DNA from: Hydrogenophaga sp. BPS33
Lineage (GTDB): Bacteria; Pseudomonadota; Gammaproteobacteria; Burkholderiales; Burkholderiaceae_C
DNA: 64,000 nucleotides
Reading direction: 5' to 3'
Assembly (NCBI RefSeq): GCF_009859475.1
Contig: NZ_CP044550.1
Span: 248,001 to 312,000 of the forward strand
The translations under genes and the position numbers were made by a program. The notes beneath the pieces are model-generated. The model saw only the letters and a program-made list of their open reading frames with translations, was not told where the DNA came from and did not search any database. Shown piece by piece: positions 1-64,000 of the stretch. Numbering within the stretch: position 1 is the stretch's first letter; each line of letters starts with the position of its first letter.

Positions 1-26
1 GCGAGGGGCCCTTCGATTCTTGTTGT

Positions 27-428
27 TCAGAGCTTGACTGCCTCGATCACCCAGGCCTGTCTCGCTTTGCAATTGACCGGGCGCAGCGTGAACAGCGCAC
101 GGCGAGCGCGCGAATCACGCCCATGGACGTCGACAGCACGGCAGACGAACACACTTTCTTGCACCTTCGTCCCAAGGTAGGCGACAGTCTCGATCACCGC
201 CATCAAGCGAAGACGCGGCTCCAGGTGCAATCCATGCTCGCGCATTGCCATGCCGTTCCACTCGACGAAGCGCTCGTAGGTGTCGGCTTCGATAGCCACC
301 GACGCACCGCTGAAGGTTCGCGAAACACTGGCGCTAACGTCAACCACTGCTCCGCTCGCGACCAGCGATCCGAAGTCGTTTGCCACGTCGGTCAGTACAC
401 GGAACTGGTTGTATTGCGAAACTCGCAT
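27..428 (-). CDS. Hypothetical protein, 133 aa
   Basis: I do not recognise this protein. It is a soluble, mixed alpha/beta-looking sequence of 133 residues without a signal peptide, membrane segment or cysteine motif that would suggest a role. It begins with an ATG (MRVSQYNQF) three bases after the stop of the upstream gene at 432-863, so the two are probably co-transcribed. Strand and tight packing match the conjugative backbone on the right side of the window rather than the adjacent catabolic operon, which suggests (inference) that it belongs to the mobile-element backbone interrupted by the catabolic cargo. Confidence 0.6.
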   Translation of the reverse strand: MRVSQYNQFRVLTDVANDFGSLVASGAVVDVSASVSRTFSGASVAIEADTYERFVEWNGMAMREHGLHLEPRLRLMAVIETVAYLGTKVQESVFVCRAVDVHGRDSRARRALFTLRPVNCKARQAWVIEAVKL

Positions 429-431
429 TGC

Positions 432-863
432 TCAGCCCCCGTCCTGGCTTCTTGCTTCTTCTTCACGCAGTTCTTCCAGGCGGCGTTCCTCTTCTCGGCG
501 CTCTTCCTCGCGAAGCTCTTCTTGCCGAAGTGCTTCCTTGTGGACAGCGTCGTCGTCCGAATCGGCGCCAGTTCCGGGACTGAATGCGGCAAGCAGTGCG
601 TTCATGTCCTGCACGTGCTTGCGCGAGGTTGAAAGTCGGTTGATCTGCTCCAGGTCCGCTTCCGCTTTTGCGCCCGCGACCGTTGCTTTGGTCACCGCCT
701 CTTCAACGCGCATTTGCTGCGCGGCGACGGTCGCCCGTTGCTTGCGTGCTTTCTCCTTCGCCTTGCGCTCGTCTCGAGCCTTGCTGCTCGCTGCGCCGTC
801 GTAGCCGGCGATGGCGATGTTTATTCGGCGCGGTCGCTCGATGTCAAAGTGATTGCGTGCCAT
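432..863 (-). CDS. Hypothetical charged coiled-coil protein, 143 aa
   Basis: The protein has no family I recognise. Roughly residues 25-55 are rich in Lys, Arg and Ala (helical), and the C-terminal third is a run of Glu/Arg heptad-like repeats typical of a long charged coiled coil. No catalytic motif or signal peptide is visible. It lies upstream of and three bases from the 27-428 gene. A short ORF at 844-945 overlaps its start. A structural, adaptor or DNA-associated role is possible but not supported by anything specific. Confidence 0.55.
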   Translation of the reverse strand: MARNHFDIERPRRINIAIAGYDGAASSKARDERKAKEKARKQRATVAAQQMRVEEAVTKATVAGAKAEADLEQINRLSTSRKHVQDMNALLAAFSPGTGADSDDDAVHKEALRQEELREEERREEERRLEELREEEARSQDGG

Positions 864-945
864 GGTGCCCTTTCTGCTCGCGCACGAGCACCAGCCCGGC
901 GCCGCGCGTGATACCCACGGCGCCGCTTCGTTTTTTGTCGTTCAT
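844..945 (-). CDS. Possible small ORF, 33 aa
   Basis: A 33-codon reading frame starts at ATG 945 (MNDKKRSGAVG) and ends at TGA 844-846, overlapping the start of the 143-aa gene in a different frame. A GGAAA-like sequence lies about ten bases upstream. The Lys/Arg-rich start and overlap with the next gene resemble a translationally coupled small protein or leader peptide. There is no homology evidence, and chance is a real alternative. Confidence 0.25.
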   Translation of the reverse strand: MNDKKRSGAVGITRGAGLVLVREQKGHHGTQSL

Positions 946-1258
946 GTTGTGTTTTCCAATGTGGTCTGTCGACCATGGACAAGGCGTAGTTCGGCTTTGC
1001 CGGCGCATCTGTGCCAACTGGGCGAACTAGGCTTGGGATGTGACCTCTACACCGAGGCGGTGAGCCTCGGGTACCCGGGAGCCGGGTCGATCATGCGTTG
1101 CATGCTGGCATGGCGCCAGCGAGGGCAGAAAACTGCCAATCAGCACCCATCATAGGTGGTTCCAAACGGCGCCGTCAAAGAACCTGGTCCATGACTGGTC
1201 TGGCCGCGTTCTACGCGGAAAAACCCCTCCGATACGCGGGGGACAGGTTCATCCTTAG
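946..1258. other. Intergenic boundary region with inverted repeats
   Basis: I see no convincing gene here. The stretch holds a 7-bp stem hairpin CCGAGGC/GCCTCGG with a GGTGA loop near 1052-1070, an adjacent perfect palindrome CGGGTACCCG, and a GCTGGC/GCCAGC inverted repeat near 1104-1120. It lies between backbone-like genes and the IS-capped catabolic operon, so it probably contains the cargo/backbone junction and the promoter for the minus-strand genes at 27-863. Confidence 0.35.
1219..1242 (-). terminator. Possible terminator of the catabolic operon
   Basis: On the minus strand a CCCC/GGGG stem with an inner CG/CG pair is followed by five T residues at 1219-1223. Without the IS element it would lie a few tens of bases behind the amidohydrolase stop codon at 2441, suggesting that the IS inserted between the last gene and its terminator. 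The stem is short, so the call is tentative. Confidence 0.35.
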
Positions 1259-2429
1259 GGCTACGCTGATCAAGCCCTTGAATTGAGCGATGCACCTGGC
1301 TTGGCGTGAGCGATGCTGGGAAGTCGGGCAAATTCTCGGCGAGGCGCTGCCTTTCCGGCCCGAGATGCGCACTTGACGTGCGCTTCGGGCGCACTCAAGC
1401 CATGAGGCGCTGTCGCGCCAGGTAGATGTTAGCCAAACCCAGAACCACGAATGCGCGTGTGGCGTTCTTGGCAAGACCTCGGTAGCGCACCTTGGCAAAG
1501 CCCCACAGCCGCTTGACCACGGCGAAGACGTGTTCGACTCGCGCGCGGACCCTGGACTTGTTGTGGTTCTTCGAGCGCTCGGCCTCGTCGATCTCGCCGT
1601 CCTTGCGAACGCGTTGGTTGGTGAAGTCCCGGGCCTTGGGCGCCTTGGATGCGATCAGCGCCTTCTGACTGGCGTAAGCGCTGTCGCCGTACACGCGCTG
1701 CTCGTTGCCGTGCAGAAGCTCGGACAGCGCGTGTTTGTCGTGCACGTTGGCCGCCGTCACCACGGCGCTGTGGGCCAGCCCGGTGCGGCTGTCCACGCCG
1801 ATGTGCATCTTCATGCCGAAATACCACTGCTGACCCTTGCGCGTCTGGTGCATCTCAGGGTCGCGCTGCTTGTCAGCGTTCTTGGTCGAACTGGGCGCGC
1901 CGATGATGGTGGCGTCCACGATGGTGCCCGTGCCCAGCTTCAAGCCTTGCGTCTGAAGAACCTCGCCCACCTTGGCAAACAGCGCCTCGCCCAGCTTGTG
2001 CTTCTCCAGCAGACGACGGAACTTCAGCAACGTGGTGCCGTCGGGCACGCGTTCACGTCCGAGGTCTATGCCCACGAAGCGCCGCAGCGCCGTGCTGTCC
2101 AGCAGCGCCTCCTCGCAAGCCTCATCGGCCAGGTTGAACCAGTGCTGTACGAAGTACATCCGCAGCATGCGCTCCAGTCCGATCGGCGGGCGCCCGTTGC
2201 CCGCCTTGGGGTAGTGCGGTTCGATCACCTCGCACAATGCCCGCCAGGGCACGATCTCCTGCATCTTCGCCAGGAACGCATCGCGCTTGGTCGGCTTGCG
2301 GTAATGCTCGAATCCTTCGCCTTGATCGGCTGCTATCGCAAGAGTTTGCTGTTTCATCTTCACCTGCCTGTTTGTGCAGCAGCACCACATGCAAGCACCG
2401 CGCCACATCGGACCTTGTTCAGCGTAGCC
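1259..2429 (-). mobile_element. IS5-family insertion sequence, complete, 1171 bp
   Basis: The ends are inverted repeats: GGCTACGCTGATCAAG at the left (1259-1274) and the complement of GGCTACGCTGAACAAG at the right (2414-2429), matching at 15 of 16 bases. The element is flanked by a direct 4-bp duplication TTAG at 1255-1258 and 2430-2433, as expected for the IS5 family. A single intact DDE transposase fills it. The intact ends, target duplication and open frame point to a recent, possibly still active insertion, placed seven bases behind the stop codon of the 2441-3310 amidohydrolase gene. Confidence 0.93.
1395..2357 (-). CDS. IS5-family DDE transposase
   Basis: This transposase cuts and joins the element ends. 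The DDE triad is visible as D in TIVDATIIG, D in VYGDSAYAS, and E in the R-x-x-VEH-x5-K block near the C-terminus (the IS5-type YREK signature region). The N-terminal helix-rich region (GRPPIGLERMLRMYF) is the DNA-binding part of the family. I chose ATG 2357 because AGGTGAAG stands just upstream; the frame is open 17 codons further up, but that extension is Cys/Trp-rich and unlike the family. At 320 residues it is full length, with no frameshift. Confidence 0.92.
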   Translation of the reverse strand: MKQQTLAIAADQGEGFEHYRKPTKRDAFLAKMQEIVPWRALCEVIEPHYPKAGNGRPPIGLERMLRMYFVQHWFNLADEACEEALLDSTALRRFVGIDLGRERVPDGTTLLKFRRLLEKHKLGEALFAKVGEVLQTQGLKLGTGTIVDATIIGAPSSTKNADKQRDPEMHQTRKGQQWYFGMKMHIGVDSRTGLAHSAVVTAANVHDKHALSELLHGNEQRVYGDSAYASQKALIASKAPKARDFTNQRVRKDGEIDEAERSKNHNKSRVRARVEHVFAVVKRLWGFAKVRYRGLAKNATRAFVVLGLANIYLARQRLMA

Positions 2430-2440
2430 TTAGAACGTTT

Positions 2441-3310
2441 TCAAGAACCCAGTTTGTAGAGATCGCGATAGACGGGGTCGGATTCAAGATCGAATGCGCG
2501 CAGGGCGTTCTGATAGAGCATCTTGGGCAGCACCTCTTTTTTCCACGGCAATGCGAAGAACCGTTCCATATAGGGCTTCAATGCCACAGCGGGGTAGGCG
2601 GTGCCGAACAGGAAGCGGTCGGACACGCCATAGTGGTTGGAGTTGACAGCGGTAATCCAGTCTTCCGTGCCCATGTCGAACAGATAGGAATCGGGCGATA
2701 CGTAGACGTTTTCACGGCGCGCGGCCACGATGATGGCTTCCCGGATGTAGGGATAGCAAGCATGGCCAGCGATGATTCTCATGGTCGGAAAATCTTCGGC
2801 AATCTGGTCGATGTGGCGTGGATGTGCGTAGTCGATGTTGCGGCCACCGGTAGGCCCGGAGGTTTGCGGCATCACCGTCATGTTCAGTTCGACGCATCTT
2901 TCATAAAACGGGTACAGGCGCCGATCGTCGATGTCGCAGCCCGGGGAATGACCCGGTTCGAGAAAGACGGCACGCAATCCCATCTTGTGCGCACGTTCCA
3001 GTTCCTGCATCGCATCGTGATAGACGTTGCCCGTGTCGATACCGGCCACACCGATGAACTTGCCTGGGTTTTCGCTTTGTAGCGAAGCCATCAGGTCGTT
3101 GGGGGTGGTGCGATCAGGGGGCGCTACGCGGCCAATCTTGATCGTAGGGTTGTTGCCGCAGACCGATACGGCCGTGGTGATGCCGACTTCAGCAAGTTCG
3201 GCGAAGAAGCCTTCTGTGCCTGACGTGTTCACACCGCGTTGTTTGGCCAGCTCGGCAAAGAACGCGCCGGTTTCGGGCAGGGTGATGCGGCAGCGTACAT
3301 CGATAATCAT
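2441..3310 (-). CDS. Amidohydrolase family 2 (TIM-barrel metal hydrolase)
   Basis: A 289-residue protein of the amidohydrolase-2 superfamily (the ACMSD, gamma-resorcylate decarboxylase and LigI lactonase group). It starts MIIDVRCRI, where the usual HxH metal motif of strand 1 is reduced to DVR, and shows the later barrel elements RIIAGHACYPY (metal His) and RFLFGTAYPA near the C-terminus (the family often has an FGSDxP-type motif, here FGTAYP). The missing HxH and altered Asp suggest changed metal binding, as in the paralogue at 9662-10531. It is the last gene of the catabolic operon, and the IS element starts just behind it. The substrate is unknown. Confidence 0.75.
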   Translation of the reverse strand: MIIDVRCRITLPETGAFFAELAKQRGVNTSGTEGFFAELAEVGITTAVSVCGNNPTIKIGRVAPPDRTTPNDLMASLQSENPGKFIGVAGIDTGNVYHDAMQELERAHKMGLRAVFLEPGHSPGCDIDDRRLYPFYERCVELNMTVMPQTSGPTGGRNIDYAHPRHIDQIAEDFPTMRIIAGHACYPYIREAIIVAARRENVYVSPDSYLFDMGTEDWITAVNSNHYGVSDRFLFGTAYPAVALKPYMERFFALPWKKEVLPKMLYQNALRAFDLESDPVYRDLYKLGS

Positions 3311-3349
3311 GGGATACCTTGAGTTTTGAAGTGGTCGTTGGGGAAGTTT

Positions 3350-4534
3350 CTACCAGGCAGACTTCAGGAGATCCAGCACGGCAGAAGAATCTTTTACGGG
3401 GAGTGGGTTGAACAGAATCCCGCGCTCACGCACGGCGTGTTGCGCAATCTCCGGCAGGAGTTCCGAATCGACGCCGAGATCACGCAGACGTGTGGGAAGG
3501 CCCAGGGCTTGCTGAAGTGATTGGATACCGCGGATGGCCTCTTCGGCGTCGGTACTCGACTCCGGGCGGTCCAGAAGAGCCGCTCCCAATGCCTGCAAGG
3601 CCTCAGGGGCTGCGGAGCGATTGAATCGCAGCACATGGGGCAACATGACCGAATGGGCATCGCCATGGGTGAGCCCGCCCAGGGCGCCAAGGCAGTGGCA
3701 TACGGCATGACCGATGCCGGTGCGCGCATTGCTGATTACGTGCCCCGAGAGGTGAGCCCCAAGAAGCAACTCGCCGCGCGCAGCAACGGACCGCGGATCC
3801 TTGGCCATGGCGGGCATGGCGCGACCGAGCCGTCTTGCACTCTCACGCGCGATGGCGTCTGTGATGGGGCTGCGAGCGAGGGAGTAGAGACCTTCGGCAG
3901 CGTGAGCCAATGCATTCATCGCTGTGCGGGCCATCAGTGCGGCCGGCACGTCGAGGTTTGCCTTGGGATCCAGGAAGATGACGCGCGCGGCGAGCTGGGC
4001 GTCCCAGAAAAGGAGCTTTCGGCCGTCGGCACCGCGCACGCTCAGACCTGGCGTGACTTCCGCTGCAGAGGCTGTCAATGGCACGGCAAAGATGGGAAGC
4101 TTTGCCTTGCTGAGTGGCGGTGCCACCAGTTGCCCGGACGGGGTGAGGACACTGGCGTGGTCTTCGATCTGCCCGCCCTCGGCCAGCACCAGTGCAATGG
4201 CCTTGGCGGTATCGATCGCACTTCCCCCACCCACGGCGACGAGGCCATCGATGTTCGTGGCCTGTCCCTTGGCCAATCCTTTGGTGATGCTGTCGGTGCC
4301 AGCATGCTGCACGACCTCATCGTAGACCGTGGCCACGCGAGATCCCAAGTTGTGTCGGATCCGCGTGAACACCTCCGAGGTGCTGGTGCGGCGCCCTGCG
4401 ACTAGCATCAACCTCTGACAGCCCAGGCGATCGGCTTCCTCTGAGACCGCGTCCACGGCGTCTGCACGCAGCAGTAGCCTGGACGCCGACCTCACGTGCT
4501 GGAAGCCTGCGGTGTAGTCGAGATCAGCGGTCAA
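3350..4534 (-). CDS. Iron-containing alcohol dehydrogenase / maleylacetate reductase-like
   Basis: A group III (Fe-type) NAD(P)-dependent dehydrogenase of about 394 residues. Visible are the nucleotide-binding VAVGGGSAIDTAKA loop, the domain hinge FAVPLTASAAE, and the metal-ligand region with NALAHAAE, GHAVCHCLGA and LTHGDAHSVMLPHV. It would oxidise or reduce an alcohol/oxo intermediate; the family includes maleylacetate reductase. The best start is TTG 4534, overlapping the stop of the Bug gene (translational coupling). Codons upstream of it are a shadow of the Bug frame. It lies between the Bug receptor and the terminal amidohydrolase. Confidence 0.8.
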   Translation of the reverse strand: MTADLDYTAGFQHVRSASRLLLRADAVDAVSEEADRLGCQRLMLVAGRRTSTSEVFTRIRHNLGSRVATVYDEVVQHAGTDSITKGLAKGQATNIDGLVAVGGGSAIDTAKAIALVLAEGGQIEDHASVLTPSGQLVAPPLSKAKLPIFAVPLTASAAEVTPGLSVRGADGRKLLFWDAQLAARVIFLDPKANLDVPAALMARTAMNALAHAAEGLYSLARSPITDAIARESARRLGRAMPAMAKDPRSVAARGELLLGAHLSGHVISNARTGIGHAVCHCLGALGGLTHGDAHSVMLPHVLRFNRSAAPEALQALGAALLDRPESSTDAEEAIRGIQSLQQALGLPTRLRDLGVDSELLPEIAQHAVRERGILFNPLPVKDSSAVLDLLKSAW

Positions 4535-5531
4535 CTTTGACGTCCGCGGTCTTGATGACCCTCTCCCACTTCGCCACATCTGAACGAAGTCGCTGGGCGA
4601 GTTCGTCTGGCGTGCTGAGTGCGGCATTCAATCCCAGCTCTGCAAGCCGTTTGGCCACATCGGCATTCGTCATTGTCTTTCCGATGGCGTCATGCAGTGT
4701 GTTGACAACGGCATCGGGCGTGTTGGCGGGAACGAAGACGCCATACCATGCGTCCGCTGAGAGCCCGTTGAGACCCGTGGCTTCGGCAATGGTCGGCACA
4801 TCGGGCAGAGCAGGAGATCGAGCCTCGCCCATGACGGCCAACGCGCGAAGTCGGCCCGACTGGATATGCGGAAGCAGCGGCGCCAATCCTTCGAACACCA
4901 CCTCGACTTTTCCGCCTACCAGATCGCTGATGCAAGGGCCAGCGCCTCGGTAGGGAATGTGGACAAAGCTCGTCTTTGAAGCCTGTTTGAGCAGCTCGCC
5001 GTTGAGGTGGGCCGGTGAGCCGATGCCCGAGGAGCAAAAGTTGTACTTGCCGGGAGCGCTACGGGCCAGTTCGATGAACTCTTTGGCGGTTCGGGCAGGG
5101 ACGGAGGGATGCACCGCCATGACGAACGTTCCCTTGAGAATCATTGAAACCGGTTTGAATGCACGAAGCGTGTCGAACGGCAAATTGGGGTACAGCGAGG
5201 CGTTGATGGCCAGCGGTGTACTGGAAAACAGAATGGTGTAGCCATCGGGTGTCGCCCGGGCCGCATATTGGTTGCCGATAACGCCATTGGCGCCGGCGAC
5301 GTTCTCCACGACGAGAGGTTGTCCCAGTGCGTTGCCCAGGGTTGGTGCCATGTGGCGCACGAGGATGTCATTGACGCCCCCCGGCGGGTACGCGACCACA
5401 GCCTTGACCGGGCGGCTGGGATAGGTCTGGGCATGCACGCTTGCCTGTAGTCCGGCCCAGAGTGCGAGCCCGGCGAAGAGGCAGCCAGTTGCACGGAAAC
5501 CGTGTGCAAGGAGGGTTTTTTGGGTTTTCAT
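4524..5531 (-). CDS. Bug/TctC-family periplasmic solute-binding protein
   Basis: A tripartite tricarboxylate transporter receptor of 335 residues. An N-terminal signal peptide ends in VHAQT, followed by the family's [16 protein letters not shown] opening and conserved elements [16 protein letters not shown] and IPYRGAGP. It binds an organic acid or related solute in the periplasm. No TctA/TctB membrane subunits are in the window, as is usual for the expanded Bug families of Burkholderiales. The start ATG 5531 overlaps the stop of the PrpB-like gene. Ligand unknown; presumably the operon's substrate or a product. Confidence 0.88.
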
Positions 5532-6424
5532 GGGAGTCGCTTCTTTCCTGAAAAAAGTTGATCTAGCTGTTGTTCGAAAGCGTGGTAGCCAATGCACTCG
5601 TAAAGCTCGGCGCGCGTCTGCATCTGGTCGACGACGGCCTGCTGCGAACCGTCGCGACGAATGCTCGTGTACACCCGCTCGGCCGCTTTGTTGGCGGCGC
5701 GGAACGCGCTCAGCGGATACAGCACCATCCCGACGCCCACCGCAGCGAGCTCGTCGACGGTGTAGAGCGGCGTTTGGCCGAACTCGGTGATGTTGGCCAG
5801 GATGGGCGCTCGCAGCGCTTCGCTGAAGCGTCGGTAGATGTCCAGGTCGTAGGCGGCCTCGGCGAAGATGGCATCGGCACCTGCCTCGACGCACCGTGCT
5901 GATCGTTCGAGCGCTGCCTCCACGCCCTCGGTGGCGATCGCATCGGTTCGTGCGATGAGATAGAAGTTCGCATCGGTACGCGCGTCGACAGCGGCCTTGA
6001 TGCGATCGACCATCTCGTCCGCTGTCACGACTTCTTTCCCGGGCCGGTGCCCACAGCGTTTGGCGCCCGCCTGGTCTTCGATGTGGCACGCGGCGGCGCC
6101 AAACTTGATCAGGCTTTTGACGGTGCGTCCGATGTTCAACGCACTCGGGCCAAATCCGGTGTCGATATCGACCAGAATCGGTGTTTCGCAGCGATCTGTG
6201 ATGCGGCGCAGGTCCGTTAGGACGTCATCCATGGTGTTGAGACCCAGGTCGGGTAAGCCCAACGAGCCGGCTGCAACGCCGCCGCCAGAGAGGTAGAGAG
6301 CTTTAAAGCCTGCGCGCTCGGCCAGGAGCGCGTGGTGGGCATTGATTGCGCCAACAATCTGCAGTGGATTCTCCTGCTGAAGGGCAGAGCGAAACCGCTG
6401 ACCAGGGGTGGGATTTGGTGCCAT
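5528..6424 (-). CDS. Isocitrate lyase/PEP mutase family lyase, PrpB-like
   Basis: A 298-residue alpha/beta-barrel C-C lyase of the ICL/PEPM superfamily, the length of methylisocitrate lyase and 2,3-dimethylmalate lyase. Visible are the substrate-binding [17 protein letters not shown] region, the metal-binding VDIDTGFG, the family loop [11 protein letters not shown] with the catalytic Cys, and YLIARTDA. It would split a 2-hydroxy-tricarboxylate or dicarboxylate to pyruvate, glyoxylate or a similar oxoacid plus a dicarboxylate. In this operon it probably acts on the acid released after ring opening and deamidation (inference). The stop overlaps the downstream Bug start. Confidence 0.85.
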
Positions 6425-6443
6425 GTTGCGTGTGGGGTTGTGC

Positions 6444-7121
6444 TTAGCGAATGGCGCCGAGTTGCGCGATCAGATCGGCCGTGGGTTTGACGTCTGCATA
6501 TTTCTGCGCCAAATCGAAAAGGTTCACTTTGTGGGAAGTGATGCTGCGGTCGTAAACGCATTCCTGGGGGATCGCGACCTTGAAGTTCAGCGAGAAAGCG
6601 TCCACGGCGGTTCCACGCACGCAGCCGCTGGTGCTGCAACCCACGACAACCACGGTGTCCACTTGATGGTCAATCAGGTGGCTGCACAAAGCGGTGCCGA
6701 AGAAGGCGCTGGGATGCTTTTTGGGCAGCAAGACGTCTCCCGCCATGGGTGCGACTTGTGGTGGGAATTCGTATCCCTTGGCCGCGACACCCATGATGGC
6801 GGGAATTTTCTCGGCCAGTCGACCGCCCTCGGAATTCACCTTGGGTGCCACGTGTGGGTACATGACCGGCCAGTTGCGGCGGCGAAATAGCGCGATCAAT
6901 GGTTCCATCGCGCTCACGGCGTCCCAGGCGACGTCTCCGCACGACGTCGGAAACTCCTTGATGGCCTCATAGAAGGGCATGCGCGCGGTACCAACGGTGC
7001 GGTACTGCACGTCAATGATCAGTAGCGCAGGGCGTTGGCCGAGGCCGCTTGGGCGCCCAAAGCCGGCCGCTGCGTAGGCTTGCTGTTCGTCGGTCGTGAT
7101 GACGTCGTCCCAGATATTCAT
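6444..7121 (-). CDS. Isochorismatase-like cysteine hydrolase (amidase)
   Basis: A 225-residue cysteine hydrolase of the isochorismatase / N-carbamoylsarcosine amidase family. Catalytic elements are D in [10 protein letters not shown] in [10 protein letters not shown], and the nucleophile Cys in [15 protein letters not shown]. Such enzymes cleave N-carbamoyl or simple amide bonds and release ammonia. ATG 7121 (MNIWDDVI) gives the normal N-terminus, and longer in-frame starts overlap the upstream gene. Placement directly behind a cyclic amidohydrolase suggests that it hydrolyses the ring-opened carbamoyl or half-amide product. Confidence 0.82.
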
Positions 7122-7161
7122 AGTGGCAGGATCCAAAGAAAGATAAGAGGTAATCAAGCGG

Positions 7162-8550
7162 TCAGGCGTCTTGAAGTTCGACGCTGCCGTCATTGCGGCG
7201 GAAGAGGTATCGCCCATCGCCAGGTGCGCCTGTCAACTTGCCGTCAAGCATCACGGTCTTGCCGCGAAGAATGGTCTCGACGGGCCATCCTTTGAAGGTC
7301 CATCCGTCGTAGATGCTGTAGTCCGAGAAGGAGAGGAGGTCTTCGTGTCGAACGACGCGCTCAAGGTCCAGGTTCACCAGCGTGATGTCGGCATCCATTC
7401 CCGGCACGAGCGAGCCTTTGCGATCATCGATGCCGAAGATGCGCGCCGGGTTCGTCGCCACCAACTGGCAAATGCGGCGCAAGGACAGGCCGCGCTTGTG
7501 GTACCCCTCGTGGAGCAACACCGGGAGAATGGTGGCCGTACCAGGGAAGCCTTGCGAGGCGAGCCATAGCGACTTGTCTTTGGTGGCGCGTTTTCGAGGG
7601 CAATGATCAGAGGCGACAACGTCGATGCTCCCGTCGAAGAGTCCCTCCCACAGCGCGTCCTGTTCGCTGCGGTTGCGAAATGGTGGATTGGCCTTTCCCA
7701 TGCCGCCCAGGTCCATGTCGCTGGTGTGTGTCAGGTAGTGAGGACAAGTCTCGACGTAGACGCGGTCGTAGCGCTGCCGCCATTGCCTCACCTCGTCCAG
7801 GCCCATGCGAGAACTCATGTGCGGGATGTAGATGGTGGCGCCGGCCCGTTCGGCCAGAAACATCGCCCGCACGCAGGCCTCTGCTTCTGTGATGGGAGGC
7901 TTGATGGATTCCCATTGCAGAAGATTGTCCAGGCCGCGGTCGAGTTGCGCGTTGCGCAAGCGGTTGACGATCTCGATGTTCTCGGTATGGCAAATGAGCG
8001 TCACGCCCCCGATGTCGGCGGACTTCTGCATCAGCGCGTGGAAGAAACCATCGTCGGTGCCATCCAAACCGAGGTAGCGACCTTCCTCGCCCTTGAAGTT
8101 CATGAAGTACTTGAACGACGTGACCCCATAGTTCTTCACATACGCGTTGAGCTCGAGCAAGTGCAGCTCGGAAGCGGTGCTGAAGTGAAAGCCGTAGTCG
8201 GTGTGCGCACGCGGACGGGCATAGGCTTGTTCACGCTGGTACACGTCGCCATAGGCTTCGTTGTTGAGGAAGTGCGCCAGGACGGTCGTGAAACCACCGA
8301 TCGCCGCATGCGCGGTTTCGGTTTCGTATTCCGTGATCTTTTCGCCAAAGCCGAAATGCATATGGGCTTCGACAAGTCCAGGGAACACATGAAGACCGTC
8401 GATTCGGCGTTCTGTCATGCCAGCGGCGACAGGGGTAGACGGTTCAAGCAAGGCGGCAATCCGGCCGTCTGCGACCAGAATGTCTTGGGGCAAGGGGTCG
8501 CGGTCGGCGCTAACCACCGTGCCACCGCGAAGAACGTAGTTGGATGTCAT
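7162..8550 (-). CDS. Cyclic amidohydrolase (hydantoinase/allantoinase/dihydroorotase-like)
   Basis: A 462-residue zinc amidohydrolase. Metal and catalytic motifs are all in place: HMH in PGLVEAHMHFG, the candidate carboxylated Lys in SFKYFMNFK, His in LICHTEN, His in YIPHMSS, and Asp in VVASDHCPR. A beta-sandwich is contributed by both termini (LRGGTVVSAD and GSLVPGMDADITLV). The family opens cyclic amides, ureides or imides. It overlaps the end of the CobW gene by 4 bp and precedes the amidase, so it is the likely ring-opening enzyme of the pathway. The exact substrate (hydantoin, allantoin, dihydropyrimidine or imide) cannot be read from sequence. Confidence 0.87.
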   Translation of the reverse strand: MTSNYVLRGGTVVSADRDPLPQDILVADGRIAALLEPSTPVAAGMTERRIDGLHVFPGLVEAHMHFGFGEKITEYETETAHAAIGGFTTVLAHFLNNEAYGDVYQREQAYARPRAHTDYGFHFSTASELHLLELNAYVKNYGVTSFKYFMNFKGEEGRYLGLDGTDDGFFHALMQKSADIGGVTLICHTENIEIVNRLRNAQLDRGLDNLLQWESIKPPITEAEACVRAMFLAERAGATIYIPHMSSRMGLDEVRQWRQRYDRVYVETCPHYLTHTSDMDLGGMGKANPPFRNRSEQDALWEGLFDGSIDVVASDHCPRKRATKDKSLWLASQGFPGTATILPVLLHEGYHKRGLSLRRICQLVATNPARIFGIDDRKGSLVPGMDADITLVNLDLERVVRHEDLLSFSDYSIYDGWTFKGWPVETILRGKTVMLDGKLTGAPGDGRYLFRRNDGSVELQDA

Positions 8551-9614
8551 GGGTTATGGGACAGAGCTTCGATAGAGGAAGAAAGTAAAACTGCGACGTC
8601 ATCCCACTCGTCTTGCGTCACAGATTCAAGAATGCAAACGAGGTAGCTGTTTTTTGGCGAGGCGTGTGAATGGGCCAGCGGTGTTGGTGCAGAGAAATGG
8701 CCCTGCACGCCCTGGACCACCCAGCGGCGCGCGTCGTCGGCGATAGCCACCAGACCTTTGCATCGGAGCACCCGACGTCCGAAACGCTGGGTGAGCGTGC
8801 TCGTCAAGAGGGCATATTGCTGCCAGCACATCGCGGCGTCGATGTGCAGAACCTTTGACGAGACCTGGGCAAAGGCCGCGCCATGTGCATCGGCGTCTTG
8901 TTCATTGGCTACTGCGTCGTCTGCATACTGCGCCCGAAGAGGGCCCCGCAGCCAGGCGGCTGGCGCAGGCACGGGACGCACCACGGGCGCTTTCGCCGTC
9001 AGGATCGGCGCGGCCGGCTGGCCTTGCTGCCAATGCACCACGTCAGCGTGGCCATTGATCTGACCCAGCTGTGCGCGCAAGGTGGTGATTGCCTTGGTCG
9101 TGGCGGTGTCCGTTTTGCTGATCACAAGACGGTCTGCGAAGCCCACCTGCCGGCGCGCTTCCACATAGCGCGTCAACGTCTCGAAGCCGAGTGCGGCGTC
9201 GACCAGTGTGACGACTTTCGATAGCTCGCACCGCTGGGTGACGGCGGAATCGCTGAGCAGCGTCGCAAGAAGAGGCGCGGGATGCGCGAGCCCACTGGTC
9301 TCGACAATGATGCGCTTGAAGTCGGGCACACGGGCGCTAGTGCGGCTAGCGAAGAGGTCGATCAGTGTGTCGCGCAGGGAGCCTGACGCGGCGCAACACA
9401 GGCAACCCGATTCAAGCAAAACGACGTTGTCTTCGGCGCTGGATATCAGAAGATGGTCCAGGCCAATCGAGCCGAATTCGTTGACGATGACCATGCTCTG
9501 AGCGAACGCCGGGTCTCGCAAGACAGCGTTGATGAGGGTCGTTTTGCCACTGCCCAGAAAGCCCGTGATGAGATCCACGGGAAGGCGCGGGTGCTGAACA
9601 GCGGGCGCGTTCAA
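8547..9614 (-). CDS. CobW/COG0523 GTPase, probable metallochaperone
   Basis: A G3E-family GTPase of 355 residues. The Walker A GFLGSGKTT lies close to the N-terminus. The metal-binding GCLCC motif, the SKTD guanine-specificity element and a C-terminal CobW domain follow. COG0523 proteins deliver zinc, cobalt or other metals to client enzymes. It is embedded directly upstream of, and overlaps, the zinc-type cyclic amidohydrolase gene, so a dedicated role in loading that enzyme is a reasonable inference. The usual His-rich stretch is reduced to a short HSH near the C-terminus. Confidence 0.85.
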   Translation of the reverse strand: MNAPAVQHPRLPVDLITGFLGSGKTTLINAVLRDPAFAQSMVIVNEFGSIGLDHLLISSAEDNVVLLESGCLCCAASGSLRDTLIDLFASRTSARVPDFKRIIVETSGLAHPAPLLATLLSDSAVTQRCELSKVVTLVDAALGFETLTRYVEARRQVGFADRLVISKTDTATTKAITTLRAQLGQINGHADVVHWQQGQPAAPILTAKAPVVRPVPAPAAWLRGPLRAQYADDAVANEQDADAHGAAFAQVSSKVLHIDAAMCWQQYALLTSTLTQRFGRRVLRCKGLVAIADDARRWVVQGVQGHFSAPTPLAHSHASPKNSYLVCILESVTQDEWDDVAVLLSSSIEALSHNP

Positions 9615-9661
9615 GGTGTTGGATTCCCTGGCCTGGGTTTCGCTTTGGTGGGTTCGCTGGC

Positions 9662-10531
9662 TTAGAGCGAAATGCCCAGCAAACGGGCCGCGTTGCCTCC
9701 CATCACCATGTCGCGGATCGTGTCGTTCCGGAACGGCAGTCGGAGGTAGCCTGCGACAAGCTCTTCCACGCCGACGATGGGGTAGGCGCTTGCGAAGAGT
9801 ATCTTTTCGGGGGATACCGTGTTGGCCAGCTCTACCCAGCCCAGGTGTCCGGGCATGCCCACGCCGTACATGTCGGGAACCAGGTAGACGTTGTCTCGAC
9901 GAAACGCCAGGCCGCAGGACTCCTCGACGAAGGGCCAGAAAGCGTGCGACACCACAATGGGCAGCGTGGGGAATGATCGCGCGACGCGGTCAACGTGCAC
10001 CGGATTAGAGTGGCTCAGGTCTTGGTCCTTGCCACTGCCGCGAGAGACCGTGAGACCCAGAATGCCGCCCAGTTCGGCGCAGCGTTGATAGACCGGATAG
10101 AAGCGTTCGTCATTGGGATGGGCCAGCCCATGCTGGTCAAAGGTCGGTTCGAGCGTGATACCGCGCATGCCCAAGGTCGTGATGGCATGGTCGACCGCCT
10201 TGACGGCTTCGTCAATCGCTGCCTGCGAGTTGTCCCGGACGAAGATGCCACCCAGGCCCGCGGCAAAGGTGTCAGGGTGCGCTGCGACGATGGCTGCCAC
10301 ATCGTCGTTGCTGGTGCTCTCTGCGGGATCGGATACGGCACGTCCCCAGACGACGGTCTTCACCACGCCCGCGCGTTGAAGTTCTTCGCGAAAGAGTTCC
10401 ATCGACTCGCTCTGTGCCGAGCGGGGAGCCTCGCCATGAAACGCGAAGAGTCCCTTGAGCCACTTGTTGGTATATATCGAAAGTTTGGTGAAGGAGCCCA
10501 ATGGGGGTCTCACGCGAAAGTCGATGATCAT
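9662..10531 (-). CDS. Amidohydrolase family 2, paralogue of 2441-3310
   Basis: A 289-residue amidohydrolase-2 protein of the same length and layout as the last gene of the operon: MIIDFRVRPP start, GMRGITLEPTFD, VHVDRVARSFPTLPIVVSHAFWPF, and a late ILFASAYPI in place of FGSDxP. As in its paralogue the strand-1 HxH is replaced (DFR), so both probably form a subgroup with altered metal dependence. It lies between the first Bug gene and cobW. Hydrolysis or decarboxylation of a ring or lactone intermediate is typical of the family, but the substrate is unknown. Confidence 0.75.
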   Translation of the reverse strand: MIIDFRVRPPLGSFTKLSIYTNKWLKGLFAFHGEAPRSAQSESMELFREELQRAGVVKTVVWGRAVSDPAESTSNDDVAAIVAAHPDTFAAGLGGIFVRDNSQAAIDEAVKAVDHAITTLGMRGITLEPTFDQHGLAHPNDERFYPVYQRCAELGGILGLTVSRGSGKDQDLSHSNPVHVDRVARSFPTLPIVVSHAFWPFVEESCGLAFRRDNVYLVPDMYGVGMPGHLGWVELANTVSPEKILFASAYPIVGVEELVAGYLRLPFRNDTIRDMVMGGNAARLLGISL

Positions 10532-10541
10532 GGGGTTCCCT

Positions 10542-11516
10542 TTATTCGGCGCGGATATTGGCGGACTTGATCACGGTTGACCATTTGTTTGCCTCGTTGA
10601 GGCTCCAGGTTTTGAGCGCTGCGGGACCAGTGCCCACGGGGACCATTCCCAGCGCGGCCCAGTCTCTTCGCACAGAGGGATCGCCTGTGGCTGCGGCAAT
10701 GTCATTCGCGATCTTGTCGACCACATTGGGTGGCGTGCCACGAGGTGCCCATACCGATCCCCAGGCGGCTACTTCCAGGTCGGCTACGCCGGCCTCCTTG
10801 GCCGTTGGTATGTTCGGCAGCTCGGGGAGCCTGCTGGGGCCTGGCACGGCGAGTGCGCGCAGCTCACCTCTTTCGATGTATTGCTTGTATTGACTCACGG
10901 TGTCCACGGCGACGTGAATGCGGCCTGCAAGCAGCTCGGTTAGCGTGGCCGCTGCACCTTTGTGCGGGATGTGCACCATCTGGATTCCCGCACGAAGCTT
11001 GAGAAGTTCGCCCGCCAGGTGTGAGGCCGTTCCCACGCCGCCTGACCCAAAGTTCAGCACACCTGGATTGGCCTTGGCGTAGTCGACGAGTTCCTTCAGC
11101 GTGCGAGCAGGCACTTGAGGACTGACGACGATGACGTACGGTATGCGCACCACGTCGGCCACGGGTATCAAGTCCTCCATCAGCCGATACGGCACCGACG
11201 AATACAAGACGGGATTGATGGCGATAGAAGGTCCAGCGAAAAGCAAAGTCTGGCCATCGGGCTCAGCCTTCATGACCATGTCGGCACCAATGTTCCCACC
11301 TGCGCCTGGCTTGTTCTCGATCACGACGGGCTGCTTCCACTTCCCACCCAACTGACGTCCCAGGGACCGGGCGACCGCATCCAGTGACCCGGAGCCGAAC
11401 GGCACGACGAGTCTGACGGGCTTGGTCGGGAAATCGGAGGGGTTGGCGAATGCTGGCGCCGCCAACAGGGATGCGCCGAGGCAGGCCAGGGCGATGGTCT
11501 TCACAATAGACTTCAA
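10542..11516 (-). CDS. Bug/TctC-family periplasmic solute-binding protein
   Basis: A second Bug receptor of the operon, about 324 residues, with signal peptide (AAPAFANPSDFPT cleavage zone) and the family blocks KPVRLVVPFGSGS, KPGAGGNIGADMV, VLNFGSGGVGTASHL and VHIPHKGAAATL. It is the first gene of the operon and divergent from the LysR gene at 11663. The start is best placed at TTG 11516, six bases behind a GGAG ribosome site; the alternative TTG at 11522 sits too close to it. Likely induced by the divergent LysR protein in response to the pathway substrate. Confidence 0.85.
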   Translation of the reverse strand: MKSIVKTIALACLGASLLAAPAFANPSDFPTKPVRLVVPFGSGSLDAVARSLGRQLGGKWKQPVVIENKPGAGGNIGADMVMKAEPDGQTLLFAGPSIAINPVLYSSVPYRLMEDLIPVADVVRIPYVIVVSPQVPARTLKELVDYAKANPGVLNFGSGGVGTASHLAGELLKLRAGIQMVHIPHKGAAATLTELLAGRIHVAVDTVSQYKQYIERGELRALAVPGPSRLPELPNIPTAKEAGVADLEVAAWGSVWAPRGTPPNVVDKIANDIAAATGDPSVRRDWAALGMVPVGTGPAALKTWSLNEANKWSTVIKSANIRAE

Positions 11517-11522
11517 GGTCAA

Positions 11523-11662
11523 CTCCAGGTAAATCGCGTTGGAAATGGTCAGGGCGAAGGAACTAAGGATCGATGGGCGAAGACGGGGTGGTCTTCTCTT
11601 GTGAAATTCATGAAATCAATTCGACTGGATAGTACTATGAAAACTGAAGATAGGGAATCAAG
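11523..11662. promoter_or_regulatory. Divergent promoter region with candidate LysR operator
   Basis: This 140-bp gap separates the catabolic operon (minus) from its LysR gene (plus). Around 11602-11621 lies GAAATTCATGAAATCAATTC, an AT-rich partly palindromic stretch that fits the T-N11-A type of LysR box. TAGTAC at 11630-11635 could serve as a -10 element for the LysR gene, whose ATG is preceded by AGGGA. Assigned by position and visible symmetry only. Confidence 0.45.
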
Positions 11663-12601
11663 ATGCTGGATCTGAACTTGTTGCTCGTTCTAGAGGCGTT
11701 GTTGCAACACCAAAACGTCACCGCGGCAGCGGCTCACCTGGGCCTCACGCAGTCGGCGACAAGCAATGCGCTGGGTCGCCTGAGACGCCATTTCGACGAC
11801 CCCATGTTCGTCAGTACGTACAACGGCATGCTGCCGACGGCGCGCACGATGGAGATCTCCGAATCACTCTCCCAGGCGCTACAGCTGATTCGTTCGATGG
11901 ACGCACCTAGGCAAGTCTTTGATCCTTGCCGCTCGACCCGAACATTCCGCTTCCACTTGAGCGACGTCGGTGAGGTCGTCTTCTTGCCCATGCTGATCCG
12001 AAGGCTTGACGAGCTAGGCGCTTCGGTCAAGGTGGAAACCGCACAGATGACGGCGGACGAAGTCGGGACGCGGCTTGAATCGGGGGAGATCGATGTGGCA
12101 GTCGGATTTCTTCCTGCACTGTCGAAGAAGCTGGAGCACCTGACGCTATTCAAGGAGCACTACGTCTGCGTGATGCGCAAGTCGCATCCGTTGGCCAACG
12201 CCGGAAAATTGACGCTAAAGAAGTTCCTGGGAGGGGCCCATGTCCTGATCGAGTCCATGGGCTCCGGCCATCGCATCATTGAGCGCACGCTAGAGCAACA
12301 CGGCATTCCCAGGGGCGTGGCTTTGCGCGTGCCGCACTTCATGGTCGTTCCCATGATCGTGTCTGAGTCAGACCGGATCGTGACCGTCCCAAGCCGGGTG
12401 GCTCGGGTTTTTTCTTCGGTCATGGACATTCGCGTGCAGGACTTGCCCATCGACATTCCCAGCTTCGATGTGTCGCTGTACTGGCATCCCCGTTTCGGAT
12501 CGGACCCTGGTGTTCTGTGGCTGCTTTCTCTCATGTCGGAGCTTTTCTCCGAGCCCAAGGGCAGGCCGATGCAAAAGGCGAATCCGCTGGACGCGTACTA
12601 A
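11663..12601 (+). CDS. LysR-family transcriptional regulator (NodD/NahR-like group)
   Basis: A 312-residue LysR regulator. The N-terminal winged helix-turn-helix (NVTAAAAHLGLTQSATSNAL) is followed by a substrate-binding domain. The opening MLDLNLLLVLEALL and the RTFRFHLSDVGEVVFLP start of the effector domain resemble the NodD/NahR/PcpR branch, regulators of aromatic and related catabolism. It is transcribed divergently from the Bug-amidohydrolase operon and is its likely activator. The gene is intact and ends exactly at the edge of a region of scrambled gene fragments (12602 onward). Confidence 0.88.
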   Translation: MLDLNLLLVLEALLQHQNVTAAAAHLGLTQSATSNALGRLRRHFDDPMFVSTYNGMLPTARTMEISESLSQALQLIRSMDAPRQVFDPCRSTRTFRFHLSDVGEVVFLPMLIRRLDELGASVKVETAQMTADEVGTRLESGEIDVAVGFLPALSKKLEHLTLFKEHYVCVMRKSHPLANAGKLTLKKFLGGAHVLIESMGSGHRIIERTLEQHGIPRGVALRVPHFMVVPMIVSESDRIVTVPSRVARVFSSVMDIRVQDLPIDIPSFDVSLYWHPRFGSDPGVLWLLSLMSELFSEPKGRPMQKANPLDAY

Positions 12602-12604
12602 GTG

Positions 12605-13040
12605 CCGCACGCCGGATGTTCTGCAGCCGTCGGGTGGTTGTGTGATGGCCGCCAGCGCCAGGTCCAGCCGGCCTTCTCGCACTTCCTGAAGAAAAGCGCG
12701 GAGGAGGGAGCGTCGCGCCAGGTGAACTCCAGCAATGCGCCCGCCGCGGATTTGAAGGTGGTCACCGCCATGGCCACGCGGGTTCTGGCCGATGGAATGA
12801 CGCCCACGCGCGCCAGCGATCGTCCACGCTGCACCCCTGCTGGATGTTCTGCATGACAAGGTCCATGGTGTTGACGAGAAAGTCGGTGCGTGCCAGCACC
12901 TCGCTGCCCAGCGGCGTGATCTCCAGCCGGTGCGTGTTGCGTGTGAGCAGCTGCTCGCCGAGCAGTTTTTCCATCTGCTTGATGGCGTTTCTCAAAGCCG
13001 GTTGGGTGATGGACAAGCGCTGTGCCGCGCCCGCCAGCGT
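12605..13040 (-). pseudogene. LysR-family regulator fragment, frameshifted
   Basis: On the minus strand a LysR helix-turn-helix is readable in one frame (AAQRLSITQPALRNAIKQ, then LLTRNTHRLEITPLGSEVL). The effector-domain start RVGVIPSART follows in a second frame, and VREGRLDLALAAITQPPDG in a third. The sequence therefore carries at least two frameshifts, near 12830 and 12700, and is cut at both ends: the C-terminal half is missing where the intact LysR gene ends (about 12602) and the first residues are missing where a nucleoside-hydrolase fragment begins (about 13041). Confidence 0.8.
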
Positions 13041-13640
13041 GGCGGTGGTGGGCCTGGGCCCGCTCACCAACATCGCGGCCGCGCTGAACATGGCGCCCGA
13101 CATCAAGCCCGCGATCAGCGAGATCGTGGTGCTCGGCGGTTCCTGGGGCGTGGGCGGCAACATCACGCCGGCCGCCACATTCAACCTCTATGCCGACCCG
13201 GAGGCCGCCTCGGTGGTGTTCCGCGGCGGCGTGCCGGTAACGGCGGTGTCGCACGACGCCGCGCGGCGCGTGCTCGTCACGCCCGAGCGCATCGCGCCGT
13301 TCCGCCAGATGGGCAACAACGCCGGCAAGGTGGTGGCCGACATCCTGGATTCGGCGATGGACTACGCGATGCGCCGCCGCGGCGTGAAGGTGGGTCCGAT
13401 GTACGACCCCTGCGTGATCGCCTATTTGCTGCAGCCTGAATTGTTCAAGGGCGCCCGCGTGCCGGTCGACATCGAAACCCGGGGCGAGTTCACCGCCGGT
13501 ACCACGGTGGTGGACTTCCGCGGCTACACCAAGCGCAAGGCCAACACGCTTTGGATCAACGCGGTGGACATCGATGGCTTCTACCGCTTGCTGGGCCAGC
13601 AGATCGCGCGTCTGCCATACGACGTGTCCCGGGGGCGCTG
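13041..13640 (+). pseudogene. Nucleoside hydrolase (IUNH family) C-terminal fragment
   Basis: The plus strand encodes the C-terminal two thirds of an inosine-uridine-preferring nucleoside hydrolase: VAVVGLGPLTNIAAAL, ISEIVVLGGSWGVGGN, NLYADPEAASVVF, and the later YDPCVIAYLLQPELF with the metal-site Asp. The N-terminal DxDxxxDD calcium/ribose-binding motif is absent because the gene is cut at about 13041, where it abuts a LysR fragment in antisense. The frame runs past the natural end (IARLP) into GC-rich repeat sequence, so the native stop is also missing. Not expected to be functional. Confidence 0.82.
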
Positions 13641-13650
13641 CGTGGTCTCG

Positions 13651-13671
13651 CTCCTCCCCCTTCTGGGGGAA
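13651..13671. repeat. GC-rich palindromic intergenic element
   Basis: TCCCCC at 13655-13660 pairs with GGGGGA at 13665-13670 around a TTCT loop, within a C- and G-rich stretch. A similar C/G-rich hairpin (TCCCC..GGGGA) lies at 24896-24919 behind the prpF-like gene. Such elements recur between genes in Comamonadaceae-type genomes. Here it marks the junction between the nucleoside-hydrolase and aldehyde-dehydrogenase fragments. Confidence 0.35.
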
Positions 13672-13696
13672 GGCCGGGATGGGGGCATCCGTACGC

Positions 13697-13738
13697 CGTC
13701 TTCACCCACTCACCTGCGATCAGGTTGCAGTAGGCCAT
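13697..13738 (-). pseudogene. Aldehyde dehydrogenase N-terminal remnant
   Basis: One base behind the stop of the 2-hydroxyacid dehydrogenase gene, an ATG at 13738 opens MAYCNLIAGEWVK. The NLIAGEWV pattern is the typical first beta-strand region of aldehyde dehydrogenases. After about 13 codons the frame runs into the GC-rich palindromic element and loses all similarity. This looks like the surviving start of a former next gene in the operon, removed by rearrangement. The match is short, so the call is moderate. Confidence 0.45.
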
Positions 13739-13739
13739 G

Positions 13740-14693
13740 TCAATTGACTGGGGTGAGCAAGGGCTGGCCGGCCATGTGCCGGGTGGCGTTGTCGATGAAG
13801 CGCACCACCGACGCATGAATCGCCTGCGGTGAGATGCCGGCGATGTGGGGCGTGAGGATGGCGTTGTCGAATTCCAGCAGCGCGGCCGGTGGCAGCGGCT
13901 CGCCTTCGTACACGTCGAGCGCGGCGGCGCTGATGCGCTTCTCGCGCAGCGCCTCGGCCAGCGCGGCGGTGTCCACCAGCGAGCCGCGCGCCACGTTCAC
14001 CAGCACGCCGTCGGGGCCGAGCGCGTCGAGCACCTGTGCGTTGACGATGTGGTGGGTGTCGGGCCCGGCCGGTGCGCAGATCACGAGGTAGTCGCACCAG
14101 GCGGCCAAGGCGTGGATGTCGTCGAACCACCGGTAGCCCGATGCGTCGCGCCGCGTGCGGCTGCAGTAGCCAATGTCCATGTCGAAGCCGGCCGCGCGCC
14201 GGGCCATTTGCCGGCCGATGGCGCCCAGGCCGAAGATGCCGAGCTTGCGGCCCGAGACGTGCGGCGGACGCGGGATGTCGTCGCGCCACAGGCCGTTGCG
14301 AACGCCGGTGTTGAGAAAGGGAATGCGGCGAATCGCGGCGAGCAGGATCGCCATGGCGTGGTCGGCCACGGCCGCGTCGTTGGTGCCGGCGGCGTTGCAC
14401 ACGCGGATGCCGCGTGCGGTGGCCACGTCGACCGGAATGTGTTCGTAGCCCACGCCCAGGCTGCACACGATTTCGAGCGCGGTGAGCCCTGCGAATTCGT
14501 CGGGCGTGAGACCGGTGGCGCCGTTGGTGAGCACCACGCGGAAGTCGCTGCCCTGCGCGGCGATGAGCGCCGCTGCCTCTGAGCGGTCGACGCGCGGTTT
14601 TTCAATGGGCGCGTAGACCATGTCGAACTGCGCCGCGACGAGGGCACGGTGTTCTTCGGAGAGGTAGACCAGGACGAGCAGCTTGGGTTTCAT
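13740..14693 (-). CDS. D-2-hydroxyacid dehydrogenase family protein
   Basis: A 317-residue NAD(P)-dependent reductase of the glyoxylate/hydroxypyruvate reductase - D-lactate dehydrogenase family. The Rossmann motif GIFGLGAIGRQMA and the catalytic residues Arg (NVARGS), Glu (DVYEGEP) and His (LTPHIAG) are all present. It would interconvert a 2-oxoacid and a D-2-hydroxyacid. It is the last intact gene of a minus-strand set with an AA_synth-like protein and a beta-hydroxyacid dehydrogenase, nine bases behind its upstream neighbour; the next gene of that set is reduced to a remnant. Confidence 0.87.
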   Translation of the reverse strand: MKPKLLVLVYLSEEHRALVAAQFDMVYAPIEKPRVDRSEAAALIAAQGSDFRVVLTNGATGLTPDEFAGLTALEIVCSLGVGYEHIPVDVATARGIRVCNAAGTNDAAVADHAMAILLAAIRRIPFLNTGVRNGLWRDDIPRPPHVSGRKLGIFGLGAIGRQMARRAAGFDMDIGYCSRTRRDASGYRWFDDIHALAAWCDYLVICAPAGPDTHHIVNAQVLDALGPDGVLVNVARGSLVDTAALAEALREKRISAAALDVYEGEPLPPAALLEFDNAILTPHIAGISPQAIHASVVRFIDNATRHMAGQPLLTPVN

Positions 14694-14702
14694 GGATGCA
14701 GC

Positions 14703-15284
14703 TTAACGCTGACCGTCACCCACCGAGATCTGGTCCACCCGCAGGCCACCCAGCCGTTCGTGCACCCGGCCGCCGGTGGACATGACCAGCGCATACAGGC
14801 ATTCGTTGGGGCGCGGGCCGTCGATCACGCCCACGTCCATGGTGCTGAAATGGCTGCGCACGTACGCCGCTTCGATGTTGTGCATGGGGATCGGCAAACG
14901 CATGCCGGCCGCCGCAACGACCTTCGAGGTCGGCACGATGGACTTGGCCTTGGGCAGGTTCGCGCGCATCGACCAGCCACCCGCTTCGTGCCAGATGGCG
15001 CCGTGCTCCAGTTCGCCGTTCACCCCCACGATGGCGCCCTTGCCGTAGGCCTGGATGCGTTCCGCACCGCCCATGGCGTTCAACAACTCGGGCACGAGCT
15101 CCTTGGCCAGCAGCTTCGCGGCCTCCACCAGCTCGGTGAGGTCTTCCACATAGCGCCCGGCGTAGGGGTTGTTCACCACCGCCACGATGGAACCCATGAG
15201 GATGGGCTCGGCGCGGGCAGGGCCGCCTTCGTGGTAGATGGTTTCGAGGGTCAGCAGTTTTTTGCGAACGTTGAGGAATGACAT
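14703..15284 (-). CDS. AA_synth (DUF1185) family protein
   Basis: A 193-residue protein of the family annotated as amino acid synthesis (DUF1185, PF06684), recognised by RKKLLTLETIYHEGG near the N-terminus, the NPYAGRY.EDL motif, and the PIPMHNIEAAYVRSH segment. The biochemical role of the family is not well established, but it is often found beside organic-acid catabolic genes and Bug receptors. No signal peptide or membrane segment is visible. It sits between a beta-hydroxyacid dehydrogenase and a 2-hydroxyacid dehydrogenase, suggesting a shared small-acid pathway. Confidence 0.75.
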   Translation of the reverse strand: MSFLNVRKKLLTLETIYHEGGPARAEPILMGSIVAVVNNPYAGRYVEDLTELVEAAKLLAKELVPELLNAMGGAERIQAYGKGAIVGVNGELEHGAIWHEAGGWSMRANLPKAKSIVPTSKVVAAAGMRLPIPMHNIEAAYVRSHFSTMDVGVIDGPRPNECLYALVMSTGGRVHERLGGLRVDQISVGDGQR

Positions 15285-15317
15285 GGTGTGGTGCTCAGTT
15301 TGTGGTGAAGGGTGGTC

Positions 15318-16220
15318 TCAAGCGGCGTCCGGCGCGCTGCCGAACTGCACGCCCGCCCATTGCTCGAAATGGCGAATGGGGAACACGTTGTCGCGCGGCC
15401 CGTCACCCTGCGTGATCGCAAAGGCAAGGAACTGCCGCGCGGCCGGGCTCACCAGCATGGGCACGCCGAGCTTCTCGGCCTCGTCGATGCACATCTTGAT
15501 GTCCTTGTGCAGCAGCTCGGTGGTGAAGCGCACCGGGAAGCTGCGGTCGAGCACGCATTGCGGAATGCGCTCGAGCGTGGCGAACGAGCGGCCGCTGGAG
15601 GCGTTGAGCACGTCGAGCATGGTCTTGGCATCCAGGCCTGCCTTCACGCCATACACCAGCGCTTCGCAACTGGCCACCATGCTGGTGGCGTAGAGCGTGT
15701 TGTTGATGATCTTCATGGTCTGGCCGAGCGTGGGGTCCGCGCCGAGGTAGAAGATGTTCTTGCCCAGCACGCGCAGCAGCGGTTCGACTTCCTGGTACGC
15801 CGCTTCGTCGCCGGCCGGCATCACCGCCAGCGTGCCTTTTTCCGCTGCGACCGTGCCTCCGCTGACCGGCGCGCTCACAAAGGCGATGTTCCGCGCCGCC
15901 AGCGCCTTCGCGATCTCACCCGTCACCGACGGACCCGTGGTCGAGAGATCCAGCACCAGGCGCACCTGGCTGCCGTCGATCACGTTGCCCGCGCCGATGG
16001 CCACATCTTTTACGATGGCCGGCATCGGCAGGCACAGCAGCACGGTCTCGACCTGCGACGCGAGTTCGTGCGCGCTGCCCGCGACCTGGGCACCTTTGTC
16101 GGCCAGGCGCTGTTGGGCGGCGGCGCTGCGGTCGTGCACCACCAGTTCATGGCCCGCCGCCAGCAGGCGGGTGCCGAAGTGCACCCCGATGTTGCCCAGT
16201 CCTATCAGTCCGATCTTCAT
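15318..16220 (-). CDS. 3-hydroxyisobutyrate dehydrogenase-family oxidoreductase
   Basis: A 300-residue beta-hydroxyacid dehydrogenase (3-hydroxyisobutyrate dehydrogenase / tartronate semialdehyde reductase group). The N-terminal Rossmann motif is IGLIGLGNIGVHFG, the substrate-binding DLSTTGPSVT and FVSAPVSGG blocks are present, and the catalytic Lys lies in TLGQTMKIINN. The start ATG 16220 is preceded by AAGGA. It reduces or oxidises a 3-hydroxyacid semialdehyde pair with NAD(P). Together with the 2-hydroxyacid dehydrogenase it suggests handling of a small hydroxyacid. Confidence 0.87.
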   Translation of the reverse strand: MKIGLIGLGNIGVHFGTRLLAAGHELVVHDRSAAAQQRLADKGAQVAGSAHELASQVETVLLCLPMPAIVKDVAIGAGNVIDGSQVRLVLDLSTTGPSVTGEIAKALAARNIAFVSAPVSGGTVAAEKGTLAVMPAGDEAAYQEVEPLLRVLGKNIFYLGADPTLGQTMKIINNTLYATSMVASCEALVYGVKAGLDAKTMLDVLNASSGRSFATLERIPQCVLDRSFPVRFTTELLHKDIKMCIDEAEKLGVPMLVSPAARQFLAFAITQGDGPRDNVFPIRHFEQWAGVQFGSAPDAA

Positions 16221-16338
16221 GGTGTCGTCGTCCTTGCAAGCACAACCCCGGGTCGGGGTCGGTGCCGTGCATCCTAGAAGCGCGGTGCCCGCAACGCCAA
16301 TGCCAATTCGGGTGTGGGGTATAGCCTTGGGTTAAGCG

Positions 16339-17256
16339 TCAAGAGTCCGTCTGCAACTTGCGCCGGGCGTCGTCGGCCACCTGCTGTTGCAGCACGTCCA
16401 CGAACTTGTCTGCGTGGGTGGTGCGTTGGTCGAACACCGAGCGCACCACGCTGGGCGTGAGCACGATGTCTTCCACCAAGGGCAGCACCTGCAGATCGGA
16501 CCAGTCCATGCCGTCCACGGTGAACTCGTCGACCAGTGCCAGGCCGGCGCCCGTGCGCACCAGCGAGCAGGCCACTTCGGTCTGCTGGATGTCGATGCGC
16601 GACACCAGTTCCACGCCGGCCTTGCGAAACGCGGCCGTGACGAGCTGGCCGAATGCGATGCCGCGCTCGTGCGCGATCAGCGGATAGCGCGCAAGGTCGG
16701 CAATGGCGACCGCGGGCATCTGGCTGAGTTCGTGCCCGCGCGGCATCACGCAGACCATGCGCCCTTCGGTCAGCGGTGCTGTCGCGAGGTTTGGGTGCTG
16801 CAGCGGCATGACCGACACCGCCAGATCCACCTTGTGTCCCAGTACCTCGGCCGCCATGTCGGCCAGCAGGGTGACGTGGTAGTTCACCCGGATCTGCGGG
16901 TAGCGTTGTACGAAGCGGGTGATGGCGCGTGCCATCAGGCCACGGCTCAGGCAGGGGCTGGAGCAGAGCTTGAGCGTGCCGGTGGAGCCGTGTGCGAGGT
17001 TGCGCGCGAACTCGTCGACCCGCAGCGCCTGCTGATAGAACCCGTCCACCTCGCGAAACAGCGCCTCGCCTTCGGGCGTGGGCACCAGCTTGCCCTTGGC
17101 GCGGGTGAAGAGCGCCAGGCCCAGGGTTTGCTCGGTGTGCGCCACGATGCGGCTGACGGCGGGCTGGGAAATGAACAGCAGCCTGGACGCGCCGTTGATC
17201 GATCCCGTGAGCATCACGGCGCGGAAGACCTCCATCTGCCGCAGGCGGAATTTCAT
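16339..17256 (-). CDS. LysR-family transcriptional regulator
   Basis: A 305-residue LysR regulator, with the N-terminal HTH (GSINGASRLLFISQPAVSRI) and the ligand domain in the remainder. Its ATG (17254-17256) overlaps the TGA of the upstream CysB-like LysR gene, so both are translated from one message. It lies upstream of the minus-strand dehydrogenase genes and may control them or the divergent tricarballylate-type operon. Two overlapping LysR genes in tandem are uncommon, since each usually stands alone. Confidence 0.87.
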   Translation of the reverse strand: MKFRLRQMEVFRAVMLTGSINGASRLLFISQPAVSRIVAHTEQTLGLALFTRAKGKLVPTPEGEALFREVDGFYQQALRVDEFARNLAHGSTGTLKLCSSPCLSRGLMARAITRFVQRYPQIRVNYHVTLLADMAAEVLGHKVDLAVSVMPLQHPNLATAPLTEGRMVCVMPRGHELSQMPAVAIADLARYPLIAHERGIAFGQLVTAAFRKAGVELVSRIDIQQTEVACSLVRTGAGLALVDEFTVDGMDWSDLQVLPLVEDIVLTPSVVRSVFDQRTTHADKFVDVLQQQVADDARRKLQTDS

Positions 17257-18191
17257 CGCGCGGGCTCCGCCTGCTGCTCCAGCGCATCGCGCACGTAGTC
17301 CTTGGTGAGCTTGGGCGTGAACATGCGCAGGAAGTCGTAGGTGTGGTTGCGCAGGTAGCTGTTGGCGCGCAGCGAGATCGACAGCATGCTGGACTTGAAG
17401 AGGTGGCTGGCGTCGATCGCGCGCAGGCCCTGGTCTTTGCGGCGGTCGTAGGAAATGGCCGTCATGACGGCGATGCCCATGCCCAGCTCCACGTAGGTCT
17501 TGCTGACGTCGGCATCGACCGCACCGAAGACGATGTTCGGTTCGATGCCCACTTTCTGAAACGCTTCCATGACCTTCCAGCGGCCGCTGAACGCGGGGTC
17601 GTGCGTGATGATGGGATAGGCCGCCACGTCGTGCAGCGTGGGCTTGCGGATCTTGAGCAGGGGATGCCCGGCTTTCACGATGACGATGCGCTCCAGCTCG
17701 AAGCAGTCGAGCCGCACCAGGGCCGGAAAGTTGCGCATGGTCTCGGTGCCGATGGCGAGATCGGTCTCGCCGGATTCCACCATTTCGCAGATCTGCGTCG
17801 GGTTGCCCTGGCGCAGGTGGAGCCGCACGTTGGGGTGGCGCTGGATGAAGCGCTCGATCACTTTGGGCAGCACGTAGCGCGCCTGGGTGTGGGTGGTGGC
17901 GATGGACAGGCTGCCTGTGTCGCGCGCCGAAATTTCTTCGCCCAGGCGCTTGAGGTTGTCGATGTCGCCGATGACGCGTTTGGCGATCGTCACCACTTCG
18001 CGGCCGGCCTCCGTCAGGCCGACGATGCGGTTGCGCTTGCGGGCAAAGATCTCGAAGCCCAACTCGGCCTCGATCTGCTGGATGTGCTTGCTGATGCCGG
18101 GCTGCGACGTGTGCAGGGCCTCGGCGGTGTTGGAGATGTGGTTGCCGTGCCTGTGAACTTCCAGCACGTAGCGCAGTTGCAGCAGTTTCAT
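17253..18191 (-). CDS. CysB-like LysR-family regulator
   Basis: A LysR regulator of 312 residues closest in its DNA-binding domain to CysB/Cbl: MKLLQLRYVLEVHRHG, then TSQPGISKHIQQIE and GLTEAGREVV. ATG 18191 is chosen because upstream codons are outside the family pattern. It is divergent from the Bug-tcuA-like operon starting at 18325, the position expected for its activator (compare the LysR-type TcuR of tricarballylate utilisation). Its stop overlaps the start of a second LysR gene. Confidence 0.87.
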   Translation of the reverse strand: MKLLQLRYVLEVHRHGNHISNTAEALHTSQPGISKHIQQIEAELGFEIFARKRNRIVGLTEAGREVVTIAKRVIGDIDNLKRLGEEISARDTGSLSIATTHTQARYVLPKVIERFIQRHPNVRLHLRQGNPTQICEMVESGETDLAIGTETMRNFPALVRLDCFELERIVIVKAGHPLLKIRKPTLHDVAAYPIITHDPAFSGRWKVMEAFQKVGIEPNIVFGAVDADVSKTYVELGMGIAVMTAISYDRRKDQGLRAIDASHLFKSSMLSISLRANSYLRNHTYDFLRMFTPKLTKDYVRDALEQQAEPAR

Positions 18192-18324
18192 CGTGTTCTC
18201 AGCATGAATGAATCGAATGATGTGATAACGCAATATTCTGGCAGTGAATTGCAAGGAGCGCTATCGTGCCGCCACGCGATGACAACGGGCAATAGGTATT
18301 GCCCCGACAACGAAGGAGACGGCA
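18192..18324. promoter_or_regulatory. Divergent promoter region of LysR and tcu-like operon
   Basis: A 133-bp gap separates a minus-strand LysR start from a plus-strand Bug start. It is visibly more AT-rich near the LysR gene (18200-18250) than its surroundings, as expected for a LysR operator plus promoter. A clear GGAGA ribosome site precedes the Bug ATG. I could not assign specific -35/-10 boxes with confidence. Confidence 0.4.
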
Positions 18325-19314
18325 ATGAGCGATGCGATGTGGCACACCCGGCGGTTGCTGGGCCGGACCGCCTTGGTGACGGGCTTGATCTTCATCACGG
18401 GCAGCGCGTTCGCGCAAGCGCCGTTTCCCAACCGGCCGATCCGGCTGGTCTCGGGCTTTGCACCCGGCGGCGCCACCGATGTGGTTGCGCGGCTGATCGC
18501 GCAGAGCCTGTCCGACGCGCTGGGCCAATCCGTGGTGGTGGACAACAAGCCCGGCGCGGCCGGCAACATCGCCGCCGACTTCGTGGCCCGACAGCCAGCC
18601 GACGGCCACACGCTGTACCTCGCCAACGCGACGCTGGCCATGCCGTCGATGTTCCCCAAGATCACCTTCGACGTGAAGAAGGACCTGGTGCCCGTGTCCA
18701 TGATCGCCTCCGGCCCTTCGGTGCTCGCGGTCAACCCCAAGCTGCCGGTGCGCTCGGTGCGCGAGCTGGTGGCCTATGCGCAGCAGAACCCCGGCAAGCT
18801 GGACTTCGGTTCGGGGGGCATCGGCAACATCACCCACATGTCCATGGAATTGTTCAACTACCTGGCCAAGGTGGACATCAAACACGTGCCCTACAAAGGT
18901 GGCGCGCCCTCGACCACCGCCGCCGTCGCGGGCGAAGTGCAGGTGCTGATGGCGGCGGCGGCGGGCACCATGGCACACATCAAGGCCGGAACGCTCGTGC
19001 CGCTGGGCGTGAGCGGACGCACCCGCGCGCAGGCGCTGCCCGACGTGCCCACGATTGCCGAGGCTGGCGTGGCCGGCTACGAAGCCACTTCCTGGTATGG
19101 CGTCGTCACGGCCGCCGGCACGCCCAAGGCGGTGGTGGACCGGATCGACCAGGCCATTCGCGCGGGCATCAAGCGGCCCGAGGTGCGCGAAAAGATGCTC
19201 TCCCAAGGCATGGACCCCATGGAAATGGGGTCCGAGGAATTCGGCCGCTTTCTTCAGACGGAGATCGACAAGTGGGCCAAGATCATTGCGCGCGCCGACA
19301 TCCGCGCGGAGTGA
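18325..19314 (+). CDS. Bug/TctC-family periplasmic solute-binding protein
   Basis: A 329-residue Bug receptor with signal peptide (GSAFAQAPFPN cleavage zone) and family blocks NRPIRLVSGFAPGG, NKPGAAGNIAADFV, LDFGSGGIGNITHM and HVPYKGGAP. A GGAGA site precedes the ATG. It opens the plus-strand operon ahead of a TcuA-like dehydrogenase, so a tricarboxylate such as tricarballylate or aconitate is a plausible ligand (inference from neighbours). No cognate membrane permease is present. Confidence 0.88.
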   Translation: MSDAMWHTRRLLGRTALVTGLIFITGSAFAQAPFPNRPIRLVSGFAPGGATDVVARLIAQSLSDALGQSVVVDNKPGAAGNIAADFVARQPADGHTLYLANATLAMPSMFPKITFDVKKDLVPVSMIASGPSVLAVNPKLPVRSVRELVAYAQQNPGKLDFGSGGIGNITHMSMELFNYLAKVDIKHVPYKGGAPSTTAAVAGEVQVLMAAAAGTMAHIKAGTLVPLGVSGRTRAQALPDVPTIAEAGVAGYEATSWYGVVTAAGTPKAVVDRIDQAIRAGIKRPEVREKMLSQGMDPMEMGSEEFGRFLQTEIDKWAKIIARADIRAE

Positions 19315-19357
19315 ATGGGACTTTCACGAACCAACCCAGGATGCTGTTGAGCACGAG

Positions 19358-20932
19358 ATGGAATCCATGAACTTTGACGAGAAACAACACGACGTGGTGG
19401 TGGTGGGAGGAGGCAATGCCGCGCTGTGCGCCGCGATCTCCGCGCGCGAACAGGGCGCCAGCGTGCTGCTGCTGGAGCGAGCGCCGTTCGCCGAACGCGG
19501 TGGCAACACCGCCTACACCGACGGCAAGATGCGCTTCGCCTATGACGGTGTGGACGACATCATCGCGTTGTCGGGCGATCTCACCGAGGACGAGATCGCC
19601 AACACCGATTTCGGCTCGTACCCCGAGTCCGATTTCTTCGACGACATGGCGCGCGTGACCATGCACCGCACCGACCCGGACCTGTGCGAGATCCTGGTGC
19701 GCAACAGCAACGCCGTCATGCGGTGGATGCATGGCAATGGCGTGAAGTTTCAGCCCAACTACGGCCGCCAGGCCTACAAGACCAATGGGCGTTTCAAGTT
19801 CTGGGGCGGCGCGCCGCTGGCCACGTACGGCGGCGGACCGGGTCTTGTGGAGGCGCTGTACAAGACCGCCGAGAAGAAGGGCGTGCAGATCTGCTACGAC
19901 GCATGGGTGAAGGAACTGATCCACGACGTGGACGGTGTGCACGGCGTGGTGGCGCGCATCGACGGGCGCATGCAACGCATCGCTGCCTGCGCCGTGGTGC
20001 TGGCGTGCGGTGGCTTTGAAGCCAACAGCGAATGGCGCACGCGCTATCTGGGCAAGGGCTGGGACCTGGCCAAGGTGCGGGGCACGCGCTTCAACACCGG
20101 CGACGGCCTGGCGATGGCGCTGAACATCGGCGCGCAACCCTACGGCCATTGGTCGGGCTGCCATGCGGTGGGCTGGGAGCGCTATGCGACCGACTTCGGC
20201 GACCTCGACGTGACGCCGCATTTCCAGCGCCACAGCTACACCTTCAGCATCATGGTCAACGGCGAGGGCAAGCGCTTTCTCGACGAGGGTGCGGACATTC
20301 GCAACTTCACCTACGCCAAGTACGGCCACCTGATTCTGGAACAGCCGGGGCAGTTCGCCTGGCAGATCTACGACGACAAGGTGGCGCACCTGTTGCTCGA
20401 CGAGTACCGCACCAAGAGCGTGACCAAGGTGAAGGCCGACACGCTGGAAGAGCTGGTGCAAAAGCTCGACGACGTGGACCCCGAGCAATGCCTCAAGACC
20501 ATCCACGCGTTCAACGCCGCGGTGGACGAGGGCGTGGCCTTCGATCCCAACATCAAGGACGGCAAGGGCACGCGCGGCTTGCCGGTGCCCAAGTCCAACT
20601 GGGCGCTGAAGATCGACAAGCCGCCTTACCAGGCGTTCGCCATCACTTGCGGTGTGACCTTCACCTTCGGCGGTTTGAAGATCACCAACGAAGCGCAGGT
20701 GGTCAACACCAACCACGAGCCGATCGCGGGCCTGTACGCCGCCGGGGAGATGGTGGGCGGCATCTTCTATTTCAACTACCCCGGGGCCAGCGGGCTCACG
20801 AGCGGCGCCGTGTTCGGCCGTCTTGCGGGCGCCAGCGCTGGCGCCCATGCCCGCAGCCGCGCGAGCGCGCCCGCGCCCGTGTCTGCATCCGCCGCTTCTT
20901 CTCCCACCACCGCACCGCAAACCCTCTCATGA
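19358..20932 (+). CDS. tcuA: FAD-dependent tricarballylate dehydrogenase, TcuA-like
   Basis: A 524-residue flavoprotein of the fumarate reductase/succinate dehydrogenase-type FAD family, close in pattern to TcuA. The dinucleotide-binding VVVVGGGNAALCAAISA lies at the N-terminus, and RGTRFNTGDGLAMAL, KRFLDEGADIRNF, the PPYQAFAITCGVTFTFGGL block and the C-terminal FAD element LYAAGEMVGG are present. TcuA oxidises tricarballylate to cis-aconitate. The last 30 residues form an Ala/Ser/Pro-rich tail not typical of the family. The TGA overlaps the next gene's ATG. The electron-transfer partner TcuB is not in the window. Confidence 0.8.
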   Translation: MESMNFDEKQHDVVVVGGGNAALCAAISAREQGASVLLLERAPFAERGGNTAYTDGKMRFAYDGVDDIIALSGDLTEDEIANTDFGSYPESDFFDDMARVTMHRTDPDLCEILVRNSNAVMRWMHGNGVKFQPNYGRQAYKTNGRFKFWGGAPLATYGGGPGLVEALYKTAEKKGVQICYDAWVKELIHDVDGVHGVVARIDGRMQRIAACAVVLACGGFEANSEWRTRYLGKGWDLAKVRGTRFNTGDGLAMALNIGAQPYGHWSGCHAVGWERYATDFGDLDVTPHFQRHSYTFSIMVNGEGKRFLDEGADIRNFTYAKYGHLILEQPGQFAWQIYDDKVAHLLLDEYRTKSVTKVKADTLEELVQKLDDVDPEQCLKTIHAFNAAVDEGVAFDPNIKDGKGTRGLPVPKSNWALKIDKPPYQAFAITCGVTFTFGGLKITNEAQVVNTNHEPIAGLYAAGEMVGGIFYFNYPGASGLTSGAVFGRLAGASAGAHARSRASAPAPVSASAASSPTTAPQTLS

Positions 20933-22197
20933 CCCGACAGACCATCGCAGAAAAGATCCTGCAAGCCCACCGCATCGACGACCGCGACCGTGTCGAACCC
21001 GGCGACGTGGTGCGCGCCCGGGTGGACATGGTGTTGCTCAACGACGCCAATGGCCCGGTGGCGTTTCGCCACTTCGCCAACATGGGCGGCGGCAAGGTGG
21101 TGAACCCCGACAAGGTGATGATGGTCTGCGACCACTTCGCGCCCGCACCGAGCGCTGCGGGCGCGCGCATGCTCGGTGACATGCGCCGCTTCGCCACGGC
21201 CAAAGGCATCGAGCATTTTTACGACGTGGGCAAGGGCGGCATCGAGCACACGCTCATGCCCGAGGTGGGCCTGTGCGGCCCGGGCGACCTCATCGCGGGG
21301 GGCGACTCGCACACCGGCACCGCGGGTGCCTTCAATGCCTTTGGCACGGGCATGAGCTGGTCCGGCATGGCCGCGATCATGCAGATCGACGAGACCTGGT
21401 TCCGCGTGCCCGAATCGATGCGCTTCACCCTGCGTGGCAAGAAGGCCGCGCACGTGACCGGCAAGGACGTGATCCTGCAGATCCTGCAGGACATCGGCGT
21501 GGATGGCGCGCTCTACCGCTCCATGGAGTTCGCCGGCCCGGGCCTGGCCGATATCAACATGGACGAGCGCATGGGCATCTGCAACATGGTGGTGGAGGCG
21601 GGCGCCAAGACCGGCATCGTCGAGTTCGACGACATCACCCGGGCCTGGGCCGAAGCCACCTGCAAGCGGCCCTGGACCGCCACCGTGGCCGATGCCGATG
21701 CGCAATACCACTCGCGCCACGACATCGACCTGGCCCGCATGCGCCCCATGGTCGCCAAACCGTATTCGCCCGAGAACGTGGTGTCGGTGGACGATATTCG
21801 CCACGTGCACGTGGACCAGGTCTACATGGGCAACTGCGCCAATGGCACCATGACCGACCTGCGCCAGATCGCCAGCGTGCTCAAGGGCCGCAAGGTGGCC
21901 AAGGGCACGCGCGCCATGATCGTGCCGGCCACGCAGAAGATCTACCGCGAGGCCATGGCCGAAGGGTTGATCGACATCTTCATCGAGGCTGGCGCGGCGG
22001 TGAGCACGCCCACTTGCGGCGCCTGCTTTGGCGGTCACAACGGCGCGCTCGACGACGGCGAAGTGGGCTTTGCCACCATCAACCGCAACTTCAAGGGGCG
22101 CGGCGGGCACGCCGGCGCGCAGGTGTATCTCGGCAACTCCTATGTCGCCGCCGCCACCGCCGTGGCCGGTGAAATCATCGACCCCGCCCTCTTGTGA
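20929..22197 (+). CDS. Aconitase-superfamily hydro-lyase, large subunit (LeuC/DmdA-like)
   Basis: A 422-residue [4Fe-4S] dehydratase large subunit of the LeuC/homoaconitase/2,3-dimethylmalate dehydratase type. It shows GGDSHTGTAGAFNAFGTG, the first cluster Cys in YMGNCANGTMTDL, and the cluster pair in PTCGACFGGHNG. It starts at the ATG overlapping the tcuA-like stop and is followed by its small subunit. In this operon it probably hydrates (cis-)aconitate or a related unsaturated acid to a hydroxyacid; isopropylmalate or dimethylmalate chemistry are alternatives. Confidence 0.85.
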   Translation: MTRQTIAEKILQAHRIDDRDRVEPGDVVRARVDMVLLNDANGPVAFRHFANMGGGKVVNPDKVMMVCDHFAPAPSAAGARMLGDMRRFATAKGIEHFYDVGKGGIEHTLMPEVGLCGPGDLIAGGDSHTGTAGAFNAFGTGMSWSGMAAIMQIDETWFRVPESMRFTLRGKKAAHVTGKDVILQILQDIGVDGALYRSMEFAGPGLADINMDERMGICNMVVEAGAKTGIVEFDDITRAWAEATCKRPWTATVADADAQYHSRHDIDLARMRPMVAKPYSPENVVSVDDIRHVHVDQVYMGNCANGTMTDLRQIASVLKGRKVAKGTRAMIVPATQKIYREAMAEGLIDIFIEAGAAVSTPTCGACFGGHNGALDDGEVGFATINRNFKGRGGHAGAQVYLGNSYVAAATAVAGEIIDPALL

Positions 22198-22222
22198 GCG
22201 CACAGACCAGGACAACCACGCC

Positions 22223-22744
22223 ATGAAATTCAAAGGCAACGTGCAGAAGCTGGGCGACAGCGTGGACACCGACGTGATGGTGCCCGGGCGCTACCTCTCG
22301 CTCATGAACCCGGCGGACATCGCCAAACACATCTTCGAAGAGGTTGACCCCGGCTTCGTGGGCCGCGTCAAGCCCGGTGACGTGATCGTCGCCGGCCGCA
22401 ATTTCGGCTGCGGCTCGGGGCGCGAACAGGCCCCGTTCGGGCTCAAGGCGCTGGGCATCAGCTGCATCATCGCGGGCAGCTTCTCGCGCACGTTCTACCG
22501 CATGGCGATCGATCTCGGCCTGCCCATTCTGATCAGCCCGGCCGTGGCCGAAGCGGCCAGCCAAGGCCAGTCCATCGAGGTCGACACGGTGACGGGCCTG
22601 GTGCGCCTCGATGGCCGGGACTTCCGCGCCGAGCCGCTGCCGGCCTTCATCCAGGAAATCATCGACATGGGGGGCGTGACCGATTGGGTCAAGCAGGAAC
22701 TCGCGCGCCGCGCGGCCGCGCAGCCCGTGGGGGTCGCCCCATGA
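22223..22744 (+). CDS. Aconitase-superfamily hydro-lyase, small subunit (LeuD-like)
   Basis: A 173-residue swivel-domain subunit, partner of the preceding large subunit. The diagnostic NFGCGSGREQAPFGLKALG loop carries substrate-binding Ser/Arg residues, and the opening GDSVDTDVMVPGRYL matches LeuD-type small subunits. The stop overlaps the ATG of the next (Bug) gene. Split large/small subunits distinguish it from single-chain AcnA/AcnB and tie it to the LeuCD/DmdAB group. Confidence 0.87.
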   Translation: MKFKGNVQKLGDSVDTDVMVPGRYLSLMNPADIAKHIFEEVDPGFVGRVKPGDVIVAGRNFGCGSGREQAPFGLKALGISCIIAGSFSRTFYRMAIDLGLPILISPAVAEAASQGQSIEVDTVTGLVRLDGRDFRAEPLPAFIQEIIDMGGVTDWVKQELARRAAAQPVGVAP

Positions 22745-23730
22745 AACGCCGCTGCCTGGTGCTGGCCGGGGCCGCGGCCGCGCTGGGCGGCGCGTCGATC
22801 GCGCATGCCCAAGGCGGCGCGGCGGCGGGCGCGGACTGGCCGAACCGGCCGGTGCGCATCGTGGTCGTCTATCCGCCGGGCGGGGGCATCGACCTGATCG
22901 CACGCAACCTGGGGCAGCAGCTCTCGGAGCTCTGGCGCGTGCCGTTGGTGGTGGAGAACCGGCCCGGCGCGGGTACCACGCTGGGCGCGGGCGTGGTCGC
23001 CAAGGCCCCGGCCGACGGCTACACGGTGTTGATGACGGATGTGAGCTTCGCCATTGCGTCCAGTCTGTACAAGAGCCTGCCCTACGACACGCTGCGCGAC
23101 TTCGCGCCGATCACCTTGCTCAACACGGTGGACGACATCCTGGTGGTCAACCCGTCGGTGCCGGCGAACAACGTGCGCGAGCTGATCGCGCTGGCCAAGG
23201 CAAAACCGGGTGCGCTGATGTACGCCTCGGCCGGCAATGGCACGCTCAACCACCTGGCGCCCGAGATGTTCAAGAAGGCGGCCGGCATCGAGATGGTGCA
23301 CGTCCCATACAAAGGCGCGCTGGCGGCGCTGGCCGACGTGATGGCCGGACAGGTGCAGGTGTACCTCGGTGCGCTGGGCTCGGTGGTGCCGCAGATCAAG
23401 GCCGGGCGGCTCAAGCCGATCGCGGTGACCGGCACGCGGCGCTCGCCGGTGTTGCCCGAGGTGCCGACGGTGATCGAATCCGGCGTACCCGGCTACGACG
23501 TGTCAGCGTGGTACGGCTTGCTGGCACCGGTGGGCACCCCCGATGCGATCGTGGCGAAGATCCAGCGCGATGTCGCCCGCTTTGCGCGCGAACCGGCGTT
23601 TCGCCAGAGCCTGGCGGCCGACGGCAACGAGGTGGTGGCGGGAACGCCTGCCGAGTTCGCCGCATTCCTGGAGCGCGAAGTGGCGAAGTGGCGAAAAGCG
23701 GTGGTGGACGCTGGCGCGAAGGTGGACTGA
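22741..23730 (+). CDS. Bug/TctC-family periplasmic solute-binding protein
   Basis: A second Bug receptor of this operon, 329 residues, with a signal peptide (LAGAAAALGGASIAHAQ) and the family blocks NRPVRIVVVYPPGGG, NRPGAGTTLGAGV, GALMYASAGNGTLNHL and VHVPYKGALAAL. ATG 22741 overlaps the LeuD-like stop, and its own stop directly abuts the PrpF-like ATG. Two different Bug genes in one operon suggest two related ligands, or one high-affinity and one signalling receptor (inference). Confidence 0.87.
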   Translation: MKRRCLVLAGAAAALGGASIAHAQGGAAAGADWPNRPVRIVVVYPPGGGIDLIARNLGQQLSELWRVPLVVENRPGAGTTLGAGVVAKAPADGYTVLMTDVSFAIASSLYKSLPYDTLRDFAPITLLNTVDDILVVNPSVPANNVRELIALAKAKPGALMYASAGNGTLNHLAPEMFKKAAGIEMVHVPYKGALAALADVMAGQVQVYLGALGSVVPQIKAGRLKPIAVTGTRRSPVLPEVPTVIESGVPGYDVSAWYGLLAPVGTPDAIVAKIQRDVARFAREPAFRQSLAADGNEVVAGTPAEFAAFLEREVAKWRKAVVDAGAKVD

Positions 23731-24891
23731 ATGCGGCAAACCAAACTGCCCGCCGTCTTCGTGCGCGCGGGCACCAGCAAGGGGCTGCTGTTCCACGCCC
23801 GCGACCTGCCCGCCGATCGTGCTCGATGGGATGCGCTCGTGCTGGGCGCCATGGGCAGCCCGGACCCGTATGGCCGCCAGCTCGATGGCATGGGCGGTGG
23901 TCTGTCGTCGCTGTCCAAGGTCTGCGTGATCGGACCGCCGAGCCGGCCCGATGCCGATGTGGACTACACCTTCGGGCAGGTGCAGATCAAGACCGCGCAG
24001 GTGGACTGGCAGCCTTTGTGCGGCAACATGTCTGCTGCCATCGGCCCGTTCGCGGTGGACGAGGGCCTGGTCCGCGTGCCGGACGGCCCGGCGGTGGTGC
24101 GCATCCACAACACCAACACCGGCAAGCTCATCGTGGCGCACTTCGAGGTGCGCGACGGTGTGGCCGAGGTGGACGGCGATCTGGAGATTCCCGGTGTGGC
24201 CGGTACCGGTTCGCCATTGCGCCTGGACTTTCTGGACCCTGGTGGTGCGTCGACGGGGCAGTTGCTGCCCACGGGCAACGTGGTCGACACGTTGCAGGTG
24301 CCTGGGGTTGGCGCGATCGAGGCTTCGCTGGTCGATGCCAGCAATGCCTGCGTGTTTGTGCGCGCGGCGGACGTCGGGCTGACCGGCACCGAGTCACCGA
24401 CGCAACTGGAGGACGACAGCGCCTTGATGCATCGCCTGTCGGCCATTCGCATCGAAGCGTCGTTGCGCATGGGCCTGGCGGCCGATGCCGAAGAGGCGGC
24501 GCGCCGCACCGCTGTGCCCTTCATTGCGGTGGTGGCACCGCCGACGGATTCGGTAACGCTCTCCGGGGATGCGGTGCCTGCGGCGTCCGTGGACTTGCTG
24601 GCACGCGCGCTCTCCAACGGCCAGCCGCACCGCGCCTTGCCGCTCGGGGTGTCGATGTGCATGGCCACGGCCGCGCGCATCGGCGGCTCGGTGGTGAACC
24701 AGGTATGCGCCGTGGCGGCGCGCGAAGGCGGTGGACCTCTGCGCATCGGCATGCCGTCGGGTGTGTTGCAGGTGGCGGCCGATGTGAAGCAGCTCGAGGG
24801 TGACCGCTGGCATGTCGAGAGCGGCGGGTTCTACCGCACGCAGCGGCGGTTGTTCGAGGGAACGTTGCTGGTGCGTGGCTTGGGGGTTTGA
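23731..24891 (+). CDS. prpF: PrpF-family isomerase
   Basis: A 386-residue PrpF protein (diaminopimelate-epimerase fold, two similar domains). Hallmarks are VFVRAGTSKGLLFHARDLP near the N-terminus, the GGGLSSLSKVCVI segment, and CGNMSAAIGPFA with the catalytic-region Cys. PrpF homologues isomerise trans-aconitate, 2-methyl-cis-aconitate or methylitaconate double bonds. Placed behind a TcuA-like dehydrogenase and an aconitase-like hydro-lyase, it would convert an aconitate isomer to the form the hydro-lyase accepts. Confidence 0.87.
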   Translation: MRQTKLPAVFVRAGTSKGLLFHARDLPADRARWDALVLGAMGSPDPYGRQLDGMGGGLSSLSKVCVIGPPSRPDADVDYTFGQVQIKTAQVDWQPLCGNMSAAIGPFAVDEGLVRVPDGPAVVRIHNTNTGKLIVAHFEVRDGVAEVDGDLEIPGVAGTGSPLRLDFLDPGGASTGQLLPTGNVVDTLQVPGVGAIEASLVDASNACVFVRAADVGLTGTESPTQLEDDSALMHRLSAIRIEASLRMGLAADAEEAARRTAVPFIAVVAPPTDSVTLSGDAVPAASVDLLARALSNGQPHRALPLGVSMCMATAARIGGSVVNQVCAVAAREGGGPLRIGMPSGVLQVAADVKQLEGDRWHVESGGFYRTQRRLFEGTLLVRGLGV

Positions 24892-25041
24892 CTTGCTCCT
24901 TCCCCAGAGGGGGAGGGAGTGAAGCCTCAGCCCTCCCTCGGTCAGGGAAGGAGTGAACGCCCGCGTGCGTTTTTAAGCCTTCACCACCTCATGCAGCAAG
25001 GTGTACTTCTTCAGCGCATCCTTAGATCGTACATTGGCCCG
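24892..25041. other. Operon end and cargo/backbone junction
   Basis: The region contains a C/G-rich hairpin at 24896-24919 behind the prpF-like stop. On the minus strand, codons ending at TAA 24973-24975 read as a protein C-terminus (KDALKKYTLLHEVVKA). That reading stops near 25021, just before the promoter zone of the backbone gene at 25042. I take it as the 3' end of a chromosomal gene cut off where the cargo joins the backbone. Confidence 0.4.
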
Positions 25042-25824
25042 ATGGACCATGCCGCCGAAATCTTGACCACCGCTTTTCTCGGACCGTGGGTTCGCCCTGG
25101 CGGTAATGGCCCGCGCATGCAGCACGTCTACGCATCAGTGCTCCACTGGTACGAGGCCGCCAAGTTCATGCCGCATCACCCTGAGCACCGCGACGCCGTG
25201 CTGTTTCAGCCCAGCCTGAAAGAGGCCAAGCGCTACGCCAAATTACGCCAGAGCGCCTGGCGAACGGACTGGAACCTTGTTCGCCCCTCGATCCTCATCG
25301 CTGGTCTGGGCTTCCTGGCGGTGCAGCGCCCCGAACTCTCCCTTCGCACCCTGGACCTGGCCACTGTCAATGCCGGGCTGGCCCCCATGGCGCTACCCGA
25401 GCGATTCGTGGAAGCCTGCCTTGGGCGCTTTGACGAGTGGCGCAGTGGCCCTCGAATCGCCTTCATCGGTGCAGACGCGGCGCCCGACCAGCTCGTGGGC
25501 AAGGCTGTGGCCAAGCTGGTTTCTGCCTTGCCCACGTGGACCATGGTGAGCACGTCGATGGGCCGCACTCCATGGCGCGTTCACGACTGGTGTCTGAGCC
25601 ACTTCATTCCCATTGAGTACCTCGGCACCCCGCAGAGCAAACTGAACCCGCGCATGCTGGCAGACCTTGTCGATCGAGCCGACCAGGTGGTAGTTTTTGA
25701 GGAGCGACAGTCCAAGAAGCACGACGCGGTCATTGCTTACGCGCGCAAGTGCAAGAAGAAGATCTCGCTGGAACTCTACGCAAGCGGTACGGATCAGCCC
25801 AGAGAGTTGTCCGGGCTCAAGTAG
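25042..25824 (+). CDS. NADAR-like + SLOG-like two-domain protein
   Basis: A 260-residue protein in two parts. Residues about 25-130 resemble the NADAR fold (N-glycosidase acting on ADP-ribose conjugates): YASVLHWYEAAKF, then SLKEAKRYAKL, RTDWNLVRPSIL and RPEL. The usual Glu of the S-V-E-H motif is Leu here. Residues about 136-250 look like a SLOG/YspA-type Rossmannoid domain (GPRIAFIGADAAPDQLVGKA, DRADQVVVFE, KKISLELY). I chose ATG 25042 because the upstream extension is antisense to a gene remnant. It is the only plus-strand backbone gene here besides the repressor. The family call is by eye and tentative. Confidence 0.5.
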   Translation: MDHAAEILTTAFLGPWVRPGGNGPRMQHVYASVLHWYEAAKFMPHHPEHRDAVLFQPSLKEAKRYAKLRQSAWRTDWNLVRPSILIAGLGFLAVQRPELSLRTLDLATVNAGLAPMALPERFVEACLGRFDEWRSGPRIAFIGADAAPDQLVGKAVAKLVSALPTWTMVSTSMGRTPWRVHDWCLSHFIPIEYLGTPQSKLNPRMLADLVDRADQVVVFEERQSKKHDAVIAYARKCKKKISLELYASGTDQPRELSGLK

Positions 25825-25880
25825 GCCTACGTCCTGGCCTGGCCTGGCCTGGCATCCTCCGACTTCTGGCCCTCCCAACG

Positions 25881-25911
25881 AAAAAGGCCGACCGCAAGCG
25901 GTCGGCCTTTT
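25881..25911. terminator. Bidirectional rho-independent terminator
   Basis: GGCCGACCG (25886-25894) pairs perfectly with CGGTCGGCC (25899-25907) around CAAG, with five A on the left and four T on the right. It serves the plus-strand gene ending at 25824 and the minus-strand gene ending at 25970. Confidence 0.9.
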
Positions 25912-25969
25912 CCTTGTTGCAAGCACAACTGTCCAGCAATGCTGTGTCTGATTCTGTGCCGTATTGCCC

Positions 25970-26527
25970 TCAACGAATGATGGCGACGTTGCCTCCGGCC
26001 TGTTTGAGTACACGCCACTTGCCGGCCGAATTGCTCAAGTAGACGCGCTCGCCTGAGACCAGGTGGTCATAGGGAGCCGGTTGCACGATGGTGACGATCC
26101 GCGCAGGCATTCCAGAAGGTCCAAGGACCTGCAGAACAATCTCCTGCGCGTCTCCCGTCATCACGGCGTTTGCAGCCCGTTCGCCGAAGAGCCCACCAAG
26201 CGAAGCACCCACCAGGGCACCCACATGCTGGTTCTTCGCCCTGGAGCCGATGGCACCACCGACCGCTGCGCCGATGCCGGCGCCGACAGTACGGGTCTGC
26301 CAGGACGGTTCAGCGGTCTTGATGCGGACTTGCATCACGACAGCTTCCTCGGCCTGGGAATAGACCTGCACTTGCCCGTTGCCGTACACGTTGCCCGACT
26401 GAGCTCGTGCCTGATCAGGGATCATCATCACGAACGCGACGACGACGACCGCCAGGATTTCTGCCATAGCCACGAAGATGGTGCTGGCAGGGGTGTTGCG
26501 GATTTTGGAGACGAGATTGAAGTTCAT
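25970..26527 (-). CDS. Glycine-zipper envelope protein (SlyB/17-kDa-antigen-like)
   Basis: A 185-residue protein. ATG 26527 has AAAGGAAA upstream. The N-terminal segment (about residues 15-40, AEILAVVVVAFVMMIP, ending ARAQ) is a signal or anchor. A Gly-zipper stretch follows (GIGAAVGGAIGSRA, then GALVGASLGGLFGE), typical of SlyB/RcsF-neighbour outer-membrane glycine-zipper proteins that insert in or span membranes. The C-terminal part is a small beta domain. It is the last gene of the transfer/pilus region, has its own long leader, and ends at a shared terminator. A role in envelope stability or pilus passage is inferred from position only. Confidence 0.7.
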   Translation of the reverse strand: MNFNLVSKIRNTPASTIFVAMAEILAVVVVAFVMMIPDQARAQSGNVYGNGQVQVYSQAEEAVVMQVRIKTAEPSWQTRTVGAGIGAAVGGAIGSRAKNQHVGALVGASLGGLFGERAANAVMTGDAQEIVLQVLGPSGMPARIVTIVQPAPYDHLVSGERVYLSNSAGKWRVLKQAGGNVAIIR

Positions 26528-26913
26528 GGGATTTCCTTTTGGCGATGAATGCAAAGGAAATCCGCCCTGCAGGGTGGAATTCCCTGCAGGGTTTGCTAGT
26601 TGCGCGACGCGAACGACCACAGGACACGCACGGTGCAAGACCGAGTGTGTGTCCTCACGGTTCGTCCAGCTACGCACCAGCTTTGCGCTGGTGGTAGTGA
26701 ATTACGTCAGTTTGAGAAGGCCGTCAGCTGTGCCGCTGACCTTCCTGACAGCCAAGGGCTGTCGGGTGTCTGCATGCGCAAGGCATGCGATTACTCATGA
26801 GAGCAATGTGTTTGAAGTCTATTCGAGATTGTCTGATCGAGCCACAATCGCTGCCCATGACAGACATGGGCCAGGCTGCATGTACCCGAGTTCCGCAGGC
26901 CGGTCGGAGTCGA
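26528..26913. promoter_or_regulatory. Long structured leader between pilV and glycine-zipper gene
   Basis: No gene seen. The minus-strand message would contain two hairpins behind pilV (GTCAGC/GCTGAC with flanking GAAG/CTTC at 26715-26744, and GACAGCC/GGCTGTC at 26747-26763), neither followed by a T-run. Nearer the downstream gene are two copies of the palindrome CCCTGCAGGG at 26565-26574 and 26582-26591. They can pair with each other and lie about 38 bases ahead of the start codon, as an operator or a translation-controlling stem might. Confidence 0.4.
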
Positions 26914-28437
26914 TCACAGTTCCTTCATGCACGCCAGCAGTGCGACGTTTCGGCCACGCGTCTCGGCCGCAGATCGGGTGACGCGTGCTGAATCGAATGT
27001 CATGTACACGGGTGCGCTCGGGTAGTATGAACCACCGTACCAACGGGAGCCCGGCGATTGACCTGCAAACGCACCCCAACCCGACCCGAAGGGCTCTTCG
27101 AAGTTGTGAAAAGTACCTGTGATTTGTTGTAGCGCGTCCAACTGCGACGAGCCAAGACCACGCGCGCTGTCCACGCCGCGCCCAGCATCCCATCCGCGAA
27201 TAAACTCGCCACGCAGGTCGCGCGTTCCGTTCGTACCGTTCGCCGCAACCCAGCCGTCCGGGCAAGTTGCTCGATCAAAGAACGCATACATGCCAGCCTC
27301 GCCACCTCCGCCAGCTGCTGTCCAAACGCCGGCCTGACAAGACAGAAACTTGCCATCTACTTCTCGCGCAATACTTCCGTTGCGGACACAAGCAGCACCT
27401 GCAGCCGCGATCTCAGCAATCTCCAACGTTCCAGCAAGACGATTGATGGTCGCAGTGCCTTCCACCCGAATGCTGCCGGTGTCATCGACACCAAGGGCCG
27501 CCCAGGCGCCGGTTCCGTCACAGGTATAGGCCCGGGGCCCTGTTCCGACCGATGGCGTGAGTACCACCCTGGTCTGACCCCGTCCTGCTGCATCACACAG
27601 GCCGAGCATGCCGGCGTTCGCAACGGGGTCGCGCCAGTACGTGCTTCCGGCGCGCCGCCACACGTCTTCTTCACAAGTGAGCACGCCACCGACAGTGTCG
27701 CGCGCAAGCGCACCTCTGGGTGAGCAAGCCGCCCCCGCAGTCTGGATCGTTCCCACGCCGAGCAAGATGGGGGTGTTCATAGTGTTCAGGCTGGGATCGC
27801 CCGGCACCTGATCGCGATAGAGGGTCGGTGCCGTTGCGAGCGCTTCGCCAAACCAGAGCGACACAGCCGGATGGCCAGCTTCGAATGCAATCGTGCCTCC
27901 AGAGCCGTCGCACCTTTGCCCAAGGTGATTCGGGTTGCCATATGCTCCCACAGGGAAATCGAACCCCCCCATCGCGCCGCGGATGTTCGTGGGGTTGGCA
28001 GTGTAGACACCAGCACCAGAACCACCAATGGTGGCCGCGAGCTGCCCTAGAGCGAGGTCGTCGTAGGCTTCACCACCTTCTGTGATCACCAATCCGTTCA
28101 ATCGGCCGGCGGTAGGCTGCAGAACAAGAACGCAAGCGGCCTGCCCGCGTCCGTTGTGAGTCGAAAACCCCGTTTCCAAGTACCCCTGGGTCACCAGGTC
28201 TTCAACGCGAACCAGTGCCGGCGTTGTCGGCGTCGCTACGGTTTGCAGTACCGCATAGTTGTCCTTGATGTAGGCGCTGGCGGCCTGGCCAATGGATTTG
28301 CTATGCGCTGCGGCGACCGAGATTTCCGTGTCCTCAACCGCCACGTTGATGAGACGCGTAACGCCAACCGCTATCGTGGCGAACACGACCAGCGCGATCA
28401 TGATTTCGAGGAGGGTGACGCCCTTTTGGTTCTTCAT
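26914..28437 (-). CDS. pilV: PilV-like minor pilin/tip adhesin with phage tail-fibre-like C-terminus
   Basis: A 507-residue type IVb minor pilin. The prepilin leader MKNQKG is cut before VTLLEIMIALVVF, with the required Glu at +5. A long Gly/Ser-rich body follows. The last ~110 residues match the tail-collar/tail-fibre tip pattern: CPDGWVAANGTNGTRDLRG, FIRGWDAGRGVD, LDALQQITGTF, and a terminal block ending ETRGRNVALLACMKEL. In R64, PilV is the tip adhesin that selects recipient lipopolysaccharide and has shufflon-variable ends. Here no inverted repeats or recombinase gene lie downstream, so the tip appears fixed. ATG 28437 gives the canonical leader. Confidence 0.85.
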   Translation of the reverse strand: MKNQKGVTLLEIMIALVVFATIAVGVTRLINVAVEDTEISVAAAHSKSIGQAASAYIKDNYAVLQTVATPTTPALVRVEDLVTQGYLETGFSTHNGRGQAACVLVLQPTAGRLNGLVITEGGEAYDDLALGQLAATIGGSGAGVYTANPTNIRGAMGGFDFPVGAYGNPNHLGQRCDGSGGTIAFEAGHPAVSLWFGEALATAPTLYRDQVPGDPSLNTMNTPILLGVGTIQTAGAACSPRGALARDTVGGVLTCEEDVWRRAGSTYWRDPVANAGMLGLCDAAGRGQTRVVLTPSVGTGPRAYTCDGTGAWAALGVDDTGSIRVEGTATINRLAGTLEIAEIAAAGAACVRNGSIAREVDGKFLSCQAGVWTAAGGGGEAGMYAFFDRATCPDGWVAANGTNGTRDLRGEFIRGWDAGRGVDSARGLGSSQLDALQQITGTFHNFEEPFGSGWGAFAGQSPGSRWYGGSYYPSAPVYMTFDSARVTRSAAETRGRNVALLACMKEL

Positions 28438-28475
28438 GTGACTTTGCGGTGTTGGTTTCTGGGGCGCTGCACCCA

Positions 28476-29543
28476 CTACGAGCGGACCGCCTCATAGGCG
28501 ATCGGGTTGGCGCTGATCGCGCGCATCACGTCAGCCTTTGAGACAACTTCAGATCGCATCAAGATCTGGGCCGACGCGGCAAGGCACATCGAGACCTTGT
28601 CCTCTGCCCTTTCCAGCATCGCCTGCAGCCGATCTCCGTCATTGAGGTGTTTTGAATAGTCGCGCTTGTGGTTGGCGAGGAAGTCCACTGCCAAAGCGTA
28701 GCCGGATCCATCCTTCCTCGGAATGAGCGTCTGGTTCACGATGCCCAGCAGACTGCCAGCCAGAGCGGTCACCTTGGCCTCTCGCTCGTTGTCTGCAAAG
28801 AAGCTCAGAACTTTGCTCACCGTCCCAACGGCAGAGCTTGCATGAAGGGTGCCGATCACAAGGTGACCGGATTCACCAGCTAGCAGCGCTTGTTCTGCCG
28901 TTGCCCGATCCCGTATCTCACCAATCACGATCACGTCCGGCCGCTGGCGCAAGGCAGCACGAACCCCATCGAGCACCGTGTCGCAGTCGACACCAACCTC
29001 GCGCTGCGAGAAGATCGACTTGTCACGCTGGAACACGTACTCGATCGGGTCCTCGACAGTGACGATGTGCGCGTTGCGCATGCCGTTCACGGCGTTGACC
29101 ATCGCGGCCATGCTCGTGGTTTTCCCAGCCCCCGTGGGCCCCGACACCAGGAGGAGGCCAGCTGGACTGTCCAGAAGGATCCTGAGCGCAGCTGGCAATC
29201 CAAGCTCTTGCAAGCTGGGAACCCTGTCCGGGATACGACGCATCGACAGCATCAAGCTCGCCCCCGCGTTTGCCAGGTAGATGTTCACGCGCAAGCGTTG
29301 CCCTCCCACCTCATACGGGCGGTTCACTTCGCCCTTGGTGATCTCGGCGCTCAGGTCCGACTCCAAGGAGTCCCCGAATTCGCGAATATCGGCCATGCTG
29401 GGTACCCCAGCAACCTCGGCTTCGAACCACCCCCGTGGGGTCTTCAACATCACGGGCGCATCCGATTGCATCATGATGTCGGTGAACGCACCGCCTCGGC
29501 CGAGGAGCTCGGCAACTACCTTTGCAACGTACATGTTGTTCAA
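28476..29543 (-). CDS. PilT-like retraction ATPase
   Basis: A 355-residue secretion-type hexameric ATPase closest to the twitching-motility PilT/PilU group. Walker A is GPTGAGKTTS, the Asp box is VTVEDPIEYVF, Walker B is DVIVIGEIRDRATAEQAL, and the His box is IGTLHASSAVGTV. PilT powers pilus retraction. Its start overlaps the stop of the PilM-like gene by 4 bp. In R64 the name pilT belongs to a lytic transglycosylase, so I give no symbol. Retraction ATPases are not part of the R64 thin-pilus set, so this one suggests a retractable conjugative pilus. Confidence 0.87.
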   Translation of the reverse strand: MNNMYVAKVVAELLGRGGAFTDIMMQSDAPVMLKTPRGWFEAEVAGVPSMADIREFGDSLESDLSAEITKGEVNRPYEVGGQRLRVNIYLANAGASLMLSMRRIPDRVPSLQELGLPAALRILLDSPAGLLLVSGPTGAGKTTSMAAMVNAVNGMRNAHIVTVEDPIEYVFQRDKSIFSQREVGVDCDTVLDGVRAALRQRPDVIVIGEIRDRATAEQALLAGESGHLVIGTLHASSAVGTVSKVLSFFADNEREAKVTALAGSLLGIVNQTLIPRKDGSGYALAVDFLANHKRDYSKHLNDGDRLQAMLERAEDKVSMCLAASAQILMRSEVVSKADVMRAISANPIAYEAVRS

Positions 29544-29998
29544 CGTCCCATCATGACAGCGGCGTTGTTGGGGATAGCCGCTGGAAGATCAATGCCAGTA
29601 TCGAAACCGTTTGCCGAAATCAGACGCCCTGTCACTTGGTTCTTTGCACCTACGAGCACAGAGCGCTGTGACAGTTCGAATAGCCGGACAACGGTTCCTT
29701 TTTCGGTGGCGTCTGTAGCGAAGACGTAGAGCGAGGTACCTTCAACGAGATTAGTCCAACGATCGTCTCGGATATAGCCTGGGAGAAAGTAGGCTGCCAG
29801 TGCAGCGTCATCAACCGAGCCGCTCGCAGTTGGGTGATCATTGAGATAGCCGCGTACCGCCTTCCCGTAGGCCAAGAAGCTCGTGGCCGAAGAATCGGCT
29901 TGAATCGCCGCAGTGATCTGGGCCTGCCGCGGGGCTTCCTTTCCCGTGAAGAACATGACAAGGGCCAGGAACACGGCCACAATCCAAAGCGGTACCAC
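29540..29998 (-). CDS. pilM: PilM-like type IVb pilus protein
   Basis: A small (about 152 aa) protein with one N-terminal membrane segment (VPLWIVAVFLALVMFFT) and a periplasmic domain, matching the size and layout of R64 PilM. GTG 29998, just after the upstream stop (TGAT-GTG), is preferred; ATG at 30034 would overlap the upstream gene by 35 bp and add a charged prefix before the membrane segment. It ends overlapping the PilT-like start, so it is translationally coupled. Its exact function in thin-pilus assembly is not known. Confidence 0.6.
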   Translation of the reverse strand: MVPLWIVAVFLALVMFFTGKEAPRQAQITAAIQADSSATSFLAYGKAVRGYLNDHPTASGSVDDAALAAYFLPGYIRDDRWTNLVEGTSLYVFATDATEKGTVVRLFELSQRSVLVGAKNQVTGRLISANGFDTGIDLPAAIPNNAAVMMGR

Positions 29999-29999
29999 A

Positions 30000-30965
30000 T
30001 CAACCTCGCACGACCGGTCTGGTGTCACCGTCAACTGCTGGCCGACGTTGCACCATCAGGCGATTCCGTTGCATCTGAACCTCGTTTCCAAGGTGCTCCC
30101 AACGACGCTGGCGAATGTTGTTCCGCACGCCTGTTGCATCCTGGTCGCCCAACCACAGAAACTCAAGCTTCGGCTTGCGCGGCTCGCCCTCGAGGCGTTG
30201 GTGCAGCACCGCAAGTAGGCCATTCGCCAGAAGACTGGACGTGTCCTCGGGGTTGGCAATCGCCCCGTTGGCTAGCGAGTACATGCGCTCCACAGCCATC
30301 GCTGCAGAATCTGCATGCACAGTGCAGATCACGAGGCGACCGTTGATCGACCATCTAAGCGCCTCGGCCGCGCTCTCGGAGTCACGCACCTCCCCGATGA
30401 ACATGATCGTAGGCGTCCACCGATTTGCTTTCCTGCACGCCTCTCCGAACTTGCCATGTTCCGCTTCGGTCTGGAAGCAAACGCCTTCGCCATGATTCCC
30501 CTGAAGTGGCATCTCCGGTGGATCCTCGATCGTGACGCCGATCCCTCCAAATTTTTGGAGGCGCGCCGCGATCATGGACGATGCGGTGGTCGTTTTCCCA
30601 TGCCCAAAGGCTCCCGCGACAACCACCAGCCCGTTCAGCCCAGGCTTGAGCAACATGTCGACATAAGCGGGATGGATGCTGAGTTCTTCGGGCGAAGGGA
30701 TCGTGCTGGGCATGCGGCGGAGTACGTGCACCACCTCGGTGATGGACCTGAGGACGGATACCCGATAGGTCACGCCGCCTGATCGAACTGGGAACTCCTC
30801 TTGCGAGGCGCTCGATTGGCGTTCCGAAAGAATGCGTCGAAGCTCCTGGAGGTCGCTTTCAGCTTCCGGGGGCGCGAGCACCGGATCCTTCGTATTGGGA
30901 ACGCCAGACAGCCAGGCACGTTCTTTGGCCAGATAGATGTCCTTGAATTTCAGGCCGACCAGCAT
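30000..30965 (-). CDS. Second PilT/VirB11-type secretion ATPase
   Basis: A 321-residue ATPase of the T2SS/T4P/T4SS family, diverged from its neighbour at 28476. Walker A is GAFGHGKTTT, the Asp box is VTIEDPPEMPL, Walker B is IMFIGEVRDSESAAEAL, and the His box is ICTVHADSAAMAV. AGGAGG stands seven bases before the ATG. It follows the major pilin gene. Together with PilQ (extension) and the PilT-like protein it gives three motor ATPases in one pilus operon. It may be a PilU-like retraction accessory (inference). Confidence 0.8.
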   Translation of the reverse strand: MLVGLKFKDIYLAKERAWLSGVPNTKDPVLAPPEAESDLQELRRILSERQSSASQEEFPVRSGGVTYRVSVLRSITEVVHVLRRMPSTIPSPEELSIHPAYVDMLLKPGLNGLVVVAGAFGHGKTTTASSMIAARLQKFGGIGVTIEDPPEMPLQGNHGEGVCFQTEAEHGKFGEACRKANRWTPTIMFIGEVRDSESAAEALRWSINGRLVICTVHADSAAMAVERMYSLANGAIANPEDTSSLLANGLLAVLHQRLEGEPRKPKLEFLWLGDQDATGVRNNIRQRRWEHLGNEVQMQRNRLMVQRRPAVDGDTRPVVRG

Positions 30966-30995
30966 CAGTGCCCTCCTAGTACGCTGCGTTGTGGC

Positions 30996-31535
30996 TTAGT
31001 TGCCCCGGAAGGCGATAGTGGTGCCGGCCGCACACGCGGTGACAGCATCGGGCGGCGAAACAGGGAACGAAGTCACAGGCGTACCGCCACTAACACTCAC
31101 GCTTAGCCATCCCTGCGCACCGGTCAGAAGCGGAATGCAGATGTCTTCGTTGATGTTGGTCATCGTCACCTCAAACGAAGTGATAGCCGAGGTAACGACG
31201 ACGTTGCCGTTGCCTGCATGCGTAAGCGTCGGCGGGGTCGTCGTCGAGTCAACGCGGATCGACGTCGGAATGCGCTTCGCGGTGACCAGCACGCTGTTGA
31301 GGTTCGTCCCACTGGCGCCGAAGCTCCCCTGGCCCTGCCAGATCTGTTTCACCGAGGCGCGCACGGCTGCCAGGTCCTGGGTAAGTTGGGTCGTCTGCTG
31401 GCTCGACATTGCGTTCTGATAGAGCGCCATTGCACCCCCGACGATGATGGCCATCACAGTCAGTCCAGCAATGAGCTCCATGAGAGTCACGCCGGCTTGC
31501 TTCTTGAACTTCGTGGTGCGTTTGAACGATTTCAT
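30996..31535 (-). CDS. pilS: Major type IVb prepilin PilS
   Basis: A 179-residue prepilin, the subunit of the thin pilus. The leader ends KKQAG and is followed by VTLMELIAGLTVMAIIVGGA, the hydrophobic N-terminal helix with Glu at +5. Its length and the two C-terminal cysteines (ICIPLL and VTACAAG) that can form the pilin disulfide fit the R64 PilS/TcpA type IVb class. AGAAGGAA precedes the ATG. A prepilin peptidase (PilU in R64) is not in the window, so processing must come from elsewhere, e.g. the host PilD. Confidence 0.9.
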   Translation of the reverse strand: MKSFKRTTKFKKQAGVTLMELIAGLTVMAIIVGGAMALYQNAMSSQQTTQLTQDLAAVRASVKQIWQGQGSFGASGTNLNSVLVTAKRIPTSIRVDSTTTPPTLTHAGNGNVVVTSAITSFEVTMTNINEDICIPLLTGAQGWLSVSVSGGTPVTSFPVSPPDAVTACAAGTTIAFRGN

Positions 31536-31586
31536 TGGGTTCCTTCTGTTGAAATGGGAGTTTGAAGAATGGGATCGCTATTGAGT

Positions 31587-32666
31587 TCAGCGATAGCTGC
31601 TCTGAATTACTTGAGACATCTGAAGCTCCATGCCCATGAGGCCAGCGACCATGAGAGCAATGAACAGGCCGACGAAGAGGATGCTGAACCCGAAGATGAC
31701 TTTCATCATCGATTCGATCTTCTCGACTGACTCTGCAATCCACTCTTTGCCAATCGTCGAAAGCGCGGTCTCGAACCCGGACAATCTCGCGTAGACACCA
31801 AGGTCATCGATGATTTCGATGTCGGGGAATCCATACCCGGACTTTGCAAGTGCATCGCCTGGGTTGAGGCCAGATCGCATTCCCTTTAGGCACGCCAGAA
31901 TCCGTATGCGCATCCAGGGCGAGGCGCCAGAAAGCAGCTGCTCAAGGGCAGTCTCGATCCGCACTCCTGCGCCAACCAGTGCGGCGAAGCTGATCATCCA
32001 TGCACTGCCGTGCTGCACCCGGTAGACGCTATACGGGACCGCTCTATCGAACCGGATACGCAGCCCCTCGCTCCACCTGGGCAGGCTCCACCAAAACGCA
32101 AGAACCAGCGCAACTGGCACGCCAGCGATTGCGCCCATCCAAGCTCGGGCAAAGTTGGCGAAGTCGATCATCAGCTTCGCCACGCCGTGCCACTTCTCGT
32201 ATGGAACGATCTGTGCGAACTCCGGGATGATCTTGTAGCTGAACATGACCAACACCCCGAATGCGATCAACAGCATGACGGATGGGTAGGCGATCCCGCC
32301 GACGACCGCGTTCTTGATCTTCTTCTTGGCGGTCATCACTTCCGCCGCAGAGACCAACGCGTCTTCGATCTTTCCCGACTGCTCGCCAGCGGAAATCAGC
32401 ATCGCCTCATCTGGGCTGACCCAGCCGACGATCGCCTGGGACAAGCGACTGCCGTTGCGCAGCTTTCGCAGCCAGTCCGAAAGGGCAACCGCAAGCGGTT
32501 CCTTGGTGCTTTTCAGCGTCACTCTTCGGGCCCGCATCGTTTCCAATGCATCGATGATGGGAACGCCGTTCCCCAGCAACTTTCCGAGCTTCAAATACAG
32601 ACGCCGACGCAGGTTCGCGTCGTTGCGGAACATGAAACGAGCAAACTTGAATTCGAGCTCATCCAT
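31587..32666 (-). CDS. pilR: PilR, inner-membrane platform protein (GspF family)
   Basis: A 359-residue GspF/PilC-family polytopic protein forming the inner-membrane platform on which the PilQ ATPase acts. Two GspF-type cytoplasmic domains are separated by hydrophobic segments (around SVMLLIAFGVLVMFS and GVPVALVLAFWW), with a final hairpin helix FSILFVGLFIALMVAGLM. It starts directly behind the PilQ stop and precedes the pilin gene, the gene order of R64 pilQ-pilR-pilS. Confidence 0.9.
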   Translation of the reverse strand: MDELEFKFARFMFRNDANLRRRLYLKLGKLLGNGVPIIDALETMRARRVTLKSTKEPLAVALSDWLRKLRNGSRLSQAIVGWVSPDEAMLISAGEQSGKIEDALVSAAEVMTAKKKIKNAVVGGIAYPSVMLLIAFGVLVMFSYKIIPEFAQIVPYEKWHGVAKLMIDFANFARAWMGAIAGVPVALVLAFWWSLPRWSEGLRIRFDRAVPYSVYRVQHGSAWMISFAALVGAGVRIETALEQLLSGASPWMRIRILACLKGMRSGLNPGDALAKSGYGFPDIEIIDDLGVYARLSGFETALSTIGKEWIAESVEKIESMMKVIFGFSILFVGLFIALMVAGLMGMELQMSQVIQSSYR

Positions 32667-32668
32667 GA

Positions 32669-34165
32669 TCAGGCCACCAATGCAAGTCGTTCGTCACCGT
32701 GGTTCTCAGCAAGGGGGCCGACTACATCCTCCGCTTGCAGCGGATCGATGATCCCTTCGTTGATCTTGCGGATGGCGTGCTCGAGCATTGACATGACGCC
32801 GAGTTCTTCGCGGATGTACGTGATCGCAGCAAGTCGGTCGTTCTGTCGCAGGAGAGCCATAAGGCTCTCGTCGCTGACGATCGTCTCCGCGACCACAGTC
32901 CTTCCGCTGGTGCCGCTGCCACCGCACTTGTCGCAACCATCAGGGTTCTGAACAAAGGCCCTCTCGACGTTGATGGCGCGCATGAAGCGCCCCACCGTTC
33001 GCGGATCGAACTCGGCTAGGTGGTCGGCAAGAGGCTGCTTGCAGTGGGGGCACAACACCTTGACCAGGCGCTGGCAAATCAGGCCCGCCACGATCGTCGG
33101 GTCTGTCACCAATGCTGGGTTCACCCCAAGGTCAGTGAGACGATCGATGATGGCGACCGCACTGTTCGCATGAACCGTGCTCCAGACCTGGTGTCCGGTC
33201 ATGGCGGCCTGAACCGCCAGTCGCCCGCTCGGGTTGTCCCGAATCTCGGAGAGCATGATGATGTCCGGGTCCAGGCGCATTGCCGCCTTGATGGCCATCT
33301 GGTACTCACGCGACCGTTCCTCTTCGGAGTCAGCGTTCGTCACAGGTGTTTGGACGGCTCCGGGAATCGGATACTCGGGAGGGTCCTCCACGGTGATCAC
33401 GTGCTTTCGACCTTGCGCTTGCTGGATGATGGCGCCCAGGGCCCTCTGAAGCGTGGTCGACTTCCCTGAGCCGGTAGGTCCACCAATCAGCACGACACCG
33501 GTAGGCTTGCGCTTGAGTATCTCGACGCACGCAACCTGCTCGGGCGAGTACCCCAGACGAGCCAGGTCGAGATCGTTCGTGGCGTCGTTGTATAGCAGAC
33601 GAAGCACCATGATGTACCCATCGACCTGCGGTGATGTGGCGATTCGGATGCCGTCCAGGTGCACTGGAATTCGGCTGCGCATCGAAATCCGCGCGTCCTG
33701 GCGCGACAGCTCTTCGAAAGTGGCGTCTGACACATCCGCCATCGCCTGGAAGATGGTCGTGCACAACTGCGACCCGTACTCGAAGGTGTGCTCTTCGATG
33801 AAGGTGAGGTCGTTGTGGATGCGAAAGAGGATCTGGGTGCGGTTGCGCGAACTGACGCGAATGTGGATATCCGACGCTCGCTTCTCGACAGCGCGCTCAA
33901 AGAGCTGCTTTGCCGTCGCCTGCATGTTGGAATGCGTCTCTGACCCGCTTGCCTGGTCGTACAGCTTGGCGATCGCTGCCAGATCACACTCTTCCACCCG
34001 AACTTCACGTTTCAGGTGCTTGAGCTTGGCCATAAACCCGCGCACATGACGGTTGTAGACGTGGCTCTTCGACACCATCAGACGGCCGTCGTCAAGGTAG
34101 GCCAAGATGGCACGCACCTCGTCCGCAACCTGTAGCTCTCCGTCTTTCGCCGTCAATACCTTCAT
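32669..34165 (-). CDS. pilQ: PilQ, pilus extension ATPase (GspE family)
   Basis: A 498-residue GspE/PilB-type ATPase that powers pilin assembly. Walker A is GPTGSGKSTT, the Asp box is VEDPPEYPIPG, Walker B is DIIMLSEIRDNPSGRLA, and the His box is STVHANSAVAI. A C-terminal tetracysteine zinc site has CPHC and CDKC pairs about 40 residues apart, as in assembly rather than retraction ATPases. The N-terminal ~130 residues are the variable domain that docks to PilO/PilR. Confidence 0.9.
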   Translation of the reverse strand: MKVLTAKDGELQVADEVRAILAYLDDGRLMVSKSHVYNRHVRGFMAKLKHLKREVRVEECDLAAIAKLYDQASGSETHSNMQATAKQLFERAVEKRASDIHIRVSSRNRTQILFRIHNDLTFIEEHTFEYGSQLCTTIFQAMADVSDATFEELSRQDARISMRSRIPVHLDGIRIATSPQVDGYIMVLRLLYNDATNDLDLARLGYSPEQVACVEILKRKPTGVVLIGGPTGSGKSTTLQRALGAIIQQAQGRKHVITVEDPPEYPIPGAVQTPVTNADSEEERSREYQMAIKAAMRLDPDIIMLSEIRDNPSGRLAVQAAMTGHQVWSTVHANSAVAIIDRLTDLGVNPALVTDPTIVAGLICQRLVKVLCPHCKQPLADHLAEFDPRTVGRFMRAINVERAFVQNPDGCDKCGGSGTSGRTVVAETIVSDESLMALLRQNDRLAAITYIREELGVMSMLEHAIRKINEGIIDPLQAEDVVGPLAENHGDERLALVA

Positions 34166-34206
34166 GGCCTTGCTTTCTTGTGGTTATCAGTGCCGGTCCG
34201 TTGCAT

Positions 34207-34794
34207 TTACTGCGCGCGCGGAGCGAGCAGCGACGGCGCGTTAGGCGAAGTGGCGCCCGGCGGAACGGCTGCGCCGGCTGCGGGCGTTGCCGCCGCACCA
34301 AAGGTCAGGCGCTTCGACTCTTTGCCACGGCCCAGCGTGATTGCATCCACCGTGATCTGGCGCACCCCCCAGCCACCAACCGTGTCTCCAACCCGGACGG
34401 ACTGGACGTTGCCGCCTGGCATCACCAAACTCGCGACAAACTTGCCATCGACACCGCCGATTTCGAGGACCGCGGGCGTGGAGCCGTCGTCGGCTTGACT
34501 TGCCGGGCCGCGTTTCAGGTGCGCAATCTCCGAGCGCTTTGCTTCGAGCTTCGCATCCAGCTCGAGCTCAGACAACTCGGCCTCTTTGACGCTCATGCGC
34601 TCATTGATGACAGCAATGGCAGATGCTGCCGGGCTTCCACGGCCAGCAGCAACGGGGGTCGTAGCCGCAGCGGCCTGTGGCTCGCTCGCCCCCGTGCCCT
34701 GACGCGGCATCTGTTGTGCGTAACTCGTCGCAGCACTGGCCGCAGCTACGGCGACCAAGAGCTTGCTGAGAGAGCTGAACTTACTTTCGAACAT
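34207..34794 (-). CDS. pilP: PilP, type IVb pilus biogenesis protein
   Basis: A 195-residue periplasmic protein with a signal peptide (LLVAVAAASAATSYAQ), an Ala/Pro-rich linker, a helical region (MSVKEAELSELELDAKLEAK) and a small beta domain (GGNVQSVRVGDTVGGWGVRQI) resembling the GspC/PilP HR domain, followed by an Ala/Pro-rich tail. It connects the PilO inner-membrane complex to the PilN secretin. Its start overlaps the PilO stop by 14 bp, and its position between pilO and pilQ matches R64. Confidence 0.85.
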   Translation of the reverse strand: MFESKFSSLSKLLVAVAAASAATSYAQQMPRQGTGASEPQAAAATTPVAAGRGSPAASAIAVINERMSVKEAELSELELDAKLEAKRSEIAHLKRGPASQADDGSTPAVLEIGGVDGKFVASLVMPGGNVQSVRVGDTVGGWGVRQITVDAITLGRGKESKRLTFGAAATPAAGAAVPPGATSPNAPSLLAPRAQ

Positions 34795-36073
34795 ACTGCG
34801 ATCCTTCCATCATCCAAATCATTCGGCCGCCCTTCCACTGCGCTGCCATCGAGCGCAGGCGGAACCCGCTGCCGTCAAGTGCATCGACAACCGCATCCGG
34901 CAACGTCACGCCGTCTGCCTTCCAAGTGAGTTCGTCCCAGAGCGGCTCTGCGCCACCCTGGCGCTTCTGGCCGGGAAGCACCTGGGTATTGCTTGTCGCG
35001 GGCGCGCTCACGGTCAGCTTGAAGCCGTAGCGCTGTGCGGCCGAGTACATTTCGGCCACCCGTGCGTTGGACGGAGACACCTCCTCGTCCTTCCCGATCA
35101 GCAGCGACGGCAGTGGGCGCGTCGAGGAAGCAAGGCTGCCGTCCAAAGAGATCACTGCATCGGGCACGACGCTCTTGAGGTGATCGATCCAGCCCCGGCC
35201 GGATGGCTTCCAGGCCACCACAACGACGCCGCCAGTGCAACTGACGCTGGCAAGATCCCAGTTGCCCGGGAACAGGGTGAACGCTTCCAGGGTTCCAAGG
35301 CAGGCGTTCTTCTGTTCGCTCGCCATCGGGATCTCGCCCCAAGGGCGAGGCCGCGGCATCTCTGCCGCTTTGCTTGCTTCGAGCTCGGCAGCTACGCGCC
35401 TTGCTTGCTCGATTGCCTTGGTTCTTTGATACGCCTTGAACTCATTGAGCCCGTACGCACAGGCGGCGACGACCGCAAGCGCAAGAACCAGCGGTTTCGC
35501 GTGCTTGGTCACCATCTGTGCGGCTGTGACCGTGATCGGAGCCAGCACCCACGAGCGCTGGAGCACCAGCTTGCCCCTGCGCCCGAGCGGTAGAAGCTCT
35601 TCGAGGGAAGGCGCTTCTTCGGACAGTGCCACGCCCCAATGGCCTGGCAAGAACATGTTGCCCCACTCGCCAATACTGTTGTCCTGGTAGAACATTGTTT
35701 TGGCGATCTCTTCCGAATCGATGATCTGGTCCCTTTCGGGAATGATCACCCCATCCTTCTGAGCGAGGTAGTACCACCGGCCTCCACCGAGGTCGGCGAC
35801 AAACAGGAAGTCACGAGCGTTACTGAGTTCGTGCAAGCGATCCACCACCGCCATCGCCAGGGAGGCGACGCCGGCCTTGATCTCGGCACCTGACTTGGCC
35901 AGGCCGGTGCACAGCCCATCTCGGTGGACAACGTGAAGGTTGAGATCTAGTTCCTTGCCGATTCCCTTGATCTCGGTCGCACGCTCCCCGGTGTTCGTGG
36001 ATGTGAGAGGCTGCCAGAGCAGCCCAGCCGCGAAGTCACGACCGCCATAGGAAAACACCTGGGCGAGTTCCAT
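34781..36073 (-). CDS. pilO: PilO, pilin accessory protein
   Basis: A 430-residue PilO protein of the R64 type. The N-terminal ~190-residue cytoplasmic domain opens MELAQVFSYGGRDFAAGLLWQ. A single membrane segment (KPLVLALAVVAACAYGLNE) and a periplasmic domain with the GNWDLASVSCTGG region follow. It anchors the extension ATPase to the envelope complex. Its start overlaps the PilN stop by one base, and it continues into PilP with overlap, which indicates tight translational coupling. Confidence 0.87.
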   Translation of the reverse strand: MELAQVFSYGGRDFAAGLLWQPLTSTNTGERATEIKGIGKELDLNLHVVHRDGLCTGLAKSGAEIKAGVASLAMAVVDRLHELSNARDFLFVADLGGGRWYYLAQKDGVIIPERDQIIDSEEIAKTMFYQDNSIGEWGNMFLPGHWGVALSEEAPSLEELLPLGRRGKLVLQRSWVLAPITVTAAQMVTKHAKPLVLALAVVAACAYGLNEFKAYQRTKAIEQARRVAAELEASKAAEMPRPRPWGEIPMASEQKNACLGTLEAFTLFPGNWDLASVSCTGGVVVVAWKPSGRGWIDHLKSVVPDAVISLDGSLASSTRPLPSLLIGKDEEVSPSNARVAEMYSAAQRYGFKLTVSAPATSNTQVLPGQKRQGGAEPLWDELTWKADGVTLPDAVVDALDGSGFRLRSMAAQWKGGRMIWMMEGSQYVRK

Positions 36074-37752
36074 CAGCGTGCACCTGCAACGATCGGCTGG
36101 ATCAACACGACCAGGACATTGCGTGTCTTCGAGGCCCGCACAGAGCCGCCCAGCGCCACATTGGTCGCCTTGCCGACCCCAGCCGAACGGCCTTCATCCG
36201 CCAGCTGCTCGAAGCCGGTCACCACCAGCGTTTCGCCACTGTTGAGGATCGTGCGCTGAAGGAAGTTGCGCGTGTCGATCTCCGGCGTCTGAATGGAGGA
36301 GCCGCCCGAAACGACCTGATCGATCCCGAGCAACGACGAAATGTCCCCGCTGAACTGCAGCATCAGACGCTTGTCATCGAGAATGTGTGGCAGCGTGTTC
36401 AGGGAGAAACCAGTAGTGACCTGCCCAGGCTGGAGCGTCGTGGTATTCCCCGCGCCGCCAGTTCCCAGCGTCGTCGTGCTCGATGCCAAGTAGGCCGTTT
36501 GACGCCCCACCTGAATCGGCGCAGGTTGGTTGTTGATCGTCAGGAGTGAGGCCGACGTGACCTGCGAGACGCGTCCTTGTTTGGACAGGGCTTCGACCAT
36601 CGCTTCCGTTCCGTTCCAGTTGCTGGTCGGTGACAGGATTCGCATGCCGAACGAAGAGGCACCGATGATCGGCTCCGCGGCCGAGGAAAGGGTCAAACCC
36701 ACGCTGCGGTTGACGCTCTGGTACACCGCCTCCCAGTTGATCCCGTATTGATCCGAGTCACTGAGTTCGACAGCGAGGACCTTCACGTTGATCGACACTT
36801 GCCTCGAAAGCGAAGCGTTTTGCGCGTCCACAAAGCGCGCCAATCGCTCGATGACCACGGGTGTGTCGTCAACGGTGATGGTGCCAGTAGAAGGGGTAAC
36901 AACCAGGCGCCCGTCTGGGGAAAGCATCGCCTTGATGCTGTCTTCGATGCCCTTCCAGACGCTCATGCCGGAGAACTCAACCCCTGCGCGCATCTCACTG
37001 CTGGCAGAACCGCTAGCCGAGCCGTTCGAACTGTTGCCGTTGACGCCGGTGGTGGTGTTCGATTGCGTACCAACGCGCGCCTGCAGGCTGGTATCGCCCG
37101 GGAGCGCTGCAAGACGGAAGGTCGCCGACTTGGTCACGAAGAAGTGAACGCCCATGCCGTCCCACTCCCAGAAGACGCCATATTTCGACGCCATCAGGTC
37201 CAGGAAGCCACGCACCGAGCCGCTGTACACCACCGGAGCTGCCACGGCGTCGCGTGATCCTGCGGCAGATCCATTGGCCTGGACCGTACCGCTCGGCAGA
37301 GGGGGAAGCGGTGCCTGTGAACTGTTCGCAGGCGTTCCTGAAGGGCTGGCGGGCGTCTCGCTGGACGAAACTTCAGCCTCGGCGTTCTTCCGCGCAGCAC
37401 GCGAAACACTTGTCACGATGCCGGTGATCTGGCTCAGGTAGCTTGCCGAGTCCACGAGACCATCGAATCGACGATTCACGGCAAACGAACGATTGAGCGC
37501 CGCCTCAGCGCGCGGGTCCTTCGCCTCAGCCATTTTGCTGACCGGGATCCAAACCCGGTCGACACGACGCACCGACGTTGCCACGACCGGGCCCATCGCA
37601 GTGGTGTCGCGAACGGCACGGAGTGCGCTTTGGGCCTCCTTGCCCACGGCGTCGACCTTTTCGACGACGGGCTTCATCGTCGCGGTCGAGCAGCCAGCGA
37701 GGGTTGCGATCATCATCGTCGCGAGGATCGTTTTTTTGGTCTTGGTCATCAC
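36073..37752 (-). CDS. pilN: PilN, outer-membrane lipoprotein secretin
   Basis: A 559-residue secretin of the type IVb pilus. The lipobox LAGC lies at residues 18-21, so the protein is a lipoprotein as in R64 PilN and BfpB. N-domains (GFLDLMASKYGVFWEWDG; DDTPVVIERLARFVDAQN) are joined by a Gly/Ser/Thr linker, and the C-terminal secretin domain includes VNVKVLAVELSD-like and ETLVVTGFEQ elements. It forms the outer-membrane gate for the pilus. It overlaps neighbours on both sides by 4 bp and 1 bp. Confidence 0.9.
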   Translation of the reverse strand: MMTKTKKTILATMMIATLAGCSTATMKPVVEKVDAVGKEAQSALRAVRDTTAMGPVVATSVRRVDRVWIPVSKMAEAKDPRAEAALNRSFAVNRRFDGLVDSASYLSQITGIVTSVSRAARKNAEAEVSSSETPASPSGTPANSSQAPLPPLPSGTVQANGSAAGSRDAVAAPVVYSGSVRGFLDLMASKYGVFWEWDGMGVHFFVTKSATFRLAALPGDTSLQARVGTQSNTTTGVNGNSSNGSASGSASSEMRAGVEFSGMSVWKGIEDSIKAMLSPDGRLVVTPSTGTITVDDTPVVIERLARFVDAQNASLSRQVSINVKVLAVELSDSDQYGINWEAVYQSVNRSVGLTLSSAAEPIIGASSFGMRILSPTSNWNGTEAMVEALSKQGRVSQVTSASLLTINNQPAPIQVGRQTAYLASSTTTLGTGGAGNTTTLQPGQVTTGFSLNTLPHILDDKRLMLQFSGDISSLLGIDQVVSGGSSIQTPEIDTRNFLQRTILNSGETLVVTGFEQLADEGRSAGVGKATNVALGGSVRASKTRNVLVVLIQPIVAGAR

Positions 37753-38144
37753 TTCACCTCTTGAATGCGCACGGCGTTGTTTGCGTAGATCTCAGCCTCC
37801 AGTCGCACCTTGTTCAGACGCATTGAGCCGAGGACCATGTCCAGCGCTTTGTCGAAGTCGTGGTTCAGCACCAGGTCGGCTTCACTACGGAATTCCGGCG
37901 CTTCCCAGCTGAGGGAGTAGCCGTGGCGTTTGGCCCACTCCACCAGACGCGGCGAGATGAGGTCACCCGCTTTGATGGACAACGACAGGTCCACCTTGGG
38001 TGCGGGCGGCTTCTCCATCGGCTTGATGGGCAGCGCAGTCGTCGACGCCTGGATCGGGAATTCCTCGGTCACGATGCGAATGTTCTGCGCCTGCGCGGAT
38101 GCGGCGACGAGAGCCAGCAACGTGATGGTGTGTTTTGCGTTCAT
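37749..38144 (-). CDS. TcpQ-like secretin-associated protein (PilL C-domain-like)
   Basis: A 131-residue exported protein with a signal peptide (TLLALVAASAQAQ), consisting essentially of one TcpQ-type domain: LSIKAGDLISPRLVEWAKRHG and YSLSWEAPEF, then FDKALDMVLGSM and the AEIYANNAVRIQE end. In the toxin-coregulated and R64 pili this domain (TcpQ, PilL C-terminus) guides and stabilises the secretin. ATG 38144 is chosen for the GAGGA upstream. The two further copies of the domain in the next protein (38160-39863) make three TcpQ-like domains in a row. Confidence 0.78.
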   Translation of the reverse strand: MNAKHTITLLALVAASAQAQNIRIVTEEFPIQASTTALPIKPMEKPPAPKVDLSLSIKAGDLISPRLVEWAKRHGYSLSWEAPEFRSEADLVLNHDFDKALDMVLGSMRLNKVRLEAEIYANNAVRIQEVK

Positions 38145-38159
38145 GGTTGTCCTCAAATC

Positions 38160-39863
38160 TCAAATGCCGCTGATGACCAGCGTGTTGTTTGCGTAGGCCA
38201 CTGCCTTCATCCGATAACCCGCAGAGGCCACCTGTGCCATAACGAAATCGGCCGCCGCCAGGAAGGTGGGTTGATCGACCAGCGCATCCCCCGCGATCGG
38301 CACGCTCTCGCGCGCATTCCAAACGACCGACCAGTTGGCCTCACGGCCCCAGCGATTGAGCATTTGTTCCAGGCTCTTATCGTCTGCTCTCATCGACCAC
38401 TTGCGCCCCGGCTCATCGAGCCCAAACCCCCCCATAGAGTCGGATTGGTTCGCAATCGGGCGCCCGGCGCGGCTGTTCGCAACTGGCCCGCGCGCCGCGT
38501 TCGTCGCTGCTGCATTGGTTGCGGCGGGCGTTGACGTTGTGGGTGCCGCCTCAGGCTTAGCGCCCGCCGCCGTGAAGCGGATCACACGGTTGCTGTAGAC
38601 GGTTGCATCCAACGCGTACCCTGCTTGGCGCAGGCCGACCAGCAGACGTTCAATCGCTTCCTTGATAGAGGAAGCCTGAATCGCAGCGTCTCCCGCGACT
38701 TGTGCGTCCAGTTCTGGCGGAACCTCCCAAACGATGGTGTGCCCCACGGCCGCGGCCCAGCGGCGCACGGTGCCTTGGACCGTCTTGTCCGTGGCCAGCA
38801 TCCGAAAACCCCCAGCCGGTACGGCGGGTTGCGCCACGGGCGGCGGCGTGAGGCTGGGCCCATTCGGCGTGTCCATAGCAGCTTGGGCCGAATGGCGCCG
38901 CAGCATTGCGTTGCCCTGTTCCACCGTGAGTACGCCCGAGCGCACCAGCGCCTGGATGTTGGCTTGGTTGCTGTTCATGGGGCGCTGATGGGAGCCCGCC
39001 TGGCGCGCGCCCTGTGCCTTGGCTTCCACGCTCACGCGAACGTTGGACTCCCAGAGGTTCTTGTCCTGCTTGCCCGCAACGGCCACCCGCGTGGTGATGG
39101 ACTCTGCAGACACCCCAGCCTTCACAAGCGCATCGCGCATCGCCTTTGCGCGCGCCTGGTCCAGACCTTCCTTGAGCGTCTCGTCGTCACGCCCAACGAC
39201 CTCGAGCCGGTCGCCCGACGCCACCTTGGCTGCGATGGCCGCCAGCAGCTTGCGCCCTTGGGGCCCCAGCACATGGCTCCCTTTGGGGAACCAGATCGTT
39301 TGTTCGGTCGTGGAAACTTGCGGTTCGACCCATGCCACGCGGTCCCCTCGGACTGGGGTTGCGTAGCTGTTGCGTTCCTGCGCGTCATCCACCAGGGCGG
39401 GAACTACCGGTGCAAGCGATGCCACCAGTCGCGATCCCGGGCGCACCGGGCCGCCGCTGTAAGGCGTTCTCATACCATTCTCGGCAAGCTGATCGATCGG
39501 TGGCACATCCAGGCGATCTCCAGCTCCGTGGACGACCATCGCCTGCGCGCGCCCGAGCTGCAGCGTGAATTGGCCATGTACCTCAGATACCTTGATGTAC
39601 GGGCCTTCGTGGGTCGGCACCAGAAGCTTCATGCCGCCGTTGTTCTTGGCGAAGATGGCTGGGATCGCTTCGCCAGCTCTGAACTGGAAGTAGGTATTGC
39701 GGCCGTCGTCAAAGACCTGCACGGGCGCTGCCCTGAGGCTGCCCGAGGTCATGTAGGTGAAGTCATAGGCACCGACCTGTTGCTTGGCGCTGCCCACGGC
39801 CGCGTTTGCATTGAGCAGGACGATTGCGGCAGCTGCCGCCGCCTTGGTAAGTTTGGCTTTCAT
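38160..39863 (-). CDS. Chimeric VirB9-like / OmpA-like / double TcpQ protein (PilL-like)
   Basis: A 567-residue exported protein with four parts. Residues ~34-112 align by eye with the C-terminal domain of the VirB9 encoded just upstream (shared VFDDG..TYF, PA.FA, G.YI and L.LG..x..VH). Residues ~188-265 look like an OmpA C-terminal domain (IWFPKGSHVLGPQGRKLL, VVGRDDETLKEGLDQARAKAM). Residues ~352-430 and ~488-566 are two TcpQ-like domains (FRMLATDKTVQGTVRRWA and WSMRADDKSLEQMLNRWG). A signal peptide precedes. It sits exactly between the VirB8-B9-B10 genes and the pilus genes, so it may physically join the T4SS core to the pilus secretin (inference). Confidence 0.75.
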   Translation of the reverse strand: MKAKLTKAAAAAAIVLLNANAAVGSAKQQVGAYDFTYMTSGSLRAAPVQVFDDGRNTYFQFRAGEAIPAIFAKNNGGMKLLVPTHEGPYIKVSEVHGQFTLQLGRAQAMVVHGAGDRLDVPPIDQLAENGMRTPYSGGPVRPGSRLVASLAPVVPALVDDAQERNSYATPVRGDRVAWVEPQVSTTEQTIWFPKGSHVLGPQGRKLLAAIAAKVASGDRLEVVGRDDETLKEGLDQARAKAMRDALVKAGVSAESITTRVAVAGKQDKNLWESNVRVSVEAKAQGARQAGSHQRPMNSNQANIQALVRSGVLTVEQGNAMLRRHSAQAAMDTPNGPSLTPPPVAQPAVPAGGFRMLATDKTVQGTVRRWAAAVGHTIVWEVPPELDAQVAGDAAIQASSIKEAIERLLVGLRQAGYALDATVYSNRVIRFTAAGAKPEAAPTTSTPAATNAAATNAARGPVANSRAGRPIANQSDSMGGFGLDEPGRKWSMRADDKSLEQMLNRWGREANWSVVWNARESVPIAGDALVDQPTFLAAADFVMAQVASAGYRMKAVAYANNTLVISGI

Positions 39864-39872
39864 TGTGTTGAC

Positions 39873-41147
39873 CTATTTGCGGCGGTTGTGGGCTCGCGGG
39901 AACACCATGTCGCTCACGACCTCGACGTTGATGCGCTCTCCCTGGCGCACCGTGATGGTGGGCGGGATGACTTTGTTGCGATCCAGGATCGACTTGCTCA
40001 CATCGACAAGAATTTCGCCAGCGGCGCCCTTGATGCCGCCGCTTTCATTGCCAATCGTCGTGACGCCTGTTGGGGCGGACGTTTTGTCTGCCAGCACCGC
40101 AATGAAGAAGCTCGATGCGAACATCTTCAGGAAGTGGTTATTGACCTCACCCGAGATGCCCGCCGCTCCCCTGAGGTCAGAGCCCGGTGCCGGCGGCATA
40201 TCGAAGCTGGTGCCATCGGGAAGGATCAATCGTTCGAAGGCAAACAGGATTCGTGCCTGACCGACCTTCACGTTGGAGTCGTACTTCCCATCAAGCACGC
40301 TACCCTTCGGTATCAGCAACTGCCCCTTGCCGAGGCTGTCGTAGATGTCCACGGTGGTGTAGGCGGAGATTCTCCCGGGCAGATCGGAGTTGATCGCGCG
40401 ACCAAGTACAGCGGGGATGACCTTGCCCTGCATCAGCACGAGGTCGGAAGGAGCCTGGTAGCTTTGCAGTACCTTTCCCCCGCGTGTCCTTCCTCCGACT
40501 TCGCCGGCGTACTCTTTCATCCAGGACGTGGACTGAATGCTGCCGCCTTTTTCCTCCTGCAGGCGTTGGATCGCCTTGGCGATGCCCGGGTACTCGGCCT
40601 CGGCGGCGGCTTCCATAGGAAGCTGGCCCCCGGACATCTGCTGCGCCGCTCCCACGACCATTCCCGCTGGCGTCATGGCGAGCGGGCCCTTGGCTTCTCC
40701 GTTGCGCTCATCGAAATCCACGACCATCGCCTTGGCCAGCCGGACTTCGGCTTCGCGCTCGGCATCCAGCAGGGCTTGCTGGTCGGGCTGGGCCGGCGCA
40801 ACGACGGGCGAGACTCGCTCGTTCTCGAGGGACGCCATCGGCTTTTCGTACAAGCTGGCCGTGTTGTCTGGTCGGCGCACGCTCTCCGGCACCACGCGAG
40901 GCTCTCCAGCCACTGCGGCTATCTCCTCATCAATGGATTGCGGCTTGCCAACGACCTGGCCAACTGGGGCTTCGGTCGGCTTCACTGAAAGATCGGCCGG
41001 TTGAGAACTGCCCCCGCCGAGAAACATGGAAGAGGCCACGCCGAGGCTGAGCACGCCAACTGCGAGCACCGCCAGGGTGGACTTCTTCAGCGGAATGCCC
41101 GGCTTGGGCTCTTCCGGCGCGATGATCGATTCGTTGGACAGGCCCAT
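39873..41147 (-). CDS. virB10: VirB10/TrbI, T4SS core channel protein
   Basis: A 424-residue VirB10/TrbI protein, which spans both membranes and forms the T4SS core with VirB7/B9. A cytoplasmic N-terminus, one membrane segment (STLAVLAVGVLSLGVASSMF), a Pro/Glu-rich periplasmic linker and the C-terminal barrel are visible, the latter with VLMQGKVIPAVLGRAINSDL, IPKGSVLDGKY and RINVEVVSDMVF. ATG 41147 directly follows the VirB9 stop (TGATATG); an earlier in-frame start overlaps VirB9. Confidence 0.92.
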   Translation of the reverse strand: MGLSNESIIAPEEPKPGIPLKKSTLAVLAVGVLSLGVASSMFLGGGSSQPADLSVKPTEAPVGQVVGKPQSIDEEIAAVAGEPRVVPESVRRPDNTASLYEKPMASLENERVSPVVAPAQPDQQALLDAEREAEVRLAKAMVVDFDERNGEAKGPLAMTPAGMVVGAAQQMSGGQLPMEAAAEAEYPGIAKAIQRLQEEKGGSIQSTSWMKEYAGEVGGRTRGGKVLQSYQAPSDLVLMQGKVIPAVLGRAINSDLPGRISAYTTVDIYDSLGKGQLLIPKGSVLDGKYDSNVKVGQARILFAFERLILPDGTSFDMPPAPGSDLRGAAGISGEVNNHFLKMFASSFFIAVLADKTSAPTGVTTIGNESGGIKGAAGEILVDVSKSILDRNKVIPPTITVRQGERINVEVVSDMVFPRAHNRRK

Positions 41148-41148
41148 A

Positions 41149-42063
41149 TCAGTCCTGCACGACCTGACCAAGCCAATTGCGCTTGATGACGCGGTGCACG
41201 CGCACCTCGGGCTTACCCAACTTGAGAACCGCGGTCTCCAGCAAGCGCTGCGCGACGATGTAGTCCCCGTTGACCGTGTAGTTCACCAGGCTGTACTCGT
41301 TCCCTTCGATGACGGCGAACAGCGCCGGCTGCTCCTGCAGATTTGCGGGCATGCGGAAGTAGGTGAACTTGCCGTCGTCAAAGACCATGTCCGGCCGGAA
41401 CGGCGCATCCCCCTCGATGCGGTAGTTGAACCGCATGCTGGACGGATTGATCCCCAAGGCACCGGCATCGCCTTGCTCCGACCGGGGCTTGCCTTCAACG
41501 CTGCGGGCGGCCCCTGGCGCGCTCGACGGCACAGGTACCTGGCCCTCCTTGAGGCGCGTCGGTCGCTCTGCCTCATCCTCTGCTGCTCCCGCAACCTCGG
41601 ATGGATCCATTTCCAACAGCACTTCCTTGGCGTAGACCCAGGAGACTCGCTGGTACCACTTTCTTCCGTCGCCCGTGGACTTGAGCACGAACTGGTAGGG
41701 GCGCTTGTCGGTGAGTACCGTCAAGGAAGTCTCAAGGTCTTCGTAGCGAGGCTTGAGAAAGAGGTTCTTGCGGTTCTTGGTGGGCGTGATCTCCCAGTTC
41801 GAGGTGTCGCCCGCAGCGACCGACATGATCACTTCGTCGGGCGCGAACTGCAGATGGGTCACTGCCCGCGGTTTGGCCAGGACCAAGAATGTGTTGTCCG
41901 CATCGAATTGGAACTCCACCAGCCGCGTATCGCCGCGAAGGGGCGTTGCAATGAGTTCGGCCGTCGCCGGTTGATGCGCCAGCAACAAAGCGGCAACGGC
42001 GAGCGCTGCGCTCAAGCCGCGAGCGTTCAGCATGCTCATGGGAGTTCGGTAGTTGATCTTCAC
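41149..42063 (-). CDS. virB9: VirB9/TrbG, T4SS core outer-membrane protein
   Basis: A 304-residue VirB9/TrbG/CagX protein. The signal peptide (AALAVAALLLAHQPATA) precedes the N-terminal domain (VEFQFDADNTFLVLAKPRAVTHLQF) and the C-terminal domain with MRFNYRIEGDAPFRPDMVF and DGKFTYFRMP, which inserts with VirB10 and VirB7 at the outer membrane. It overlaps the VirB8 stop by 4 bp. I see no VirB7 lipoprotein gene. The C-terminal domain is duplicated in the chimeric protein at 38160. Confidence 0.92.
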   Translation of the reverse strand: MKINYRTPMSMLNARGLSAALAVAALLLAHQPATAELIATPLRGDTRLVEFQFDADNTFLVLAKPRAVTHLQFAPDEVIMSVAAGDTSNWEITPTKNRKNLFLKPRYEDLETSLTVLTDKRPYQFVLKSTGDGRKWYQRVSWVYAKEVLLEMDPSEVAGAAEDEAERPTRLKEGQVPVPSSAPGAARSVEGKPRSEQGDAGALGINPSSMRFNYRIEGDAPFRPDMVFDDGKFTYFRMPANLQEQPALFAVIEGNEYSLVNYTVNGDYIVAQRLLETAVLKLGKPEVRVHRVIKRNWLGQVVQD

Positions 42064-42839
42064 TGCGCGCGCTCCTCGGCATCGCTAAAGTAGGTGACAA
42101 GAATGCCCAGGGGGTTTGCCAGCAATGCGGCTTCCTGGGTTGCGGGCGTCAGCCGGTAGTTCAGGGTGACGCGGTATCGCTTGATGCGGTCGGCGGCCGG
42201 TGCGCTCGAACCGACCCGCTCGGTGGTCGTGATGAAAATGAAGGCCGTTCCGCGGGCGCTTGCGTCGACAGCCGTCACCTTGACCTCGCGCGCCAGGTCC
42301 TTCTCGTTGCGAATGCGCTCGAAAACGCGTTCGCGCGCACGAAACTCCGTGAACTGCGCCACGGCCTTGTCAGCGGCGCGGCTGTTCGCCCAGCGCATTT
42401 GTTCGGACGTTCGCAGCGGATCGAGGGTGTAGACAGCCTCCACCCAGCGCGCCAGCTCGGCCTTGATCACCGCCAGATTCGGGTCGATCCTCTCGACCTG
42501 GACTGGACGGTTGACGATGCCCGTCTCGGGATTGATCTCCACTACCCATGGACGCACTTCCTTGAGCGGCAGCAGAACCGACACCGAGGCGACCGCCGCG
42601 ATCGCGAGCAGGATCGACAGCATCGCCACGACGAACCAGCGGGCAGCATCCACTTTGGAGGAGCCGTAGATCTCGGCGAACGCCGCCATCCCCTTGCCGA
42701 AGACGACTGCCGGCGTGTTCGGCTGATTGGCCATTGCAGCGATGGCGTCGACCTTCTTGGCCTTCTTGCCGGGTGTGTCCTCTGACGGGACCAGTGGTCC
42801 GTTTCCTTTAGTGGGTCTGGATCGATTGAAAAAAGACAT
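42060..42839 (-). CDS. virB8: VirB8/TrbF, T4SS inner-membrane assembly protein
   Basis: A 259-residue VirB8/TrbF protein: a cytoplasmic N-terminus, one membrane segment (FVVAMLSILLAIAAVASVSVL) and the periplasmic NTF2-like domain (RPWVVEINPETGIVNRP, NYRLTPATQEAALLANPLGILVTYF). It nucleates the T4SS and contacts VirB10. AAAGG precedes the ATG. A terminator and a 120-bp leader with a palindrome stand upstream, so virB8-B9-B10 and the pilus genes probably form one transcription unit separate from the virB11-B1 genes. Confidence 0.92.
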   Translation of the reverse strand: MSFFNRSRPTKGNGPLVPSEDTPGKKAKKVDAIAAMANQPNTPAVVFGKGMAAFAEIYGSSKVDAARWFVVAMLSILLAIAAVASVSVLLPLKEVRPWVVEINPETGIVNRPVQVERIDPNLAVIKAELARWVEAVYTLDPLRTSEQMRWANSRAADKAVAQFTEFRARERVFERIRNEKDLAREVKVTAVDASARGTAFIFITTTERVGSSAPAADRIKRYRVTLNYRLTPATQEAALLANPLGILVTYFSDAEERAQ

Positions 42840-42956
42840 GAGCGGTACCTTTCCCGGACGATGCTAAGGACGAAGTGCCCACAGGCAGGGACGTTCAACG
42901 TCTGCGTTTCACCGCATAGCCCCGGGAAAGGGCCCTCACTTGGACTGCTCTGATCG
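42840..42956. promoter_or_regulatory. Leader/promoter region of the virB8-pil unit with operator-like palindrome
   Basis: Between a terminator and the VirB8 start lie the perfect odd palindrome GACGTTCAACGTC (42891-42903) and a 9-bp inverted repeat CTTTCCCGG (42849-42857) / CCGGGAAAG (42922-42930). The position fits an operator for the T4SS-core/pilus operon. No -35/-10 pair could be assigned with confidence. Confidence 0.45.
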
Positions 42957-42982
42957 AAAAAAAAGCCAGCTCGACGGCTGGC
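42957..42982 (-). terminator. Rho-independent terminator behind the virB11-B1 unit
   Basis: On the minus strand GCCAGC/GCTGGC forms a 6-bp GC stem with a 6-base loop, followed by eight T. It lies 20 bases behind the small membrane-protein gene at 43004 and separates it from virB8. Confidence 0.85.
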
Positions 42983-43003
42983 CATTTCAGGGGTGGTGCG
43001 AAC

Positions 43004-43462
43004 CTAGAACCACACGCTCCATCCCCACCGCGCAAAAGCGGCCACGGCAAGGCATGCGCCCACGATTGCCCCCACGATCAACCACGGCTGTTCGGTGGCG
43101 ATCTTCGTGACCGACATCCGCACGGCAAGGCTCGGTTGGTCATCGAGGATTGCCCTTCGTTGCTGCTGCAAGTACGCGATGGCTTCGCGCTCATCGACTT
43201 GCTCAAGCGCATTTTCGATTTGCTGAATGCGGTCGTACAGGCTCCCCGCAGGGTCCAGCCCTTCGTACCAGTTCGTGACGTTTTCGAGCTCCGACCGCGC
43301 CTCGCTCGCCGGGATATCCCCCAGCGCTACGGCAGGCACGGCGGCTCCTTTCTGGCGTGCTGGCCTGCCATGCAACGCTGCGAGCACATCGAGGATGCGC
43401 AGTCGCTCGCTCTCGGGGAGCCCCAGCAGCAGCTGCAGAAGTTCTTCAGTTGTCTTGCTCAT
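43004..43462 (-). CDS. Hypothetical membrane-anchored protein, 152 aa
   Basis: Not a family I recognise. The protein has a helical N-terminus (TTEELLQLLLGLPESERLRIL), a central region with charged helices (EQVDEREAIAYLQQQRR) and one C-terminal membrane segment (PWLIVGAIVGACLAVAAFA), suggesting a tail-anchored inner-membrane protein with a cytoplasmic domain. The start ATG 43462 follows the VirB1 stop by 38 bp; longer in-frame starts overlap VirB1 and read as its shadow. Last gene before a terminator, so part of the T4SS unit; an accessory or regulatory role is possible. Confidence 0.6.
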   Translation of the reverse strand: MSKTTEELLQLLLGLPESERLRILDVLAALHGRPARQKGAAVPAVALGDIPASEARSELENVTNWYEGLDPAGSLYDRIQQIENALEQVDEREAIAYLQQQRRAILDDQPSLAVRMSVTKIATEQPWLIVGAIVGACLAVAAFARWGWSVWF

Positions 43463-43499
43463 CGATATTCCAGTTGCCATGGATGGGCGCGAGTTCGGT

Positions 43500-44114
43500 T
43501 CACTGGTCGAACGCCATGAGGCCCGAGCTTTCCGCCTTGGCGACTCGGGAGCCAGTCGGCTTCTTCGCGCCTCCCTCTTGGGCCACGGCCTTGAATCCGC
43601 ATGCCTCAAGGGACTTCGTACGCCGGCGAGGCTCTTCCACCACCTTCCAGTCCACCAGAGCGTTCCACACCAGGTCGACGTACCGATCGTTGTAGCAACG
43701 CGAGACAGAGTGATAGGCGCCCACGGCAAACCACGTGTTTCCGTACTGGCGATATTGCTTGGATAGATGCCACGCTGCCACGTAGGTCGATACGCATGGA
43801 TCGAGCAGGTCGGTTCCGCTGATCCCATGCTTGGATAGCTCGCGCAGATGGATGGTGTTGATCTGTGCCATCCCGATGTCTTTTGTGCCGTTCGGGTTTC
43901 GGTTGACCGCCCCCGGGTTGAAATTGCTCTCCACCTTGAGGATTGCCTTGAGCACCCACGGATTCACCGAGTGGCGTTCGGCTGCCGCGACCACGCATCG
44001 TGTGGCCGGCGTCAGCGCCATATCCTCCAAACGCGGAATGGCTCCTGCCGACTGCGCGCTTGCGCCGCTCGCGATCACAACGCCCGCCAGAAGCAGGCCC
44101 ATCATTCGTTTCAT
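43500..44114 (-). CDS. virB1: VirB1-like lytic transglycosylase
   Basis: A 204-residue exported SLT-fold transglycosylase that opens the peptidoglycan for the T4SS and perhaps the pilus. Signal peptide LLLAGVVIASGASAQS; catalytic Glu62 in LKVESNFNPGAVN; then the GMAQIN and AWHLSKQYRQYG motifs of the VirB1/PilT(R64) group. The start ATG 44114 matches the signal peptide, and the longer in-frame start reads into the AAA+ gene in another frame. Because the pilus operon has no R64-type PilT transglycosylase, this one may serve both machines. Confidence 0.9.
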   Translation of the reverse strand: MKRMMGLLLAGVVIASGASAQSAGAIPRLEDMALTPATRCVVAAAERHSVNPWVLKAILKVESNFNPGAVNRNPNGTKDIGMAQINTIHLRELSKHGISGTDLLDPCVSTYVAAWHLSKQYRQYGNTWFAVGAYHSVSRCYNDRYVDLVWNALVDWKVVEEPRRRTKSLEACGFKAVAQEGGAKKPTGSRVAKAESSGLMAFDQ

Positions 44115-44116
44115 GC

Positions 44117-46141
44117 TTAGAGAACCGTCCTGACTGCCTGGTCGAGATCGGCCTGGCAGAGCACGACCGGCGTTACTCGCCGCGAAATAGCCCGGTTGAG
44201 CGCTGCCTGGGCAACGGCTTCGGCGTTGGCGATGCTCTCGCCCTCCACAGCTTTGCCAACGGCGGCCAGCGTCAAACCTGCTCCCAGCTTCACCTTGCGA
44301 CGGGCGAACCACTGTTCAAGGTAGACACCCATCGCCTCGGCATTCGGGCGCTCAAACAGCACCTTCTCGGTGAAGCGTCCACCGCGCAGCAAGGCGGCGT
44401 CGATCTGCTCCGGGTTGTTCGTCGCAGCCACCCAGACCACATCCTTGACGCGGTCGTTCACGCCATCCATGAGCGTGAGCAGCTTGTTGGTGGCTTCGGT
44501 GTTGGGCGAGTAGTCTCGGCTCTTGAGCAGCTCGTCGGCCTCGTCCACGAAAATCATGCAGGGGCGCAGTTCCTTGGCCTTGGCGTAGAGCTTTTCCAGT
44601 GCCTTGGGGTCACGAGCAAGGTCCGCGCCGGTCGCCGGCAGGAAGGCCCAATCGATGGCTTTCGCCAGGGCTTTCGCAGTGGCAGTCTTGCCAGTACCGG
44701 GAGGGCCGTAGAACAGCACGCCGGTAGGCAGTGTGCCGCCATGCGACTCGGTGTGCTCAGGGTCGGCCATGCGCCCGGCGACCAGCTCCAGCATGTCGCG
44801 GGTGGTCGGCGTTAGCACCAGTTCTTCCATGGGCTTGACGTTCTCCAGCGTCGTGCCTTTGCGGCCCTGCAGCGTTCGCAGCGCGCCCATGAAGTCTTCG
44901 AACGCCGGCTGGGTCTTCCCCTCGCGCTCAAGATATGAAGGCAGTTCCTCGGTGACGGCCAGGATGCGCTTGACGGAAAAACCATTCCATCGGCACGCAA
45001 CCGCTTCGACGAGCGCCTCATCGACGAGGGCTTTTGGCAGGTTGGTCTTCAAGCCGAATTTAAGCAGGCCAACCCGGGCCTCGCTGTCGGGCGGCGTGAT
45101 CTCGACCTTGAAGTCAAAGCGGCCCTCACGGATGCCCGCGCCGTCCAGGCGGTCGATGTGGTTGGTGGCAGCCACAAGGATGACACGGTCCTTGCGAACG
45201 TCGACCATGAGCGTGAGCAGCGCGTTAACCACGTCGCGATCCTCTTTCACGCCTTGACCGGCTCCGCCATCACGCGATTCGAGGAAGCTGTCAACCTCAT
45301 CGACGAACAGCACGCAGGGCTGGTTGGCACGCGCCTCGGCGAATACGGCATTGATGCGTGAGGACTTTTCGCCCACCCAGGGACTGGCCACGTCCGCGTA
45401 CGACAACTGGAACAGCGGGAGCTTGAGTTCGCCGGCCAGGGCCTCGGCGAAGACAGTCTTGCCGTTGCCCGGCTCGCCAGAGAGCAGGATGCCGTTGCGC
45501 GCGGTCTTGCCATCGGCTCGGCGAGCCACGATTACGTTGGCGGCTTCATTCAGGCGGGCCTTGATCTCGGCGTTGCCGAAGATGTCCTTGAAGGTGGTCT
45601 TCGGGTGAACACGGCGTGCGACCGACTTCTCCGTCATAGCCACCTTGTTCGACACCCGGGTTCGGGTAGCGGTGATTTCGCCGGTCGCCAACGGGCCAAC
45701 CCGTGCGAGCACCGCGAGTAGCGTCATCCAGGCAACGTAACCAGCCAGCAGCGCCATTGGGAGACCCATAGGCTGGCTGGAGAAGAACAGCATCAGGACC
45801 AGGAAACACGCCCCCAGGCCTGCAAGCGTTGGAGCCGCAACCTGCATGAAGACCGATCCGCTGATGGTCAGGTCGCCCAGTGCCACGCGGGCGATCACTC
45901 GCCAGATCAGCGCACAGCCGCCCAAGGCTGACAGGATGAAGATGGGCGCGAAGATGCTGGCTGCCGGCTCTGCGCGGCTTCCCAGTTCGACGCCCGCACC
46001 CCATCCCATGTAGCCACGAAAGCTCTGCCATGCGATCGCCGAAAGCCAGAAGCCCTTGACGACGACGACGATGAGCATGGACAGTCTCGCTGCCAACGAT
46101 TCAGCATGGAAGAAGACGTTCTGGAAAAGGGTCTTGAGCAT
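44117..46141 (-). CDS. Membrane-anchored tandem AAA+ ATPase
   Basis: A 674-residue protein with several N-terminal membrane segments (within residues ~20-150) and two AAA+ modules. D1 has Walker A GEPGNGKT (222-229), FVDEVDSF and the ATNHIDRLDGAGIREGRFD block. D2 has GPPGTGKT, FVDEADELLKS and ATNNPEQIDAALLRGGRF with the second-region Arg finger. The layout is like FtsH/Cdc48-type unfoldases but without a protease domain. It lies inside the T4SS operon between virB6 and virB1. Remodelling or clearing of T4SS subunits, or substrate unfolding, is a plausible role. ATG 46141 has AGAGG upstream. Confidence 0.82.
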   Translation of the reverse strand: MLKTLFQNVFFHAESLAARLSMLIVVVVKGFWLSAIAWQSFRGYMGWGAGVELGSRAEPAASIFAPIFILSALGGCALIWRVIARVALGDLTISGSVFMQVAAPTLAGLGACFLVLMLFFSSQPMGLPMALLAGYVAWMTLLAVLARVGPLATGEITATRTRVSNKVAMTEKSVARRVHPKTTFKDIFGNAEIKARLNEAANVIVARRADGKTARNGILLSGEPGNGKTVFAEALAGELKLPLFQLSYADVASPWVGEKSSRINAVFAEARANQPCVLFVDEVDSFLESRDGGAGQGVKEDRDVVNALLTLMVDVRKDRVILVAATNHIDRLDGAGIREGRFDFKVEITPPDSEARVGLLKFGLKTNLPKALVDEALVEAVACRWNGFSVKRILAVTEELPSYLEREGKTQPAFEDFMGALRTLQGRKGTTLENVKPMEELVLTPTTRDMLELVAGRMADPEHTESHGGTLPTGVLFYGPPGTGKTATAKALAKAIDWAFLPATGADLARDPKALEKLYAKAKELRPCMIFVDEADELLKSRDYSPNTEATNKLLTLMDGVNDRVKDVVWVAATNNPEQIDAALLRGGRFTEKVLFERPNAEAMGVYLEQWFARRKVKLGAGLTLAAVGKAVEGESIANAEAVAQAALNRAISRRVTPVVLCQADLDQAVRTVL

Positions 46142-46184
46142 ATGGCCTCTGATCTGGTACTGCACTCAACATACCGGAAGGTTG

Positions 46185-47561
46185 TCAAACTGCAATATCG
46201 GACGCCGCCTTTTTATCCGCAGCCGCCTTCTGCTTGAACGTCTTTTGATAGCCGCGGTCGTAACCTGCCTTTGATGCGCCCACGCGGTACGCCATATCGC
46301 GTTCTTGCCCATTCTTCGCGTGTCTGGCACCAACCGCAGACGAAACTCCACCGGAAGCGAGGTTCTTGATTCCACCTGCGGCGGCTCCCGTCGGCGCACT
46401 AACCGAAGACGACGCAATCCTGCCGCTCGGCGCCGTGGTCAGGCCCTTGATCCCGCCGAACCCTGTAGAACCCGCGCTACCCGACAGCAGGCCCGTGGCA
46501 ATGGACGGCACCTGCATCAACATCAGTGTGCTCAACAGGGAGATGATCATCATCATCGCGTGCATAAGCAGATCAGCTGTCATCTTCTCGGACGACTGTG
46601 CCGCCGCCATCTCTGCCACCATCTGCGCCTGAACCTGACTGAGCGACGAAAGGATCGAAGACGCTGCAGTGAGCAGGAATGCAAGCACGATCTTCATCAT
46701 GCAGGCGCCCAGCAAGAATTTGAGCCAGGAGTCGAATATCCAGGAAAGCGGCTTGAACATGAAGAACGGCACCATGACAGGTGCGAGCGCCAAGACCAAC
46801 GTCAGCGACACAAACGACATGATCACTGTCGCCATCCCTCCAACAGCCGCGATCACCAAGAAAAGGATGGTCAACCCCTTCGCGAGCATCGTACCGATGA
46901 GAGACATGGCCGCTGGCAGCCAACTCGTCGGATCAAAGGCCGAGGAGATATCCGATGTTGGCATTTGCGTGACGGTCGCGATTGCGGAGAAAACCGGATT
47001 TGCAACTGTCTCCAATGCGGCCGACAGCGTGCCCATTTGCCCGCCTCCCAAGGCCGTACCCACCGACGTCATAAAGGCCTCAATGCCTTTCGCGGCCGAT
47101 TGGTCCAGGAACGTGTAGACGAAGGCGAAAGACACCCAAATCGGCACCCACTCGCCGATCAGTTCCCCAAAGCCCCTTCCAGCCGCCATCGTCTTCACGG
47201 CAGTCCAGACCATTAGGGCGACCAGAAAGAAGCCGGCAATGATATTGCCCATCTCCTTGAGATTGCCATTCGCGAGCTTTTGCAGGGCTTGATCTACCGC
47301 CTCGGACACACGCGGCACCAGTTGCTGCATGCCGACGTCATAGGATGATTTCGCCGCTGGAGCTGCGGCCTGACCATTCCCCGCATCTTGGGCTCCAACC
47401 AACGCACTCGCGAAAGCGGCGATGAGGATCAACGTGAGCACGAGATTGCGGGGGCGCATGAACCTCGCGCGCTTGTCCGCCAGCCAATCAATTGTGGGTT
47501 CGACAATGCGGCCAACCCAATAGCCGAAGATGATGTTCGCCTGCATGTTCATGGTCCGCAT
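46185..47561 (-). CDS. virB6: VirB6/TrbL, T4SS polytopic inner-membrane protein
   Basis: A 458-residue polytopic membrane protein of the TrbL/VirB6 family: a long periplasmic loop after the first helix, then about six hydrophobic segments (for example IIAGFFLVALMVWTAV, LTILFLVIAAVGGMATVI, LTLVLALAPVMVPFFMF) and a cytoplasmic Gly/Ala/Ser-rich tail ending in Lys-rich helices. It forms the inner-membrane channel with VirB8/B10 and the substrate path. It lies between virB5 and the AAA+ ATPase in operon order. Confidence 0.88.
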   Translation of the reverse strand: MRTMNMQANIIFGYWVGRIVEPTIDWLADKRARFMRPRNLVLTLILIAAFASALVGAQDAGNGQAAAPAAKSSYDVGMQQLVPRVSEAVDQALQKLANGNLKEMGNIIAGFFLVALMVWTAVKTMAAGRGFGELIGEWVPIWVSFAFVYTFLDQSAAKGIEAFMTSVGTALGGGQMGTLSAALETVANPVFSAIATVTQMPTSDISSAFDPTSWLPAAMSLIGTMLAKGLTILFLVIAAVGGMATVIMSFVSLTLVLALAPVMVPFFMFKPLSWIFDSWLKFLLGACMMKIVLAFLLTAASSILSSLSQVQAQMVAEMAAAQSSEKMTADLLMHAMMMIISLLSTLMLMQVPSIATGLLSGSAGSTGFGGIKGLTTAPSGRIASSSVSAPTGAAAGGIKNLASGGVSSAVGARHAKNGQERDMAYRVGASKAGYDRGYQKTFKQKAAADKKAASDIAV

Positions 47562-47575
47562 TGCCGTCTACCGCA

Positions 47576-48337
47576 TCACTTATTGAGGACAGCCTTGGCC
47601 GCGGCTTGCTGGCGGTCGCGGACCGCCTGCTCCTGTTTGCTCATCCGCGTCAACTCAGATGCGGTGCGCTCTTTCGTGACCGCAGCATCCGCTTGTGCTC
47701 GCGATTGCTCCTGCATGGTGGCCACGATCGTTTCGGTCATCTTCGCGTTCTGCAGCACCAAACGGTTCATTTGTTTGTTCAGAACCTGCAGGGATTGCTG
47801 CGTACCTGCGGCGTTCGCGATCATTGGCTCAAAGCTACGAGCGGCTTCATAGTCGTTTTTGACTTGATCCAGGACCGATGCCTCGTACTGCATGCGGTTG
47901 ATCGCCCGCTTGTTCTGGTTCCGCGCATCCGCGTGCACCGTTTCAACGTATTTTTCCCACGTGAGACCGCTAAGTCGCGCCTCCGAGATCCGAGCCTCCA
48001 TCATTTTCTTCTGCTCATCCAACGAGCCATACAGACTCGTGAGCGCCTTTGCATAGGCGAGAAGATCTGCCTCGGATTTCTGGTTGTGCGAAGCGTTGCT
48101 AGGCATTGATCCGAACTTGGCGTTGTTCGCGATATCGATCGCGTACTGCTTGTTCTGGACGGCAAGCGCGGAGACCTCTGCCTTCGCCGACTTCGCCGAG
48201 TCCGCAGCCACTAAAAGCAGTTGAATATTGTTCATGATCTGCGTGAACTCCGAAGCTACCCAGGCCATCGCTGACATGGGTGATGCCAACGCGACTGAGA
48301 CAACTGCGGCTTGGACGATGGATTTACGCTTGGACAT
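47576..48337 (-). CDS. virB5: VirB5/TrbJ-like T4SS pilus-associated protein
   Basis: A 253-residue exported, strongly helical protein with signal peptide (AAVVSVALASPMSAMA) and the TrbJ/VirB5-like pattern FTQIMNNIQLLLVAADSAKS, GLTWEKYVETVHADARNQNK and long coiled-coil C-terminal helices. VirB5/TrbJ act at the tip of the conjugative pilus or in entry exclusion. Its start overlaps the VirB4 stop by 14 bp and it precedes VirB6, the usual virB order. Confidence 0.82.
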   Translation of the reverse strand: MSKRKSIVQAAVVSVALASPMSAMAWVASEFTQIMNNIQLLLVAADSAKSAKAEVSALAVQNKQYAIDIANNAKFGSMPSNASHNQKSEADLLAYAKALTSLYGSLDEQKKMMEARISEARLSGLTWEKYVETVHADARNQNKRAINRMQYEASVLDQVKNDYEAARSFEPMIANAAGTQQSLQVLNKQMNRLVLQNAKMTETIVATMQEQSRAQADAAVTKERTASELTRMSKQEQAVRDRQQAAAKAVLNK

Positions 48338-50864
48338 TGAGGACCTCCTTCAAAAATTTCATTTCCCAGTTGGCTTCACGAGAAGCCGCATACATGGCGA
48401 GCTGCTCGCGCTTGGCTTCCTGCGTCGTGGCTTCGTTGATCGCGATCACGGCGTGTGGCATCTTCGTGTTGACAAGTCGCGTCACGGTAGGCCGAACCAG
48501 CAGGTAGTCGCGCTTGGGGATCGCACCGGCCAGCAACTCCATTTGCGCATCGGTGGTACCAAACACGGAACGGAACAACTCGGCTTGCTCATGCACGGAC
48601 GACTTCACCGCAGGCAGGAAGATCTGCGTGGGGATGTTGGTCACAAAACTCCCAATGTTGGGAAGGCGCGCGATCTCGTCGAGTGCTTGCGTGGCGAACA
48701 TGACAAAGGCGCGCTTCTTGCGGAATGTTCGCAACCAGTCTTCCATCTTCTGCGCGAAGACGGGGTTGGACAGCATGTACCAGGCCTCTTCCACGTAGAT
48801 CAGCGTGGGCGTGGTGCCATTCAGACTGCGCTCGATGCAGTAGAAAGCGTAGTCCATGAATGGGCTGGCCAGCTGGGGCGTCTCCAGGATGCCGCCGCAC
48901 TCCATGCAAACCATGTGGGTCAGCTTGAAGTTGTCTTCGTCGTTGTCGAAGTAGTTGGCGTATGGGCCCGCGCCGTAGTCATCATCGGAGTCCGACCGGT
49001 CCACATACGGAGCCAGCTTTGCTGCCAGGTCACGGTTCTCGCCGGCAATCAGCGCGTAGACCGCCGAGAGACGCCAAGCCGACTCCGGGCTTCGGCGCAG
49101 GCCCTGGATTGCCGAGAAGATGGTCGCGCTCTCGGTTGGCGAGATATCGCTTCCGCCCGCCGTGATCAGCACCTCGATCCACTGGCGCAGGCGCATGTCG
49201 TCCTTGTTCTGCATCATGACCTTGACTGGGTTCATGCCGCGGTCGCGCCCCTTCGGGCCTGAGTCGATGTGTTTGCCCCCCATCAGAACCGCGCCCATCA
49301 TCAGGCTGTAGTCCTTGTCGAAGATGTACGTCTGAGCGGGCGTGTACTTCTGGAACTGAGCAATGAGCAGGGTCATCAGCGATGTCTTGCCCGAGCCCGA
49401 GCCGCCGATGATTGCCGTGTGTCCAAGATCACCCTCATGGGGGTTGAAGTCATAGGAGACGCCGTAGGGCGTTAGGAACCTGCACAGCGGAGGAACTTCG
49501 CGGCCCAGCACGCGCGAGAACAAGGGGTGGAGTTCTTCGCCGCGCGTGATGGTCCGGATAGGCGCCAAATCGGCGATGTTCGCTGAGGACGCCAGTTTCC
49601 AACGCAAAGTCGCGTTGGAGTTTCCGGGGAGGCTGGTCAGGTAGGCCGACATCATCCCCTGGCGTTCGCGCACGATCGTGAAGCCACTGCTGCGCAGCGA
49701 GCCCGCCAGCTGGTCTGCCGCAACCTCGGCTTGACGTTGCGTGTCGCCAAGCGCCAAGAGGGTCATGTTGTAGTAGCCGTAGGTCAGATCCTCGGTGGTG
49801 AGCTCGACCAGCGCATCCTGTGCGTCTTGGGCCAGATGCAGGTTGCCGGTGTTGACCTTCTCACTGACCTGGTCGAACAGCCTTTCGAACACACGCGTAA
49901 CGACCGACTTGACCTCGGAGCGGTAGAACATCTCCGCGTCTTGGATTGCCTTCTCGGCCACCATGCGGTCCAGAAAGCGAAAGCACTGCACCAGCACATA
50001 CTCGCAGTCGGTTCCCATCAGACGATCAACGTCGTTGGAATACGCTTCCCTTGGCGTTCCAGTGGTAGACAGGGCTGCCACATAGGTGGCCTTGGTGGGC
50101 CCTTTGAACATCAACTGGTCATTGCGCCGCTCGATGGTGTCTGCCGCCAGGATCGTGTTCAGGAATGGGGTATCTCCCACCGAGGCGACAGGTCCACGTG
50201 GCGATGCCAGGTTGGCGCGGGAATAGAGTTCCCCCAGGAACTCCGGACCTTCCATCCGGCGAAATCCCAAGTTGTTTTGCACTACCCCGGCGAACGAGGC
50301 AATCACTTTCTCGAATTCCGAGGCCATCTCGGCGAGTTGACCACGCACCTGTGCGATGGCCCCCTTCTCGGTGAAACGGCGCTTGATGAGGCTGGCCGTG
50401 GCCTTGAGGACCTGCCCGTCGTGCTCTTGAATCTCGGCCGTTAGAGCTTCGAAGAATCGCTCCGACTTGTTCGGGAAGTTGTACGACAGGTAGATGTGCT
50501 GCCGAATCACCGCGTTTCGTTGCACCTTGCAGGCCGCGCCCCACTGCTCGTCGATGAGGCGGGCCACCGGGCTGGCGAATTCGCCGAAGTTGTAGCCGTC
50601 CGTGAATCGACGCTCCTGAATGCTCCAGAGGGTCACGCGATCGGTGAGCGCGCGCAAGGCGATCTGCAGCTGGTTAATGCGCTGGTCAACTTCGAAGTTT
50701 TCCTTGCCCTCGACGTCCTCACCGGCGAAGGCAAACCCCGCCAGGAGCGAGCCGTCCTGGCAAAGCACCAGACCAGGCGTAACCTGCCCGAACCATGGCA
50801 GGAGTTCAGCGAAACTTTTCGCGGCCTTGCGCGGCTTGGTGAAGAGGTCTTCGAATGAGAGCAT
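48324..50864 (-). CDS. virB4: VirB4/TrbE, T4SS assembly ATPase
   Basis: An 846-residue VirB4/TrbE ATPase that energises T4SS assembly and pilus growth. The N-terminal domain opens LPWFGQVTPGLVLCQDGSLL. The C-terminal motor has Walker A GGSGSGKTS and Walker B LIYVEEAWYML, followed by VMFATQALDEI. I use ATG 50864 (MLSFEDLF); an in-frame GTG at 50897 would add 11 residues and has a weak AGG site. It lies between virB3 and virB5. Confidence 0.92.
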   Translation of the reverse strand: MLSFEDLFTKPRKAAKSFAELLPWFGQVTPGLVLCQDGSLLAGFAFAGEDVEGKENFEVDQRINQLQIALRALTDRVTLWSIQERRFTDGYNFGEFASPVARLIDEQWGAACKVQRNAVIRQHIYLSYNFPNKSERFFEALTAEIQEHDGQVLKATASLIKRRFTEKGAIAQVRGQLAEMASEFEKVIASFAGVVQNNLGFRRMEGPEFLGELYSRANLASPRGPVASVGDTPFLNTILAADTIERRNDQLMFKGPTKATYVAALSTTGTPREAYSNDVDRLMGTDCEYVLVQCFRFLDRMVAEKAIQDAEMFYRSEVKSVVTRVFERLFDQVSEKVNTGNLHLAQDAQDALVELTTEDLTYGYYNMTLLALGDTQRQAEVAADQLAGSLRSSGFTIVRERQGMMSAYLTSLPGNSNATLRWKLASSANIADLAPIRTITRGEELHPLFSRVLGREVPPLCRFLTPYGVSYDFNPHEGDLGHTAIIGGSGSGKTSLMTLLIAQFQKYTPAQTYIFDKDYSLMMGAVLMGGKHIDSGPKGRDRGMNPVKVMMQNKDDMRLRQWIEVLITAGGSDISPTESATIFSAIQGLRRSPESAWRLSAVYALIAGENRDLAAKLAPYVDRSDSDDDYGAGPYANYFDNDEDNFKLTHMVCMECGGILETPQLASPFMDYAFYCIERSLNGTTPTLIYVEEAWYMLSNPVFAQKMEDWLRTFRKKRAFVMFATQALDEIARLPNIGSFVTNIPTQIFLPAVKSSVHEQAELFRSVFGTTDAQMELLAGAIPKRDYLLVRPTVTRLVNTKMPHAVIAINEATTQEAKREQLAMYAASREANWEMKFLKEVLNVQA

Positions 50865-50921
50865 GGCAATGCGACAGGGGAAGGTGAAATGAGGCACGCG
50901 CGGACCTAGCCGCGCGTGTGT

Positions 50922-51227
50922 TCAACGGGGCAATCCCTTGCCCCAGCCTCGCGGGCGACTGTTGAAGTCGCTCGGCCGAGGCGTTGCGTCGTAGACGTGG
51001 TCTTCGTTGAGGTAGTGAAGCAGGATGGCCATGAACTGGTCATCCTTCTTGGTCACCCACCGCGCGATCATGTAGAGGATTGCCAGGATTGGGTATGCCC
51101 AATACATCTTCGCCACCAGAGCAAACACACCGATGAAGACGATGCCTGCGAAACTCCCCTTCTCCACCCCCATGATCAGCTTGGGCCGGTGGAGCGAGAT
51201 GTGGAAGGGACTGGTCCGCGACGCCAC
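50922..51227 (-). CDS. virB3: VirB3/TrbD, T4SS inner-membrane protein
   Basis: A 101-residue VirB3/TrbD protein with the typical N-terminus (FHISLHRPKLIMGVEK) and a pair of close membrane segments (GIVFIGVFALVAKMYW and YPILAILYMIARWV). It is needed for pilus formation together with VirB4, whose gene follows. Translation begins at GTG 51227, immediately behind the VirB2 stop. Confidence 0.9.
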   Translation of the reverse strand: MASRTSPFHISLHRPKLIMGVEKGSFAGIVFIGVFALVAKMYWAYPILAILYMIARWVTKKDDQFMAILLHYLNEDHVYDATPRPSDFNSRPRGWGKGLPR

Positions 51228-51230
51228 GGC

Positions 51231-51623
51231 TTACTGCAGGCAGGCGCTCATGCCAGCGATGTTGTTGATGTAGCCGCTGTTGGCCAGGATGGAGCCCATG
51301 CCAAGGATCACACCGAAGATGATGCAGACCGTGATGATCTTGCCCCAATCCATCTTGGAGATCATCCCGAAGACCAGGGTCACGACCACCACGATCACGA
51401 AGATCACGATTGCAAGTGGACCCTTCAGCCAGGCGACGATGCTGCAACCGAAGTCCTGGATGAATGGCACAGTGATACCCGAACCCTGAGCGAATGCTTC
51501 GACGGGCATGAAAGCGGCCAGCATGAGCAGGATCGCTGCAAACAGAATGGGCAATTGGCCCGGGTTTGCGCGGCGGTTCATGAAGGGCGAGGTGAACAGT
51601 TGGAAGGAATTGGCAAAGTTCAT
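51231..51623 (-). CDS. virB2: VirB2/TrbC, major T4SS pilin
   Basis: A 130-residue prepilin. A long signal sequence ends near MPVEAFAQGSG, and the mature part has two hydrophobic helices (GPLAIVIFVIVVVVTLVFGM and ITVCIIFGVILGMGSILAN) separated by a short basic-polar loop, as in VirB2/TrbC pilins. ATG 51623 is the start consistent with the signal peptide. The element therefore encodes a VirB-type conjugative pilus in addition to the type IVb thin pilus. Confidence 0.9.
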   Translation of the reverse strand: MNFANSFQLFTSPFMNRRANPGQLPILFAAILLMLAAFMPVEAFAQGSGITVPFIQDFGCSIVAWLKGPLAIVIFVIVVVVTLVFGMISKMDWGKIITVCIIFGVILGMGSILANSGYINNIAGMSACLQ

Positions 51624-51684
51624 GGTGTGACTCTCTAGGTTGATAAAGGGGGGTGGGTGATTGATGCAGGCGAGGTGCCCGGCT

Positions 51685-52677
51685 TCAAAAGTTTTCGATC
51701 TCGTATTCGCCTTTGGCGCGGTCGAATCCGTGCAGGCGGCTGACCTGTGAGACCGACCGCTTGCTGCCATCGCGGTAGATGAAGAACATCCAATCGACGG
51801 TGTCGGCGATGGCTGCGCGCAAAGGGTCGTAGGGCACACCCATGTTGGCCATCAGGAGCAGGTTCTCCAGGCGCGGAAGCGCCTTGGGCGCGCTGTTGGC
51901 GTGAATCGTTGCAGCCGAGCCAGGGTGCCCGGTGTTGGCAGCGTCAAGCCAGTCGTAGGCCTCCGGCCCCCGTAACTCGCCCAGCACCACACGCTTGGGT
52001 GCATAGCGCATTGCTGTGCGCACGGCCTTGCGCGGCGTAACGCCCTGGTCCTCATCGCACTCGATGCGGACATGGTTGTCGCTCGAGATCTTCAGTTCCG
52101 GCACGTTCTCGATGACGAACAGGCGCTCATCGTCGGGAATCATGGAGAGCGCAGTGTTCAGCAGCGTGGTCTTGCCAGATGCAGTGCCGCCCACCACCAA
52201 GAAGGTTTCTCGCGCTGCGATGGCGTTTGCCAGCAGGGTCGCGTACTTCTCAGAGATGGTTCCTGAGGCGACATACTCCTCGATGGTGAAGACGCGCGCT
52301 GCATGGCGTCGGATACACATCGAAGGTCCCTTGACCGCAATGGGCGGCAGGATTGCCTCGACACGAAAGCCTGGCAGCGGGGCCGACAGGATCCGATTGT
52401 TCGATTTCTCGCCAACTTCCTTGGCCACCGTCGCGGCGATCAGGGTGATTGCGGTCTTGATCGTGCCGGCGCTCAAACTCACCGGTACGCGCAGTTCCTT
52501 GCCTCGGCGTGAGATAAACACGTCGTCGGGCCCGTTTACCATGATTTCGTTGACTTCTTCGTCCTCGAAATACGGTCGCAGCATGTGAAGTGTGTCCTTG
52601 ATCTGGTTCAGCACGCTTTGGCTGTAGCCGCCGCGCGTTCCCCGACCATCCGCACCAACAATGACTCCTGAACTCAT
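51685..52677 (-). CDS. virB11: VirB11/TrbB, T4SS hexameric ATPase
   Basis: A 330-residue VirB11/TrbB ATPase. The N-terminal domain (LRPYFEDEEVNEIMVNGPDDVF) is followed by Walker A GGTASGKTT, the Asp box VIENVPELKI, Walker B RVVLGELRGPEAYDWL and the His box ATIHANSAPKAL. It switches the T4SS between pilus assembly and DNA transfer. First of the virB genes in transcription order, with VirB2 61 bp downstream. Confidence 0.92.
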   Translation of the reverse strand: MSSGVIVGADGRGTRGGYSQSVLNQIKDTLHMLRPYFEDEEVNEIMVNGPDDVFISRRGKELRVPVSLSAGTIKTAITLIAATVAKEVGEKSNNRILSAPLPGFRVEAILPPIAVKGPSMCIRRHAARVFTIEEYVASGTISEKYATLLANAIAARETFLVVGGTASGKTTLLNTALSMIPDDERLFVIENVPELKISSDNHVRIECDEDQGVTPRKAVRTAMRYAPKRVVLGELRGPEAYDWLDAANTGHPGSAATIHANSAPKALPRLENLLLMANMGVPYDPLRAAIADTVDWMFFIYRDGSKRSVSQVSRLHGFDRAKGEYEIENF

Positions 52678-52758
52678 GCAGGAATTCTTGTCTGCGGTTT
52701 GCGTTTCGCTCCCCGCCCAACATCCCCAAATGGGGCCGTTGAACAGGGATACGCACCC

Positions 52759-53397
52759 TCAGCGCCCGAAGATGGGCTGCGAGTTGGAAACCAGAATGGA
52801 CAACGGCATCGCAACGAACGCGGCCCAGGCCGGAGCCAGCAAAGGCGACAAGCTGAATGGCAGCACCAGGTACAGCACCGGCAGCGCGATCACAGGGATA
52901 ACCACCATCCCGGCAAGCGTGAACGTCGCCGGCCGCAGGGAGCCGAATTCGCTCATCTTGACGTTGCGCAGCATCAGGCCGTCATAGACCGCCGCAACGA
53001 AGAGCGGCGCCAGGAAGGCCAGCCAGATCAGCACGATGGCCATTCGCATGGCCACGATGTAGGACTGCAGTACCAGGCCCTGCATGTAGCTGTTGAAGAG
53101 GTTGCCCATCATTGCGCCCCCTGGGCCTGCGACCTTGCGGCTGAGCTTCTTATCATCATCCGAGAGCGAGGCGGTTTTGGCAGCGCCGGCCACCACCATC
53201 AGCGGCGTGCCCTCGAAGATCGAGTTTGCAAAGCCGACCACCATGTCGGCCGCACGCTTGCCCATCGCGTGCCTTGTCTGCTGGATTTCCCCGGTCACGA
53301 AGCGCTCCATGCTCTCGCCGGACCTCAGCAGGGGTGAGAGCATGAATCCCAGGATTGCTAGGACAAACCAGAAACCAAGGTGCTGGGAGTTTTTCAT
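52759..53397 (-). CDS. DUF4400-like conjugation membrane protein
   Basis: A 212-residue protein with an N-terminal membrane segment (LGFWFVLAILGFMLSPLL), a periplasmic domain and three C-terminal hydrophobic segments (MRMAIVLIWLAFLAPLFVAAVYDGLM, FTLAGMVVIPVIALPVLYLV, LLAPAWAAFVAMPLSILV). The pattern with YDGL.R and the position beside traD match DUF4400-type integrating-conjugative-element membrane proteins found next to TraI/TraD in MobH-type systems. Its function is not known, but it belongs to the coupling/transfer module. Confidence 0.65.
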   Translation of the reverse strand: MKNSQHLGFWFVLAILGFMLSPLLRSGESMERFVTGEIQQTRHAMGKRAADMVVGFANSIFEGTPLMVVAGAAKTASLSDDDKKLSRKVAGPGGAMMGNLFNSYMQGLVLQSYIVAMRMAIVLIWLAFLAPLFVAAVYDGLMLRNVKMSEFGSLRPATFTLAGMVVIPVIALPVLYLVLPFSLSPLLAPAWAAFVAMPLSILVSNSQPIFGR

Positions 53398-53412
53398 AGG
53401 TGAATGCCGCGT

Positions 53413-54030
53413 TCAGCCGTGTGCAGCATGACGAAGCAGATAGCCCGTGTCGGTCGGGTTGGACAGGTGGGTCACCATGTGGGTGCGGATTCCGGCGATG
53501 GTCCCCTCGCTCGGAGCTGGGCTGGCGAACTCGACACACACGGTATCCACGCCCAGGCGCTTGGCCCAGGTCGCAAGCGGCTCCGAGAACGGCGTCCACC
53601 GATGGGTGATGCCATCCAGATCCATGCCCGTGATGGAAAGGCGCGCGACATCGGCAGCGTGTTCGGTGAGACCGTAGAGATAGACGCCCACGATTCGACC
53701 CAGGAATGCCTCACCATTCTTCACGGCGTTGTTCGAACGGCGTAGTGCTTCCGCGACGCACACGGCCAGCAGCGAGCGACCATCCTGGGCTGGCCAGCGC
53801 GGGCCGATGTACTCGGCCAGTTTGCGGGTCGCTTCCTTGAGGTTCGGGTGGTGCGCCCAGATCACCTGCGCAAAGGCCTCTTCGGGGGTGCCCTTGACGG
53901 CGTTCGTGATCCACTCGTCCTGGTCTGACTGGTGCAGCTCGCTGACAGGCCAATACACGGTGGCGTCGTTCTTGAGGACTTGCTGCAGACTGCGCGCCCG
54001 TGCCGCGTTGAGGGTGACGATAGTGGTCAT
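53413..54030 (-). CDS. Hypothetical transfer-region protein, 205 aa
   Basis: I do not recognise the family. It is a soluble protein without signal peptide or membrane segment. Its start overlaps the end of the TraD-like gene by 4 bp, and it is followed 16 bp later by the DUF4400-like gene, so it is translated together with the coupling protein. The fixed place between traD and a DUF4400 gene suggests an accessory role in DNA transfer, comparable to small conserved genes at this point in other MobH elements (inference). Confidence 0.6.
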   Translation of the reverse strand: MTTIVTLNAARARSLQQVLKNDATVYWPVSELHQSDQDEWITNAVKGTPEEAFAQVIWAHHPNLKEATRKLAEYIGPRWPAQDGRSLLAVCVAEALRRSNNAVKNGEAFLGRIVGVYLYGLTEHAADVARLSITGMDLDGITHRWTPFSEPLATWAKRLGVDTVCVEFASPAPSEGTIAGIRTHMVTHLSNPTDTGYLLRHAAHG

Positions 54031-55982
54031 TTCTTTCGATACTTCTTGTCTTCGACGATTACGGGGATTCGGCCCTTGACCAGTTCGCCACGGTTGAAGA
54101 ACCCGATGTAGTGGAGGTCCTGCAGGCTCGGCAACAGCGAGCGCGGAAAGATCTCCTTGTCCTTCTCGGAAATCGAGGTGCTTGAATTCGCGGAGAACTC
54201 GAGCCCCACGTCCTCGGTCTTTGAGCCAATGCCCGTGGACTGGCCGCGAACCGTGATCGTTGTCTCGCCCAGTTTCTCGGTGATGAGCGCCATCGTGTCG
54301 GGATCTTGGGTGGCTCCCACGATCATGTTGTTCATGTTTCCGATGAAGCGCTTAGCGCGCGCCGTGTTGCCTTGGAACTTGTCCACCAAGTCGCTGAAGG
54401 TCTGTCCCAGCGCCCAGATGAAGAAGCCAGCGCCGCGGCCCTTGTTGGCCTGCTGGATGACCGGCGCGCACACTGCATCGCCCCATTCGTCGATCACCAC
54501 ATGCACACGACGGGGCTCTTCGCCCGTATCGGCTCCGGTGCCGTGGTTGTAGATCTCGGCTGCCACCGCGGAGAGTTCGGCCAGAGCCATGGTCGAGATT
54601 GCTCGGCCGACAGACTCGTCAGCCAACGTGTCTGTGCCGATGTACAGAATGTGGTTGCCCTCGACGATGCGCTTGCCATCCATGATGGGTCGCTGGTCGT
54701 TGATGTCGTCGTAGTCGGGCGACAGCAGCCCTTTGAGGTCATCCGTCGTGAGCTTGGTGAGCATCGGCGTGATCGACACGATCATCTTGCCGAACCACTC
54801 TCGGTTTGCTTCGAGAATGGCGATGAGGCCGCGCAGTTCTTCCGGCTTGATAGGCAAGCCCGTCAGCTTGGCCTGTTCCTCGTCCTCTGGCACCTGCTCT
54901 TGGAACACCTTGATCATTGCCGCCAGTTCTGGCGAGCTGGTCTCGATGGCGCCCTTTTGCGGCTTTCCGCCGGCGGAGGCCAGTGCATTGATCTGCTTCT
55001 CCAATGCCTCATGCAGTCCAGGGCAATCAACCTCGAAGAACTTCTTTAGCGCTTGCTCGGTCAGTGCCTCGACCGCCGTTCGCGATTCCATCGCCGTCTT
55101 CAGCGTATAGATGGACACCCGGCGACCGACATACTTCATGGCGTTCGTGATCCGGTGCACCGCCATCCAGCAGAACTCTTTGAAGTTGTCGCTCTCCTGG
55201 CTGTCCAGAACCATGGTGATCCGCGAGGCCACCTGGGAGACGCGATCCCAGTTCTTGATGAGGTCCAAACGCACCGACTCACTGGCGAATGCCGGGTGCA
55301 GCATCAGGAAGCGCTCAGGCTTGCCCGAAAGCAGGGCTGCCTGCCGACAGATCTCGCGCAGGTCCTTGTCGCCCTTGGGGTCGATCACGATCACGCAATC
55401 GCCGCGCATGGCCAGCTGGAAAATCACCAGCGCCGCAAGACGGGTCTTGATCGCACCGGTAGTGGCGATGATGGCGCAGTGCCCCTTGAGCGATTCGAAG
55501 GGCAGAACGACGTCTTTCTCCCCCATGTCCAGGCCATGAATCCACGGCAGTCCCTTGGACTTGAGGGGGTCGCGCTTGTCCCCGCGCCACTTAAGCCACC
55601 ACGGCGGCGGGTACACGTCCACCAGGTCGCGCTTCATGATCTCGTAGGCTCGCTGTGTGTGGCGTGGCTCCCAGCGATAGCCCCAACCCAACCAGAGATT
55701 GTTTCCCAACTTGGACATGGAGCGCTGCAGCCTGGTCGCGGGCATCACCACCGTGGGCTGGCCAAGCAGCGAAAGCTTGTACTTGAGCAGGCGGTTGGCA
55801 GAAAGAAATCGCAGGCCGGTCATGCACAGTGCGAGCAGCGTACACGCCACCAGCGCCGGCTTCGGTGCTTCAAGGGCGATGCTGACGCCTGCCATCCATA
55901 TGCAGGCGACTGCCCAAGCAACAGCCGCTCGGGCCTCGTAGACCGGGCGCAGCAGTTGCTCAAAACGCTTCTTCTCTGCCAT
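54027..55982 (-). CDS. traD: TraD-like type IV coupling protein with altered Walker A
   Basis: A 651-residue coupling ATPase (VirD4/TraD family, closest in style to SXT/ICE TraD). Two N-terminal membrane segments lie at about residues 20-60. The nucleotide site reads ATTGAIKT (173-180), where the family normally has GxxxxGKT, so both Walker A glycines are replaced (Ala173, Ile178) while Lys179 and Thr180 remain. The partner motif IVIDPKGDKDL, Walker B VVIDEWGDA and the ALGQTFSDL helix are intact. It hands the relaxosome to the T4SS. It starts immediately after the TraI-like stop. Confidence 0.88.
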   Translation of the reverse strand: MAEKKRFEQLLRPVYEARAAVAWAVACIWMAGVSIALEAPKPALVACTLLALCMTGLRFLSANRLLKYKLSLLGQPTVVMPATRLQRSMSKLGNNLWLGWGYRWEPRHTQRAYEIMKRDLVDVYPPPWWLKWRGDKRDPLKSKGLPWIHGLDMGEKDVVLPFESLKGHCAIIATTGAIKTRLAALVIFQLAMRGDCVIVIDPKGDKDLREICRQAALLSGKPERFLMLHPAFASESVRLDLIKNWDRVSQVASRITMVLDSQESDNFKEFCWMAVHRITNAMKYVGRRVSIYTLKTAMESRTAVEALTEQALKKFFEVDCPGLHEALEKQINALASAGGKPQKGAIETSSPELAAMIKVFQEQVPEDEEQAKLTGLPIKPEELRGLIAILEANREWFGKMIVSITPMLTKLTTDDLKGLLSPDYDDINDQRPIMDGKRIVEGNHILYIGTDTLADESVGRAISTMALAELSAVAAEIYNHGTGADTGEEPRRVHVVIDEWGDAVCAPVIQQANKGRGAGFFIWALGQTFSDLVDKFQGNTARAKRFIGNMNNMIVGATQDPDTMALITEKLGETTITVRGQSTGIGSKTEDVGLEFSANSSTSISEKDKEIFPRSLLPSLQDLHYIGFFNRGELVKGRIPVIVEDKKYRKK

Positions 55983-55983
55983 G

Positions 55984-57891
55984 TCAAAGCCCCAATTTCT
56001 TCACAGCGAACCGCGAGAGCACGACCGCTTCCTTGGGCTTAGACCCCTCCGGAATAGCGACCTTGATTACCTTCAGCCCCGGCGTGGCCGGGGGGCTGTA
56101 GATCAGACCGGCTGCAGCCATTTCGCCCACCCATGCAGGCACATCGCGCACGAGCGTGGCGAGTTTTTCCACCGTGATGGCCGCGCCGTTGTCCGTCATG
56201 CGCATCGACTTGCTGGCCTCACCACGGTCACGCCAGGCCTTCATGACCTTGCCAAGCAACTCGATATGCAGCCGTTTCTTGATGTCCTTCTGAACTTCCT
56301 GCGGCACCAGGTCGCTGTACCGAACCTCAGCTGCCTCGCGAATGGGCGCAGCCGCTGCTGCGGCCAAAGGCTCTTCCTCGTGAAGCATTTGGGGGACTCC
56401 GCTTCCCACGGTCGGCTTCGCGAGCTCTGGGCCCTCGGAAATCGTCGCCAGGTGCGCTCCAGCCTGGGCGTCCTGGTCGTGCGACTGTCGCAGCTCTGTG
56501 GCCTCTGCAGGCGAGTTCGGTGTCGACTCGGGATCGGCCTCGGGCTCCAGGGGCGCAAGTTGTGCTTCGCCACGGCGAACTTGTACTTGCGTCGCCGCCC
56601 CAGCTGTTACCTCGGCGCGTGCCAGCGGATCGGCCGCCACGATGGCGTCAAGGGTTTTGGGTACCTGCTCGACATAGTCGTCCGGATCGAAGTCTTCAAG
56701 AACAGACAGCGGATTCCGAAGCTTCAGCGCCATGAGGATCTCACCATCGCCGGCGACTACCTCAACCATGCCGAGGCACTCTTCCCCGCCTTGGGTCACC
56801 ACCTGTGACGCCTTGAGCAACTCTGCAATGGTGGTGGGGCTGGCTGGCCAGCCCGGGTACCCCTGCTGGACACCAAAACGCGCAATGTCCTCGATCGCAT
56901 CTGGCCAGACGAGGTACAGACCGGATTGATCCGCCTTGACCTTCTCCCCGTTGATCTTCCAACCCACCGATCCAAGCAGCTCGCGAATGGCGCCCACCAA
57001 GTATGGGCCCATGTGCGTGCCAACGATCTGGCGCCCGTACGCCTGCGGTCGTCGTGCTTCCTCTCGCCGGGAGATACGCTCCCAGATGGTCTGGATGACA
57101 TCCAGGCAGTTGCGCGCCTGCGTCGCACTGCCCGATGAGATCTCATACAAGGTCTTCACCAGTTCCGGCGAACCGTCTTCCAGCCATTGCAGGTTCTCGG
57201 CACCAACGATCACTGCGATCAAGGCGGACGTGTGGGTTGAAGGACCAATCTCCTGCGGCGACTCATCCACATTGGGCCACCTCGCAAAGATCCGCTGCAC
57301 GTTGCTGTCTGCCGCCCACTGGGTGAGGCTGCCGAAATGCCGGCGCCATGTCGCGCCTTCCTCGCTGGTGATGACGATTGTGTCCAGCGACTTTCCCAGC
57401 GGATATAGGATGCCTGCGAGGAAGCAGACGTAGCGCCAGCGGCCCTCCAGTGCATGGCGGCGCTCGACGGTTTCCGCACCGGTGAAGATCCGGCCATCCC
57501 CCGCCTGGTAGCTGTAGAAACCCATTTCAATTGCGGCGCGAAACAACCCACCCTCGCCAGAGAAGAGAGCGGTTGCAGTTGCAGGGAGGACATTGACCTG
57601 TTCAGCCAGTCTCAGCAGCGGCTGCTCGAATCTCTGCTCAAAAATGGCGGCGTCACTGGCCGCATGAAGCCGCAAGCGCCCCAGTAGGGCTTCATTTGCG
57701 CTCAGGATTCCCTCAGGCGTCGCAATGGCGAGCCCCCGATCAACCGGAGGGTACGCAGGGGGCTGAGCGACGTTCGCCGGCCGTGCGGCGTTCGAATTGC
57801 GTGCGCCACTTCCTTGCTGGCTTGCGCGCTGGGTACGGCTGATTGCGGGCGGCGCAGCACGCCTCAATATGGAAATCCACTTTTGGAGCAT
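55984..57891 (-). CDS. traI: TraI/MobH-like protein with degenerate relaxase motifs
   Basis: A 635-residue protein matching MobH (TraI_2) relaxases in layout: N-terminal domain with LLRLAEQVNVLPA, GGLFRAAIEMGFYSYQ, RWRYVCFLAGILYPLGKSLD, then an acidic linker and a C-terminal winged-helix-like domain (AWRDRGEASKSMRM to the end). MobH enzymes normally carry HHH before GG, a His after it, and an HD-G-K motif. Here these positions read ALF (108-110), Ala-Ala (119-120) and YP-LGK (163-167). Order traI-traD and coupling favour the assignment. It is either an inactive homologue with another role or a relaxase using other residues. Confidence 0.68.
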   Translation of the reverse strand: MLQKWISILRRAAPPAISRTQRASQQGSGARNSNAARPANVAQPPAYPPVDRGLAIATPEGILSANEALLGRLRLHAASDAAIFEQRFEQPLLRLAEQVNVLPATATALFSGEGGLFRAAIEMGFYSYQAGDGRIFTGAETVERRHALEGRWRYVCFLAGILYPLGKSLDTIVITSEEGATWRRHFGSLTQWAADSNVQRIFARWPNVDESPQEIGPSTHTSALIAVIVGAENLQWLEDGSPELVKTLYEISSGSATQARNCLDVIQTIWERISRREEARRPQAYGRQIVGTHMGPYLVGAIRELLGSVGWKINGEKVKADQSGLYLVWPDAIEDIARFGVQQGYPGWPASPTTIAELLKASQVVTQGGEECLGMVEVVAGDGEILMALKLRNPLSVLEDFDPDDYVEQVPKTLDAIVAADPLARAEVTAGAATQVQVRRGEAQLAPLEPEADPESTPNSPAEATELRQSHDQDAQAGAHLATISEGPELAKPTVGSGVPQMLHEEEPLAAAAAAPIREAAEVRYSDLVPQEVQKDIKKRLHIELLGKVMKAWRDRGEASKSMRMTDNGAAITVEKLATLVRDVPAWVGEMAAAGLIYSPPATPGLKVIKVAIPEGSKPKEAVVLSRFAVKKLGL

Positions 57892-57963
57892 CCAGGTATT
57901 TTTCTACTCAACACCCCATGGCTGACCCCAGCCTACAACCCCAAAAGTGCCCGTAGAGCGGGA

Positions 57964-58626
57964 TCAGCCGACGCGGCGCATATTCACGCGCGAGGCCCTG
58001 AAGGCGGCGATTCGCGCTCCGATCTCACTTTCTGCCTCTGAAACGCGCAAATCCTGCGTGACGCACGCCGGGCAGGCCGCCGGGCCGATGTGCAGGCGGC
58101 TCACTGGATGCTTGGTTTTGCATGTCCCGCAATGGCGCACTTCGATATCGCCGGCCTTGATGCCATTGATGAGCAGGCAGTAGGTCTCGAACGTGATGCG
58201 GTGCTCCCCGCCACAGGGCGCGACATCGCTTCTGTACTTTGAATAGACTTCGATGCGCTTGTCTACCGCGCGCGCATAGTTCGTTTCAACCTCTGCATGC
58301 TCACCCGCGCCGCGCGCTCCGAAGTGCAGCGCCATCAGGTAGGCTGCCTCATAGCGCTCGGCCGCTGTTTCCAGGAAGCGTTCTGAGGACGCAGCCTTGA
58401 TGGTCCCGCGCGGCCGACTCACCGTGACGCCGCGGGCAGCCAAGCGCCGATTCATCTCCTCCTTCAGGCGAGGCTCGTGCACGTTGGTGCCGGTCAACTG
58501 GTAGATGAGCTTCGTTCGGGTGGTCAGCTCCATGAGAACGTCGAAGCGATCATCCCAAGCAGGGTCCTCGAACAACACCTTGCGGTTTCCAGAGGTTACG
58601 AGTGCGCGGCCGGTGAACTTATCCAT
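57964..58626 (-). CDS. FlhC-like transcriptional activator (SetC/AcaC type)
   Basis: A 220-residue protein with the FlhC pattern: an N-terminal helical region (MELTTRTKLIYQLTG) and a zinc-binding C-terminal part with Cys pairs 166/169 (RHCGTCKTKH) and 185/188 (ACPAC), preceded by FETYCLLINGIKAGDIE like the FlhC segment ahead of its Cys motif. FlhDC homologues SetCD and AcaCD are the master activators of transfer genes in SXT/R391 and IncA/C elements. Here the gene follows an FlhD-like gene and precedes traI/traD, the same logic. Confidence 0.78.
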   Translation of the reverse strand: MDKFTGRALVTSGNRKVLFEDPAWDDRFDVLMELTTRTKLIYQLTGTNVHEPRLKEEMNRRLAARGVTVSRPRGTIKAASSERFLETAAERYEAAYLMALHFGARGAGEHAEVETNYARAVDKRIEVYSKYRSDVAPCGGEHRITFETYCLLINGIKAGDIEVRHCGTCKTKHPVSRLHIGPAACPACVTQDLRVSEAESEIGARIAAFRASRVNMRRVG

Positions 58627-58662
58627 GATGCTTGCTTGTGGTTGTAGAGCTTTGTTAGGGAG

Positions 58663-59265
58663 TCAGAGCACGCCGGCTTTCGAACGCTTGGACATTCCCA
58701 TGTACATGGTGCGTTCGGCAGAACTCATGTCGCGCGAGGCGGCCACGGTGAAAAATTTGTCGGCGGCTGCAGGGAGCAGCACCAGAGCGGGGTTTGCCGC
58801 CAGATCCCAAAGATCATGGGGAGCCATGCGAGCGAGATAGTTTGCCTCTGCCGAACCCAGGTCAAAGAGCACACAGCCCTGTTCGTGTGAGGTGCGCAAT
58901 GCATCGAGCCGGACGGAAAGCGCCATGAAGGCCTCTTGCCGATTGGCGACCTCAAGTTCGCCTGGCTGAACCAGCGCCGCCGCCGTGGACGGCTTCAGCC
59001 CCTCGTGCAGCACCATGGTGAACAGAGGCGCCCTGGTGTCCGCGATGCGAAGCACTTCCTCTTCGCTCAGGACCGCGAGCAGCTCCAGAAGCGCATCCTG
59101 CTCGGGAAACCAACGGGCTACTACACGGGCGTCCATGTCTGCAGTACTGCGCGCGATCTGCCAACGGCGCATCAGCGCCTTGTAGTTCTCGGCGATGATG
59201 GAGCGTGTGTAGTTGGGCAGACGCCAGTCGCCAAAGAGCTGCGAGTTCAATTTGGCTGTAAGCAT
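58663..59265 (-). CDS. FlhD-like transcriptional activator subunit (SetD/AcaD type)
   Basis: A protein of about 200 residues. Two segments resemble the FlhD core helix pattern: LLELLAVLSEEEVLRIADTRAPLF, and CVLFDLGSAEANYLARMAP followed by HDLWDLAANPALVLL, comparable to FlhD's LGI-x-A-x2-LA-x-L-x4-L-x-LA. It is followed 36 bp downstream by an FlhC-like gene, as in flhDC. ATG 59265 (MLTAKLNS, with GAGAAGAA upstream) is preferred. The frame is open to ATG 59409, but that extension runs through the divergent promoter region and lacks family character. Confidence 0.62.
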   Translation of the reverse strand: MLTAKLNSQLFGDWRLPNYTRSIIAENYKALMRRWQIARSTADMDARVVARWFPEQDALLELLAVLSEEEVLRIADTRAPLFTMVLHEGLKPSTAAALVQPGELEVANRQEAFMALSVRLDALRTSHEQGCVLFDLGSAEANYLARMAPHDLWDLAANPALVLLPAAADKFFTVAASRDMSSAERTMYMGMSKRSKAGVL

Positions 59266-59418
59266 TTCTTCTCTCGTCGTATATTCGTCAAGTTCATCCT
59301 CCCTCAGTGCCGTCCACGTTAAAGTTTCCGCTCCCGCTCCCCGATATGCTGAGCTGAGCAAAGGTCCTGCGTTCACATTTGATCCTGCCATGGCTCGCGC
59401 CCAAGGCATGCCCCCTCC
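59266..59418. promoter_or_regulatory. Divergent control region of repressor and FlhDC-like genes
   Basis: The gap between the FlhD-like start and the CI-like repressor start holds TGCTGAGCTGAGCA (59347-59360), a near-palindrome with two mismatches, and AT-rich stretches (CATATC, AACTTTAACG on the minus strand) that could hold promoters. The layout is that of a repressor/activator switch. Elements are assigned by symmetry and place only. Confidence 0.45.
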
Positions 59419-60144
59419 ATGTCCGCTATCGACATCCTTCCGCAGCGCTTTAGGGCCCGATTGCGAATTTCTCTCGATGAGCTAGGGTTTCCCCCGACTT
59501 TGCGAGACAGAAGTCGTGCATTGGCAGTCTCGCTGGGCGTTCACGAGAGCGTCACCAGCGAGTTCTTGGCCTTCAACGCCACGGCGCTCCCGGATCTGGA
59601 CCTGCTGGCGAAGATTTCGGAATTGACCCGCAAGCCCATGGGCTGGTTTCTTGACGCTGACGGCAGTAGTTTCCCGGCGAGCACGCGGCTCGTCCACTCA
59701 CTTGGCTCAGGTCCGGACTTGGCACTTTCACTTCCGGACGATCTCGGCAGCATTGCCGTCGACGCCGACGACTCGCTGTACTACCTCCGCGCTACCCGCA
59801 ACATGGGCTTCGGCGTCCAGAGCGGCGACTACTTGATCGCGATCGAGGTGCTCGTCCATCCAATGAACATGACGCGCAATCAGATCTACCTGATCGGCGC
59901 GAGTGCCGGCTTCGACTTACGCAATTGCGTGGCACAAAGCCCGCTGCGTGCAAGTTTCTCCAGCTTCGATGGCAAGCACACCCTAGTCTTGAAGCCAACC
60001 ATCGCGGCCGCAGACCGCCGCGATTCGGATTTCGTGGAGAACGGCCTGGGTGAAGGCATGCATCATTTCTCACAGCTGGTGTGCGTACTCAAGGCGGGCA
60101 AGAACATCCCGCGCGATAGCAGCGCCTACCTGTTCTTCTCGTAG
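59419..60144 (+). CDS. CI-like repressor (HTH plus S24-like C-terminal domain)
   Basis: A 241-residue protein. The N-terminal part looks like a helix-turn-helix (TLRDRSRALAVSLGVHES, then LPDLDLLAKISELTRKPMGWFLD). The C-terminal half resembles the LexA/CI peptidase-S24 fold (VQSGDYLIAIEVLVHP, QIYLIGASAGFDLR), but the Ser of the usual S-M-x-P segment is not visible (NMGFGVQSGD), so self-cleavage may be lost. It is divergent from the FlhDC-like activators, the place SetR-type repressors occupy. No ribosome site precedes the ATG, so the mRNA may be leaderless. Confidence 0.65.
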   Translation: MSAIDILPQRFRARLRISLDELGFPPTLRDRSRALAVSLGVHESVTSEFLAFNATALPDLDLLAKISELTRKPMGWFLDADGSSFPASTRLVHSLGSGPDLALSLPDDLGSIAVDADDSLYYLRATRNMGFGVQSGDYLIAIEVLVHPMNMTRNQIYLIGASAGFDLRNCVAQSPLRASFSSFDGKHTLVLKPTIAAADRRDSDFVENGLGEGMHHFSQLVCVLKAGKNIPRDSSAYLFFS

Positions 60145-60179
60145 CCATCGGGGCGGAGCGCTCTGGCAAGCGCGAATAG

Positions 60180-60214
60180 AAAAAGCCACCCGTCCGTAGA
60201 CGGGTGGCTTCCTT
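60180..60214. terminator. Bidirectional rho-independent terminator
   Basis: GCCACCCGTC (60185-60194) pairs perfectly with GACGGGTGGC (60199-60208) around CGTA, with A5 on the left and a T-rich right side (TTCCTT). It ends the repressor gene and the convergent primase gene. Confidence 0.9.
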
Positions 60215-60217
60215 CGT

Positions 60218-61282
60218 TCAATGGCTGTGGGCGCGCTCGTACTGCGCGGCCCACTGGTTGGCCATGTCCTGGCCTTGCGATGCTGCCTTGATGACGAGCA
60301 CCCGAACGCCGTCCTTGCGGATGCGCTGAGCGAGCTGCTCGGCGTAGAAGCTGCCAGGGCGGCGAAACTTCTGCACTCCATCAACGACACCGACTCGCTT
60401 GCGCTCATCGTGGTCCGCAAAGATCACCAGGCGCCGGATTTGCGCCTTGAGGTCTTGGGGCAGCTCGAACTGCGCCATCGCTGGGCCGTTCAGGCAAGGC
60501 CATACAGGCACTCGGCGCAGCATCGCTGCTGCAAGTCCGGTTTCGATGCCTTCGCACACCGCCAATGTGTCGCCCACGGGCTGCATCATGCGAATGGCGA
60601 AGGAGTTGATGCCCAGGCCGTAGTCGGTCTTCTTGACCAACGGTACGGCTGCCTTGTGACCATCCATTGTGAGGAAGGTCTTGTGCAGCTGCACCACCTC
60701 ACCCCTGGCGTCTTGCGCGAGCGCAAGCATGGCTGGGTACTTGCCAAGTGAAACCGGTCTGCCGCCCTCCGTCTCCGGTGGAGACCAGTACTCCAGGCCC
60801 GGGTGATAGCGCAGCATTTGCGGCTTCACGTCCAAACCGGGCACCCTGTTGCTCAGGTAGCGCGAGACCGGGTCGCCGGCGGTGATCTCGCGCGCTTCGC
60901 TCCAGAAACGCTGGATGCGCTGCAGATTGCGCTGTGCTTGGTCGGGCGAGAGGTCGTTGGACCTGGCCACACGCGCCTCGCGCGCAATGGCCTGGATCTG
61001 TGCGCCTGCACCGAAATAGCTTCGCACGTGGTCTGCCGCTTCGCGAAACGATGCGTATCCCATGTGTTCCATCAGCATTCGAAAGCCATTTGCGTAGCTT
61101 CCACCGGTGCATTGATTGCAAACCCACAGCCCGCCGTTCTTCTTCGCCCATCGGAAGCGGTCAGTGCCTCCGCAGAAGGGGCACGGTCCATTTCGCGGGC
61201 TGAAGAAACTCGCATCCATGCCTGCTGCCGTGAGGATGTCCGGCCAGCGATCGTAGACGAGGTCCTCTGCTTTGATGTTCAC
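60218..61282 (-). CDS. Zinc-finger/Toprim primase-like protein
   Basis: A 354-residue DNA-primase-type protein. The N-terminal zinc ribbon has CPFCGG and CNQC pairs (PCPFCGGTDRFRW ... WVCNQCTGGS), and the C-terminal Toprim domain has LAVCEGIETGLAA (the catalytic Glu) and LVIFADHDERKRVG (the Asp pair). It would make RNA primers for plasmid or transferred-strand replication. GTG 61282 follows GGAGA and gives the usual short lead before the zinc ribbon; the frame is open further up, but without family character. No helicase domain is attached. Confidence 0.83.
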   Translation of the reverse strand: MNIKAEDLVYDRWPDILTAAGMDASFFSPRNGPCPFCGGTDRFRWAKKNGGLWVCNQCTGGSYANGFRMLMEHMGYASFREAADHVRSYFGAGAQIQAIAREARVARSNDLSPDQAQRNLQRIQRFWSEAREITAGDPVSRYLSNRVPGLDVKPQMLRYHPGLEYWSPPETEGGRPVSLGKYPAMLALAQDARGEVVQLHKTFLTMDGHKAAVPLVKKTDYGLGINSFAIRMMQPVGDTLAVCEGIETGLAAAMLRRVPVWPCLNGPAMAQFELPQDLKAQIRRLVIFADHDERKRVGVVDGVQKFRRPGSFYAEQLAQRIRKDGVRVLVIKAASQGQDMANQWAAQYERAHSH

Positions 61283-61487
61283 GTCCCAATCTCCAAAGAA
61301 ACTGAGGCATGCAACGTCCCAAGGGACAGGCTCGCCCCAGTGGGTGGTTGAATGCAGCCAGAAGGCTGCGATCTTCGCAACTGCGAAAACATGCCAATTC
61401 TCCAGGGCCAGAAACACCCTGTCCAACGTCGTTGACCACGTCTGGCGCGAACGCCAGGGCTTGTTTCAGCACTCGAGATAAGGACTG

Positions 61488-61512
61488 AAAAAAGCCCCCC
61501 GCATACGGGGAG
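61488..61512 (-). terminator. Rho-independent terminator of the CobT-like gene
   Basis: On the minus strand GCTCCCCG / CGGGGGGC pairs around TATG and is followed by six T. It lies 18 bases behind the CobT-like stop. A second small hairpin (CTGGCG-CGAA-CGCCAG, 61442-61457) stands in the leader of the primase gene. Confidence 0.85.
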
Positions 61513-61529
61513 CAAGGAGTTGATGAGCA

Positions 61530-63680
61530 TCAGGCCGCGAGTCTCAGAGCGAGCTTTTCACGAAACAGGCCTTCCATCGCATCGGGTAGCTGTTCGGTGC
61601 AGCTGATGCTCGTCGAGTTGGGAATGAAGGCTCGGATGCAACAACCGATCCCCACCCCAATTACCTCGACATCGTTCTCGTAGGCCTCTTCAAGGGCCCT
61701 TGCCAGCAGATGAGGATCGTCCGGACCATCGTCGGTCACGACGACCAGCACGTGCTTTTCCTTTTTCTGCCGCAGCAAGTCTGGCAACTCACGCGCCACA
61801 GCCGCCCCCAGGGGCGTTCCCCCGGTCGCGACCAGGTTGGCGCAGCGCCGCACTGCCTGCTGGGCGGGTTGCCCAAAGGTCTGCAGTGACTCGGTGATAT
61901 CGGTCTGGGCCGGGAACATCGCCACCGAAGTGGAGACGTTGCCGAGTCGCTGCATCGCCAGGCTGAACGCAAGCGTTGCCTCTGCGGCCGTTGGCAGCAC
62001 CTTCGCCATGCTTCCCGAGCGATCGAGCAGCACCTTGACCGCGGCGTCCACGCCGTTGCGCTTTGCCTTCACCCGAAACACTTTCGTGTCGCCGAGTGAG
62101 TTCAAGCGCCAGAAGCGATTGACAGCCACCTGGCCACCAGCTCTGGCATACGACGTAGGCCTACGGCGCTTGTCCTGAAGCTCTCGCAACAAGACACGCA
62201 CCAGCCGCGACTGCACACCGTCCAGGCGAACGTCAGGACCTACGCCCAGGGGAACTGCAGCGGCGAGCACCGTAGCACCAGGTGTTCCGTTGGCGACACC
62301 CGATTGTTTTGCGACGTCAGTCCGCTCCAGATGCTGTATCGCAACCTGCACCAGCTCCTCAAGGTCTTGGCCGTCCTCGCCGACATCTGCAATCGCTTCG
62401 GCAAGCAGACGCAGCGTTTGCTCGTCCACCCGCGTCTCCTCCTGCATCTGTTGTTGCGGCTCCGTGATCTTGCCGTGCTGAGCCTCGTAGGCCTCACGAA
62501 GCATGTCTCCCAGGTCGTAGCTGCTCTTGGGTAGGGTCAGCGGCTGCTGCTCCTGCTTGGCGTCCAGGTCTGCTTCGGGCTGCGCGCAGCATTCTCCGCC
62601 TTCGCCTGCCTCACCGTTGGGGTTGTCCCCTGCAGGCTCGGATTCGCCAACCGGGTCGCTCGCTTCCGTTGCCGGTTGCCCTGGCGCCTCGCCCTCGTGG
62701 CTCCCTGACGATCCGCCAGAGGCTTTGGGGCCGCATGCAGGCTCTGGCCCACTGGCGCCCTCGCCACTATCGGGTTGCTCGCTGCCTTCGCCATCCTGCG
62801 CTTCAGTCGTTTTGCCTTCTGCTTGCGGGGTACCCGCCGCCGATTGGCCGTCTTCGCCCGGGGCATCGTTGTTGTCGTCGGCGCCCTCGCCTTCGCCATC
62901 GTCCCCCTGCTGCAATTCGCTGCTGGGTTCGGGGGCCTGGCCATGCTCGCCGCTCTCCTGGTCCTCTTGGGCCTCGCCTTGGTTTTGCTGTTCCGATTCT
63001 TGGTCCTGGTCTTGATCCCCCCCGTCTTCGGGTGGCATCTGTTCCTCGGGCGGCTGCTCGCGCAGTTGGCGCTCGAGCCGCACAGCCAGGTCCTCGGTCT
63101 CAATGCTGGACGTGTGCGTTGCCAGTTCCGCAATCGCGGCTTCGATGACCATTCGCTGATGCTCGCTGACCACCTGGGCCGCAAGCGCCTCGAAGGCCTG
63201 CGCTCGTTCCTCGATCGCTGCGTACGGCGACAAGGCGCGCATACCGCGAATGATGACGTCGAGCTGCAGCACCTTCGCGCGATCCTCCTCGCGCTGCAAG
63301 TCGATCCCATTGAGAATCGTGTCCAGAGCATCATCGAAACCTCGCGCAAGGATCACGCCCGCACCGGGGAACAGCTTTCGCTGCTGCTTTTCCATTCGCG
63401 GGTCTTCCAGCAGGTTAAACACCCACTGTTGCTCGTTCGAAAGCCGGTCAAAGCAGCCCACATCGGTGTGCAGTGCGTGTCCTGCCTCGTGTACCGCCAT
63501 GCGCGTCAGCGCAGCGATCTGTGATTCCTCACCCGTGGTGGGTGTCGGTAGAGTGATGTCTCCATTCGCCAGCATGGATACGTGCTGCCCCCAAATGATG
63601 GTGGTGGCACGTCCCAGGATGAGCGACACGAAACCCGCAACGACCTTCTTGGCCGTTGCGACGTTGGTGTTGTTTTGCAT
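61530..63680 (-). CDS. CobT-like VWA protein with HExxH motif
   Basis: A 716-residue protein. The N-terminal domain carries a zincin-like HEAGH motif (His64, Glu65, His68 in MAVHEAGHALHTD) followed by Glu92 in NLLEDPRMEK, as in gluzincin-type metallopeptidases. A long, extremely acidic Glu/Gln/Gly/Ser-rich region spans about residues 205-380. The C-terminal von Willebrand A domain has the MIDAS motif LLDRSGSM and later TGGTPLGAA and VVTDDGPDD. The order resembles CobT of cobaltochelatase and its plasmid/phage homologues, which pair with MoxR/CobS-type ATPases. GGGAG precedes ATG 63680. Role in the element unknown. Confidence 0.8.
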   Translation of the reverse strand: MQNNTNVATAKKVVAGFVSLILGRATTIIWGQHVSMLANGDITLPTPTTGEESQIAALTRMAVHEAGHALHTDVGCFDRLSNEQQWVFNLLEDPRMEKQQRKLFPGAGVILARGFDDALDTILNGIDLQREEDRAKVLQLDVIIRGMRALSPYAAIEERAQAFEALAAQVVSEHQRMVIEAAIAELATHTSSIETEDLAVRLERQLREQPPEEQMPPEDGGDQDQDQESEQQNQGEAQEDQESGEHGQAPEPSSELQQGDDGEGEGADDNNDAPGEDGQSAAGTPQAEGKTTEAQDGEGSEQPDSGEGASGPEPACGPKASGGSSGSHEGEAPGQPATEASDPVGESEPAGDNPNGEAGEGGECCAQPEADLDAKQEQQPLTLPKSSYDLGDMLREAYEAQHGKITEPQQQMQEETRVDEQTLRLLAEAIADVGEDGQDLEELVQVAIQHLERTDVAKQSGVANGTPGATVLAAAVPLGVGPDVRLDGVQSRLVRVLLRELQDKRRRPTSYARAGGQVAVNRFWRLNSLGDTKVFRVKAKRNGVDAAVKVLLDRSGSMAKVLPTAAEATLAFSLAMQRLGNVSTSVAMFPAQTDITESLQTFGQPAQQAVRRCANLVATGGTPLGAAVARELPDLLRQKKEKHVLVVVTDDGPDDPHLLARALEEAYENDVEVIGVGIGCCIRAFIPNSTSISCTEQLPDAMEGLFREKLALRLAA

Positions 63681-63728
63681 GTTTGCTCCCACCGCCCTGG
63701 CGCGAGGCCAGGACGTCGTTGGATTGCG

Positions 63729-64000
63729 TTAGAAAAGGCCGACGAACTCCGGCTGGAAGCCATCGTCATAGCCCTTCGGTTGCATAGGCGGCGACGCATC
63801 CGTAGAAGCATCGACATCCACTTGCATTTCCTGCACGGGGGTGTTGTCGGGCTTGACGCCAATCAACGCCTCCGCAGGACTCTCGACTTGCTCGGGTGCA
63901 GTGCGCAGGATCGATTCGAACGCGTGGTTCGCGCCGCCCGTGTCCCTGACCAGCAATGCCGCCTGTTGCGCCGACGCATTGTTCGACAGGGTCTTGGCCA
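63729..64000 (-). CDS. C-terminal part of an unidentified protein, runs off the window
   Basis: The open frame enters from the right edge and ends at TAA 63729-63731, giving the last ~90 residues: an Asn/Ala-rich helical start (KTLSNNASAQQAALLVRD), a Pro/Asp/Thr-rich linker and a terminal GFQPEFVGLF. No domain is recognisable in this tail. It is 48 bp upstream of the CobT-like gene and likely co-transcribed. If the pair follows the CobS/CobT pattern, the missing part could be a MoxR-type ATPase, but nothing visible here proves that. Confidence 0.5.
   Translation of the reverse strand, partial: AKTLSNNASAQQAALLVRDTGGANHAFESILRTAPEQVESPAEALIGVKPDNTPVQEMQVDVDASTDASPPMQPKGYDDGFQPEFVGLF

What the first reader, a model, noticed from the sequence alone, without database searches (positions are those of the whole stretch)
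38160..39863. Chimeric VirB9-OmpA-TcpQ-TcpQ protein bridging a T4SS core and a type IVb pilus
Residues ~34-112 line up with the C-terminal domain of the VirB9 encoded 1.3 kb upstream (shared VFDDG..TYF, PA.FA, G.YI, L.LG, VH). They are followed by an OmpA-like peptidoglycan-binding domain and two TcpQ-like secretin-pilot domains. The gene lies exactly between virB8-B9-B10 and pilN. A single protein carrying parts of both outer-membrane machines suggests a physical hybrid of the VirB channel and the thin-pilus secretin.
Basis: partly seen in the sequence, partly recalled or inferred. Interest (0 to 1): 0.8.

Follow-up and report, generated by a model that had tools for sequence, protein, structure and literature searches.

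The report
Protein linking DNA channel and pilus
A large environmental plasmid encodes a protein built from one piece of the machine that exports DNA during bacterial mating, a cell-wall anchor, and pieces typical of a pilus, which may be how the pilus that catches a partner and the channel that passes the DNA are held together.

Summary
The minus-strand gene 39863-38160 (567 aa) encodes a VirB9 C-terminal domain, an OmpA-like domain and two TcpQ (N0-type) domains; profile, PDB-sequence and model comparisons agree. The family is real: 166 homologues. In 16 of 16 loci examined the gene follows virB10 and lies upstream of pilN.

Two results go beyond the reading. First, by descent the protein goes mainly with the VirB module: its VirB9 domain tracks VirB10 (Spearman 0.92) more than PilN (0.15) or PilQ/PilR (0.54), and pilus modules have been swapped downstream of it. 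Second, four of four genomes of one genus (probably Scleromatobacter) keep it in a pilus cluster with no VirB10 match in the genome and no other VirB9 match, so contact with VirB10 cannot be its only role.

Best reading: a peptidoglycan-anchored adaptor between the VirB core and the pilus secretin (0.5). Pilus-only and T4SS-only roles remain open; no interaction is shown. Related VirB9-domain proteins lie between virB10 and the secretin gene in five further plasmids, but not in two IncI PilL tested. New variant of PilL/TcpQ adaptors; no paper in the searched library holds both TcpQ and VirB9.

The parts
38160..39863 (-). VirB9CTD-OmpA-TcpQ-TcpQ fusion gene, 567 aa
39783..39863 (-). residues 1-27, signal-peptide-like start (by eye; no lipobox cysteine)
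   Evidence: sequence; helix 4-22
39510..39776 (-). residues 30-118, VirB9 C-terminal domain
39330..39377 (-). residues 163-178, near-invariant linear motif NSYATPxxGDxxxW in a low-confidence linker
   Evidence: matched in 124 of 124 rows of A2 and 0 of 60 of A4; pLDDT block means 49 and 59
39021..39317 (-). residues 183-281, OmpA-like peptidoglycan-binding domain
   Evidence: D227 and R238 in 124 of 124 rows
38565..38816 (-). residues 350-433, TcpQ/N0 domain 1
38163..38417 (-). residues 483-567, TcpQ/N0 domain 2
37749..38156 (-). small separate TcpQ protein, 135 aa
   Evidence: Pfam TcpQ 4.2e-12; co-varies more with PilN than with VirB10
36073..37752 (-). PilN secretin, lipoprotein by lipobox
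   Evidence: TIGR02520 5.7e-117, over cut-off
34781..36073 (-). PilO
   Evidence: PF06864 7.5e-38
34207..34794 (-). PilP-like
   Evidence: TIGR03021 6.4e-8, just under cut-off
32669..34165 (-). PilQ-position assembly ATPase
   Evidence: GspE/PilB family matches under their cut-offs; position
31587..32666 (-). PilR-position inner-membrane protein
   Evidence: ComGB/GspF matches under their cut-offs; position
30996..31535 (-). PilS-like pilin
   Evidence: weak pilin matches; position and homology to L004
30000..30965 (-). PilT-like ATPase
   Evidence: TIGR01420 1.3e-32, under cut-off
28476..29543 (-). PilT-like ATPase (retraction candidate)
   Evidence: TIGR01420 3.1e-79, under cut-off
26914..28476 (-). 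PilV-like tip pilin
   Evidence: prepilin N-terminus 9.1e-5; homologue annotated pilV in L004
39873..41171 (-). VirB10
   Evidence: PF03743 1.3e-48
41149..42063 (-). complete VirB9
   Evidence: PF03524 4e-60
42060..42839 (-). VirB8
   Evidence: PF04335 5.6e-37
43500..44312 (-). lytic transglycosylase
   Evidence: PF01464 2.5e-20
44117..46165 (-). double AAA+ ATPase inside the virB operon
46185..47561 (-). VirB6
   Evidence: PF04610 8.4e-14
47576..48337 (-). VirB5-position protein
   Evidence: position only; no NCBIfam match
48324..50897 (-). VirB4
   Evidence: VirB4/TrbE families about 1e-103, under their cut-offs
51685..52677 (-). VirB11/TrbB-like ATPase
   Evidence: TIGR02782 1.3e-65, under cut-off
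54027..55982 (-). TraD coupling protein (SXT type)
   Evidence: TIGR03743 8.4e-211, over cut-off
55984..57891 (-). MobH relaxase
   Evidence: NF041494 1.4e-54, just under cut-off

Best explanation
The protein is a secreted, peptidoglycan-anchored adaptor of a conjugation system that has both a VirB channel and a type IVb pilus. Its VirB9-type domain docks on the VirB outer-membrane core, most likely on VirB10 or at the edge of the O-layer. Its OmpA domain holds the cell wall. Its one or two TcpQ/N0 domains contact the base of the PilN secretin, by analogy with the BfpB-BfpG complex. Long flexible linkers let it span two machines, so that a pilus pulled back by PilT-like motors brings the recipient to the mouth of the DNA channel. 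Shown here: the domains, their conservation, the gene order, and descent mainly with the VirB module. Inferred: both contacts, the mating role and the retraction.
For: Domains by Pfam, PDB profile search and model. Homologues of the same architecture (all 120 listed carry CagX and TcpQ; VirB9, motif and OmpA columns filled in 124 of 124 rows). Order VirB8-9-10-fusion, then PilN, in 16 of 16 loci. Over 15 loci, pairwise identities of the VirB9 domain rank with VirB8/9/10 (Spearman 0.89/0.91/0.92), less with PilQ and PilR (0.54, 0.54) and hardly with PilN (0.15); OmpA 0.80 with VirB10 v 0.12 with PilN; TcpQ1 0.87 v 0.29; one-out jackknife ranges for VirB10 and PilN do not overlap for these three. 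Swaps in both directions: L013 v L021 VirB10 64% and fusion VirB9 domain 81% but PilN 20%; L020 v L021 VirB10 32% and fusion 40% but PilN 68%, PilQ 93%. Candidate peptidoglycan contacts D227 and R238 in 124 of 124 rows. VirB9-CTD-like proteins between virB10 and the secretin gene also in Rhodoferax, Comamonas, Azonexus, Cupriavidus and Thioalkalivibrio plasmids. Two PilT-like ATPases in the pil cluster.
Against: No interaction is shown by any search. In four genomes of one genus the protein is kept in a pilus cluster without any VirB10 match and without another VirB9 match. A complete VirB9 is encoded next door, so no vacancy in the core is evident. Co-variation may be partly adjacency: the gene touches virB10, and the breakpoints fall after it. 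PilN identities near 20% are saturated, which lowers any correlation with PilN; with PilQ and PilR the VirB9 domain still gives 0.54, and TcpQ1 gives 0.81 with PilQ and 0.68 with PilR. TcpQ2 does not discriminate (VirB10 0.62, PilR 0.61, PilN 0.41; jackknife ranges overlap). TcpQ1 stays 77% identical between L013 and L021 while PilN falls to 20%, which speaks against a specific TcpQ1-PilN contact. The TcpQ domain also resembles the N0 domain of X. citri VirB7, a T4SS protein. The motif is missing in L053 and, by eye, in the Azonexus, Cupriavidus and Thioalkalivibrio proteins, all beside VirB genes. L013 is a short MAG contig and could be chimeric; L008 and L012 (isolates) show the same trend.
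Confidence: 0.5

Rival explanations
1. Pilus-only: it is a PilL-type secretin adaptor that recruited a VirB9-CTD fold long ago as an oligomerising or secretin/outer-membrane-binding module. It does not touch the VirB core; the shared operon only co-expresses the two machines.
For: It stands upstream of pilN where a PilL is expected. TcpQ2 matches the BfpB-BfpG secretin complex chain 9u5s_R. In genus g139 (four of four genomes; probably Scleromatobacter) it persists in a pil cluster with no VirB10 match in the genome. The IncI2 and IncI-gamma PilL tested carry TcpQ. TcpQ1 also correlates with PilQ (0.81).
Against: The VirB9 and OmpA domains co-vary far more with VirB8/9/10 than with PilN, and after pilus swaps the old fusion stays with the VirB genes. 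The two IncI PilL tested have no VirB9 domain. The g139-type proteins aligned lack the motif (0 of 60), so they may have changed role.
Confidence: 0.25
2. T4SS-only: it is an extra outer-membrane-core subunit, comparable in parts to X. citri VirB7 (tail plus N0) or to the Dot/Icm outer-membrane set. The TcpQ domains form an extra ring on the VirB core and the pilus is a separate machine.
Against: Retained without any VirB10 match in g139 genomes. All 16 loci have PilN downstream. That VirB7 is missing is not established: the lipobox scan passed over an annotated EexN-family lipoprotein in L020 and listed a 48-aa lipobox frame in L005.
Confidence: 0.2

Closest known systems
PilL of IncI plasmids (IncI2, L018; IncI-gamma/K1, L019), type IVb thin pilus
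   Same: C-terminal TcpQ domain, pil cluster of a conjugative plasmid; in IncI2 the VirB genes lie between pilM and pilN
   Different: lipobox starts (by eye), no VirB9 or OmpA match
BfpG/TcpQ secretin partners of type IVb pili
   Different: small single-domain protein; no VirB9 or OmpA part
X. citri VirB7 (VirB7 tail plus N0 domain; PMC3093366, passages read)
   Same: a T4SS outer-membrane subunit joined to an N0-type domain; sequence-level match to the TcpQ domains
   Different: lipoprotein with a VirB9-binding tail, not a VirB9 domain; no OmpA domain; the main text holds neither TcpQ nor PilL
Dot/Icm outer-membrane set DotH/DotD/DotK (PMC8486379, PMC2951367, passages read)
   Same: a VirB9 homologue and N0-type proteins in one outer-membrane cap; that DotK is OmpA-like is recalled, not seen
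   Different: separate proteins; here one chain carries comparable parts
TrwF/VirB9 of R388
   Different: the fusion lacks the VirB9 N-terminal domain
PAPI-1 transfer system (PMC12857230, passages read)
   Same: conjugation that joins T4SS ATPases with a type IV pilus; a chimeric machine is proposed there
   Different: the review gives only VirB4 and VirD4 as clear T4SS homologues; here VirB4, 6, 8, 9, 10 and 11-like proteins by profile (VirB2/VirB3 by eye only, VirB7 not found) and a candidate physical link

Membership tests
VirB9 (full protein) | C-terminal beta-sandwich domain | tested here: met
VirB9 (full protein) | N-terminal domain of VirB9 | tested here: not met
   profile match only at CagX 107-195 and VirB9 156-244
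VirB9 (full protein) | binding to VirB10 and VirB7 | not testable with these tools
   no complex prediction available
PilL / TcpQ secretin adaptor | TcpQ domain | tested here: met
   Pfam 3e-27, two stretches
PilL / TcpQ secretin adaptor | encoded just upstream of pilN | tested here: met
   16 of 16 loci, a small TcpQ gene between in 15 by that profile (annotated in the 16th, L005); in L020 also an iscB gene
PilL / TcpQ secretin adaptor | lipoprotein signal, as in the two IncI PilL read | tested here: not met
   no cysteine near the start of P0001 (by eye)
PilL / TcpQ secretin adaptor | binds the PilN secretin | not testable with these tools
   structural analogy to the BfpB-BfpG complex only
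OmpA-like peptidoglycan-binding | fold | tested here: met
OmpA-like peptidoglycan-binding | Asp/Arg contacts to the peptide | tested here: inconclusive
   D227 and R238 in 124 of 124 rows; equating them with the known contacts is recalled, no ligand test
X. citri-type VirB7 | lipobox plus VirB9-binding tail | tested here: not met
   no lipobox in P0001 (by eye)
X. citri-type VirB7 | N0 domain | tested here: met

The most novel reading that the evidence does not exclude
In these plasmids the VirB channel and the type IVb pilus form one envelope supercomplex. The fusion's VirB9 domain sits in the VirB O-layer itself, in place of some VirB9 or VirB7 copies, while its TcpQ domains grip the PilN secretin, so that pilus retraction is mechanically coupled to placing or opening the DNA channel. 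In the main family the NSYATP motif could be a docking peptide for the T4SS side.
Probability: 0.22. Interest if true: 0.88.

Novelty: new variant of a known kind. Interest (0 to 1): 0.62.

Why it matters
How a mating pilus that finds the recipient hands over to the channel that passes DNA is an open question; for PAPI-1 a chimeric T4SS-pilus machine has been proposed, and its parts remain to be tested (PMC12857230, passages). This family offers a single, deletable candidate for a link, in environmental Burkholderiales plasmids, together with natural experiments: pilus swaps, and a genus without VirB10. If it is a bridge, a VirB core complex and a type IVb secretin would be tied together. If not, a VirB9 domain has found a life outside T4SS, which I would also regard as new.

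Tried and rejected
Motif as a clean T4SS marker: matched in 124 of 124 rows of A2 (single-letter variants in a few rows; A168, P170, G173, D174, W178 in all) and in 0 of 60 of A4. But L053, beside VirB genes, lacks both motif and OmpA domain; by eye it is also missing in the Azonexus, Cupriavidus and Thioalkalivibrio proteins and altered in Comamonas and Rhodoferax, all beside VirB genes.

VirB7: a lipobox scan of the window and five loci listed no small lipoprotein in the window cluster, but it is insensitive: it passed over an annotated EexN-family lipoprotein in L020 and did list a 48-aa lipobox frame in L005 upstream of the AAA+ gene. Absence of VirB7 is therefore not claimed. The idea that the PilN lipid tail stands in for VirB7 was dropped because the tails differ between loci (by eye).

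Recent duplication of the neighbouring virB9: in the CTD tree (59 rows, 89 columns) most fusion domains lie apart from the cognate VirB9s, but F_L053 falls among VirB9s and two frames of L064 join the g139 fusions; the best tree needs 3 label changes, one clade of fusions is not rejected (p-AU 0.223) and is not shown.

TcpQ copies: 53 rows with two, 71 with one rests on alignment columns; which copy is kept is not resolved that way, and pBN2 (L005) has no Pfam TcpQ match in the fusion.

Taxon scans: of 399 genomes of the family 153 had some match at E 0.001 or better, many to one domain only; long matches spanning the whole model in two (G000, G114), and separate matches to all three domain types in the four g139 genomes. 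Of 369 genomes of the class ten matched at 1e-12; apart from G000 and G114 these look like ordinary VirB9s from match position and frame length. In g139 genomes only VirB10 and VirB9 families were sought, not VirB4 or VirB8; the genomic context of the other relatives is unknown.

Other: fold rows are a ranked list and do not exclude other folds. Loci L092-L096 were fetched as controls but showed no virB10-pil stretch in what was fetched and were not counted. L010, L014, L022, L023 were seen but left out as near copies or cut contigs; L011 was dropped as a near copy of L009.

Full report
What is there. The window lies in a 6.77-Mb, three-contig genome, on contig C2. On the minus strand runs one long cluster: MobH relaxase, TraD, VirB11-like ATPase, VirB4, VirB5-position protein, VirB6, a double AAA+ ATPase, a lytic transglycosylase, VirB8, VirB9, VirB10, the fusion, a small TcpQ protein, PilN, PilO, PilP, PilQ, PilR, PilS, two PilT-like ATPases and a PilV-like pilin (several names rest on position, on matches under the family cut-off, or on homology to L004; VirB2 and VirB3 were seen by eye only). 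The fusion starts 9 bases after virB10 and ends 3 bases before the small TcpQ gene, which overlaps pilN by 4 bases.

Family. A search of 5.8 billion proteins returned 166 homologues (only the 7,998 candidates sharing most words were scored); all 120 listed carry precomputed CagX and TcpQ domains. In an alignment of 124 rows (the window protein, the 120 listed and three plasmid proteins, near copies included) all rows fill the VirB9, motif and OmpA columns; 53 have two TcpQ columns filled and 71 one. The most conserved stretch is not a folded domain but residues 163-178 (mean commonest-residue fraction 0.81, against 0.74 for the VirB9 domain, 0.57 for OmpA, 0.61 and 0.64 for the TcpQ domains): NSYATPxxGDxxxW, matched in 124 of 124 rows with few variants, yet modelled with pLDDT of about 50. 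A conserved but unfolded stretch is what one expects of a docking peptide; that is inference. Of 399 sampled genomes of the family, two (the window's and one congener) gave matches over the whole model and the four of genus g139 gave separate matches to all three domain types; 153 had some match, many to a single domain. In 369 genomes of the class nothing comparable turned up outside the window's genus.

Neighbourhood. In 16 of 16 loci with enough flank, from plasmids, isolates and MAGs, the order is VirB8, VirB9, VirB10, fusion, then PilN, usually with a small TcpQ gene between. The two IncI PilL proteins tested (IncI2, IncI-gamma) have a TcpQ domain but no VirB9 or OmpA match, although IncI2 also carries VirB genes interleaved with pil genes. 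A profile of the fusion's VirB9 domain does find proteins encoded between virB10 and the secretin gene in more distant plasmids: Rhodoferax T118 (3.3e-23), Comamonas pB1A (1.9e-20; gene in two frames), Azonexus (1.3e-9; with a DotD domain instead of TcpQ), Cupriavidus pBB2 PilL (3.7e-9) and the gammaproteobacterium Thioalkalivibrio K90mix (5.2e-8 in a lipoprotein and 1.5e-6 in the TcpQ protein); in the last two a transglycosylase gene comes between virB10 and it. Pfam CagX scores for Azonexus, Cupriavidus and Thioalkalivibrio are under the cut-off. The best of 220 shuffled controls scored 0.015, and neither IncI PilL was hit. A VirB9-domain protein near the pilL position may thus be a regular feature of plasmids with a MobH- or TraI-domain relaxase, TraD, a VirB system and a type IVb pilus; the sample is small.

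Which machine does it belong to? I compared pairwise identities over 15 loci. The VirB9 domain ranks with VirB8, VirB9 and VirB10 (Spearman 0.89, 0.91, 0.92), less with PilQ and PilR (0.54, 0.54) and hardly with PilN (0.15). OmpA: 0.80 with VirB10, 0.12 PilN, 0.43 PilQ. TcpQ1: 0.87 with VirB10, 0.29 PilN, but 0.81 PilQ. TcpQ2: 0.62 with VirB10, 0.41 PilN, 0.61 PilR, so it does not discriminate. The small TcpQ protein goes the other way, 0.24 with VirB10 and 0.57 with PilN. PilN identities near 20% are saturated, which depresses its correlations. Leaving out one locus at a time, or three of the four window-like loci, keeps the contrast between VirB10 and PilN for the VirB9 domain, OmpA and TcpQ1. 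Two pairs show the swaps plainly. L013 and L021 share VirB8 76%, VirB10 64%, fusion VirB9 domain 81%, but PilN only 20%. L020 and L021 share PilN 68% and PilQ 93%, but VirB10 only 32% and the fusion VirB9 domain 40%. The fusion therefore goes mainly with the VirB module by descent, and the small TcpQ protein more with the pilus module. Adjacency may explain part of this, and L013 is a short MAG contig; L008 and L012, from isolates, show the same trend (fusion VirB9 domain 58% and 57% to the window, PilN 18% and 28%).

The counter-example. Four genomes of one genus (G139, G223, G293, G353; completeness 100, 100, 88, 93) have a VirB9CTD-OmpA-TcpQ protein; in the three whose flanks were read it is followed by pil genes, with no VirB8/9/10 beside it (L052, L054, L055). 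None of the four has a TrbI/VirB10 match, and their only CagX/VirB9 match is this protein. The protein of G139 equals P0122, which a source names from Scleromatobacter humisilvae, on a contig of the same length, so the genus is probably Scleromatobacter. Its 203 relatives (120 listed) show a sizeable family of unknown context; the 60 that I aligned all lack the motif. So the VirB9 domain can be kept without VirB10 or VirB9. This is one lineage, and the tree cannot say whether the T4SS was lost there or never present. One further locus, L056, has OmpA and TcpQ without the VirB9 domain (a 7.8-kb contig of a genome 65% complete, with no TrbI or CagX match), and L053 has VirB9 and TcpQ without OmpA.

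Weighing. Descent ties the protein mainly to the VirB module; its TcpQ domains, its place and the counter-example tie it to the pilus. An adaptor between the two explains both better than either alone, but no contact is shown, and TcpQ1 not following PilN is a point against. I put 0.5 on a bridge, 0.25 on a pilus-only and 0.2 on a T4SS-only role.

Literature. No paper in the searched library (5.39 million open PMC papers) holds both TcpQ and VirB9. A four-term search listed 14 papers, none with TcpQ. Two wider searches listed 20 of 200 and 15 of 2,603 papers, none of those listed with TcpQ (the rest were not seen). Searches on PilL with VirB9, on PilN with VirB10 and on Polaromonas JS666 gave listings only. 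Subscription papers are mostly not covered. Passages of PMC3093366 (X. citri VirB7, N0 domain), PMC2951367 (DotD), PMC8486379 (Dot/Icm), PMC9045228 (TP114 pilus) and PMC12857230 (T4SS review) were read. None of the passages seen describes this architecture.

Noticed in passing
44117-46165 (-): A 682-aa double AAA+ ATPase lies inside the virB operon, between virB6 and virB8, and recurs there in most of the loci compared, but was not detected in L004. Its role in conjugation is not known to me.
   Followed up: no
L004:11063-14924: In Hydrogenophaga plasmid pPBL-H3_B2-1 no virB5, virB6 or AAA+ gene was detected between virB4 and the transglycosylase gene, although PLSDB types the plasmid as conjugative.
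   Followed up: no
42839-43510 (-), approximately: Small protein with a C-terminal hydrophobic segment encoded in front of virB8 (by eye).
   Followed up: no
L088:27295-28569: The Azonexus protein between virB10 and the TcpQ gene has a Pfam DotD domain (4.3e-7) where the others have TcpQ, with a VirB9-type start: a Dot/Icm-type part in a VirB plasmid.
   Followed up: partly
L090:25288-26506: Thioalkalivibrio K90mix plasmid has two successive genes with a VirB9-CTD-like stretch, one of them with a lipobox-like start.
   Followed up: partly
L091:7863-9167 (-): Cupriavidus pBB2 PilL has a VirB9-CTD-like start and a very weak second one near its end (domain E 0.63): possibly two copies.
   Followed up: no
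L020:16976-17914: An iscB gene sits between the small TcpQ gene and pilN in Polaromonas JS666 plasmid 2, where the VirB and pilus modules of different descent meet.
   Followed up: no
L087:26789-27891: In Comamonas pB1A the fusion reads as two overlapping frames (VirB9 part, OmpA-TcpQ part), either a frameshift or a natural split.
   Followed up: partly
28476-29543 and 30000-30965 (-): Two PilT-like ATPases in a plasmid type IVb pilus cluster, which suggests a retractable pilus.
   Followed up: partly
L056:6390-7127 (-): A pilus-cluster protein with OmpA and TcpQ domains but no VirB9 domain, possibly an intermediate or a reduced form.
   Followed up: partly
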